DNA from: Brevundimonas sp.
GTDB lineage: Bacteria; Pseudomonadota; Alphaproteobacteria; Caulobacterales; Caulobacteraceae
Direction: 5' to 3'
Length of the DNA: 36,295 bases
Assembly: GCF_029945885.1 (NCBI RefSeq)
Contig: NZ_JAQSDK010000035.1
Location: 1-36,295, forward strand
In this document: positions 1 through 36,295 of the stretch, piece by piece
Layout of the letters: each line of letters opens with the position of its first letter
Position numbering within the stretch: the first letter of the stretch is position 1
Notes under the pieces: model-generated
Told to the model about the DNA's origin: nothing
Database searches by the model: none
The model's input: the letters and a program-made list of their open reading frames with translations, nothing else
Position numbers and translations under genes: made by a program

Positions 1-161
1 GGCGCGGTTGGAGGTGGGGCGGGAAGTTTGGGTGGGGAAACGGTCAGGGGGTTGATGGGGTTGGGGTTTGGGGAGCGCCGATAGGGGAATTGTTGCGATT
101 CATCTGGCGTTCTCGGGCTGACCCGGCACCAATCTGCATTGCATGGATCCCGGCCTTTGAT

Positions 162-289
162 TTCCGTTCATCCCCGCGAAGGCGGGGACCCTGTGCTTTC
201 GCAAGGCACCGGCGGGCCTGTGAGCGTGATCCCGGTCGCACCGGATGAGCCCAAAACCTGGGTCCCCGCCTTCGCGGGGATGAACGGAA
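162..289. repeat. 30-bp perfect inverted repeat with nested hairpins
   Basis: The arms 162-191 and 260-289 are exact reverse complements, separated by 68 bases. Each arm also contains its own small hairpin, CCCCGC-GAAG-GCGGGG (172-187 in the left arm). Such 'CCCCGCGAAGGCGGGG' cores are common dispersed intergenic repeats in alphaproteobacterial genomes (family knowledge, not checked here). There is no transposase or target-site duplication, so it looks like a REP/MITE-like dispersed element rather than an insertion sequence. Confidence 0.75.
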
Positions 290-430
290 TTTGTGGGAAC
301 CTCTCCGGGCCGTGCCTGAACAGATCGCGCGACCGCGCCGCCGGGTCCCCCGGTCTGCGCCGCAAGCGGCTTGCCGGAGAATGACGACAGCGGAGAGGAA
401 GCGCCGGTGCGACCGGGGTGACACCGCAAG

Positions 431-466
431 CCCTCTCCCCAACCGATGGCTCCCGCCGGGAGAGGG
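431..466 (-). terminator. Stem downstream of rutD
   Basis: CCCTCTCCC (431-439) pairs perfectly with GGGAGAGGG (458-466) around an 18-base loop. It lies 8 bases beyond the minus-strand stop codon of rutD, the expected place for a terminator. There is no clear T-tract, and this sequence type also occurs as a dispersed repeat, so termination is an inference. Confidence 0.45.
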
Positions 467-474
467 GTTATGCG

Positions 475-1275
475 TCAGTCCCCGCCCGTCAGAAACGCGA
501 CCAGGGTGGCGTTGAAGGCGTCGGCGGCGAGTTGGGGGAAGGCGTGGCCGCCCCAGGGGGCGAGGTCGAGGGTGGCGTTGGGCAGGGCGGTGGCCAGCCA
601 GCGGGAACAGCGGGGCGGGACCAGCAGGTCGTCGGCGGCGGCGCAGACGAGGACGGGCAGGTCGATCTCGTCGAGTCGGTCGTCGATGTCGAAGCGCAGC
701 AGGGCGTCGAGCCGGGCCAGGATCACTCCGGTGGCCGGCAGGGCGATGATCTGGCGTGCCGCCTCGGCGCGCAGCCGGGCGTCGTTGCGGGAAATCCAGT
801 CCGCCGGATAGTGGAACAGGGGCGCGGCCTCGACCCAGGCGGCTGGTCCGAAGGCCTCCAGCAGCCGGGTCTGGGCTTTGAGGACACGGGTCAGATGCGG
901 ATCGGCATGCGACCAGCCACTGACCACCACCAGCCGCTGCAGCCGTTCGGGACGGTCGAGGGCGAGGGCCAGGGTGGCCATGCCGCCGGCGGCCTGGCCG
1001 ACCAGATGGGCCCGGAGGGTGTCGGTGGCGTCCATGACGGCGAGGATGTCGCGACCCATGGCCTCGACCGAATAGGGGACGGTCAGGGCGGCGTCGCTGC
1101 GGCCGGTGCCACGCTGGTCATAGCGCAGCACGCGGAATCGGGCGGTCAGGGCGGCCATCTGCGGCTCCCAGACCGCGCCGGTGCCGCCCAGACCGGCGGA
1201 CAGGATCACCGTCTCCGCATCGGCGGGGCCGTCATGAATCTCGTAGTGGAGGCCGTCGGTCGTGCCGGTGTGCAA
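475..1275 (-). CDS. rutD: RutD-like pyrimidine-utilisation alpha/beta hydrolase
   Basis: This 266-residue alpha/beta-hydrolase-fold protein is of the RutD type, proposed to speed hydrolysis of 3-aminoacrylate in the Rut pathway of uracil breakdown. The N-terminus HYEIHDG, the AGLGGTG oxyanion region, YDQRGTG (residues 52-58), AWVEAAPLFHYPADW and DDLLVPPRCS all match what I recall of RutD. The nucleophile elbow reads GQAAG (93-97): Ala stands where classical hydrolases have Ser, a feature shared with E. coli RutD (GHALG). The predicted start is TTG at 1275; upstream codons offer no good ATG and I see no strong ribosome site, so the start is uncertain. No other rut gene lies beside it: the left side is non-coding and the right side is an unrelated plus-strand gene. 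Confidence 0.85.
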   Translation of the reverse strand: MHTGTTDGLHYEIHDGPADAETVILSAGLGGTGAVWEPQMAALTARFRVLRYDQRGTGRSDAALTVPYSVEAMGRDILAVMDATDTLRAHLVGQAAGGMATLALALDRPERLQRLVVVSGWSHADPHLTRVLKAQTRLLEAFGPAAWVEAAPLFHYPADWISRNDARLRAEAARQIIALPATGVILARLDALLRFDIDDRLDEIDLPVLVCAAADDLLVPPRCSRWLATALPNATLDLAPWGGHAFPQLAADAFNATLVAFLTGGD

Positions 1276-1480
1276 GGGGGTCAGGGTCCGCGGTTGATCG
1301 CAGCGGCCAATAGCACAGGCGGCGGCGGTGCCAAGCGCTGCCGCCGGGGGACTGGTGCCGCGCCGTTGCCGCCATGGCCGACCAGATCAAGGCCATCCGG
1401 GCGGGTCTGGACCGCCAGGCCGCACCGGGCGACAGTGCCGGGGTCCGGCCCCGCCGGACAGGGGCAGGGAGGCGCAAACC
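1276..1480. other. Gap between divergent rutD and ligD-like gene
   Basis: This 205-base gap should contain both promoters. An open frame entering the downstream gene from 1328 (GTG) is Pro/Gly/Arg-rich and looks like non-coding GC-rich sequence. Another frame from ATG 1374 starts plausibly (ADQIKAIRAGLDRQ) but runs into the polymerase gene out of frame; it could be the remnant of a lost gene. No clear -35/-10 pair was seen. Confidence 0.4.
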
Positions 1481-2398
1481 ATGCCGGCCAGGGACGGAAC
1501 GATCGTTGCGGGGGTGGCGCTCACCCATCCCGGCAGACTGCTGTGGCCGGCCAGTGGTGAGGGGCCGGCGATCACCAAATTGGACCTGGCCCGCTATGTC
1601 GAGGCCGCCGCCCCGCGGATTCTGCCCCATGTCGCCGGGCGGCCGCTGTCGGTGATCCGGGCCCCGGCGGGCCTGGCGGGAAAGATCTTCTTCCAGCGCC
1701 ACGCCCCGGCCCGCGCCGCGGCGGGTCCGGACCGGATTGTGGTCGCAGGGCAGCGGCCGTTTCTCGCCGCCCGCGACGTGCGCGGACTGGTGGCCCTGAT
1801 CCAGTGGGGGGTCGTTGAACTGCATCCGTGGCCCTGCGCCCCGGATCAGCCGGAGGTCCCGGACCAGATCATCTTCGACCTCGACCCCGGCGAGGGGGTG
1901 GGCTTCAGCGCGGTGGTCGCGGCGGCCGGGGCGGTGCGCCGGCGGCTGGAGGCCCTGGGCCTGACCCCGTTCGTGAAGACGACCGGGGGGCGGGGGCTGC
2001 ATGTGGTGGTGCCGATCCGGACCGACGCCCGCCGCCGGGTGGATCGTGACCAGGCCCTGGGGTTTGCCCGGGCGGTCTGCGAGGCCGTGCGCGACGAGGC
2101 CCCCGACCGGCTGACCACGACCGTGGCGAAGGCGGCGCGGGACGGTCGGGTCTTCCTCGACTATCTGCGCAACGGCCGGATGGCCACGGCGGTCGCGCCC
2201 TGGTCGGTGCGGGCCCGGCCGGGCGCGGGTCTGGCCTGTCCCGTGGCATGGGGGGAGCTGGACAGCGGGTTCGACCCGGCGGCGCTGAATTTCCGGACCC
2301 GCGCGGCGGTGCTGGCCCGACCGGATCCCTGGGGGGATTTCCGCCAGGGGGCGACTGGCCTGCGTCCGGTCCTGAAGGCCGTGGGCCTGACCGGCTAG
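1481..2398 (+). CDS. ligD: Stand-alone LigD-type DNA primase/polymerase (PolDom)
   Basis: This 305-residue protein is a complete LigD polymerase domain (archaeo-eukaryotic primase fold), the non-homologous end-joining polymerase that fills gaps and adds nucleotides at double-strand breaks. It has THPGRLLWP at residues 15-23, the metal-binding pair in IFDLDP (Asp133, Asp135), TTGGRGLHVVVP (167-178), the third carboxylate in VFLDYLRN (Asp227) and the closing AVAPWSVRARPGA block. The start at ATG 1481 is chosen because GGGAGG lies about 8 bases upstream and similarity begins there; an upstream GTG (1328) would add 51 low-complexity residues. No ligase or nuclease domain is attached, and no Ku or ATP-dependent ligase gene is adjacent in the window. 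It could work with a ligase and Ku encoded elsewhere. Confidence 0.9.
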   Translation: MPARDGTIVAGVALTHPGRLLWPASGEGPAITKLDLARYVEAAAPRILPHVAGRPLSVIRAPAGLAGKIFFQRHAPARAAAGPDRIVVAGQRPFLAARDVRGLVALIQWGVVELHPWPCAPDQPEVPDQIIFDLDPGEGVGFSAVVAAAGAVRRRLEALGLTPFVKTTGGRGLHVVVPIRTDARRRVDRDQALGFARAVCEAVRDEAPDRLTTTVAKAARDGRVFLDYLRNGRMATAVAPWSVRARPGAGLACPVAWGELDSGFDPAALNFRTRAAVLARPDPWGDFRQGATGLRPVLKAVGLTG

Positions 2399-2645
2399 CG
2401 ATACCGCGCGTCCCGGGTGTCGCCTCTGACCGGTGTGACGGATCGCCGGACGCCCGGTCGCGAAACGCCTGCGACGGGCAGTGCAGCCCGCAACCTCGAC
2501 GGGAAGCCTTTCCCCTGGTCGAGTACCGGTGTTGGATTTGAAAATATATCAAAGACTTATTTCGGGCGGCCCCGGCCGGATCCGGGGTCGGTCGTCGTGC
2601 TGATCGGGGCGCTGTCCCGTGAGGCGAATGGGTGGGCCCACTGTC
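2399..2645. other. Gap with AT-rich patch and hairpins
   Basis: No gene is supported. Between 2532 and 2561 is an AT-rich patch (TTGGATTTGAAAATATATC) that stands out in this 70% GC window and may be a promoter for the decayed autotransporter that follows. A stem (CTCGACGGGAA, 2495-2505, with TTCCC at 2510-2514 and GTCGAG at 2518-2523) and a second one (CCCCGG at 2570-2575 with CCGGGG at 2582-2587) flank it. The first could terminate the ligD-like transcript. Confidence 0.4.
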
Positions 2646-3843
2646 ATGACATCAATCAATTCCCGCGCCGTTGTCGACGCGCGCGCGTCCGTGCGTGCCG
2701 CCCGCCCGACGCCCGCAGCGCTGATCCGCCCGGGGCCTGCTGGGCTCGACCGCCCTGGTCGGGGTCTCGAGCGGTGCGACCTTCGACGTCAACAGCCGGA
2801 CCGAGACGATCGGATCGCTGTTCGGCGCGGGCAATGTGGCGATCGGCTCGGGAAGGCTGACCCTCGGTGGCGCGGACTCGGCCTTCGGCGGCAGCCTGTC
2901 GGGGACCGGGTCCCTGGTCCACACGGGCGGCCTGTTCATCCTGTCGGGTAGTCACAGCCTGCAGACCCTGAGCAACACCGGCGGCGAGCTGCGCTGGCTG
3001 GGCAGCAGCAGCGGGAGCGTCGCGGTCAGCAGCGGCAGTCTGACGGGAGCCGGCACGATCGGTGGGGCCCTGACGGTGTCAGGCGGCGCGACCCTGTCGC
3101 CCGGTCTGGCCGGTCCCTGCGCGGTCGGCACCTTCGCGGTCGGCAGTCTGACCCTGAACGGCGGCACCCTGGCGCTGGACGTGCTTGGCACGGCCGGCGG
3201 CAATCTGATCGACCGTCTGGTCGTCTCGGGCACCGGCAACCAGGGGGCCGTGGGCGAGGCCCTGTCGGGCGGGCAGCTTGAGGCCTCGGAAGACTGGGTC
3301 GGGGTGCTGAACCTGCTGGGTGGGCTGGACGGCCCGCAGCGGCATGCGGCCCTCGACAGCCTGGGGGGCGAGGCCCTGGCCGATGTGTCAGGATCCATGC
3401 TGGCCGCCAATGCCGGCTTCGTCGGGGCGCTTCGTGGCCAGGGTTCCACCGGTGGCTCCAACCAGGGGCCGCTCAATTTCGCCAGCGCCTTCAGCTTCGT
3501 CGGCGGCCGCGACGGGACCTCGGCCATGGTCACCGGCGTTCTGGATGCCTTTGATCCCGCCGCCGTGACCGGCCAGGGACGCGGGGGCTGGATTTCGGTC
3601 TATGCCAGTGACGTCGATCTGGACGGCAAGGCCGGCCAGTCCGGGGTGCGGGCCCGGATGAACGGCTTCATCGGCGGCTTTGCCATCGAGGGGGCCGAGA
3701 CCCCGCCGCTGGCCGGGGTCGCCGAACTGGGACTCGCATATGAGCCCCGGGAGGGTCTGACCCTGTCGGCCGGTTATCGTGGCGTGTTCAGCAACCGCCT
3801 GCGCGACAACCAGCTCGGGGCCCGGATGAGCATCGAATGGTAG
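2646..3843 (+). pseudogene. Decayed autotransporter (type V secretion) remnant
   Basis: The readable frame gives Gly/Ser/Thr-rich beta-helix repeats (SGSLTGAGTIGGALTVSGG; GSLTLNGGTLALDVLG) followed by pieces of an autotransporter beta-barrel: the linker-like stretch GQGRGGWISVYASDVDLDG, then a jump to the last strands LAGVAELGLAYEPREGLTLSAGYRGVF and the C-terminus ARMSIEW. A full barrel needs roughly 260-300 residues; only about 90 remain, so the middle is missing. The in-frame start offered at ATG 2836 lies inside a repeat (SLFGAGNVAIGSGRLTLGG). The same frame runs back through LLGSTALVGVSSGATFDVN to a stop at 2722, while a plausible N-terminus (MTSINSRAVVDAR, ATG 2646) sits in another frame, which suggests a frameshift near 2722-2740. 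An outer-membrane export function is therefore unlikely to survive. Confidence 0.7.
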
Positions 3844-3846
3844 GCT

Positions 3847-3885
3847 GACCGGTCCCCCGTGCCGGAGGGCGGCGGGGGACCGGTC
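3847..3885. terminator. Bidirectional hairpin between convergent genes
   Basis: GACCGGTCCCCC (3847-3858) and GGGGGACCGGTC (3874-3885) form a perfect 12-bp stem with a 15-base loop. It fills the space between the autotransporter remnant (plus) and the end of the HlyD gene (minus), whose stop codon it touches. There is no T-tract on either side; the position and stem strength support a shared terminator. Confidence 0.65.
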
Positions 3886-5081
3886 TAGTCGGCCGGTCCG
3901 GTGCCGGACGCACCGCGAACGCGGCTGCCGTCCCGGATGGCGTCGCCCGGAAAGAGGATGACCCGCTCACCGGCGGTGAGGCCCTCGAGCAAGGTTCGGA
4001 AGCGATCGTCGCCGGTGCCGATGCGGATCGGTGTCAGGCGGGCGCGGCCGTCGATGATGCGGAACACGGCCCAGCCGGTGCTGTTGCGCACCAGGGCGTC
4101 GGTCGGGACACGCAGGGCGTTCGGGGTTTCGCTGACCACGACGCGCACATCCAGGCGGAATCCGTGCCCCAGCGGCGGGGCCGCTTCCGGATCGGACAGG
4201 TGCAGGATCACATTGACGCGCTGTTCCTCGATCCCAAGCGCCGAGATCCTGGTATGGGCAAAGGGCTCGATGATCGAGACCCGCGCCGGCAACACCGTCT
4301 CGCCGCCCCAGCCTTCGAGAAAGGCCGTTGCCCCCGTGGGGATCAGCATGGCGTCCTGGGACAGGAATTCGGCGACGACTTCCAGGTTGGCCGGGTCGCC
4401 GAGCTCGAGCAGGGGTGTGCCGATCAGGACGACACCCTGGCTTGGCCGCAGCAGTTGCAGCACCCGTCCGGAAGCCGGGCTCCGCACCGGTGTCGGAATC
4501 CCGGGCTGGGTAGCGCCCCCGCCTGCGGCGATGCGCGCCCGTTGCAGTTCGGCTTGGCGCGCTGACACTTCGGCCCGCGCGGCGCGTAGCGCCGCGTTGG
4601 CACCGTCAAGGGCGGCCGGGGCGGCGAAGCCCTGTGCGGCCAGACGGGCGACCCGCGTCCGGTCGCGCTGCGCCAGATCGGCACCGGCCTCGGCCGCGGC
4701 GAGGGCGGAGCGGGCGGCGGTGACGACGGCGGCGGCTTCCTGTGCCAGCCGGGCATCGAGCAGGGCGGGATCGGCCGGCAGGATGGTCGCCACAACCGCG
4801 CCGCGTGAGACGGGATCGCCGGGATGCAGTTCGATCCGCTGCAGGTTGCCGGCGACCGGGGCGGAGATGACGAAGACGTCGTGGATGCGGGTGCGGCCCT
4901 CGTCGATGATCTCGCGGCGCACAGGTCCGTGGTCGATCACGGCGACCTCGACCCGCAGCGGCCGGGGCCAGGCCAGCCAGACCAGGCCAATGACCAGCAC
5001 CAGACCGGTCGCGGTCCACAGCCACCGGGCGAGGGACAGGCGGGGGAGGGAAGGGCGGGGGAGGGAAGGGCGTTTCATCAT
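3885..5081 (-). CDS. HlyD/MacA-family periplasmic adaptor of ABC exporter
   Basis: This 398-residue membrane-fusion protein has a short cytoplasmic N-terminus with a repeated SLPR motif, one membrane anchor (about residues 20-38), and a first lipoyl half beginning at VFVISAPVAGNLQRIELHPGDPVSRG. An Ala/Arg-rich alpha-helical hairpin follows (about 105-190, coiled-coil-like heptads such as AALRAARAEVSARQAELQRARI), then the second lipoyl half (PVRSPASGRVLQLLRPSQGVV) and beta-barrel/membrane-proximal domains. Such adaptors link an inner-membrane transporter to an outer-membrane channel. The ATG at 5079-5081 directly abuts the TAG stop of the permease, so the two are surely cotranscribed. No TolC-like gene is present in the window. 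The exported substrate is unknown. Confidence 0.88.
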   Translation of the reverse strand: MMKRPSLPRPSLPRLSLARWLWTATGLVLVIGLVWLAWPRPLRVEVAVIDHGPVRREIIDEGRTRIHDVFVISAPVAGNLQRIELHPGDPVSRGAVVATILPADPALLDARLAQEAAAVVTAARSALAAAEAGADLAQRDRTRVARLAAQGFAAPAALDGANAALRAARAEVSARQAELQRARIAAGGGATQPGIPTPVRSPASGRVLQLLRPSQGVVLIGTPLLELGDPANLEVVAEFLSQDAMLIPTGATAFLEGWGGETVLPARVSIIEPFAHTRISALGIEEQRVNVILHLSDPEAAPPLGHGFRLDVRVVVSETPNALRVPTDALVRNSTGWAVFRIIDGRARLTPIRIGTGDDRFRTLLEGLTAGERVILFPGDAIRDGSRVRGASGTGPAD

Positions 5082-7457
5082 CTAGTCCCTGGCCTTGAGC
5101 ACGGCGACCATGTCGAGGCGATCGACATCCCGTCTGACAATAAGGGAGGCCACGGCGACGCAGACGAGGGCGAAACCGATGGCAAAGGCGTAGCTGCGAG
5201 GATCAAAGACGAAGGCGAAGCTGTACATGTCCGTCTGGAACAGATGCATCAGCCAGATTCCCAGACCGGTGCCGAGGACGCAACCGAGGGGGACGGCGGC
5301 CAGGGCCAGGACGAACAGCTCGCCGATCAGCACATAGGAGGCCTCGATCCGGGTGAAGCCGAGCACGCGCAGGGTCGCCAGGTCGCGCGCCTGTTCGGCC
5401 ATGGTCACCCGGGCCGCGGAAAAGGCCACGCCGCCGGCCATGACCGCAGCGAAGGCGATGTAGATGTAGTTCATGACGCCCACGCCCTCGTCGAACGCGC
5501 GTCGCATCGAGCGTTCCGCCTGACGCAGGAAGCTGGCCCCGGCCAGGACCGGGGTGTCCTTGAGCCGCTGGTTGAAGGCTTCGTACTGCGCCGTATCGAG
5601 GACGATGTGGGCACCGCTGATGCGGCCCGGCTCGCGGAACAGCCGGCCGAGGGCGTCGAGGTTCATATAGGCGGATGAGCCGACCATCGGATCGACGATG
5701 CCCGAGACCCGGACGCGCACCTTCAGCCGCCGGCCTGCGACCTGTTCGACCTCGATCTCGTCGCCCGGTCTTGCGTCCAGCCTGGCCGCCAGGGCGCGCG
5801 CCAGGACGATGCCGGAGGCCGGGGGCTGAAGGGCGCGGCCGCTGCGGCCGATCAACCGGCTGAGGCGGGCATTGAACGGCAGGCCGAGCAGGGCCTCGCG
5901 CACTTCACGCCGGTTCTTGCGCAGGATCACGTCGTCGGCCCGGAACGGCTCGGCATAGATGACGCCGGGCAGGCGTTCGACGCTGTGCAGGACGCCGATC
6001 TCGCGGGGTGACAGGAAGGACAGGGTCGCGTCCTGACGATTGGCGATGGAGAAATGCACGTCCAGCAACTGGTTCATAACGGCCGGGAAGGCTCCGGATA
6101 CGATCAGCAGGGCGATGGACAGGGCCACGCCCAGCACGGTGGTGGCTGCCCGGCGCGGAAAGCGTTCGATGCGCCTGAGAATGATGCGGCTCTTGGCGTC
6201 GAGCCGGCCGGCGAACCGGGCAATCGGGCCGGCGGATTGAAAGAAGGCCGCCGGCTGCGGCGGCGACAGGGCCTCGGCGGGGGCGAGGCGCAGGGCGCTC
6301 CAGACCGAAAAGACCGCGCCGATGCCGGCGGCGACGAACGACCCGATCCAGGCCCCGGCGAAGGTCAGGGGGCCGGCGGAGAATTCCAGCGCCGGGAAAT
6401 GATAGTACGCCCGATAGATGTCGGCGATCGCCCGACCGAACAGGACGCCGGCGACCGAGCCCAGCGCGGCCCCGATGGCAGCGAAGATCAGGGCGCTCTT
6501 GGCATAGTGCCAGGCGACCGCCCGGTCGCTGTAACCGAAGGCCTTGAGCAGGCCGATGTTCGAGCGTTCGGTGGCGATGACCCGGCCGAGGGCGATATTG
6601 ACCAGGAAGGCCGCGATCACGAGGAAGAAGGCCGGCAGGAAGATGGCCATGGTCGCCAGCTGCTTCAGTTCCTCGGTCAGGAACCGGTCCGACACCATCA
6701 GGTCGCGCCCGTAGGCACCGCCCGATCCGAACGGTCGCAGGACGGTGTTGATGGCGGGGATCACCCGGTCGACGTCGGCTCCAGGCGACAGACGGAAGAC
6801 GGCCTCGTTGAAGGCCCCCTCCGTGTCGAAGGCCCGGGCCAGGGCGGTCCGGCTCATCCAGAGCACGCCGAAGCGTTCCGGCTGCGGGAACAGTTCGCCG
6901 GGGGCGGCCACGAATACGAACTCGGGCGAGTTGGCGATGCCGACGATGACCAGGGTGTGGCGGCGTCCATGGATGGTGGCGTCGACCCGGCTGCCGATGT
7001 CGAGGCCGAGCGCCCGGGCGAAGGCCTCGATGACCACGGCCTCCCCGGCCCGGGCCGGATCCGGCAGTCGGCCGCGCACGAGGGCCAGATCATTGATGCG
7101 CGGGCGGCCCTGCAGCGGCAGGGAGACCAGGCGGGCCGAGGCGGGCTCCTGGATCTGCGGCAGGTCGAGCACGGCCAGACCGGTAACCCGGGTCTCGACC
7201 GCCGCGACGTCGGCCACGCGCGCCAGGTCCGCGACGATCCGGTCCGGAGCCCGCACCACCGGTGCCGCCAGGTCCATCATCCGGTAGGCGGAGTAGTAGT
7301 CCGCGCGGGTCTGCTCCAGCGAGCCGCGCATGCCCACGGCCATCACATAGACCGCCAGGCCGCAGCCCAGAACCAGGGCGACCGCGGCCGCATGGACGCG
7401 CATGGTCCAGACGTCCCGCAGCAGCTTGCGGTCGAGGGGATGCAGGGACAGCCTCAC
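5082..7457 (-). CDS. ABC exporter permease with two FtsX-like domains
   Basis: This 791-residue inner-membrane protein has about eight membrane segments (roughly 21-43, 268-292, 320-343, 366-388, 436-458, 661-683, 708-738, 755-774) in two FtsX/MacB-type halves, each with a large periplasmic domain before the membrane bundle. [15 protein letters not shown] (about 297-310) and [15 protein letters not shown] (about 688-702) are the paired cytoplasmic coupling motifs expected to contact the ATPase. The start is GTG 7457, whose bases overlap the TGA stop of the ATPase gene (GTGA), a sign of translational coupling. With the ATPase upstream and the HlyD adaptor downstream it forms a tripartite exporter resembling MacAB or DevBCA systems; substrates of those include glycolipids, lipopeptides and macrolides, but nothing here identifies one. 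Confidence 0.9.
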
Positions 7458-8203
7458 CAGTTCAGCTCCGATGGCGGAACGCGGGTGGCGTTGGTTTCGA
7501 CGCTGCGCACGCGACCGTCCGTGAAATGAATTACCCGCTGGCCGATCCGGGCGACGTCGGCATTGTGGGTGATGATCATCGTGGTCGAGCCGTAGCGGGC
7601 GTTGATCTCGACCAGCGCTTCCAGCACGCGCACGCCGGTCTTCAGGTCCAGGGCTCCGGTCGGCTCGTCACACAGCAGGACCGCCGGGCGTTTGGCGATG
7701 GCGCGGGCCACGGCGGTGCGCTGCTGCTCGCCGCCGGACAGCTGGGCCGGAAAATGATCCATCCGGTTGCCCAGACCGACGAGGTCGAGCGCCTCCTCGG
7801 CACTGAGCGGGTCGTCGGCGATCTCGCGCACCAGATTGACGTTCTCGCGCGCCGTCAGGCTGGGGATCAGGTTGTAGAACTGGAAGATGAAGCCGACGTT
7901 CTTGCGCCGGTAGTCGGTCAGGGCCCGATCGCTCATCGTTGTCAGGGATGTCCGGTGGAAATCGACGTCGCCCGAGGTGGCGCGGTCCAGACCACCAAGA
8001 ATGTTGAGCAGGGTCGACTTGCCCGAGCCGGACGGTCCCAGCAGAATCACCAGTTCCCCCTCGGGAATGTCGAGGTCGATGTCCCGCAGCGCATGCACCG
8101 CTGTCGGTCCGGTGCCGTAGACCTTGGACAGGCCGCGCGTGCGGAAGGCCGGGACCGGGGCGCGATCGGGGGAGGAGGCGGGCGCGGGAACGGACATGGA
8201 CAC
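7454..8203 (-). CDS. ABC exporter ATPase (LolD/MacB-type)
   Basis: This 249-residue nucleotide-binding subunit has Walker [10 protein letters not shown] (56-64), Q-loop [18 protein letters not shown], signature LSGGEQQR (155-162), Walker [13 protein letters not shown] (175-186) and the H-loop in IITHN. The sequence around [16 protein letters not shown] and GEQQR places it with the LolD/MacB/FtsE class, which powers mechanotransmission-type permeases with FtsX domains, as the next gene encodes. The first 15 residues are Pro/Ala-rich. The chosen start is GTG 8203, with GAAAGG about 7 bases upstream; ATG 8197 is the alternative. Its upstream region is shared with divergent ppsA and contains an FNR/FixK-like box 57 bases away, so low-oxygen control of the exporter is possible but unproven. 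Confidence 0.92.
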
Positions 8204-8259
8204 GGGCGGCCTTTCGGGGCGGGCGGTGTCAGTTTGCGCCGGGTTTGGCGGGAATTGTA

Positions 8260-8273
8260 TTGATCAGGGTCAA
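8260..8273. promoter_or_regulatory. FNR/FixK-type box upstream of ppsA
   Basis: TTGATCAGGGTCAA fits the FNR/FixK consensus TTGAT-N4-RTCAA. It ends 62 bases before the ppsA start codon. It also lies 57 bases upstream of the divergent ABC ATPase start, so the target could be either or both, but three more boxes in the same island favour ppsA. Confidence 0.7.
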
Positions 8274-8335
8274 GGACGGCGTGACGGACCCGTGCGATCC
8301 GGCCTGTCAGGCTGAAAAGGCGTCGCTGAAACCTC

Positions 8336-10762
8336 ATGCCCGGATCTTCTCCCATTCGCTGGTTCGACACCCTCGGGCTGGACGACGTTCCGCAGGTGGG
8401 GGGCAAGACGGCATCGCTGGCGGAGCTGCACAGACTCCTGGCGGGCGGCCCCGTAACCGCGCCCGACGGATTCGCGGTCACGGCGGCGGCCTACCGCGAG
8501 GCGCTGACGGCGGCCGGGGCGTGGGAACCGCTGCGGGCCCTGCTGCAGGATCTGGATGTCCGGGACGTCACCGCCCTGGCCCGGGCAGCCACGGCCGCGC
8601 GGGCCCTGGTCTATGACGCGACGGGCGGGACCGGGCTGAGGGACGCGATTGCCGCCGCCTATCGACGTCTGCAGGCGCAGAACGGGCCCGGACTGTCGGT
8701 GGCGGTGCGCAGTTCGGCCACGGCCGAGGACCTGCCGACGGCCAGTTTCGCCGGTCAGCACGACAGTTTCCTGCACATCGCGGATGAGGACGGGCTGGTC
8801 GAGGCCTGCCGCCGCTGCTTCGCCTCGATCTTCACCGACCGGGCCATCGTCTACCGGGTCAACAACGGCTTCGACCACCTGAAGGTCGCCCTGTCGGTGG
8901 CGGTGATGCGGATGGTGCGCTCGGACGAGGCGGCCAGCGGCGTGGCCTTCACCCTGGACACGGAGTCCGGCTTCCGCGACGTGGTCTTCATCACCGGGGC
9001 CTGGGGGCTGGGCGAGAACATCGTTCAGGGGCGGGTCGGGCCCGATGAGTTCTATGTCCACAAACCCACCTACCGCCAGGGCTATCGGGCCGTGCTGCGC
9101 CGGTCGCTGGGCAGCAAGGAGACGCGACTGGCCCATCGCCGGGCAGACCCGGGCGGGGTGCTGCACAGTTTTCGCGTGTCGCGCCGGGATCGCGAACGCT
9201 ACTGCCTGGACGATGCCGAGGTTCTGGACCTGGCCGGGGTGGCGATCCGGATCGAGGATCATTATTCGCAGCACGCCGGCGCGCCCATGCCGATGGATAT
9301 CGAATGGGCCCGGGATGCCGGGGACGGCCGGCTTTATGTCCTGCAGGCCCGGCCGGAGACGGTGGCGTCGCGGCGCGATCCGGCGACCTTCGACACCTAT
9401 CGCCTGACCGGCGAGGGGCCGGTGCTGGTCACCGGCAAGGCCGTCGGCGAGGCGATCGCCAGCGGCCGGGCGCGTCTGGTGCAGTCGGCTGCGGATCTGA
9501 AGGCCTTTCAGCCGGGCGAGATCCTGGTCGCCCCCTCGACCAGTCCCGACTGGCTGCCGGTGATGAGGATCGCCGGCGGTATCGTCACCGACCAGGGTGG
9601 GCGCACCTGCCACGCCGCCATCGTCGCCCGCGAACTGGGCGTGCCGGCGGTGGTCGGGGCGGCGGGCGCGACGGCGCGGCTGGAGACGGGGCGGATGGTC
9701 ACCGTGTCCTGCGCCGAGGGCGAGGCGGGGCGGGTCCTTGACGGGGCTGTCCCCTTCGCGGTGGATCATCTGTCGCTGGACGCCATTCCGCGCCCGCGCA
9801 CACCGATCATGGTCAATCTGGCCCAGCCCGACCTGGCCTTCCGCACCGGCCTGCTGCCGGCGGCGGGGGTCGGACTGGCCCGGATGGAGTTCATCATCGG
9901 TGAGCAGATCGGCATCCATCCGATGGCGGCGGCCCATCCCGAGCGGGTGACGTCGCTGCGGGAACGGCAGGCCGTCGTCAGGCGGTCGCGGGGCGACGCC
10001 TCGCCCCGAGATCATTTCATCCGCCTTCTGGCCGAGGGCGTGGGGACCATCGCCGCCGCCTTCCATCCGCGACCGGTGATCGTGCGTCTGTCGGATTTCA
10101 AGACCAATGAATATGCCCGTCTGCTGGGCGGGGCGGCGTTCGAGCCGGTCGAGGAGAATCCGATGCTGGGGTTCCGCGGGGCGTCACGCTACGCCCATCC
10201 GCGCTATGCCGACGGCTTCGCCCTGGAGTGTGAGGCGCTGCGCCGGGTGCGCACGGACATGGGCCTGACTAATCTGAAGGTGATGGTGCCCTTCTGCCGG
10301 CGGGTCGGCGAGGCCGAGCAGGTGCTGGCGGTCATGGCCGGGCACGGTCTGAAGCGCGGCGACAACGGGCTGGAGGTCTATGTCATGTGCGAGATCCCCA
10401 ACAACGTCATCCAGTTCGACGCCTTCGCCGCCCTGTTCGACGGCTTTTCGATCGGATCCAATGATCTGACCCAGCTGGTGCTGGGGGTCGACCGCGACTC
10501 CGAGGCCGTGGCCTTCGATTTCGACGAGCGCGATCCGGGCGTGCTGGAGATGCTGCGGCAGGCGGTTGAGGGCGGCCGGCGTAACGGCTGCCCGGTCGGC
10601 ATCTGCGGTGAGGCCCCGGCGACCTGGCCGGAGATCGCCGCCTTTCTGACGCGACTGGGCATCGGCTCGATCAGTGTCAATCCGGCCAGCCTGGCGCAGA
10701 CGATGACGGTCGTGGCCGCGCATGAGGCGGCCATGGCCGCCGCTTCAGATTATCCGGTTTGA
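8336..10762 (+). CDS. ppsA: Phosphoenolpyruvate synthase (pyruvate, water dikinase)
   Basis: This 808-residue cytoplasmic enzyme converts pyruvate, ATP and water to phosphoenolpyruvate, AMP and phosphate. Domains in order: the N-terminal ATP-grasp domain with VGGKTASLAEL (21-31), AVRSSATAEDLPTASFAGQHD (123-143) and the ARPET end of the nucleotide site (338-342); the swivelling phosphohistidine domain with GGRTCHAAIVARELG, catalytic His426; and the C-terminal PEP-binding barrel with GVGLARMEF (511-519), FSIGSNDLTQLVLGVDRDS and GICGEAP (catalytic Cys757). All key residues are present and the length is normal. The start ATG 8336 has only a weak ribosome site. It opens the island with FNR/FixK boxes, consistent with a role in rebalancing carbon flow at low oxygen. 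The Hsp20 box overlaps its last codon and stop. Confidence 0.95.
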   Translation: MPGSSPIRWFDTLGLDDVPQVGGKTASLAELHRLLAGGPVTAPDGFAVTAAAYREALTAAGAWEPLRALLQDLDVRDVTALARAATAARALVYDATGGTGLRDAIAAAYRRLQAQNGPGLSVAVRSSATAEDLPTASFAGQHDSFLHIADEDGLVEACRRCFASIFTDRAIVYRVNNGFDHLKVALSVAVMRMVRSDEAASGVAFTLDTESGFRDVVFITGAWGLGENIVQGRVGPDEFYVHKPTYRQGYRAVLRRSLGSKETRLAHRRADPGGVLHSFRVSRRDRERYCLDDAEVLDLAGVAIRIEDHYSQHAGAPMPMDIEWARDAGDGRLYVLQARPETVASRRDPATFDTYRLTGEGPVLVTGKAVGEAIASGRARLVQSAADLKAFQPGEILVAPSTSPDWLPVMRIAGGIVTDQGGRTCHAAIVARELGVPAVVGAAGATARLETGRMVTVSCAEGEAGRVLDGAVPFAVDHLSLDAIPRPRTPIMVNLAQPDLAFRTGLLPAAGVGLARMEFIIGEQIGIHPMAAAHPERVTSLRERQAVVRRSRGDASPRDHFIRLLAEGVGTIAAAFHPRPVIVRLSDFKTNEYARLLGGAAFEPVEENPMLGFRGASRYAHPRYADGFALECEALRRVRTDMGLTNLKVMVPFCRRVGEAEQVLAVMAGHGLKRGDNGLEVYVMCEIPNNVIQFDAFAALFDGFSIGSNDLTQLVLGVDRDSEAVAFDFDERDPGVLEMLRQAVEGGRRNGCPVGICGEAPATWPEIAAFLTRLGIGSISVNPASLAQTMTVVAAHEAAMAAASDYPV

Positions 10763-10772
10763 TGGAGGTCAA
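10759..10772 (+). promoter_or_regulatory. FNR/FixK-type box upstream of hsp20
   Basis: TTGATGGAGGTCAA matches TTGAT-N4-RTCAA. It overlaps the final codon and stop codon of ppsA and ends 62 bases before the hsp20 ATG, the same spacing as at ppsA. CAGAAT at 10796-10801 could serve as the -10, which would put the box centre near -42, the classical class II position. That -10 is weak. Confidence 0.65.
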
Positions 10773-10834
10773 TGTATTCGGGGATCGTCCTGTTGCAGAA
10801 TGCTGACGTTGTCCCCCAAACACGGAGAAGCGTC

Positions 10835-11305
10835 ATGGCAAGCCAAGCAAAAAGCAAGCTTAACATTCCCGATTTGCAGCGGTCGGCTATCGGAACATTT
10901 GCGCCAATACAGCGCGAGTTCAACCGGTTATTCGATGAGCTCGGCAACGGCTGGAGCCATCTGACCCAGTTCGAGCTGACTCCGCGGACGGATATGACCG
11001 AGACCAAGGAGGCGGTCACGCTGACGATGGAGCTGCCCGGCATGACCCGTGACGACCTGACGATCGAGGTGGAGGATCATGTGCTGACGGTCAGCGGCGA
11101 GAAAAGGTCCGAGACGGAAACCGAGAAGGACAATTACCGGATTTCCGAACGCAGCTACGGGGCCGTTTGCCGGTCGGTGACCCTGCCGACCAGCGTCAAG
11201 GAGGACAAGATCAAGGCGACAATGGCGGACGGCGTCCTGACCCTCGTCGCGCCCAAGGACGGCAGCGCCACGACCCGGACCATTCCGATCCAGGGCGGAA
11301 AATAG
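10835..11305 (+). CDS. Hsp20/alpha-crystallin small heat-shock protein
   Basis: This 156-residue ATP-independent holdase has an N-terminal arm (about 1-48, with FAPIQREFNRLFDEL), an alpha-crystallin domain (about 49-145) starting at TPRTDMTETKEAVTLTMELPGM and containing DLTIEVEDHVLTVSGEK, SYGAVCRSVTLP and the ADGVLTLVAPK strand, and a short tail with the IPI motif (TRTIPIQ) used for oligomer contacts. ATG 10835 is chosen because CGGAGAAG precedes it and similarity starts there; an in-frame ATG 21 codons earlier overlaps the regulatory box. It follows ppsA, with its own FNR/FixK box in between. A box-controlled Hsp20 next to Usp genes recalls HspX of the mycobacterial dormancy regulon. Confidence 0.93.
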   Translation: MASQAKSKLNIPDLQRSAIGTFAPIQREFNRLFDELGNGWSHLTQFELTPRTDMTETKEAVTLTMELPGMTRDDLTIEVEDHVLTVSGEKRSETETEKDNYRISERSYGAVCRSVTLPTSVKEDKIKATMADGVLTLVAPKDGSATTRTIPIQGGK

Positions 11306-11341
11306 CCGCGCCATCCTGTGGCAGGCGGCGCGCCGGGTGGG

Positions 11342-11386
11342 CCCCGGTGCGTCGCTGTCGCCCGTTTCGGGCGAGGCTCACCGGGG
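11342..11386. terminator. Nested hairpin between convergent hsp20 and cytochrome c
   Basis: The outer arms CCCCGGTG (11342-11349) and CACCGGGG (11379-11386) enclose a perfect inner hairpin TCGCCCG-TTT-CGGGCGA (11358-11374). It lies 36 bases past the Hsp20 stop and overlaps the last codons of the oppositely oriented cytochrome gene, so it probably ends both transcripts. Confidence 0.6.
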
Positions 11387-11776
11387 TGGCGGACGGTCCT
11401 GGCTCAGCGTTTCCAGCCAGGCCATAAGGTCGTCGATCTCGCTGGCGCGGAAGACATAGTCGGGCATGGCCGGATGGCTGGTGACCAGCCCGTCGGCGAA
11501 ACCGTCGGCCAGGGACTCCGGGGCGCGGCGGGCGGCGATGTCGCGCAGCGGCGGGGCCGCAGCCAGCGGGCTGGCGTCGTCGCGGCCGATTGCATGGCAG
11601 CCGGAACAGGCGGTGACGGCGAAGACCCGGCCGCGCTCGACCGCCTCGAGCCGGGTCTGGTCGGCGGCAGGGCCCGGGGGGATGGCCTGGCGCGAGTCCG
11701 CGGCTCCGCAACCGGCCACCGCCAGAGCCAGCGCCGATGCCAGCATCCCGCCTGTTCGTCCTGTGATTTTCGCCAT
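11378..11776 (-). CDS. Lipoprotein mono-haem cytochrome c
   Basis: This 132-residue small class I cytochrome c has a signal peptide ending in the lipobox LAVAGC (Cys23), so the mature protein should be lipid-anchored on the periplasmic side. The haem site is CSGCH (about residues 57-61) and the sixth ligand is probably Met in SHPAMPDYVF; the final helix SEIDDLMAWLETL is typical. An electron-transfer role is inferred from the fold; the partner is unknown. The start ATG 11776 has a strong GGAGG about 5 bases upstream. It is divergent from the universal stress gene and shares with it a perfect FNR/FixK palindrome 54 bases from its start, so it may serve microaerobic or anaerobic respiration. Confidence 0.88.
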   Translation of the reverse strand: MAKITGRTGGMLASALALAVAGCGAADSRQAIPPGPAADQTRLEAVERGRVFAVTACSGCHAIGRDDASPLAAAPPLRDIAARRAPESLADGFADGLVTSHPAMPDYVFRASEIDDLMAWLETLSQDRPPPR

Positions 11777-11829
11777 CGTGACCTCCAGCCCAACCTTGCG
11801 AACATTGGAGCCGGAACCGCCGGCTGACC

Positions 11830-11843
11830 TTGATCCTGATCAA
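11830..11843. promoter_or_regulatory. Perfect FNR/FixK palindrome between cyt c and usp
   Basis: TTGATCCTGATCAA is a fully symmetric FNR/FixK site, the best of the four in this window. It ends 52 bases before the universal stress protein start (plus) and begins 54 bases from the cytochrome c start (minus), so it is almost centred between divergent genes and could drive both. Confidence 0.8.
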
Positions 11844-11895
11844 GGCCCGATGGTCGCGGACGTGATGTCTGGTGGTACCTTAGGAGGATTGCGCG

Positions 11896-12717
11896 ATGAC
11901 CTGTCCGAGCCTGCTTGTCTATGTCGATGACAGTGAAGAGAGCGACGCCCGCGTTGAACTGGCCTGTGATCTGGCGGTCAGTTTTGATGCCCTGGTGATC
12001 GGGATGTCGGCCAGTCTGCCGCAGCCGCCGATGCTGGATCCGATCTCGGGCATGGGTGACGTCCTGGCCCTTTATCGACAGACCGCCGAGGCCGAGGTCG
12101 AACGGGCCGGGGTACGGTTCCGGGCGATCGTTGAAGCCCGGTCTGTGCGCAGTGAATGGCGCGCCGGGCTGGAGTCTCCCGGCTGGATGCTGTCCGAAGC
12201 GGCCCGGGCCGCAGACATGCTGATGCTCGGCCAGAAGGCCCCGGGTGTGCCGTTCCGGTCGCCCGATCCGGCCGACGTCATTCTGTCCGCGGGTCGACCG
12301 GTGCTGATCGTGCCGCCGGTGCGGGCCCGGTCGCCGGTGGGTGAGCCGGCGCTGGTGGCGTGGAAGGACACGCGTGAGTCCCGGCGCGCGGTGGCGGCGG
12401 CCCTGCCCTTGCTGCGCAGGGCCTCGCGGGTGGATGTGGTCGAGGTCGCGGCCACGACGGACATGGCTGCCGCCGAGGCCCGCGTCCGGGATGTCTGCGA
12501 ATTCCTGGGTCGGCACCAGATCGAGGCGGCAGCGAACCCGCTGGACGATGCCGGCGAACCGACAACGGTGCGGATCCTTGCGGAGGCGGGCAGGCTCAAG
12601 GCCGGGCTGGTGGTCGCAGGCGGCTATGGCCACGGTCGGATGCGCGAATGGATGCTGGGCGGGGTGACCCGGTCCCTGCTGACCCACAGCGACGTCTGTG
12701 TGTTGATGGCCCACTGA
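11896..12717 (+). CDS. Tandem-domain universal stress protein (UspA family)
   Basis: This 273-residue cytoplasmic protein has two Usp folds. The first (about 1-140) starts SLLVYVDDSEES and lacks a clear ATP loop. The second (about 150-273) starts PALVAWKDTRESRRAV and ends with VVAGGYGHGRMREWMLGG (240-257) followed by VTRSLL, which matches the G-x2-G-x9-G-(S/T) ATP-binding pattern. Tandem Usp proteins of this type are common in oxygen-limitation regulons, where they are linked to survival rather than catalysis. The start ATG 11896 has a strong TAGGAGG 8 bases upstream. A perfect FNR/FixK box precedes it. The phosphoribosyltransferase starts 18 bases after its stop, so the two are likely one transcript. 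Confidence 0.93.
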   Translation: MTCPSLLVYVDDSEESDARVELACDLAVSFDALVIGMSASLPQPPMLDPISGMGDVLALYRQTAEAEVERAGVRFRAIVEARSVRSEWRAGLESPGWMLSEAARAADMLMLGQKAPGVPFRSPDPADVILSAGRPVLIVPPVRARSPVGEPALVAWKDTRESRRAVAAALPLLRRASRVDVVEVAATTDMAAAEARVRDVCEFLGRHQIEAAANPLDDAGEPTTVRILAEAGRLKAGLVVAGGYGHGRMREWMLGGVTRSLLTHSDVCVLMAH

Positions 12718-12735
12718 AGCCGGAGGAGGATGGTC

Positions 12736-13407
12736 ATGACCCTGCAGCGCGCGCTGTTCGCCGATCGTACGGACGCCGGACAGAGGCTGGCCGGGCGTGT
12801 GGTCGCGGCGGGCGTGACCGATGCGATCGTCTATGCCCTGCCGCGCGGCGGGGTACCGGTCGCCCTCGAGATCGCCCGGGCCCTCGACGCGCCGCTCGAC
12901 CTGGTGCTGGTGCGCAAGATCGGCGCCCCCGGCCAGCCGGAACTGGCCCTGGCTGCGGTGGTCGACGGCGGGTTTCCCCAGATCGTCGTCAATGAGGCGG
13001 TGCAGCGCATGACCGGGGCCACGCCCGTCTATCTGGCCCAGGAAAAGGCCCTGGCCCTGGCCGAGATCGAACGGCGTCGGCAGCTCTATTTCGGCAACCG
13101 GACCCACCCGAACCCCCGGGGACGGACCGTGATCCTGGTCGACGACGGCCTGGCCACCGGGGCGACGGCGCGGGTGGCGGTCCAGCAACTGCGGATGCGC
13201 GGGGCCGGGCGGGTCGTCCTGGCGGTTCCGGTAGTGCCCGGGAGCAGTCTGGAAACGTTGCGGTCCGAGGTCGATCTGCTGGTCTGCCTGGCCCATCCGG
13301 CCGAGTTCCGCAGCGTCGGAGCCTTCTATGCCGATTTCCACCAGCTCTCGGATGAGGAGGTGCTGGACCAGCTGGCCGAGGCGGCCCGGTTCGGCGGCGG
13401 GGCCTGA
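12736..13407 (+). CDS. Phosphoribosyltransferase-domain protein
   Basis: This 223-residue protein has a type I phosphoribosyltransferase fold. ALPRGGVPVALEIARAL (35-51) and LVLVRKIGAPGQPELALAAV (57-76) are the N-terminal signatures, and TVILVDDGLATGAT (131-144) is the PRPP-binding loop. The substrate is unknown; proteins of this subfamily lack a typical nucleobase hood and their activity is not established. Start: ATG 12736 lies 6 bases after GGAGGAGG, whereas ATG 12730 would touch it, so 12736 is preferred. It follows the Usp gene by 18 bases and is convergent with the dienelactone-hydrolase-like gene 6 bases away. As I recall, the same domain is fused to dienelactone hydrolase or erythromycin esterase domains in mycobacterial dormancy proteins. 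Confidence 0.9.
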   Translation: MTLQRALFADRTDAGQRLAGRVVAAGVTDAIVYALPRGGVPVALEIARALDAPLDLVLVRKIGAPGQPELALAAVVDGGFPQIVVNEAVQRMTGATPVYLAQEKALALAEIERRRQLYFGNRTHPNPRGRTVILVDDGLATGATARVAVQQLRMRGAGRVVLAVPVVPGSSLETLRSEVDLLVCLAHPAEFRSVGAFYADFHQLSDEEVLDQLAEAARFGGGA

Positions 13408-13413
13408 CCCGGA

Positions 13414-14073
13414 TCAGCGCGACGCGCGATGCAGGTGGCCCAGGTGGTCGGCGAACCAGTCGCCGGCGATGCGGATGACCTGATCCATGGCCCCGGGCTC
13501 CTCGAACAGATGGGTCGCGCCGGGAACAACGACCAGACTTGCCGGGCCGCCGAGACGCCGGCCGGCCTCGCGGTTCCAGCCCAGCACCGGCTCGTCGTCC
13601 GAGCCGACGATCAGCAGGGTCGGGGCGCTGACCCGGTCGAGGGCGTCGGCGGCCAGGTCGGGCCGGCCGCCGCGGGACACGACGGCGGCGACCGCTTCCG
13701 GCCGGACGGCGGCGGCCTTCAGGGCGGCGGCCGCGCCGGTGCTGGCCCCGAAGAGGCCGACGGGCAGGGCCGCCAGGGCCGGCTGGGCCCGGACCCAGTC
13801 GATGGCGTCGACCAGCCGGCCGGCAAGCAGGTCGATGTCGAAGACATTGGCCCGATCCGCGGCCTCGTCCCCGGTGAGCAGATCGAACAGCAGGGTGTCG
13901 AGTCCGACTTCGGCCAGGGCCTCCGCCACCTGACGGTTGCGGGGACTGAGGCGGCTGGAGCCGCTGCCGTGGGCGAAGATCACGATGCCCGCCGGTCGGG
14001 GGACGCGTCGTAACTCGCCCGGAAGCCCGACCGGGGGAATGGCGACGGCGGTGACGGTCAGGGTGTCCGGCAT
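13414..14073 (-). CDS. Dienelactone-hydrolase-like alpha/beta hydrolase
   Basis: This 219-residue cytoplasmic hydrolase has no signal peptide. It shows IVIFAHGSGSSRLSPRN (30-46), the nucleophile elbow GLFGASTGAAAAL (Ser111), the acid in LLIVGSDDEPV (Asp159 or Asp160) and the catalytic His in GATHLFEEPGAM (His188). This pattern is typical of a small hydrolase family annotated as dienelactone hydrolase or phosphoribosyltransferase-associated hydrolase; the true substrate is unknown. The start ATG 14073 has GGGAG about 9 bases upstream. It is divergent from the erythromycin-esterase gene, and the FNR/FixK box between them is 68 bases from its start, so it may belong to the same regulon. Confidence 0.88.
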   Translation of the reverse strand: MPDTLTVTAVAIPPVGLPGELRRVPRPAGIVIFAHGSGSSRLSPRNRQVAEALAEVGLDTLLFDLLTGDEAADRANVFDIDLLAGRLVDAIDWVRAQPALAALPVGLFGASTGAAAALKAAAVRPEAVAAVVSRGGRPDLAADALDRVSAPTLLIVGSDDEPVLGWNREAGRRLGGPASLVVVPGATHLFEEPGAMDQVIRIAGDWFADHLGHLHRASR

Positions 14074-14141
14074 GGCACAGGGCTCCCGCCGGTCGACGGA
14101 CCGGCGACCTTCGAAATCTAGGCCCTTGACCGGCGGCTGCG

Positions 14142-14155
14142 TTGATCCGGGTCAA
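14142..14155. promoter_or_regulatory. FNR/FixK-type box upstream of ere-like gene
   Basis: TTGATCCGGGTCAA matches TTGAT-N4-RTCAA and ends 56 bases before the plus-strand erythromycin-esterase-family start. A sequence around GGTAAG (14177-14182) is placed where a weak -10 would be expected. The divergent hydrolase start is 68 bases away on the other side. Confidence 0.7.
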
Positions 14156-14211
14156 ATCCGGCCCACCGGGGCTTCTGGTAAGGAAGCGGGTTCCCGAGAT
14201 GGAGGTGTCCG

Positions 14212-15522
14212 ATGACCGTCCCCGTCCAGTCGACCGGTGATCCGATCGTGGAGGTTCTGCGGCGACGGGCCGAGCCTCTGGCCGACATCGACGATCCGGC
14301 CTTCGCCGCCGCCTTCGACCGGTTCGGGGATGCCCGGGTGGTCCTGCTGGGCGAGGCCAGCCACGGCACATCGGAATTCTATCGGGCCCGGGCCGCGATC
14401 AGCCGGCGACTGATCGCCCAGCACGGCTTCCGGATCGTCGCCATCGAGGCGGACTGGCCCGACGTGGCGGATCTGGACAGGTTCGTCCGCAATCGCGGTG
14501 TCTGGGGCCAGGCCGACAGTTTCGTCAATTTTCCGCGCTGGATGTGGCGCAATGCCGAGTTCGCCGCCTTCGTCCGGGACCTGCGCGGCTGGAACCTGGA
14601 ACGGGACACCCCGGACCGGGTGGCCCTGCGTGGTCTCGACGTCTACAGCCTGTCGCGATCCCTGACCGAGGTCCTGACCTATCTGGACCGGGTCGACCCC
14701 GGGGCGGCGGCCGACGCGCGCGAGCGCTACAGCTGTATCGCGCCGTTCCTGGCGGAACCCCAGCGGTACGGCGCGGCGGCCCATGCGGGATATGTCGACT
14801 GCGAGGATGAGGTCGTGTCCCAGCTGGTCGCCCTGCTCAGGCAACGGCCGGCCTATGTCCAGTCCGACGGCGAGGCCTTCGCCGACGCCGAGCAGAACGC
14901 CCGGGTCGTGGCCGCCGCCGAGGGCTATTACCGGGCCATGTATCGCGGATCCGTCGAGAGCTGGAACCTGCGCGACAGCCATATGTTTGACACCCTGGAG
15001 CGGCTGCTGCGGGCGGACGGCGGCGGGGGCAAGGCGATCGTCTGGGCCCACAACTCCCATATCGGTGACGCCTCGGCGACGGCCATGGGGGCTTCCGGGG
15101 AGTTCAACATTGGCCAGCTGTGCCGCGAGCGGTTCGGCCGTGACTGCGTGGCCATCGGTTTCGGCACCGACCGCGGCCGGGTCGCCGCGGCCGACGACTG
15201 GGGCGGGGCGATGCATGTCAAGACGGTCCTGCCGTCACGCGGCGACAGCTGGGAGCGGCTGTTCCACGAGGCCGGGGTGGATCGCTCCCTGACCGACTGG
15301 CGGTCCGATTCCGGCCTGGCCCGGGTCCTGGACCGGACACGGCTGGAGCGGGCCATCGGCGTGATCTACCGGCCGGAGACGGAACGACGCAGCCACTATT
15401 TCGAGGCCCGGCTGTCGCGGCAGTTCGACGCCTTCGTCTGGTTCGACGAGACCCGGGCGGTTCGGGCCCTGCCGGGACAGCCGCCCGAGGGGGCACCGGA
15501 CACCTATCCATTCGGCCTGTGA
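14212..15522 (+). CDS. Erythromycin-esterase family protein
   Basis: This 436-residue protein of the erythromycin esterase (Ere/succinoglycan-biosynthesis-associated) family has VVLLGEASHGTSEFYRARAAI (43-63) with Glu48 and His51, and FRIVAIEADWPD (73-84). The second half has AIVWAHNSHIGD, which supplies another conserved His. True macrolide esterases are a small part of this family; most chromosomal members, like this one, have no proven substrate, so a resistance role should not be assumed. The start ATG 14212 follows GGAGGT at 8-9 bases. The gene sits at the end of the FNR/FixK-box island next to phosphoribosyltransferase and dienelactone-hydrolase-like genes, which points to a role in low-oxygen or dormancy physiology. 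No signal peptide is seen. Confidence 0.9.
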   Translation: MTVPVQSTGDPIVEVLRRRAEPLADIDDPAFAAAFDRFGDARVVLLGEASHGTSEFYRARAAISRRLIAQHGFRIVAIEADWPDVADLDRFVRNRGVWGQADSFVNFPRWMWRNAEFAAFVRDLRGWNLERDTPDRVALRGLDVYSLSRSLTEVLTYLDRVDPGAAADARERYSCIAPFLAEPQRYGAAAHAGYVDCEDEVVSQLVALLRQRPAYVQSDGEAFADAEQNARVVAAAEGYYRAMYRGSVESWNLRDSHMFDTLERLLRADGGGGKAIVWAHNSHIGDASATAMGASGEFNIGQLCRERFGRDCVAIGFGTDRGRVAAADDWGGAMHVKTVLPSRGDSWERLFHEAGVDRSLTDWRSDSGLARVLDRTRLERAIGVIYRPETERRSHYFEARLSRQFDAFVWFDETRAVRALPGQPPEGAPDTYPFGL

Positions 15523-15695
15523 CGGCTGGGGACGGCGGGGGTCCGGACGCATGATAACGCTGGTCTTCGGCTTGAGGTCGGAGCCGGTTCCTGATGGTCT
15601 GGTCCGATCCGGTCGCCCCGTGATTCGGGGAGTCGGCCGACGGGGCCCCGATCCGGGTGATCCGGCCGGGATCGGCAACCAGGGGGACGAGACCG
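15523..15695. other. Gap before carbonic anhydrase gene
   Basis: The 173 bases hold no gene and no FNR/FixK-type box. GGGGGACGAG about 10 bases before ATG 15696 may act as a ribosome site. No strong hairpin follows the esterase stop. Confidence 0.4.
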
Positions 15696-16436
15696 ATGAG
15701 ACGGATATGGGCAACGGCGACGGTTCTGGCGCTGGCGGCATGCAATCCCGCGAGCGAGACCGCGCCGGTCAAGGCTCCGGCCGAGGTGGCGGCGCACTGG
15801 ACCTATGCGGATCAGGCGAATTGGGGCGGCGAGTGCCCGGTCGGGGCGGCCCAGTCACCGGTGGCCCTGACCGCCGCGGACGCCGTCGATCTGCCGGATC
15901 TGGCCACCGCCTATCCGGCGGGGGCGGGGACCTTCATCAACAACGGCCATACCCTGCAGTTCACGCCGGACGTGGCCGGCCGGGCCACGATCGGGACGGA
16001 GGGCTATGATCTGGTTCAGTTCCATTTCCATGCGCCGAGCGAGCACACGCTGAACGGCAAGGCCTATCCGGTCGAGATTCATTTCGTGAACCGCAATGCC
16101 GCCGGGGCCCTGGCCGTGGTCGGGGTCTTTGTCACCGAGGGGCAGGCCAATCCGGCCCTCGCCTCGCTGCTGACGGCCCTGCCGGCGACGACGGGCGATG
16201 CGGGCATGACCCGACCGGGCGTCTATCCCGTCCTGCTGCTGCCCGAGGACCGGCATTATTTTGCCTATGCCGGCTCGCTGACCACGCCGCCCTGCACCGA
16301 GGGGGTACGCTGGAATGTGCTGGCGACGCCGATCGAGGCCTCGGCCGAACAGATCGCGGCCCTGTCGGCGGCGCTGGGCAGGTCAAACCGCGCGGTGCAG
16401 CCGCTGCATGAGCGGGCGACCGCCTTCGGCGACTGA
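15696..16436 (+). CDS. Alpha-class carbonic anhydrase, lipoprotein
   Basis: This 246-residue protein catalyses reversible hydration of carbon dioxide. The signal peptide ends in a lipobox (LALAAC, Cys16), so it is predicted to be lipid-anchored in the periplasm. The catalytic zinc ligands are His110 and His112 in VQFHFHAPSEH and His129 in EIHF; Glu116-His117 belong to the conserved hydrogen-bond network. TTPPC (196-200) supplies the gatekeeper Thr, and Cys47 with Cys200 can form the usual disulfide. HWTYADQANWG near the mature N-terminus is standard. ATG 15696 is chosen over an upstream in-frame ATG at 15657 because it gives a clean signal peptide. It is convergent with the dienoyl-CoA isomerase gene 17 bases away. 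Confidence 0.95.
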   Translation: MRRIWATATVLALAACNPASETAPVKAPAEVAAHWTYADQANWGGECPVGAAQSPVALTAADAVDLPDLATAYPAGAGTFINNGHTLQFTPDVAGRATIGTEGYDLVQFHFHAPSEHTLNGKAYPVEIHFVNRNAAGALAVVGVFVTEGQANPALASLLTALPATTGDAGMTRPGVYPVLLLPEDRHYFAYAGSLTTPPCTEGVRWNVLATPIEASAEQIAALSAALGRSNRAVQPLHERATAFGD

Positions 16437-16453
16437 CCAATCGGGCCGCCCCG

Positions 16454-17290
16454 TCAGTCGGCGGGGGTGACCAGTGAGGCCAGCGGGGCCAGTCCTGCGA
16501 ACTCGCCGGGCTGTTTCAGGGCCCGGGCCTGGATGGCGGCCAGGATGTCGGCCGTGTTCCAGAGCGAGCCCTGCATGACGGCGGCCCATTCCAGGCCCTC
16601 GGCCACGGTGTGGTCGCGGGCGTGGACGATGGCGGCCTTGGACCCCGAGACGGCCAGCGGGGCCTTGGCGGCGATGGCGCGGGCCATGTCGAGGGCGGCG
16701 GCCAGCAGGGCCTCGGGATCGGGCAGGATCGCGTTGACGAAGCCCAGCCGCTCGGCCCGGTCGGCGGTCAGGCTGGTGCCCAGATAGGCCAGTTCGCGGA
16801 CCACGGCGTCGGGCAGGGTCTTGGGCAGGCGCTGCAGGCTGCCGACGTCGGCCATCATGCCGATGTTGATCTCCTCGATGCGGAAATACGCTTCCTGCGA
16901 GACCAGACGGAGGTCGCAGGCAGAGACCATGTCGAGGCCGGCCCCGACGCAGGCCCCCTGGATGGCGGCGATGACCGGGAAGCGGACCCGCTCGAGCAGG
17001 GTCAGGGCGTCCTGCAGTTCGCGCGCCGACTGGTGGAAGGCCTGACGGGCGGCGGCGGTGTCGGTGTTGAGAATGGCCCCGCCCGAGAAGACCGAAATAT
17101 CCATGCCGGCGCAGAAATTGCGCCCTTCGCCGGACAGGACCAGGGCCCGCACATCACCGGCCGCGTCCAGCGCCTTCAGCGCCGGCCCGAAGCTGCGCCA
17201 GAACTCCATGCCGAGCGCGTTGGAAGCCTCGGGCCGGGTCAGGCGCAGATGGGCGACGGCCCCGTCCCGGGTGATCTGGAATGCGGTCAT
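16454..17290 (-). CDS. Crotonase family, delta3,5-delta2,4-dienoyl-CoA isomerase-like
   Basis: This 278-residue crotonase-fold enzyme acts on fatty acyl-CoA thioesters. The oxyanion-hole motifs are NFCAGMD (58-64) and GACVGAGLD (112-120). Asp120, Glu140 and Asp148 (in GLDMVSACDLR and EEINIGMMADVGSLQRLP) repeat the spacing 20 and 8 of the catalytic Asp176/Glu196/Asp204 triad of rat ECH1. This makes dienoyl-CoA isomerase, used for unsaturated fatty acids with odd-position double bonds, more likely than plain hydratase. The start ATG 17290 has GAGAGG 6 bases upstream; an in-frame ATG 14 codons earlier lacks one. It is divergent from an HSDL2-like SDR, 83 bases away. Confidence 0.88.
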   Translation of the reverse strand: MTAFQITRDGAVAHLRLTRPEASNALGMEFWRSFGPALKALDAAGDVRALVLSGEGRNFCAGMDISVFSGGAILNTDTAAARQAFHQSARELQDALTLLERVRFPVIAAIQGACVGAGLDMVSACDLRLVSQEAYFRIEEINIGMMADVGSLQRLPKTLPDAVVRELAYLGTSLTADRAERLGFVNAILPDPEALLAAALDMARAIAAKAPLAVSGSKAAIVHARDHTVAEGLEWAAVMQGSLWNTADILAAIQARALKQPGEFAGLAPLASLVTPAD

Positions 17291-17373
17291 GACGGCCTCT
17301 CGCTCGGTCTGGGGTTCTGTGTCTTTATGCACCTCATCCGTTTTCCAATGAAACCCACCCGGAGCAAAACCCG

Positions 17374-18231
17374 ATGTCCCTGCAGGGCAAGACGCTGTTC
17401 ATTACCGGGGCCAGCCGCGGTATCGGCCTGGCCATCGGCCTGCGCGCGGCGCGGGACGGGGCCAATGTCGTCATCGCGGCCAAGACCGCCGAGGCGCACA
17501 AACATCTGCCGGGCACCATCTATACGTCGGCGGCCGAGATCGAGGCCGCCGGGGGCAAGGCCCTGCCGCTGATCGTCGATGTGCGCGACGAGGCCTCGGT
17601 CAATGCGGCGGTCGAGGCGGCCGTGGCCCGGTTCGGCGGCATCGACATCTGCGTCAACAATGCCTCGGCCATCCAGCTGACCGGGACGCTGGCGACGGAG
17701 ATGAAACGCTATGACCTGATGCACCAGGTCAATGCCCGGGGCACCTTCATGGTGTCACGCGCCTGTCTGCCGCACCTGCAGAAGGCGGCCAATCCGCATG
17801 TGCTGGCCCTGTCGCCACCGCTGGACCTGGCCCCGCGCTGGTTCGGTCCGCACGTCGCCTATTCGATGGCCAAATACGGGATGAGCCTGGCCATGCTGGG
17901 CATGGCCGAGGAGTTCCGTGGCGACGGGATCGCCTTCAACGCCCTGTGGCCGCGCACGGGAATCGCGACGGCGGCGATTGAGTTCGCCCTGACCGGCAAG
18001 GACGGCCTGGCCCATTGCCGGACGCCGGCGATCATGGCCGATGCGGCTCATGCCATCTTCTGCCAGCCGTCCCGTGAACTGACCGGGCGGTTCCTGATCG
18101 ATGACAGCTTCCTGTACGAACAGGGGGTGAGGGATTTTGACGGCTACAGCGTCGATCCGACCAAGCCCCTGATGCCGGACTTCTTCGTGCCGGCCGACAG
18201 CGTCCCGCCGCCCGGCGTGGTCATCGGCTAG
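17374..18231 (+). CDS. HSDL2-like short-chain dehydrogenase/reductase
   Basis: This 285-residue NAD(P)-dependent oxidoreductase has the cofactor loop TGASRGIG (11-18), NNASAI (95-100), the Ser in LALSPP (Ser147) and the YxxxK pair in AYSMAKYGM (Tyr163, Lys167). AAKTAEAHKHLPGTIYTSA (residues 35-53) and the ending with FLYEQGVRDFDGYSVDP are typical of the HSDL2/AtuB-like subfamily, whose members act on fatty-acyl or terpenoid substrates; the exact substrate is not known. The start ATG 17374 has GGAGCAAAACCCG upstream, with GGAG about 9 bases off. It is divergent from the dienoyl-CoA isomerase, which suggests shared use in lipid breakdown. Confidence 0.92.
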   Translation: MSLQGKTLFITGASRGIGLAIGLRAARDGANVVIAAKTAEAHKHLPGTIYTSAAEIEAAGGKALPLIVDVRDEASVNAAVEAAVARFGGIDICVNNASAIQLTGTLATEMKRYDLMHQVNARGTFMVSRACLPHLQKAANPHVLALSPPLDLAPRWFGPHVAYSMAKYGMSLAMLGMAEEFRGDGIAFNALWPRTGIATAAIEFALTGKDGLAHCRTPAIMADAAHAIFCQPSRELTGRFLIDDSFLYEQGVRDFDGYSVDPTKPLMPDFFVPADSVPPPGVVIG

Positions 18232-18248
18232 GGCCGGTGGCTGGTGGA

Positions 18249-18277
18249 TTGACAACATTTAGTCAAAAAACTAATTG
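18249..18277 (+). promoter_or_regulatory. Promoter with overlapping TTAGT-N6-ACTAA operator
   Basis: TTGACA (18249-18254), a 17-base spacer and TAATTG (18272-18277) form a near-consensus housekeeping promoter. TTAGT (18259-18263) and ACTAA (18270-18274) are perfect inverted halves inside it, as expected for autorepression by the ArsR-type regulator that follows. A start site 7 bases past the -10 would coincide with ATG 18284, giving a leaderless message. Confidence 0.6.
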
Positions 18278-18283
18278 AAACGG

Positions 18284-18592
18284 ATGAACACGGTTTTCAA
18301 AGCCCTGGCCGATCCGACGCGCCGTCGCGTGCTGGAGCTGCTGCGTCGGCGGCCGATGACCGCCGGGGAACTGGCCGATGAGTTCAGTTTCGCCAAGCCG
18401 ACCATGTCGGCCCATTTCGCCGTGCTGAAGGCGGCCGATCTGGTCGAGACGCAGAAGGACGGCAAACAGGTCATCTATCGGCTGAAGCTGTCAGTGCTGG
18501 AGGACGCCCTGCTGGGCTTCGCCAGAACCTTCGGCATGGGCGGCGACGCCGGCGCTCCGGGGGGCAGGGGTCAGAAAACGCCCTCCGCCTAG
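18284..18592 (+). CDS. ArsR-family (SdpR-like) winged-helix repressor
   Basis: This 102-residue regulator opens with NTVFKALADPTRRRVLELLRRRPMTAGELADEF and has the recognition helix AKPTMSAHFAVLKAADLV and wing KDGKQVIYRL. The recognisable metal motif of ArsR sensors (ELCVCDL) is absent, so it belongs to the metal-independent SdpR/autorepressor type. The C-terminus is a Gly-rich tail. ATG 18284 is preferred over TTG 18275 because the promoter's -10 overlaps the TTG. No Shine-Dalgarno is seen, consistent with a leaderless transcript. It is followed after 151 bases by the aldehyde dehydrogenase gene and may control itself or neighbours. No partner membrane protein (SdpI-like) follows, which is unusual for the type. 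Confidence 0.88.
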   Translation: MNTVFKALADPTRRRVLELLRRRPMTAGELADEFSFAKPTMSAHFAVLKAADLVETQKDGKQVIYRLKLSVLEDALLGFARTFGMGGDAGAPGGRGQKTPSA

Positions 18593-18743
18593 ACCTTTTC
18601 CGTCCCGGCCGGGTGCGGTCTGGTGCGGTGCCGGTGAAATGGTACGGGCAGAGGGCTGATTTCGCGGGCGGTTGGGCCTATCTCTGTCGCAGCGCCCGGT
18701 GTGTCCCGCCAACCGCTGTCTCACTGCCAAAAGGATCATCGCC

Positions 18744-20186
18744 ATGTCGGATACGCTGGAACTGTCGCACTGGATCGGTGGCGAGAAGGTCGACAGTGAT
18801 CGTCCCGGCGAGAGCCTGAACCCGTCGGACACGCGTGATGTCGTGGCGCGCACGCCCAGGGGCGGGGCCGCCGAGGTGGCCCAGGCCGTGGCCGCGGCCA
18901 GTGCCGCCTTCACCGACTGGTCTGAAGCGTCGCCCGAGGTGCGGTCCGATGTGCTGGACCGGGCCGGGACCCTGCTGCTGGAGCGGCGAGAGACCATCGG
19001 GCGGCTGCTGTCGCGCGAGGAGGGCAAGACCCTGGCCGAGGGGATCGGCGAGACGGCCCGCGCCGGCCGCGTCTTGAAATTCTTCGCCGGTGAGGCCCTG
19101 CGCCTGCACGGCCAGAACCTGGCCTCGACCCGGCCGGGCGTCGAGATCCAGACCTATCGCCAGCCGATCGGCGTGTTCGGCCTGATCACGCCATGGAATT
19201 TCCCGATCGCCATCCCGGCCTGGAAGATCGCTCCGGCCATCGCCTTCGGCAATACGGTGGTGATCAAGGCGGCCGGCCCGACCCCTGCCACGGCCGAGGC
19301 CCTGATCGCTATCCTGCATGAGGCCGGCCTGCCCGCGGGCGTGGTCAATATGGTCATCGGTGACGGCGATGTCGGCCGCGCCATCGTCGCCCACAAGGAT
19401 GTCGTGGGCATCAGCTTCACCGGGTCCCAGGCCGTGGGGGCGGGCGTGGGCGAGAATGCGATGAAGCGTCAGGCGCGGGTGCAGCTGGAGATGGGCGGCA
19501 AGAACCCGCTGATCGTGCTGGACGACGCCGATCTGGACCGGGCTGTGGCCATCGCCCTGGACGGGTCCTTCTTCGCCACCGGCCAGCGTTGCACCGCCTC
19601 CAGCCGCCTGATCGTGCAGGACGGTATCCACGATCGTTTCGTCGCCGCCCTGGCCGAGAAGGTGAAGGGGTTGCGCGTCGGCGACGCCCTCGACCCGAAC
19701 ACCCAGATGGGTCCGGCGATCAGCGAGGCCCAGCGTGAACAGGCCTATCGCTATATCGACATCGCCCGCGAGGACGGCGGCCGGGTGGTCACCGGCGGCG
19801 AGCGGCTGAACATGGACAAGCCGGGCTGGTATGTGCAGCCGACCCTGATCGCCGACACCTCGGCCGGGTCGCGGATCAACAATGAAGAGGTGTTCGGTCC
19901 GGTCGCCTCGACCATCCGGGTCAAGGACTATGAGGAGGCCCTTGCGGTCGCCAATGGCGTCGAGTTCGGCCTGTCGGCAGGGATTGTGACCCAGTCGCTG
20001 AAATACGCCCGCGACTTCCAGCGCCGCGCCAGGGCCGGGATGACCATGGTCAACCTGCCGACTGCCGGGGTCGACTATCATGTGCCGTTCGGTGGCACCA
20101 AGGGGTCCAGCTATGGCCCGCGCGAGCAGGGCTTTGCCGCCGCCGACTTCTATACGCAGATCAAGACCAGCTATTCCGCCAGCTAG
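18744..20186 (+). CDS. Aldehyde dehydrogenase, alpha-ketoglutaric-semialdehyde type
   Basis: This 480-residue NAD(P)-dependent enzyme of the aldehyde dehydrogenase superfamily has LITPWNFPIAIPAWKIAPA (147-165), the cofactor region ISFTGSQAVG (223-232), the general base Glu249 in QLEMGGKNP, and the nucleophile Cys283 in GQRCTASSRLIV. The IAIPAWKIAPAIAFGN version of the substrate-channel motif and the ending DYHVPFGGTKGSSYGPREQG are typical of 2,5-dioxovalerate (alpha-ketoglutaric semialdehyde) dehydrogenases of pentose and sugar-acid oxidation. No other gene of that pathway is nearby, so substrate is provisional. The start ATG 18744 follows AAAGGA about 9 bases off; upstream in-frame codons give no plausible N-terminus. 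It is monocistronic on the evidence here. Confidence 0.92.
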   Translation: MSDTLELSHWIGGEKVDSDRPGESLNPSDTRDVVARTPRGGAAEVAQAVAAASAAFTDWSEASPEVRSDVLDRAGTLLLERRETIGRLLSREEGKTLAEGIGETARAGRVLKFFAGEALRLHGQNLASTRPGVEIQTYRQPIGVFGLITPWNFPIAIPAWKIAPAIAFGNTVVIKAAGPTPATAEALIAILHEAGLPAGVVNMVIGDGDVGRAIVAHKDVVGISFTGSQAVGAGVGENAMKRQARVQLEMGGKNPLIVLDDADLDRAVAIALDGSFFATGQRCTASSRLIVQDGIHDRFVAALAEKVKGLRVGDALDPNTQMGPAISEAQREQAYRYIDIAREDGGRVVTGGERLNMDKPGWYVQPTLIADTSAGSRINNEEVFGPVASTIRVKDYEEALAVANGVEFGLSAGIVTQSLKYARDFQRRARAGMTMVNLPTAGVDYHVPFGGTKGSSYGPREQGFAAADFYTQIKTSYSAS

Positions 20187-20188
20187 GC

Positions 20189-20275
20189 AGGACCGGCTCT
20201 GGCGACGCCACGGCCCGCCACAACAACGACTACAGCGATCCGGGCGTGACCGTCGGCCTGCGCCTGAAATACTGA
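20189..20275 (+). pseudogene. Relic of an outer-membrane beta-barrel C-terminus
   Basis: Directly after the aldehyde dehydrogenase stop, a frame without start codon reads about 28 codons ending DYSDPGVTVGLRLKY before a TGA at 20273-20275. Alternating hydrophobic residues and a final aromatic residue are the mark of the last strand of an outer-membrane barrel (the BAM signal). Nothing upstream in frame belongs to it, so it appears to be the stump of a gene deleted when the dehydrogenase region was joined here. The frame is short, and chance similarity remains possible. Confidence 0.5.
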
Positions 20276-20298
20276 TCGATCCATCGAGGCCACAACAG

Positions 20299-20325
20299 CC
20301 GCCGGCGACGGCAAGGTCGCGGCGG
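20299..20325. terminator. Hairpin between convergent genes
   Basis: CCGCC-g-GCGAC (20299-20309) pairs with GTCGCGGCGG (20316-20325), leaving one bulged G and a 6-base loop. It lies between the end of the aldehyde dehydrogenase/barrel relic (plus) and the stop of the secreted hydrolase (minus, 20339), with no T-tract. Confidence 0.5.
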
Positions 20326-20338
20326 TATCGTCAGGGGG

Positions 20339-21625
20339 TCAGTCGGTCGGGGCCGGGACGAACCGGCATCGGCCCGGCACCGCGCTGAGCATGCGGCAGG
20401 ACGGACCGAAGGCCGCCGGATCGGGGGCCGTGCCGCTGGAAATCCAGTGGTCGAGCGCCAGCAGGGCCGTCAGATAGCCGGCCTCCTCAAGCTGGCTGTG
20501 CTGATCCTCATCCGTCGCGACCTGGACCAGCAGGTGCGATCGACCGGCGGCGGCGACGGTGGCGGCATAGACGGCCTCGACCCCGTAGCTGACAGTCGGG
20601 TCGTGCAGGGCATGCATGGTCAGGGTCGGCAGAACGATAAGCCCCGACAGGTCGGCGTCATAGGCCAGGCGCGCGACCGCATCCGGATCGGCAGAGAACC
20701 GCTCGACGCCCGCGTTCAGGGCCTCGTCGTCGCCGGAGCCATGATAGACGGTCGAGGCATTGTCGAACGGATTGAAGCCGCCCAGCCGCTGCTGGACCAT
20801 GTCCTGGAACAGGAAGGTGGCCCAGGTCATATGGCTGACCAGCTGGGCCTCCTCCACACCGGTGACCGCGAGGATGTCGCGCAGGCGCGCTGACTGTTCC
20901 GGGGTCCGGCGCGTCGGCGGACGGTCCACGCCGGTGCAGGCATCGATCCGGTCGCGCAGCTGGCGTCGCGTCAGCCGGCTGTCGGCGGCCAGCCCCTGCC
21001 AGACCGGATAGGGGGTATCGTCCGTGGACGGATGGTTGCGGCAGTAGAATTGATAGACCGCCCGCAGGTCGGCGCGGAACCGGTAGGCCCGGGTGCCGCC
21101 GGACAGCACGCCGTTGGTGGTCAGGACGCCGTCGTAGTTGTTCCCGCCATCGACATCGAGCGCATAGAGCTCGGACGTCTTGGCCGCGACATTGCCGCCC
21201 CAGGACTGGCCGTGCAGGACCGTGCGTTCCGGTCGCCCGAACCGCGCCCAGAACAGACGGCGGCTGTTATCCGTGTCGGCCGCGGCCATGCGGACGCCAT
21301 AGCCGCCGCGCCGGTAGGTCGAACCGATCCAGGCATAGCCGGCGCGCACCATGATCGCGAAGCGGTCGAGATCCTCGAGCGGGTCGGCGGCTTCGGGAGC
21401 GCCGGTCCGCGGTCCGCCATGGGCGTGGACGACCAGACGGCGGTTCCAGTTGGCCGGCATGGCGATGACATACCAGGCCCCGTTCTCATCCTGACCGGAC
21501 ACACAGCGGGTCCCGGCACCGGCCGAGGCCGGGCAGGGGATGGGGATCGTCGCCGGCTCGGGAGTCTGGGCCCGGGCCATGGCCGGCATCAGAAGCAGAC
21601 CGGACAGGAGGATCAGATGTTTCAT
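20339..21625 (-). CDS. Secreted alpha/beta hydrolase of unknown substrate
   Basis: This 428-residue protein has a clear signal peptide (MKHLILLSGLLLMPAMARA, cut near residue 19), so it acts in the periplasm or outside. The core shows RLVVHAHGGPRTG (63-75), a nucleophile elbow VLHGQSWGGN (Ser141) and a late acid/His region (TMHALHDPTVSYG; DEDQHSQLEEAGYL). Six Cys residues occur in the mature protein, including CPASAGAGTRC and PSCRMLSAVPGRC, suggesting disulfides. I do not recognise the subfamily; fold similarity to esterases and oligopeptidases is not enough to name a substrate. It lies 54 bases downstream of a TonB-dependent receptor on the same strand, so it probably processes the ligand that receptor imports. 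Confidence 0.8.
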   Translation of the reverse strand: MKHLILLSGLLLMPAMARAQTPEPATIPIPCPASAGAGTRCVSGQDENGAWYVIAMPANWNRRLVVHAHGGPRTGAPEAADPLEDLDRFAIMVRAGYAWIGSTYRRGGYGVRMAAADTDNSRRLFWARFGRPERTVLHGQSWGGNVAAKTSELYALDVDGGNNYDGVLTTNGVLSGGTRAYRFRADLRAVYQFYCRNHPSTDDTPYPVWQGLAADSRLTRRQLRDRIDACTGVDRPPTRRTPEQSARLRDILAVTGVEEAQLVSHMTWATFLFQDMVQQRLGGFNPFDNASTVYHGSGDDEALNAGVERFSADPDAVARLAYDADLSGLIVLPTLTMHALHDPTVSYGVEAVYAATVAAAGRSHLLVQVATDEDQHSQLEEAGYLTALLALDHWISSGTAPDPAAFGPSCRMLSAVPGRCRFVPAPTD

Positions 21626-21647
21626 CGATCAGCGCTCACAAGGGCAC

Positions 21648-21671
21648 GGCGCGGACCCGGAGGTCCGCGCC
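21648..21671 (-). terminator. 10-bp stem between receptor and hydrolase genes
   Basis: GGCGCGGACC (21648-21657) and GGTCCGCGCC (21662-21671) form a perfect 10-bp stem with a CGGA tetraloop. It begins 8 bases after the receptor stop codon and sits before the hydrolase. It may be a partial terminator or an mRNA-stabilising structure that lowers hydrolase expression relative to the receptor. Confidence 0.6.
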
Positions 21672-21679
21672 GATGGGCA

Positions 21680-24600
21680 TCAGAAGCTCTTCGAGAGGCC
21701 GAGATACCAGGACCGACCATAGGGCCGCTGGACCGAACCCAGATAGCCATTTTCGGCCAGGGACGGACCCTCATCCGTCAGGTCGCGCACGCCGATCCGG
21801 ACGCGCGTGCCGGAGGCGATGCCGGCGTCCTCGAACTCATACTGGCCATAGAGGTTGCCGACCAGTTGCGAGGCAACGACCCAGGGGGTGCCGGTATCGC
21901 TGAGCAGGCTGGTCTGCTCGACCTCGCTGACATACTGGGCCGAGGCCCCGACCCGCCAGGGGCCCTTGCGCCAGATGAAGGTGGTGCTGAGCTTCCACTC
22001 GGGGCGGCCGTTCTGGGCAATGAGCTGACTGGAGTCGGGCAGGGGCGTCAGGGCGTCGATGGTCCCGGCGTCACGCGCGGCATACAGGGAGTCGATGATG
22101 TCGCCCGGCTCGCGTGAGAAGGTCAGCAGTTGCGAGGCGTTGGCGCGGAAGATGAAGGTGCCCCAGGCCGTGCGGCGCTTCGACCAGCTGAAGCCGAAAT
22201 CGATCCCCTCGACCGTCTGCGGCAGCAGGTTGATGAACTGGTCGTTGATCGACACCACTTCGCCGACCGGGTCCAGACCCGACCCGGCGAAGTCGAGAAT
22301 GTCGTCCGCATTGGGCGCATTGCGCACGACGTTGGGATTGGAGCCGCCCTCGATCCGGTTCAGATAGTCGAGGGCCAAGGCGGCCTGGGCCCCCAGCAGG
22401 CCGACGATCTTCTCCTGCTGGATCTTCCAGCGGTCGACGGTGAAGGTGAAATCGCCCCAGGCTTCCGGAATGAACCGGGGCTGGAACACCAGGCCGATCG
22501 ACTGGTTGGTGCTTTCCTCGGGCTCGAGGTCGGGATTGCCGGCCACCAGCAGGGAGGCGCTGGCCCCCTGGTTGCAGGCGCTCATCGAGGCGATGACGCC
22601 ATTCCGGATGTCAGCCTCGCAGCGATAGTAGTCGGTGCCGCTGGCGGCCCGGGCGTACTGGGTCGCATTGACCTGTTCGAGGTTCGGCGCGCGGAACCCT
22701 TCCGAATAGGAGCCGCGAACGCGCAGGCCGTCGACGATGTCCCAGGCGATCGCCACCTTGGGTTTGGCCACGGAGCCGAAGTCGGAATACTCCTCGTAGC
22801 GTCCGGCAATCTGCATATCGAGACTGTAGACCAGCGGGACATTCATTGACGGCGACACGAGGGGAACCGCGAACTCGAGGAAGGCCCCGGTCACGGTGCG
22901 GTGGCCGCGGGTGTCGGGGTTCGGACTGACCGCGGCGACGTTGGAGATGCTGGTGTCACCGCTGACCATGTCGGTGAAGGTGAAGGTACCGTCGACGTTT
23001 TCGTCGCGGTCATCATACTGGGTCTCGCGACGGACCTCGGCCCCGATGGCGACGCCGACCGGGCCGCCCGGAAGCTGGAACAGGTCGTTGCGCGACATCT
23101 TGAAGTCGGCCAGGGCCAGGGTCGTCCGCGAGAAGCGGCGCATATCAAAGGTGATGGCGTCGATCGCGGCCTGGGACGAGGGCGAGCAGTCGCCGACACT
23201 GGGGGTGGCGATACAGCCGCCCGAGAACGGGTTGTAGGCATCGGGGGTCGACAGGGCCAGCTGCTGCTGCAGGGCCGTCATATTGATGTTGGGCGACAGG
23301 TCCTCGGCCTCGGCCACCGAGTAGAGGATCGCCGATTCCCAGTCGAAGCCGTGCCATTCACCACGCAGGCCGCCGAGGAAACGGGACTGGAAATTCTTGA
23401 CCACGACTTCCTGGAAGCCGGTGTCGACGAAGCGGTAGTTGTCGAGCAGAATCGGCAGGCCGCCCACCGGCACATTGGTCAGGTTCGGCAGGCGGTTGGG
23501 GTTGGCGGCCCCGCCGGCGAAGGTGACCGGGCCGAACGGATTCCAGTAGTTGCTGGCCGGGATCCAGATGTTGTTCAGATTGACGACGGGCGGCTGGATC
23601 GCCCGGCTCTCGGCGCCGTAGAAGCCGATCTCGCCGAAAGCGGTCAGCGTCGGCGTCAGGTCGTAGTGGCCGGTGAGGAAGACATTGGTGCGTTCGATCG
23701 CCGACCGGACCGTCGTGCCGGCGCGGGTGTCGTAGCGAAGGTCACGGATACTGCTGTTGTAGGAGCCGGCTCCGTTGACGAGGCACAGGCCGTTGTTGAG
23801 GTCCGCGCCGACGCAGCCGAGGCTGGCCGGCTGGATGCGGAAGGCACCGGCCGAGGTCACCAGCACCACGCCATTTTGCCGCGGACGAAGCGCCGTGCTG
23901 CTGCCGGGCGTGCTCAGACGCGCCCAGGGCGTGTTCGAGGATCGACCGTCGGGGGCGTTCGAGGTTTCGTAGCCCGGCTCGTTGGCGAAGAACGGCCGCA
24001 TGTCGTCGCTGGAGGTGAAGTCCTGCTCGTCGGCCATCAGCCGGCTGCGGTCGCTGTAGTTGGCGAACAGGGACAGGTTGCCGCGATCGAAATTCCTGCC
24101 GGCAAAGAGGCTGGTCTCGAACTCCCGCATCGCCGTGCCTTCGACGCCGCTGTATTCAGCCTCCATCCGGACGCCGTCAAAATCGTCCTGCAGCACGGTG
24201 TTGACCACACCGGCCACGGCGTCGGCCCCGTAGATGGCGGCCGCGCCGTCCAGCAGGACCTCGAGCCGTTCGAGGCCGGAGACCGGGATGGCATTGGAGT
24301 TGTAGCTGAGCACCGGGACCGTGCCGGTATCGGATGTGCCCTGGCTGGTCGGATGCTGGACCATGCGCCGGCCGTTCAGCAGGACCAGGGTGTTGCCGAC
24401 GCCGAGCGAGCGCAGGTTGACCGAGTTCACATCGCCGCGCGCGGAGTTGCTGGTCTGCGGATTGTTGGCCGCCTCGAACAGGACGTCGCCCATCTGGGGG
24501 ATCGAGCGGAACAGCTCGTCGCCCGAGGTCGCGCCGATGGCGTCGATCTGTTCCTGGTCGAAGACCACGACCGGCAGGGCCGCGGTCGTGCTGGCCCCCC

Positions 24601-24757
24601 GGATCTGGGAGCCGACAATGACGATATCCTCGACCTTGCTGGCGTCGTCCTGATCCCGTGCGGTCGCCGGGCTGGTCTGGGCCAGGGCCGGGCCGGCCAT
24701 GGACAGAAGAACGGCCGAGGCCGTGGTGGCGAACAATGCCCTCTTTGAACTGATCAT
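21680..24757 (-). CDS. TonB-dependent receptor
   Basis: This 1025-residue outer-membrane active transporter has a signal peptide (SKRALFATTASAVLLSMAGPALA), then a TonB box (VEDIVIVGSQIRG). The plug domain contains NSVNLRSLGVGNTLVLLNGR, ISGLERLEVLLDGAAAIYGA-type sequence (here VSGLERLEVLLDG) and DAVAGVVN. The 22-strand barrel ends in WYLGLSKSF with the terminal Phe expected for BAM recognition. Cys pairs such as GCIATPSVGDC lie in extracellular loops. The start ATG 24757 has GGGAGGAA 6 bases upstream; the open frame continues further upstream but without coding character. Adjacent genes (secreted hydrolase, DctA) suggest the ligand is an organic acid or an ester of one, which is inference. Confidence 0.93.
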   Translation of the reverse strand: MISSKRALFATTASAVLLSMAGPALAQTSPATARDQDDASKVEDIVIVGSQIRGASTTAALPVVVFDQEQIDAIGATSGDELFRSIPQMGDVLFEAANNPQTSNSARGDVNSVNLRSLGVGNTLVLLNGRRMVQHPTSQGTSDTGTVPVLSYNSNAIPVSGLERLEVLLDGAAAIYGADAVAGVVNTVLQDDFDGVRMEAEYSGVEGTAMREFETSLFAGRNFDRGNLSLFANYSDRSRLMADEQDFTSSDDMRPFFANEPGYETSNAPDGRSSNTPWARLSTPGSSTALRPRQNGVVLVTSAGAFRIQPASLGCVGADLNNGLCLVNGAGSYNSSIRDLRYDTRAGTTVRSAIERTNVFLTGHYDLTPTLTAFGEIGFYGAESRAIQPPVVNLNNIWIPASNYWNPFGPVTFAGGAANPNRLPNLTNVPVGGLPILLDNYRFVDTGFQEVVVKNFQSRFLGGLRGEWHGFDWESAILYSVAEAEDLSPNINMTALQQQLALSTPDAYNPFSGGCIATPSVGDCSPSSQAAIDAITFDMRRFSRTTLALADFKMSRNDLFQLPGGPVGVAIGAEVRRETQYDDRDENVDGTFTFTDMVSGDTSISNVAAVSPNPDTRGHRTVTGAFLEFAVPLVSPSMNVPLVYSLDMQIAGRYEEYSDFGSVAKPKVAIAWDIVDGLRVRGSYSEGFRAPNLEQVNATQYARAASGTDYYRCEADIRNGVIASMSACNQGASASLLVAGNPDLEPEESTNQSIGLVFQPRFIPEAWGDFTFTVDRWKIQQEKIVGLLGAQAALALDYLNRIEGGSNPNVVRNAPNADDILDFAGSGLDPVGEVVSINDQFINLLPQTVEGIDFGFSWSKRRTAWGTFIFRANASQLLTFSREPGDIIDSLYAARDAGTIDALTPLPDSSQLIAQNGRPEWKLSTTFIWRKGPWRVGASAQYVSEVEQTSLLSDTGTPWVVASQLVGNLYGQYEFEDAGIASGTRVRIGVRDLTDEGPSLAENGYLGSVQRPYGRSWYLGLSKSF

Positions 24758-24810
24758 CTCATTCCTCCCGTATGTTGCCGTTTTCGGCTCTTGTTCTGTG
24801 GTTGTGGGCG

Positions 24811-26166
24811 TCAGTCGTCGGCCAGGACGGCGTCGTCGCCGGGTCCGGCCGCCGGGTCCGGCGATGCGGCCAGCGGCGGTGAGCCGCTGTCGAGGGCGAG
24901 CTTCAGGGCGTCGCGATCCAGTTCGCCCTCCCAGCGCGCCACGACGATCGTGGCCACGGCATTGCCGATGAAGTTGGTGAGGGCCCGGCACTCGCTCATG
25001 AAACGGTCGATGCCGAGGATCAGGGCCATGCCCGCGATCGGCACGCTGGGCACGACGGCGAGGGTGGCGGCCAGGGTGATGAAGCCGGCCCCGGTGATCC
25101 CGGCAGCCCCCTTGGAGCTGATCATGGCCACGAGAAGCAGCAGGATCTGGTCCTGCAGGCTGAGGTCGATGTTCAGGGCCTGGGCGATGAACAGGGCCGC
25201 CATCGTCATATAGATGTTGGTGCCATCCAGGTTGAACGAATAGCCGGTGGGGACCACCAGGCCGACGACCGATTTGGAGGCGCCCGCCCGTTCCATCTTA
25301 TCGATCAGACTGGGCAGGGCCGCCTCGGACGACGAGGTACCGAGCACCAGCAGCAACTCCTCCTTCAGGTAGCGGATCAGCTTGAGGATGTTGAAGCCAT
25401 TGGCGATCGCGACGAGGCCAAGCACGCCCACGACGAAGACGATTGCGGTCAGGTAGAAGGTGCCGATCAGCATGGCCAGATTGGCCACGGTACTGATGCC
25501 ATAGGCCCCGATGGTGAAGGCGAAGGCTCCGAAGGCTCCGATCGGGGCCGCCTTCATCACGATGGCGACCAGTCTGAACACGGCGGCGCTGACCGATTCC
25601 AGGAAGGTCACCACCGGCTTGCCGACGTCGCCGGTCAGGGTCAGGGCAATCCCGAACAGGATGGAGACGAACAGGACCTGCAGGATGTTGCCGGTCGTGA
25701 AGGCGCTGACCAGGGTGTCGGGAATGATCCCGGTCAGGAAGCCCTGGATCGTGGTCTCGTGCGCGGCGGCACTGTACTGGCTGACCGCACCGGCGTTCAG
25801 GGTCGCCGGATCAATGTTGAGGCCGCGCCCCGGCTGGATCACATTGGCAGTGACCAGGCCGACGATCAGGGCCAGGGTCGAGAAGACCAGGAAATAGCCG
25901 AAGGCCTTGGCCGCGACCCGACCGACCTTGCCGATGTCGCGCATGCCGGTGATGCCGGTGACGATGGTCAGGAAGATCACCGGGGCGATGACCATCTTCA
26001 CCAGTTTGATGAAGGCGTCGCCCAGCGGCTTGAGCGAAACGCCGACGTCAGGCCACAGATGGCCGATCAGGCCGCCGGAGACGATGGCGACCAGCACCAT
26101 GAAATAGAGGCTGAGGTAAAAGGGGCGGCGCACGGCGGGCGTGGCTGGACCGGTGACGGGTTGCAA
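24811..26166 (-). CDS. dctA: C4-dicarboxylate/proton (cation) symporter DctA
   Basis: This 451-residue inner-membrane transporter of the DAACS (glutamate/aspartate:cation) family imports succinate, fumarate and malate. Similarity to E. coli DctA is strong throughout: [42 protein letters not shown], the hairpin tip [15 protein letters not shown], the substrate/cation motif [38 protein letters not shown] and [22 protein letters not shown]. Start: GGGGAGG lies 7 bases before TTG 26166, giving the usual length; the in-frame ATG at 26268 has no ribosome site and would add 34 unlike residues. The gene is divergent from dctB-dctD, with two DctD-like operator sites in between. A weak -24/-12-like sequence (TGGC-N8-GGGC, 26234-26248) is the best sigma-54 candidate. 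Confidence 0.95.
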
Positions 26167-26344
26167 CAAAGGACCTCCCCAGGGACCGGTACGCGGGACC
26201 GGCCTCGATACGCGCTCTCTGACGGAGCGCCTCGCCCCAATATCGCCATGTTGAAACGGCCGGAACAACCCGACGCAGGGCGCGATCTAATGAACTGTAA
26301 GTATTCACTAAAAGTGGAATGACTTGGCAGTGCGCCCTGCAAAA

Positions 26345-26362
26345 TGTGCGGAATTCCGCACG
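26345..26362. promoter_or_regulatory. DctD-type operator, perfect palindrome
   Basis: TGTGCGGAATTCCGCACG contains a perfect 16-bp palindrome (26346-26361) and matches, from memory, the rhizobial DctD upstream-activator sites (TGTGCGGAAWTCCGCACA). It is about 180 bases from the dctA start and 40 from dctB, so it can serve both. Confidence 0.75.
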
Positions 26363-26376
26363 CCCGGTCTAGGTTT

Positions 26377-26394
26377 TGTGCGCAATGTCGCATA
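26377..26394. promoter_or_regulatory. Second, weaker DctD-type operator
   Basis: TGTGCGCAATGTCGCATA repeats the TGTGCG-N6-CGCA layout of the palindrome at 26345. The centres are 32 bases apart, about three helical turns, so two regulator dimers could bind the same DNA face. It ends 8 bases before the dctB start, a position that could repress dctBD when occupied. Confidence 0.55.
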
Positions 26395-26402
26395 GGTGGG
26401 AT

Positions 26403-28208
26403 ATGGCTGTTGTGACCTCTTCCTCGACTCAATGGCGACTCTTCGGCGTGGCCTGGCTGGTGATCGCCGTGGCGGCTGTCGCGCTCGGCGGCGAGGTCGC
26501 GCGCCGTGATGGCAAGGAGTCTGTGCGGCGACAGGCGACGACGGCCAGCGCCCTGCATGCGGCGGTGTTGCGCAGTGAACTGGAGCGGCACCGCTCCCTG
26601 CCGACCGTTCTGGCCCAGGATCCGGACCTCGTCGCGATGCTGTCGCGGCGCGATGCCGCCAGCGCGGACCGGCTGAACCGGAAATATGAAGGTCTGGCCC
26701 GGGATGTCCGTGCCGCCGCCATCTATGCGCTCGATGCCAACGGGCTGACGGTGGCGGCCAGCAACTGGCAGCTGCCGACCAGTTTCATCGGGTCCAGCTA
26801 CCGCTTCAGACCCTATTACCATGAGGCCATGCGCGACGGTCAGGCGAGCTTTTTTGCGCTGGGAACGGTCAGCGGTCGGCCGGGGCTCTATCTGTCACGA
26901 CGGGTCGACGACCCGGCCGGGCGGCCCCTGGGCGTCATCGTCGCCAAGGTCGAGTTCGATGCGCTCGAGGCCGACTGGCGCGCATCGGGCGAGCCAACCT
27001 ATGTCACCGACAGTGACGGCGTTGTCCTGATCACGACCGTGCCCGGCTGGCGGTTTCATACGACGGAACCACTGACGGCGGACCGGCGTCGCCGCCTGGC
27101 CGCCGACCAGACGGCGGGGGCCACCGTCCCGGTGCCCCTGCCCTTCGAAGTCGGGGCGGACGGGCTTGTGCGTATCCAGGCCGATGTCCCGGCCGGCCTC
27201 TATGCCGAGGCCACCGATCCGATCGCCGATACCGGCTGGCGGCTGAATCTGCTGGTGCCGGCAGGGGAGACGATATCGCGCGGCGTGATGATGGCGCGGC
27301 TTCTGGCCCTGTTGAGCATCGCCCTGCTGGCGACCCTGAGCGGGATCGTCCTGCGCCGTCGTCAGCGGGCCGCGGCGCGGGCGGTCGAGGCGGAACGGGA
27401 CCGGCTTGAGCTGGAGCACCGGATCGACCTGCGGACCTCGGAACTGCGTGCCACCAATGACCTGCTGAGCCATGAGATCGATGAGCGCCGACGGCTCGAG
27501 ACGATCCGGCAGGATCTTCAGGATGAACTGATCCAGGCCAATAAACTGGCCACGCTGGGACAGATCGCGGCCGGGGTGGCGCATGAGATCAACCAGCCCA
27601 TCGCCGCCATCCGCACCCATGCCGACAGCGCCTCGCTGCACCTGAAACGAAATGACGGGGAGGCGGCGCAACGCTCGCTGGCCAGTATCGACGGCCTGAC
27701 CCAGAGGGTCGGGGCCATCACGGATGAACTGCGCGCCTTTTCCCGCAAGACCCGGTCGGAGACCGTGGCGGTCGGGGTGAACGCCGCCGTTGACGGTGCC
27801 CTGCTGCTCGTGGGGGGGCGGCTCAGGGAGAAGGGGGTGACGCTGGAGTGGAATGCCGCGCCCGCGGCGCTGGCCGTTCTGGCCGAACGCAATCGCCTTG
27901 AACAGGTGATGCTGAACCTGCTGCAGAATGCCATGGAGGCGCTGGACGGGGTCGCGGCACCGGTCATCGGCATCGGCGTGGATGTGAAGGGCAGGACGGT
28001 GTCGATCCATGTCACCGACAACGGGCCCGGCGTCAGCGCGACGGTACGCCAGCGGCTGTTCACCCCGTTTACGACCGACAAGAGCGACGGTCTGGGCCTG
28101 GGGCTGGTCATCAGCCGTGACATTGTCGCCGGGTTCGGCGGCGAGCTGACGCTGGAGCCGACGCTGAGCGGAACCCGGTTTGTCATCCGGCTGGCGAAGG
28201 CCCGATGA
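26403..28208 (+). CDS. dctB: C4-dicarboxylate sensor histidine kinase DctB
   Basis: This 601-residue membrane kinase senses external dicarboxylates for the DctBD pair. It has an N-terminal membrane helix (about 9-28), a periplasmic double-PAS sensor with SSYRFRPYYHEAM and GTVSGRPGLYLSRRV, a second membrane helix (about 300-316), a coiled-coil linker (ARAVEAERDRLELEHRIDLR), the H-box GQIAAGVAHEINQPIAAI, and the ATPase domain with N-box NLLQNAMEAL, DNGPGV and GLGLGL. The start ATG 26403 follows AGGTGGG by 3-5 bases; upstream in-frame TTG (26376) and ATG (26385) overlap the operator. It shares ATGA with dctD, so the two are translationally coupled. Confidence 0.95.
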   Translation: MAVVTSSSTQWRLFGVAWLVIAVAAVALGGEVARRDGKESVRRQATTASALHAAVLRSELERHRSLPTVLAQDPDLVAMLSRRDAASADRLNRKYEGLARDVRAAAIYALDANGLTVAASNWQLPTSFIGSSYRFRPYYHEAMRDGQASFFALGTVSGRPGLYLSRRVDDPAGRPLGVIVAKVEFDALEADWRASGEPTYVTDSDGVVLITTVPGWRFHTTEPLTADRRRRLAADQTAGATVPVPLPFEVGADGLVRIQADVPAGLYAEATDPIADTGWRLNLLVPAGETISRGVMMARLLALLSIALLATLSGIVLRRRQRAAARAVEAERDRLELEHRIDLRTSELRATNDLLSHEIDERRRLETIRQDLQDELIQANKLATLGQIAAGVAHEINQPIAAIRTHADSASLHLKRNDGEAAQRSLASIDGLTQRVGAITDELRAFSRKTRSETVAVGVNAAVDGALLLVGGRLREKGVTLEWNAAPAALAVLAERNRLEQVMLNLLQNAMEALDGVAAPVIGIGVDVKGRTVSIHVTDNGPGVSATVRQRLFTPFTTDKSDGLGLGLVISRDIVAGFGGELTLEPTLSGTRFVIRLAKAR

Positions 28209-29629
28209 GCTTCCGGACCCTGAACCGTATTGCGCTGGTCGATGACGACGACGCCTTCCGCGACGCCCTGGCCGAACGGCTGGCGCTCGGCGGACTGGCG
28301 GTTTCGGCCTTTGCCTCGGCCGAGGCGGCCCTGCGATCGCTTGATGCCCGGTTCGACGGGGTCGTGGTCACCGACCTGCGCATGCCGGGCATGGATGGCC
28401 GGCAACTGGTCGAGCGGCTCGCCGCCCTCGACCCTGACCTGCCGGTGGTGATGATGACCGGTCACGGCGATATCGCCGAGGTGGTCGAGGCGATGAAGCG
28501 TGGGGCCTATGATTTTCTGGCCAAGCCGTTCGCGCCTGAACGGTTGGTCGAGACGGTGCGACGGGCGCTCGAGAAGCGGGCGCTGGTCCTCGACAATCGA
28601 CGGCTGGCCGCCCTGGCCGCCGACGATGAGGTCTCGATCCCGCTGAGCGGCACCAGCCGTCCGGTGGAAGCCTTGCGGGCCGCCATCCAGCGTCTGGCCG
28701 ACGCTCGCGTCGATGTGCTGATCGAGGGGGAGACCGGATCCGGCAAGGAGGCGGTGGCCCGGGCCATTCACAATGCCGGGGTGCGCCGGTTGAAGCCCTT
28801 TGTCGCGGTTTCCTGCGCCGCCCTGCCGGAAGCGGGCCTGGAGAGCCTGTTGATGGGACAGGCCGCCGGGGCCGGGCCGGGTATGCTGCGTCGCCGCGAG
28901 GGACAGATCGAGCAGTCGCACCAGGGCACGCTGTTTCTGGATGAGATCGATCTGGCCCCGCGCGCCGCCCAACTGTTGCTGCTGCGCGTGCTGGAGGAGC
29001 GGGAGGTCCTGCCGATCGGGGCAATGGAGCCGCATGCGCTGGATCTGCGCATTCTGGCCGCGACCAAGGGCGATCCGGCCGAGGCGGTCGCGCGCGGGGA
29101 TCTGCGCGAGGACCTCTACTATCGGTTGAATGTGGTGCGGCTGCGGACCCCGCCGCTGCGCGAACGGCGGGATGACATCCCCCTGCTGTTCGCCCGGTTT
29201 CTGGGCCGGTCTGCCGATCGCCTGGGCCGGGCGGTGCCGCCGATTGATCATGCGATGCGTCGTCGCCTGATCGAGCACGACTGGCCGGGCAACCTGCGCG
29301 AACTGGCCAACTATGCCAGCCAGGTCGCGGTCGGCCTGGTCCTGACGCCGGACCACCCGGGGCGCGCCGCCCTGCCGCCCGAGGGGCTGGCCCGGCAGGT
29401 CCAGGTCTATGAAGCCGAGTTGATCCGCGAAGCCCTGACCCGTTGCCAGGGGGATATCCGCCAGGTCACCGCCGTCCTGCAGATCCCGCGCAAGACCCTC
29501 TATGACAAGATGGCCCGCCACGGCATCGTCCCGTCCAGCCATCGTGCGACGACCGCCGGTCCGGCAGCAGGCGCCGCCAAGGGGGCCGGCCAGGCACCAG
29601 CGGACAGGCTCAGGACCGCAGGAGGGTGA
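28205..29629 (+). CDS. dctD: DctD response regulator lacking the GAFTGA sequence
   Basis: This 474-residue NtrC-family regulator has a receiver domain (about 7-120) with Asp14-Asp16, phosphoacceptor Asp57 in VVVTDLRMPGMDG, Thr85 and Lys107. The AAA+ domain (about 146-380) has Walker A EGETGSGKEAV (174-184), Walker B GTLFLDEID (241-249) and arginine-finger region LREDLYYRLNVVRL. The C-terminal Fis-type helix-turn-helix is DIRQVTAVLQIPRKTLYDKM (417-436). Most unusually, loop 1, which normally reads GAFTGA and contacts sigma-54, reads GAGPGM (222-227): the essential Phe and the last Ala are replaced. ATP-site motifs are intact. The tail after about 445 is Ala/Gly-rich and unstructured. It may act without sigma-54, as do other GAFTGA-less NtrC relatives. 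Confidence 0.93.
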   Translation: MSFRTLNRIALVDDDDAFRDALAERLALGGLAVSAFASAEAALRSLDARFDGVVVTDLRMPGMDGRQLVERLAALDPDLPVVMMTGHGDIAEVVEAMKRGAYDFLAKPFAPERLVETVRRALEKRALVLDNRRLAALAADDEVSIPLSGTSRPVEALRAAIQRLADARVDVLIEGETGSGKEAVARAIHNAGVRRLKPFVAVSCAALPEAGLESLLMGQAAGAGPGMLRRREGQIEQSHQGTLFLDEIDLAPRAAQLLLLRVLEEREVLPIGAMEPHALDLRILAATKGDPAEAVARGDLREDLYYRLNVVRLRTPPLRERRDDIPLLFARFLGRSADRLGRAVPPIDHAMRRRLIEHDWPGNLRELANYASQVAVGLVLTPDHPGRAALPPEGLARQVQVYEAELIREALTRCQGDIRQVTAVLQIPRKTLYDKMARHGIVPSSHRATTAGPAAGAAKGAGQAPADRLRTAGG

Positions 29630-29675
29630 ACCCCCGGGTCAGGGCCAGGCCAAGGGTCAGCAGGAAGTCGTGCAC

Positions 29676-30707
29676 TCAGGTCGTCGGGGGCAGGGTCCAG
29701 TCCGGAACCGGCAGGCCCTTGGCCCTGAGAAATTCCGGATTGAACAGTTTGGACGCATAGCGCGACCCGGGGTCGCACAGGGTGGTGACGATGGTCTTGC
29801 CCGGTCCGAGATCGCGAGCCAGGCGCACGGCTCCGGCCAGATTGACCCCCGCCGATCCGCCCAGCGACAGGCCTTCCTCGCGCACCAGATCGAACAGGAT
29901 GGGCAGGAATTCGGCATCCTCGATCCGGTAGACGTCGTCCGGCGTAAAGCCTTCGAGATTGCCGGTGATGCGGGCCACGCCGATACCCTCGGTGATCGAG
30001 GACCCTTCGCCGGTCATCTCCCCCTTGGTGAACCAGTTGAACATCGCGGCCCCGGCCGGATCGGCCAGGGCGATCCGGACCGACGGGTCGCGTTCCTTGA
30101 GGAAGGCCCCGACCCCGGCAATGGTGCCGCCGGAGCCGACGGCGCTGACGAAGGCGTCGATACGACCGCGGGTCTGTTCCCAGATCTCCGGTCCGGTACC
30201 GGTGTAGTGGGCGTCGCGGTTGGCGGTGTTGTCGAACTGGTTGGCCCAGATCGCCCCGTTCGGGCGCTCGGCGTCCAGCGCCTTGGCCAGACGGCCCGAG
30301 GTATGGACGAAATGGCTGGGACTGGAAAAGGGGGCGGCATCGACCTCGATCAGCCGGGCTCCGAGGGCGCGTATGGCCTGTTTCTTCTCGTCGGACTGGG
30401 TGCGGGGCATGACGATGACCACCGGATGTCCCAGCGCCGCCCCGACCAGGGCCAGGCCGATGCCGGTATTGCCGGCCGTGCCCTCGACGATGGTGCCGCC
30501 GGGCCGCAGTTCGCCCGAGGCCCGGGCCCTCTGCACGATCGACAGGGCGGCCCGGTCCTTGATCGACTGACCCGGGTTGAGGAATTCAGCCTTGCCGAGG
30601 ATCTCGCAGCCGGTTTCCTCCGACAGGCGGTTCAGCCGGATCAGCGGCGTATTGCCGATCAGGTCGATGATGGAGCGGGTGACATCGGGACGGGAAGACA
30701 CAGGCAT
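29676..30707 (-). CDS. cysK: Cysteine synthase A-like PLP enzyme
   Basis: This 343-residue fold-type II pyridoxal-phosphate enzyme makes cysteine from O-acetylserine and sulfide. It has SIIDLIGNTPLIRLNRLS (12-29), the cofactor Lys50 in NPGQSIKDRAA, a substrate loop reading GTAGNTGIG (76-84) where typical CysK has TSGNTG, AVGSGGTIAGVG for the phosphate, and a glycine-rich end region GLSLGGSAGVN. It is longer than the usual 310-320 residues through a C-terminal extension (SKLFNPEFLRAKGLPVPDW). The start ATG 30707 is preferred over GTG/ATG codons further up because the N-terminal match begins there. The Ser-to-Ala change in the substrate loop is typical of some alphaproteobacterial members but could alter the acceptor. 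It is convergent with dctD. Confidence 0.87.
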   Translation of the reverse strand: MPVSSRPDVTRSIIDLIGNTPLIRLNRLSEETGCEILGKAEFLNPGQSIKDRAALSIVQRARASGELRPGGTIVEGTAGNTGIGLALVGAALGHPVVIVMPRTQSDEKKQAIRALGARLIEVDAAPFSSPSHFVHTSGRLAKALDAERPNGAIWANQFDNTANRDAHYTGTGPEIWEQTRGRIDAFVSAVGSGGTIAGVGAFLKERDPSVRIALADPAGAAMFNWFTKGEMTGEGSSITEGIGVARITGNLEGFTPDDVYRIEDAEFLPILFDLVREEGLSLGGSAGVNLAGAVRLARDLGPGKTIVTTLCDPGSRYASKLFNPEFLRAKGLPVPDWTLPPTT

Positions 30708-30890
30708 GATCTTTCGGCAGAGGGGTGGGCGACGGGCGAGGGTCCGACCGTCGCCGGCTGACGACGCGCTTCGTGGATACCACACTCGGGCGTGTCCGCA
30801 TCAAAGGCACCTGTGCAGGCCCCGGGTCGGCCCGGGTGGTGAGATCGACAGCCGCCGCGCGGAGCTGGTCGGTGCCGGCAAACGGTGACC
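30708..30890. other. Gap with a small GC hairpin
   Basis: The 183 bases contain no supported gene. CCCGGG (30821-30826), TCGG, CCCGGG (30831-30836) can fold into a short stem that could end the DUF305 transcript (minus strand). I looked for a SAM- or cysteine-related riboswitch before cysK and saw none. Confidence 0.4.
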
Positions 30891-31394
30891 TCAGCCGCCG
30901 CTGGTCCCGGGAGGGAGATCGGGCGCGCCCGCCGGCGTGGGATTGCGTTCGAGGTCGGCGATCAGGGCGTCCATCCGGGTGATCTCCCGCTTCTGCGCCG
31001 CGATGATGCCGTCGGCCAGTTCGCGCACCCTGGGGTCGCGGATGTGGGCGCGCTCGCTGGTGAGGATGGCGATCGAGTGGTGCGGGATCATCGCCCGCAT
31101 ATAGGCCACGTCGTCGACCGTCTGCTGGCTGCGGACAAGCCAGAGGGACGCCGCGAACACAAGCGTCGCGCCGCCGAGAATGGCGAGGTTCAGACGCCGG
31201 TCCGGGTACATTCTGAGCATGAACAGCAGCATGATGACGGCCATGACCGCCCCCATCAGCAGGGCCATATAGCTGCGGGTCTCGCTGAATCTGACGTGAT
31301 CCAGCTGGTAGGTGTTCAGATACATCAGGGCGAACATCACGAGTGTGGATGTCGCGATCATCGCGCCAAATCTGACGTAGCTCTGCTTTTCCAT
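30891..31394 (-). CDS. DUF305-domain membrane protein
   Basis: This 167-residue protein has three predicted membrane helices (about 8-27, 42-62, 70-87) followed by a periplasmic or cytoplasmic DUF305 domain with YMRAMIPHHSIAILTSERA (His105-His106) and a helix IIAAQKREITRMDALI. DUF305 is a ferritin-like-related helical fold with conserved His and Met; family members are frequently found beside copper-resistance genes, which fits copAB 3 kb away. Metal binding is inferred from the family and the HH motif. The C-terminus is Pro/Gly-rich. The start ATG 31394 follows GGAGGCCCC in minus-strand sense (GGGAGGCCCCTG), a good ribosome site. Confidence 0.88.
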   Translation of the reverse strand: MEKQSYVRFGAMIATSTLVMFALMYLNTYQLDHVRFSETRSYMALLMGAVMAVIMLLFMLRMYPDRRLNLAILGGATLVFAASLWLVRSQQTVDDVAYMRAMIPHHSIAILTSERAHIRDPRVRELADGIIAAQKREITRMDALIADLERNPTPAGAPDLPPGTSGG

Positions 31395-31496
31395 CAGGGG
31401 CCTCCCGTCGTTCAGGTTCCAGTGGAACGTGCCTCTGGACGGGATGGTTGCGGGCGGGACGATGGCGCGACCCGGTCCGGGCCCGTGGTCACCGGC

Positions 31497-32222
31497 TCAG
31501 CCCGTCCTGTCGCGCCGTCGTGCGCGCCACACCGCCAGGTCGCGCGCCAGCCGGATCCACAGCAGGATGAAGCCGGTGATCACGATGGTGAAGGTCAGGA
31601 AGGTCACCCCGATGATGAGCGGATGGTTGAAATCCTTGCCGTTCTCCAGATCCATGATGTGGAGCCGCCAGAAGACGTCATAGAAGCGCCAGACGGCCGA
31701 GCGCCGGGTCAGGACCTCGCCGGTCTGCGGTGACAGGTAGAAGGTGGTGCGCTCTGTGTCGTTGAAGTCCACGCGCCAGATCGGGCCCTCCTTTGCGGTT
31801 TCTTGCGGGGCGACCGGCAGCAGGACGGTGGTGGTCGGCTTACCGTCTCCGCGATAGGCGTCGGCGGCCAGCTGTGTCGCGGTCGCCGTATCGAGTGCGG
31901 GAAAGGCCTGGCCGGTCGCGGCGGATACCGTGACAGGATCGCCCTTGACCGGGGTCAGGACCCAGGCCGTTCCGCGTGGCGTTGATCGCAACTCCGCGCG
32001 GGTGATGTCCAGTTTCAGCGCGGCGGCGATGGCGTCCGGTGCCAGAACGCCCTCGAAGTTCAGCGGCGTCGGCGTCTGCTCGCGCACATGGTGCTCGCTG
32101 CGCACCGTCTCGATCGGAATCGCGGTCATCACCAGACCGCCCGCGACCCAGAACAGGACCTGGATGCCGACGGCGAGGGCGATCCATTTGTGGAGCTGGG
32201 TGGAAAGTCGAAGCAGCTTCAT
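31497..32222 (-). CDS. PepSY-domain membrane protein
   Basis: This 241-residue protein has an N-terminal membrane helix after STQLHKWIALAVG (about 13-35), a periplasmic region with two PepSY-like repeats (for example ALKLDITRAELR...GQAFPALDTATATQLAADAYRG) and a C-terminal membrane helix GVTFLTFTIVITGFILLWIRL. HKW near the first helix and WRLHIMDLENGKDFNHPLIIG before the last carry the His residues typical of PepSY/TM (PiuB-like) proteins of metal and haem reduction. ATG 32222 is selected (AGGA 9 bases upstream); the open frame runs 68 codons further upstream without coding character. It may support copper or iron redox handling at the membrane; its role is not established. Confidence 0.85.
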   Translation of the reverse strand: MKLLRLSTQLHKWIALAVGIQVLFWVAGGLVMTAIPIETVRSEHHVREQTPTPLNFEGVLAPDAIAAALKLDITRAELRSTPRGTAWVLTPVKGDPVTVSAATGQAFPALDTATATQLAADAYRGDGKPTTTVLLPVAPQETAKEGPIWRVDFNDTERTTFYLSPQTGEVLTRRSAVWRFYDVFWRLHIMDLENGKDFNHPLIIGVTFLTFTIVITGFILLWIRLARDLAVWRARRRDRTG

Positions 32223-32610
32223 GCGGAATCCTGGGCCGTTGTGGCGGGCGAAGGCCCGGGGTCTGCCATCCCTGGGGATCAGCACGGTGTTATTGCGGTC
32301 GCGATCGCCGTCGGGAGTCTGCATAGCGCCGATTCCGACCGTCATTCGCAAGGGGGGTTCCGAAAGCCTTTGCCGCCCTGCGGGCCTGGACCAGACGCGA
32401 GCCCGGCCTGCCCCGGCAGCGGTCACCGGCCTGCCTCATCCCCCCGGATCACCCCTCGACGTGACGGGCGTCTATTCAGGGATACGCGCCGGCGGGGCAT
32501 TCCCCTCGTTTCCCGGGCACGCGAGCCTTGGCGGACGCGACGTCAGGGCCGCCATGAGGGATTGAACCCGGGCACGCGTAGTCTGTAGTGGGGATGTGGA
32601 AAGGCGACGC
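32223..32610. other. Divergent promoter region of the metal locus
   Basis: The 388 bases between the PepSY gene (minus) and the cnrYXH-like operon (plus) carry no supported gene. TGAACC at 32563-32568, followed about 15 bases later by CTGTAG, resembles a -35/-10 pair used by ECF sigma factors and lies 43 bases before ATG 32611; this would allow autoregulation by the sigma factor encoded downstream. The match is weak. Confidence 0.35.
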
Positions 32611-32880
32611 ATGATGGACAATCTGGATCGATGGCTGGCGCGGGTGCCGGTCGGCGTGGAAGCGCTGGACAGCCTCGAGACCGACGTCTGGGCCCGGGTG
32701 CGCAGTCTCCGGGCCGAACGGATTCAGATGCGTCTTCGCATCGTCGCCATCGTTTTCGCGCTCGGCCTCGGTGCGGCCAACGGGGGCGTGGGGGCCAGTC
32801 TGGTTCGTCCGCCCGTCTCCGAAATGTCAGTCTTCAGCTCTGCCTCCCTGTCGCCGCTCGCGCGCCTGGAGGCCGGATGA
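32611..32880 (+). CDS. CnrY-like membrane anti-sigma factor
   Basis: This 89-residue protein has an amphipathic N-terminal cytoplasmic part (DNLDRWLARVPVGVEALDSLETDVWARVRSLR), one membrane helix (about 42-60) and a short periplasmic tail ending SSASLSPLARLEAG. Size, topology and place directly before a CnrX-like sensor and an ECF sigma gene match CnrY/NccY, the anti-sigma factor that holds CnrH at the membrane until metal binds the sensor. Sequence similarity is limited, as usual for CnrY, so identity rests on layout. The start ATG 32611 has GGAAAGG 6 bases upstream. Its TGA overlaps the next ATG (ATGA). Confidence 0.75.
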   Translation: MMDNLDRWLARVPVGVEALDSLETDVWARVRSLRAERIQMRLRIVAIVFALGLGAANGGVGASLVRPPVSEMSVFSSASLSPLARLEAG

Positions 32881-33320
32881 TGTCGACCGGCTGGAAACCT
32901 GTTGCCCTCACCGTGATCCTGGCCGTCGCCGCCAGCGGTATCGGGGCCTGGGCCGGGGCCACCTGGGTGCTCAGACACGATACCCCGCCGTCCCTGCACG
33001 AAATCGTCCACGAGGGTCTCGACCTCGAGCCGGGCCAGCTGGCTCGCATCGAGGCCATCGAAGGGCGTTTCGCCACCCGCCGGATCGCGCTCGAGCAACG
33101 GGTCAAGGCGGCCAACCGGGAACTGGCCACGGCCATCGCCGCCAGCGACGGTGACAGTCGCGTCGTCCAGCCGGCGGTGGACCATTTCCATGATGCCATG
33201 GGCGACCTTCAGCAGGCGACCATCGCCCATATCTTCGAGATGCGGACGGTCATGACTCCGGCCCAGGCCGATGAGTTCGACAAGGGTGTGATCGCGGCGC
33301 TCACGGCCGATGGTGCCTAG
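32877..33320 (+). CDS. CnrX-like periplasmic metal sensor
   Basis: This 147-residue protein has an N-terminal membrane anchor (about 8-28) and a helical periplasmic domain. In numbering from the first ATG, His41, His45, Glu62, His118 and Met122 stand exactly one position from the Ni/Co ligands of CnrX (His42, His46, Glu63, His119, Met123, from the published structure as I recall). They lie in SLHEIVHEGL, IEAIEG and AHIFEM. This near-identity of spacing argues strongly for the same sensor family, with the same hairpin and four-helix bundle. Binding of metal would release the sigma factor from the CnrY-like anchor. Which metal is sensed here is open: the operon is followed by copper genes, not by a Co/Ni efflux pump. 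ATG 32880 is an alternative start. Confidence 0.85.
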   Translation: MMSTGWKPVALTVILAVAASGIGAWAGATWVLRHDTPPSLHEIVHEGLDLEPGQLARIEAIEGRFATRRIALEQRVKAANRELATAIAASDGDSRVVQPAVDHFHDAMGDLQQATIAHIFEMRTVMTPAQADEFDKGVIAALTADGA

Positions 33321-33326
33321 CCGCCT

Positions 33327-33893
33327 GTGACCGGCCCGGAGGACCTTCAGGCCCGGGCCGCGGCCGGGGATTCCAGGGCGTTCAGTCAGCTGATGCAGGG
33401 GACCAAGGCGCGGCTCTATCGATTCGTGCGACGCTATGTCGGCGATGCGGATGAGGCCTATGATCTGGTTCAGGAGGCCTATGCCGCGGCCTGGCTGGCG
33501 ATCCGGCGCTATGATCCGGCCCGCCCCTTTGAAGCCTGGCTCTATCGGATCGCCATCAACAAATGTCGGGACTGGAGCCGGCGGCGAAGGGTTCGGCGTT
33601 GGCTGCTCAGTGCCGGTGACTTGACGACGCCGGAGGCGATGGCCGTTGCTGACGGTACCCGCGATGCCGGCGAAGCCCTGGCCACAGCGCAGGCCCTCGC
33701 CCGCCTGGGGCAGGCTATTGCGGCCTTGCCGCCGCCGCTCAAGGAACCCCTGATCCTGACCGCCATTGAGGAACGCAGCCAGGCGGAGACCGCCCTCATG
33801 CTCGGTATTTCCGTCAAGACCGTCGAGACCCGGGTGGCGCGCGCGCGCCGCAGGCTGGCGGATACACTCGCCGGGCTGGAGGCGACGGACTAA
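33327..33893 (+). CDS. ECF sigma factor (CnrH-like)
   Basis: This 188-residue sigma-70 family member has region 2 with YVGDADEAYDLVQEAYAAAWL and FEAWLYRIAINKCRDWSRRR, and region 4 with LPPPLKEPLILTAIEERSQ and ALMLGISVKTVETRVARARRRL. There is no region 3, as in all ECF factors. It starts at GTG 33327, 6 bases after the sensor stop; no strong ribosome site is seen, so coupling to the upstream gene is likely. The order anti-sigma, sensor, sigma and the lengths (89, 147, 188) are those of cnrYXH (about 95, 148, 191). It probably transcribes its own operon and the copAB genes that follow. Confidence 0.9.
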   Translation: MTGPEDLQARAAAGDSRAFSQLMQGTKARLYRFVRRYVGDADEAYDLVQEAYAAAWLAIRRYDPARPFEAWLYRIAINKCRDWSRRRRVRRWLLSAGDLTTPEAMAVADGTRDAGEALATAQALARLGQAIAALPPPLKEPLILTAIEERSQAETALMLGISVKTVETRVARARRRLADTLAGLEATD

Positions 33894-34033
33894 CGCCCGG
33901 GGAAGCGGAGAGACGCCGGGGCAGTGCCGGTGTAAGCCCTGCGTCAGCTTGTCGCGAGGGCACCACCCCCGGCAGGCGTAGACCACTGAGAAGGCTGCCG
34001 CCACTGGGCGGCACCACCCCATGGAGTCACGGC
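33894..34033. other. Leader region of copA
   Basis: The 140 bases contain direct and inverted GC-rich stretches (for example GGGCACCACC and GGGCGGCACCACC) but no obvious terminator or sigma-70 promoter. A promoter for the ECF factor would be expected here; I could not identify one shared with the 32563 candidate. GGAG about 9 bases before ATG 34034 is the ribosome site. Confidence 0.35.
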
Positions 34034-35776
34034 ATGAAGCTCGATCGTCGCGCCCTTCTGCGCGGAGCCGCCGCCGGCGGCGGCGTGCTGGCCCTGCAGG
34101 GCATGATGCCCGCCTGGGCCCAGACCGGCTCGCCCGGGCTGAGATCCGACCTGCCGACCCTGACGGGACCGAACATCGATCTGACCGTGGCCCGGACTCC
34201 CTTCACCCTGGGCGGGCGAACCGCCATGGCGACGACGGTCAATGGTGTCCTGCCGGCCCCGCTGTTGCGGTTGCGCGAAGGTCAGAATGTCCGTCTGGCG
34301 GTGACCAATACGCTGGACGAGGATACCTCCATCCACTGGCACGGTCTGCTGCTGCCGTTCCAGATGGACGGCGTCCCGGGCATCAGCTTCCCCGGCATCA
34401 AGCCGCGCGAGACCTTCGTCTACGAATTCCCGATCCGGCAGTCGGGCACCTTCTGGTATCACAGCCACTCGGGGCTTCAGGAAGCGGTCGGCCATTTTGG
34501 TCCGATCGTCATCGACCCGGCCGGTGCCGATCCGGTCGGCTATGATCGTGAACATGTGCTGATCCTGTCGGACTGGAGCTTCCTGCATCCGCACGAGATC
34601 CTCGCGAAGCTGAAGAAGAGCCCCGGCTATTTCAACCGCCAGCGCACCACCCTGGCGGGCCTGCTGGACGGCAGCGACCGGATGAGCGCCGAGGAGCGCC
34701 GGATGTGGGGCGGCATGCGGATGGATCCGCGCGATATCCTCGACGTCAACGGCTCGACCTACACCTATCTGATCAACGGCCACGGCCCGCAGGAGAACTG
34801 GACCGGCCTGTTCCGGCCCGGCGAGCGGGTGCGGCTGCGCATCATCAATGCCTCGGCCATGTCGATCTTCAACGTCCGCATTCCCGGACTGGCCATGACC
34901 GTGGTCCAGGCCGACGGCGAGAATGTGCGCCCGGTCGAGACCGACGAGTTCCAGATCTCGGTGGCCGAGACCTATGACGTCATCGTGCGTCCCACCGAGG
35001 ACCGGGCCTACACCATCGTCTCCGAGGCCATCGACCGCTCGGGCATGGGGCGCGCCACCCTCGCCCCGCGCATGGGGATGACGGCCGAGGTCCCGCCGCT
35101 GCGCGAAGTGCCCAACCTGACCATGGCCGACATGGGCATGGGCGGAATGTCCGGCATGGATCACGGCGGCGATGACGCCATGGCCGGGATGGATCACGGC
35201 TCCATGGCCGGCATGAACATGCGCGATCCGGACAATGCGCCGCCCGACATGGCGGTCGGCGTCGGCGTCGACATGGTCAATATGTCGCCAAAGAACCGGC
35301 TCGGCGAACGCCCGACCGGCCTGACCGATGTCGATCACCGGGTGCTGGTCTATACGGATCTCGTCGCCCTGAGCCCCAATCGTGATCAGCGCCCGCCCAG
35401 CCGCACGATGGAAATCCATCTGACCGGCAATATGGAGCGGTTTATGTGGGGCTTCGACGGGCGCAAATTCTCGGAGCTGGTCGAGCCGATCCGCTTCGAG
35501 CGCGACGAGCGGGTCCGGGTGACCCTGGTCAACGATACGATGATGGCCCACCCGATCCACCTGCACGGCCATTTCTTCGAACTGGTCACCGGTGGCCCGG
35601 CCGGGCACCAGCCGCTGAAGCACACGGTCAATGTCGCGCCGGGCAGCAAGGTCACCTTCGACCTGACCGCCAGTGCGCCCGGCGACTGGGCCTTCCACTG
35701 CCATCTGCTGATGCACATGCATGCGGGGATGTTCAACGTCGTCACCGTTCGGCCAATGGATGGAGCGGCCTCATGA
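34034..35776 (+). CDS. copA: Multicopper oxidase CopA (copper resistance)
   Basis: This 580-residue periplasmic multicopper oxidase is of the CopA/PcoA type and is proposed to oxidise Cu(I) to the less toxic Cu(II). A Tat signal (DRRALLRGAAAGGGVLAL, cut after AWA, residue 29) shows export in folded form. Copper ligands are HWHG (101-104), HSHSG (143-147), HPIHLHGH (506-513) and HCHLLMHMHAGM (555-566), which together make the type 1 and trinuclear sites. A Met/His-rich insertion (364-396, MADMGMGGMSGMDHG...MAGMNM) is typical of CopA and likely binds Cu(I). The start ATG 34034 follows GGAG; its TGA overlaps the ATG of copB (ATGA). It follows the cnrYXH-like operon by 140 bases. Confidence 0.96.
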   Translation: MKLDRRALLRGAAAGGGVLALQGMMPAWAQTGSPGLRSDLPTLTGPNIDLTVARTPFTLGGRTAMATTVNGVLPAPLLRLREGQNVRLAVTNTLDEDTSIHWHGLLLPFQMDGVPGISFPGIKPRETFVYEFPIRQSGTFWYHSHSGLQEAVGHFGPIVIDPAGADPVGYDREHVLILSDWSFLHPHEILAKLKKSPGYFNRQRTTLAGLLDGSDRMSAEERRMWGGMRMDPRDILDVNGSTYTYLINGHGPQENWTGLFRPGERVRLRIINASAMSIFNVRIPGLAMTVVQADGENVRPVETDEFQISVAETYDVIVRPTEDRAYTIVSEAIDRSGMGRATLAPRMGMTAEVPPLREVPNLTMADMGMGGMSGMDHGGDDAMAGMDHGSMAGMNMRDPDNAPPDMAVGVGVDMVNMSPKNRLGERPTGLTDVDHRVLVYTDLVALSPNRDQRPPSRTMEIHLTGNMERFMWGFDGRKFSELVEPIRFERDERVRVTLVNDTMMAHPIHLHGHFFELVTGGPAGHQPLKHTVNVAPGSKVTFDLTASAPGDWAFHCHLLMHMHAGMFNVVTVRPMDGAAS

Positions 35777-36295
35777 TCCGGCTTTCTGTCGCCCTGTTGC
35801 CGCTGATGCTGGTCGCCGGGCCGGCCCTTGCCCAGTCCCACGCCGGGCACGCCCCGGCCGTCCGGGCCCAGGCCGCGCCCTTGCCGGCCGGTTGCGTCCG
35901 TCGTGGCGCGCCCGATGCCGATCCGGCCCGCACCGGAACCCGCGGGGCCCCGGTCTGCCCGACCGGGTCGGTTCCCGCCCGGCGGCCGGCTCCCGCGCCC
36001 GCGCCCCACGCCGGTCACGCCATGCCGGGCATGGGCACGGCTCCGGCCGCGCCTTCGACCGGTCCGCACGCCGGCCACGCCATGTCGGGCATGGGCACGG
36101 CTCCGGCCGCGCCTTCGACCGGTCCGCACGCGGGCCACGCCATGTCGGGCATGGGCACGGCTCCGGCCGCGCCTTCGACCGATCCGCACGCGGGCCACGC
36201 CATGTCGGGCATGGGCACGGCTCCGGCCTCGCCCCCGGCTGATCCGCACGCGGGCCACGATATGTCGGGCATGGGCACGGCTCCGGCCGCGCCTT
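35773..36295 (+). CDS. copB: CopB copper-resistance protein, 5' part
   Basis: The frame starts at ATG 35773 overlapping the copA stop and remains open to the window end, so only the first about 174 codons are seen. It has a Sec signal peptide (MIRLSVALLPLMLVAGPALA) and then a His/Met-rich region in which a 20-residue unit (PHAGHAMSGMGTAPAAP core) is repeated five times. CopB/PcoB proteins are outer-membrane barrels with a Met/His-rich N-terminus that binds copper, and the position after copA fits. The barrel itself lies outside the window, so the identification rests on context and the N-terminal composition. Confidence 0.85.
   Translation, partial: MIRLSVALLPLMLVAGPALAQSHAGHAPAVRAQAAPLPAGCVRRGAPDADPARTGTRGAPVCPTGSVPARRPAPAPAPHAGHAMPGMGTAPAAPSTGPHAGHAMSGMGTAPAAPSTGPHAGHAMSGMGTAPAAPSTDPHAGHAMSGMGTAPASPPADPHAGHDMSGMGTAPAAP
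36001..36295 (+). repeat. 60-bp in-frame tandem repeat in copB
   Basis: Four complete and one partial copies of a 60-base unit follow each other without spacer from 36001. Each encodes 20 residues with HAGHA and MSGMG, that is two His and two Met per unit (three of each in some). Copies two and three differ at a single base (36072), while the outer copies have drifted more, the usual picture of expansion by replication slippage. The array continues past the window end. Confidence 0.95.

Follow-up and report, generated by a model that had tools for sequence, protein, structure and literature searches.

Four predicted FNR-type boxes point to probable low-oxygen control of an accessory stress-gene island in Brevundimonas sp.

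A stretch of Brevundimonas sp. DNA (36,295 nt analysed in full, hereafter the window) holds a ~12-kb island of stress-type genes in which short palindromes precede several start codons, and the question is which regulator, and which signal, these palindromes might serve. A search of the window with TTGAYNNNNRTCAA gave exactly four matches, starting at 8260, 10759, 11830, and 14142, the same coordinates at which a first-pass annotation had placed four FNR/FixK-type boxes. The boxes and genes are as follows.

3885..5081, minus strand: HlyD-family membrane fusion protein gene of the exporter operon (PF13437)
5082..7457, minus strand: FtsX/MacB-type ABC permease gene (PF02687, PF12704)
7454..8203, minus strand: ABC transporter ATPase gene (PF00005)
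8260..8273, unstranded: predicted FNR-type box TTGATCAGGGTCAA, between the divergent ABC exporter ATPase gene and ppsA
8336..10762, plus strand: ppsA, phosphoenolpyruvate synthase (NF005057, 1041 bits, cutoff 598)
10759..10772, unstranded: predicted FNR-type box TTGATGGAGGTCAA, upstream of hsp20 and across the ppsA stop codon
10835..11305, plus strand: hsp20, small heat-shock protein gene (PF00011)
11378..11776, minus strand: small cytochrome c gene (PF00034)
11830..11843, unstranded: predicted FNR-type box TTGATCCTGATCAA, between the divergent cytochrome c gene and usp
11896..12717, plus strand: usp, universal stress protein gene (PF00582)
12730..13407, plus strand: phosphoribosyltransferase-domain gene, 12 nt 3' of usp (PF00156)
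13414..14073, minus strand: dienelactone-hydrolase/alpha-beta-hydrolase-like (DLH) gene (PF01738)
14142..14155, unstranded: predicted FNR-type box TTGATCCGGGTCAA, between the divergent DLH-like and erythromycin-esterase-family genes, its footprint retained in two relatives
14212..15522, plus strand: erythromycin-esterase-family (EE) gene (PF05139, 424.6 bits)

Our recount of the distances to the forward genes agrees with the annotated gaps, with 62 nt to the ATG of ppsA (8336), 62 nt to that of hsp20 (10835), 52 nt to that of usp (11896), and 56 nt to that of the esterase gene (14212); the reported overlap of the box at 10759 with the ppsA stop codon (10760-10762) was likewise found. The boxes at 11830 and 14142 had been described as lying between divergent genes, which is correct (the cytochrome c ATG is 53 nt away from the first and the DLH ATG 68 nt away from the second), but the count is three, as the box at 8260 also separates divergent genes and stands 56 nt from the ABC ATPase start if GTG 8203 is used, or 62 nt if ATG 8197 is used. 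The ABC/FtsX/HlyD exporter (3885-8203) thus joins the island, and the proposed low-oxygen island is supported, though with its left edge further out, at 3885. Seven start codons in the island are therefore located 52-68 nt away from one of the four boxes. All four boxes are palindromic TTGAT-N4-ATCAA-like sites, as expected of an FNR-type (class II) operator; the one at 11830, formerly called perfectly symmetric, is symmetric in its half-sites but not in its spacer.

The clustering had been considered unlikely to arise by chance, and the counts bear this out. In 100 dinucleotide shuffles of the window, matches to TTGAY-N4-RTCAA averaged 0.04, with a maximum of 1. The genome-wide motif scan that had been proposed returned 19 sites versus 2 for a reversed-pattern control, and when 19 sites were placed uniformly, any four fell inside 5.9 kb in 3 of 20,000 trials. 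Positions 40-80 nt before a start make up ~2.6% of the stretch, which gives ~5e-7 for four out of four, a value to be read with the range having been chosen post hoc, when the gaps were already known.

Outside the island, 8 of 15 boxes precede genes fitting low oxygen. One lies 62 nt ahead of the gene of an FnrL-like regulator itself, and another 73 nt ahead of cydA (cydAB), divergent from a cydDC-like ABC pair. Two belong to a narK-like/ftrB locus, and the others accompany a second usp/cytochrome c pair, moaA and a molybdate-type binding protein gene, a ribonucleotide reductase gene with ScdA-hemerythrin, and a host-attachment gene. For the remaining 7 of 15, no low-oxygen target could be named.

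The boxes also have a consistent relation to a -10-like element. At offsets of 20-24 nt past the box, 15 promoters of this genome gave 3.2 matches against 2.13 in shuffled sequence, and 11 promoters of relatives gave 3.27 against 2.27; p = 2e-4 in both sets, which is the floor of 5000 shuffles, with the offset range set after the sequences were inspected. The relatives' set comprised 11 of 20 Usp promoters with a box, omitting L033 (gap 142) and eight Mesorhizobium sequences that were near-duplicates, and the own set omitted the moaA/binding-protein, ribonucleotide-reductase/hemerythrin, cydDC-side, and autotransporter promoters together with the remaining sites. This enrichment would put the boxes near -41.5.

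Comparisons with relatives indicate that the arrangement recurs, in part. A box lies 20-250 nt upstream at 20 of 80 Usp loci, while each of 59 other permuted half-sites occurs at 3 or fewer; the exact box is absent from the searched stretch at the other 60 of 80 Usp loci and at 12 of 18 EE loci. Two relatives contain the same divergent DLH/EE pair with a box in between, in surrounding DNA that has diverged, and across these and the present sequence 8 of 10 fixed box positions are invariant, compared with 27 of 142 other positions of the compared interval. Three EE homologues of the genus (57-60%), in stretches without a DLH match, have no box even with one mismatch allowed. In the case of ppsA, the sole match in its own genome at E <= 1e-100, the distribution was drawn from 61 genomes: two of four PpsA homologue stretches (50-53%) carry a box, both in G044, and those of G007 and G057 do not. 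Homologues of the exporter genes are also found close to ppsA in relatives, with the ATPase at 61-64% and the permease at 42-45% in both G010 and G012, and a 40% homologue of the HlyD gene 3' of ppsA in G012.

The best candidate for the cognate regulator is the FnrL-like protein (C14). It has CRP/FNR architecture, with a cNMP-binding domain and HTH_Crp_2. A fourth cysteine, located centrally, adds to its CX2CX7C motif, and its recognition helix reads TVSRVL. Among 30 genus homologues retrieved with their loci (a match was present in 49 of 61 genomes; its own counted), CX2CX7C is found in 26 and a box ahead of the gene in 10. FixK is not known to have Fe-S cysteines, which distinguishes the present regulator from those of the FixK/FixK2 regulons. 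FixK is therefore less favoured, and the regulator is more likely of the FNR (Fe-S) type, as judged from sequence; within the earlier FNR/FixK-type assignment, FNR is better backed than FixK.

Taken together, the excess, promoter position, -10 spacing, recurrence, and genome co-targets support the view that the boxes carry the sequence traits of FNR-family class II sites. We consider it probable (about 0.85) that they are FNR-type operators through which the FnrL-like regulator would activate the island genes when oxygen is scarce. The FnrL-like protein, likely with an oxygen-labile iron-sulphur cluster, would bind the four boxes, and binding at about -41.5 would activate transcription, with the three intergenic boxes acting both ways. 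The chaperone, Usp, PEP synthase, exporter, cytochrome c, and esterase cassette may then aid survival of energy shortage in microoxia.

A narrower reading, unlikely though not negligible, is that the boxes are real FNR sites that activate the forward genes, and that their divergent neighbours (exporter, cytochrome c, or DLH genes) only share the intergenic region. By eye, the -10-like element on the exporter side of the box at 8260 is weak, and a bidirectional site in Dinoroseobacter shibae, as described in PMC5398030, makes two-way action possible but not thereby general. Against this, a TAGATT element stands at the correct spacing on the DLH side of the box at 14142 (by eye), the DLH-box-EE order is retained in the two relatives, and the predicted FixK core regulon tabulated in PMC2908626 contains HlyD/ABC, cytochrome c, and Hsp20.

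It is distinctly improbable that the main protein at the boxes is a different member of the CRP/FNR family, for example of FtrB or FixK type, and that the signal is not Fe-S-sensed oxygen. FNR, FixK, and DNR proteins have a common target sequence, according to PMC2908626. The C14 protein scores below the cutoffs of both the FnrL model (NF045989, 161.5 bits, cutoff 300) and the Caulobacter FixK model (NF050806, 150.2 bits, cutoff 300), being nearly as near the second as the first; hence the label FnrL-like, with neither name certified. By sequence, its best match among solved structures is FixK2. HTH_Crp_2 exceeds its cutoff at four places in the genome, one of them an FtrB-type gene (C33; NF006901, 349.9 bits, cutoff 211) beside the narK-like gene, with boxes upstream. 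However, the C33 and C4 proteins have no Fe-S cysteine pattern, in contrast to C14, and neither passes the FNR or FixK model; the frame at the fourth place, C26, looks by eye like a MarR-type protein.

That the four boxes are a functionless chance cluster of a dyad motif is very improbable: exact sites do occur in coding sequence (1 of 19, inside a histidine kinase gene) and several outside sites have no recognisable target, but the excess in window and genome, the placement trials, the Usp-locus recurrence, the -10-like enrichment, and the positions kept between the DLH and EE genes all argue against it.

Compared with the D. shibae FnrL regulon, the likeness lies in a CRP/FNR regulator, here predicted to carry an Fe-S cluster, and in TTGAY-N4-RTCAA-like sites; in PMC5398030, some sites of that regulon lie at about -41.5, the position also predicted here, Usp genes are direct targets, and a single site serves divergent promoters at -39.5 and -41.5. 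The differences are that the present boxes are clustered in an accessory island that also holds ppsA, hsp20, and a cassette of esterase, DLH, and phosphoribosyltransferase genes, and that the box-bearing terminal oxidase is cytochrome bd. Predicted members of Rhizobiales FixK regulons include Hsp20, HlyD, ABC subunits, and cytochrome c class I (PMC2908626, Table 1), and the microoxia-induced FixK2 targets of B. diazoefficiens include Hsp20 (blr7961), Usp (blr2761 and bll6069), and a host-attachment protein (bll5315) (PMC6515984, Table 2). PEP synthase blr4655 and HlyD blr7872 are induced in microoxia but not marked as FixK2 targets in the lists of PMC6515984, which we count against the FNR-operator explanation. 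Usp, Hsp20, HlyD/ABC, cytochrome c, and PEP synthase can all be found across the FNR/FixK regulons and microoxia lists published for alphaproteobacteria, so the wiring is already known in kind, and the island would be an accessory version of wiring described in related bacteria. It would bring an accessory island of Brevundimonas into the FNR/FixK stress regulon of alphaproteobacteria. Its DLH-box-esterase and cytochrome c-box-usp arrangements are compact promoters suited to tests of bidirectional FNR activation.

The most interesting remainder is the Hsp20, Usp, phosphoribosyltransferase, and esterase content common to the mycobacterial operon Rv2028c-Rv2031c. This likeness is one of gene content (Usp, phosphoribosyltransferase and erythromycin-esterase domains, Hsp20), and PMC4410610 gives the operon as hypoxia-induced and names DevR-DevS. 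The phosphoribosyltransferase and esterase domains are in one protein there but in separate genes here. Rv2028c-Rv2031c is under DosR two-component control, whereas the control predicted here is of the CRP/FNR type. Tentatively, and with somewhat less than even confidence, Hsp20, Usp, the phosphoribosyltransferase, the DLH-like hydrolase, and the 'erythromycin esterase' may form a portable low-oxygen survival cassette, independently wired to unrelated oxygen sensors, through FNR-type boxes in this and further alphaproteobacteria and through DosR in mycobacteria. If so, the esterase, which several relatives carry as a fusion with an isoaspartate-methyltransferase-like domain, would act in dormancy or macromolecule repair, and its family would be tied to low oxygen instead of drug resistance. 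The shared content would also make the function of the esterase cassette testable outside mycobacteria. None of the papers searched joins 'erythromycin esterase' with FixK and universal stress protein, nor with any of the pairs FNR and microaerobic, isoaspartate and low oxygen, and DosR regulon and phosphoribosyltransferase.

Identity of the EE gene product as a macrolide-resistance (Ere) esterase was rejected, as the EreA, EreB, and EreD models all failed (best EreB, 34.1 bits, cutoff 750). A structured RNA or tRNA context was also rejected, the window having no Rfam match at gathering cutoffs and no tRNA. Composition gives no sign of horizontal transfer, with a window GC of 0.66-0.73 that does not change abruptly where the island begins or ends; the sole hint of it is the patchy spread of the esterase gene, present in 6 of 131 genus genomes (its own counted).

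The pattern TTGAYNNNNRTCAA matches four times in the 36,295 bases of the window, at 8260, 10759, 11830 and 14142, against an expected number of 0.04 (mean of 100 dinucleotide shuffles of the window), which confirms the four FNR-type boxes reported by the first-pass annotation. Its box-to-ATG gaps for the four forward genes (62, 62, 52 and 56 nt) were the same when recounted. It had also placed two boxes between divergent genes; both stand, but the count rises to three shared boxes, as that at 8260 has to be added. Distances measured on both strands put seven start codons of the island (the stress-type genes at about 3885-15522) 52-68 nt from a box.

Box 8260: forward strand, 62 nt to ppsA; other strand, 56 nt to GTG 8203 or 62 nt to ATG 8197 of the ABC ATPase gene
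Box 10759: forward strand, 62 nt to hsp20
Box 11830: forward strand, 52 nt to usp (universal stress protein); other strand, 53 nt to the cytochrome c start
Box 14142: forward strand, 56 nt to the erythromycin-esterase-family gene; other strand, 68 nt to the start of the dienelactone-hydrolase-like (DLH) gene

The available part of a D. shibae study provides a precedent for such shared boxes, with divergent promoters served by a single FNR site at -39.5 and -41.5 (PMC5398030). TATAAT-like matches starting 20-24 nt past the box, a range fixed only once the sequences had been viewed, averaged 3.2 against 2.13 for shuffles in 15 promoters of this genome, and 3.27 against 2.27 in 11 promoters of relatives, after 9 of 20 had been dropped as near-duplicate or distant; p was 2e-4 for each set, the floor of 5000 shuffles. 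Given a -10-like element at this offset, the box centres would lie at about -38.5 to -42.5.

At 10759-10774, the ppsA stop codon, the operator-like box, a ribosome-site-like run (GGAGG, 10764-10768, inside the box) and an alternative hsp20 start coincide; an in-frame ATG (10772), whose A is also the final base of the box, opens a 177-aa hsp20 frame right behind the ppsA stop. The hsp20 ATG at 10835 has a separate GGAGA of its own. A weak box, TCGATCAGTGTCAA, lies inside the 3' part of ppsA (10667-10680), with the hsp20 box 92 nt downstream of it, and may be due to chance.

Pfam assigns the island genes to HlyD, an FtsX/MacB permease, an ABC ATPase, a PEP-utilising enzyme, Hsp20, cytochrome c, Usp, a phosphoribosyltransferase (PRT), a DLH-like hydrolase and the erythromycin-esterase family. 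NCBIfam certifies the PEP synthase (1041 bits, cutoff 598). The esterase scores 34.1 bits on the EreB model, far under the cutoff of 750, so it should not be named a resistance gene.

The genome-wide scan proposed by the first-pass annotation found 19 places in 3,125,547 bases, against 2 for the reversed control: four in the island, eight others ahead of genes fitting low oxygen, and seven remaining (narK, cydDC and molybdate-type are names that we read from Pfam matches and neighbours).

Second usp/cytochrome c pair: one site
FnrL-like gene: site at 62 nt
cydA, divergent from a cydDC-like ABC pair: site at 73 nt
narK-like MFS gene and ftrB: two sites between them
moaA and a molybdate-type binding protein gene: one site between them
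Ribonucleotide reductase and ScdA/hemerythrin genes: one site between them
Host-attachment protein gene: one site before it
HWE-type kinase gene (remaining seven): one site before it
Autotransporter gene (remaining seven): site 116 nt away
Histidine kinase gene (remaining seven): site inside it
Overlapping lysylphosphatidylglycerol-synthase and SDR frames (remaining seven): one site there
Last three of the remaining seven: no target gene named

Of 20,000 trials that placed the 19 sites uniformly, 3 put four of them inside 5.9 kb. The zones 40-80 nt ahead of a start, a range picked once the gaps were known, make up about 2.6% of the positions in this stretch. Together with the shuffles, both figures uphold the view that the four-box grouping is not expected by chance.

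A genome-wide profile search placed HTH_Crp_2 above cutoff at four places. The 245-aa protein at one of them, C14, carries C-X2-C-X7-C, a fourth central cysteine and a TVSRVL recognition helix; its best solved-structure sequence match is FixK2, followed by Fe-S FNR, and it scores under both model cutoffs of 300 (FnrL 161.5 bits, Caulobacter FixK 150.2 bits). NCBIfam identifies the C33 protein, which is without the Fe-S cysteines, as FtrB; the C4 protein passes none of the NCBIfam models tried, and the frame at the C26 match looks MarR-type by eye. From the C14 cysteines, the sub-cutoff scores and the results at the other three places, we infer that the cognate regulator of the boxes would be FnrL-like and would sense oxygen. 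Among 30 genus homologues examined, own genome included, the three-cysteine motif occurs in 26 and a box upstream of the regulator gene in 10. An extra box lies in the C14 cluster (L005:10353-10366), in the unannotated stretch separating cytochrome c from the FnrL-like gene.

The motif recurs in relatives. Across the 1.43 Mb of 80 Usp loci taken from named records, we counted 128 sites against a median of 1 for 60 permuted half-sites; the two runners-up (60 and 58) overlap the real motif via the TTGAT/ATCAA subset. A box stands 20-250 nt ahead of the Usp match in 20 of the 80 loci (next best permutation, 3), the cytochrome c-box-usp order of the island is found also in L022, and the nearest Usp locus among the named records is that of Brevundimonas sp. 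UBA986. Counting the own genome, 9 of 61 have a ppsA match at E <= 1e-100. In all five genus relatives at 66-79% (G006, in two pieces, G010, G012, G021 and G027), a box precedes a Usp-type gene (28-32% to the own C14 Usp), prt and ppsA, which form a run; exporter homologues are close by in G012 and G010. Among the four stretches with 50-53% PpsA homologues, both of G044 have a box upstream; none was found upstream in those of G007 and G057.

The class survey supplied 17 esterase loci and G010 one more; in 6 of these 18 a box lies <=1000 nt from the longest frame start, while 55 of 60 permuted motifs score zero and the highest of the others reaches 2. Recurring clusters are box-esterase-DLH-PRT (L173, L174) and box-PRT-esterase-DLH (L187), with box-hsp20-PRT-esterase-DLH in L186, outside the six counted. 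The esterase occurs in 6 of 131 genus genomes, own included, and several of its closest homologues are named Brevundimonas (among the best 120 of 7998). With the nearest Usp locus, these names make Brevundimonas, or a close neighbour of it, the probable source of this genome. The 72% orthologues G384 and G421 keep the divergent DLH partner (matched in two pieces in G384) and a box between the two genes, with gaps of 36/77 and 70/53. When the three are aligned, 8 of the 10 fixed box positions are invariant and the other two vary only as T/C or A/G; the N4 spacer differs, and elsewhere in the region 27 of 142 positions are invariant. For three genus homologues at 57-60%, the stretch contained neither a DLH match nor, even with one mismatch allowed, a box. 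In several alphaproteobacteria the esterase has an N-terminal extension of 240-290 residues, which in the three inspected (L175, L180, L184) reads by eye like a protein-isoaspartate methyltransferase; a box lies 52 nt before the extended esterase of L175 and 88 nt before that of L180.

On the gene lists in the available parts of two studies, the wiring is already known and the island is a newly added instance. The predicted alphaproteobacterial FixK core regulon includes Hsp20, HlyD, ABC subunits and cytochrome c, and UspA is predicted in the FNR regulon (PMC2908626). The microoxia-induced list includes PEP synthase, Usp, Hsp20, HlyD and host-attachment proteins; among the entries seen, Hsp20, two of four Usp and one of two host-attachment proteins are FixK2 targets, while PEP synthase and HlyD are without that mark (PMC6515984). 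The B. diazoefficiens FixK2 regulon likewise takes in a host-attachment protein, as boxed here (PMC6515984). The point of greatest interest in the island is its overlap with hypoxia-induced Rv2028c-Rv2031c, given in the available part of PMC4410610 as Usp, phosphofructokinase, PRT/erythromycin-esterase and Hsp20; gene content was compared by description.

REP-like repeats are found in caulobacterial and sphingomonad intergenic DNA, and at 44-442 REP-like peptides (REGGDP...VPAFAGM) are readable on both strands. At 24811-29629, a gene for a C4-dicarboxylate-type symporter stands divergent to a pair encoding a sensor kinase and an NtrC-like regulator, a set that looks DctABD-like by eye. The right end of the window (36007-36295) is a 60-bp tandem repeat of 4.8 copies with 93% matches, and the gene beside it (34034-35776) appears by eye multicopper-oxidase-like, with Met/His-rich stretches.
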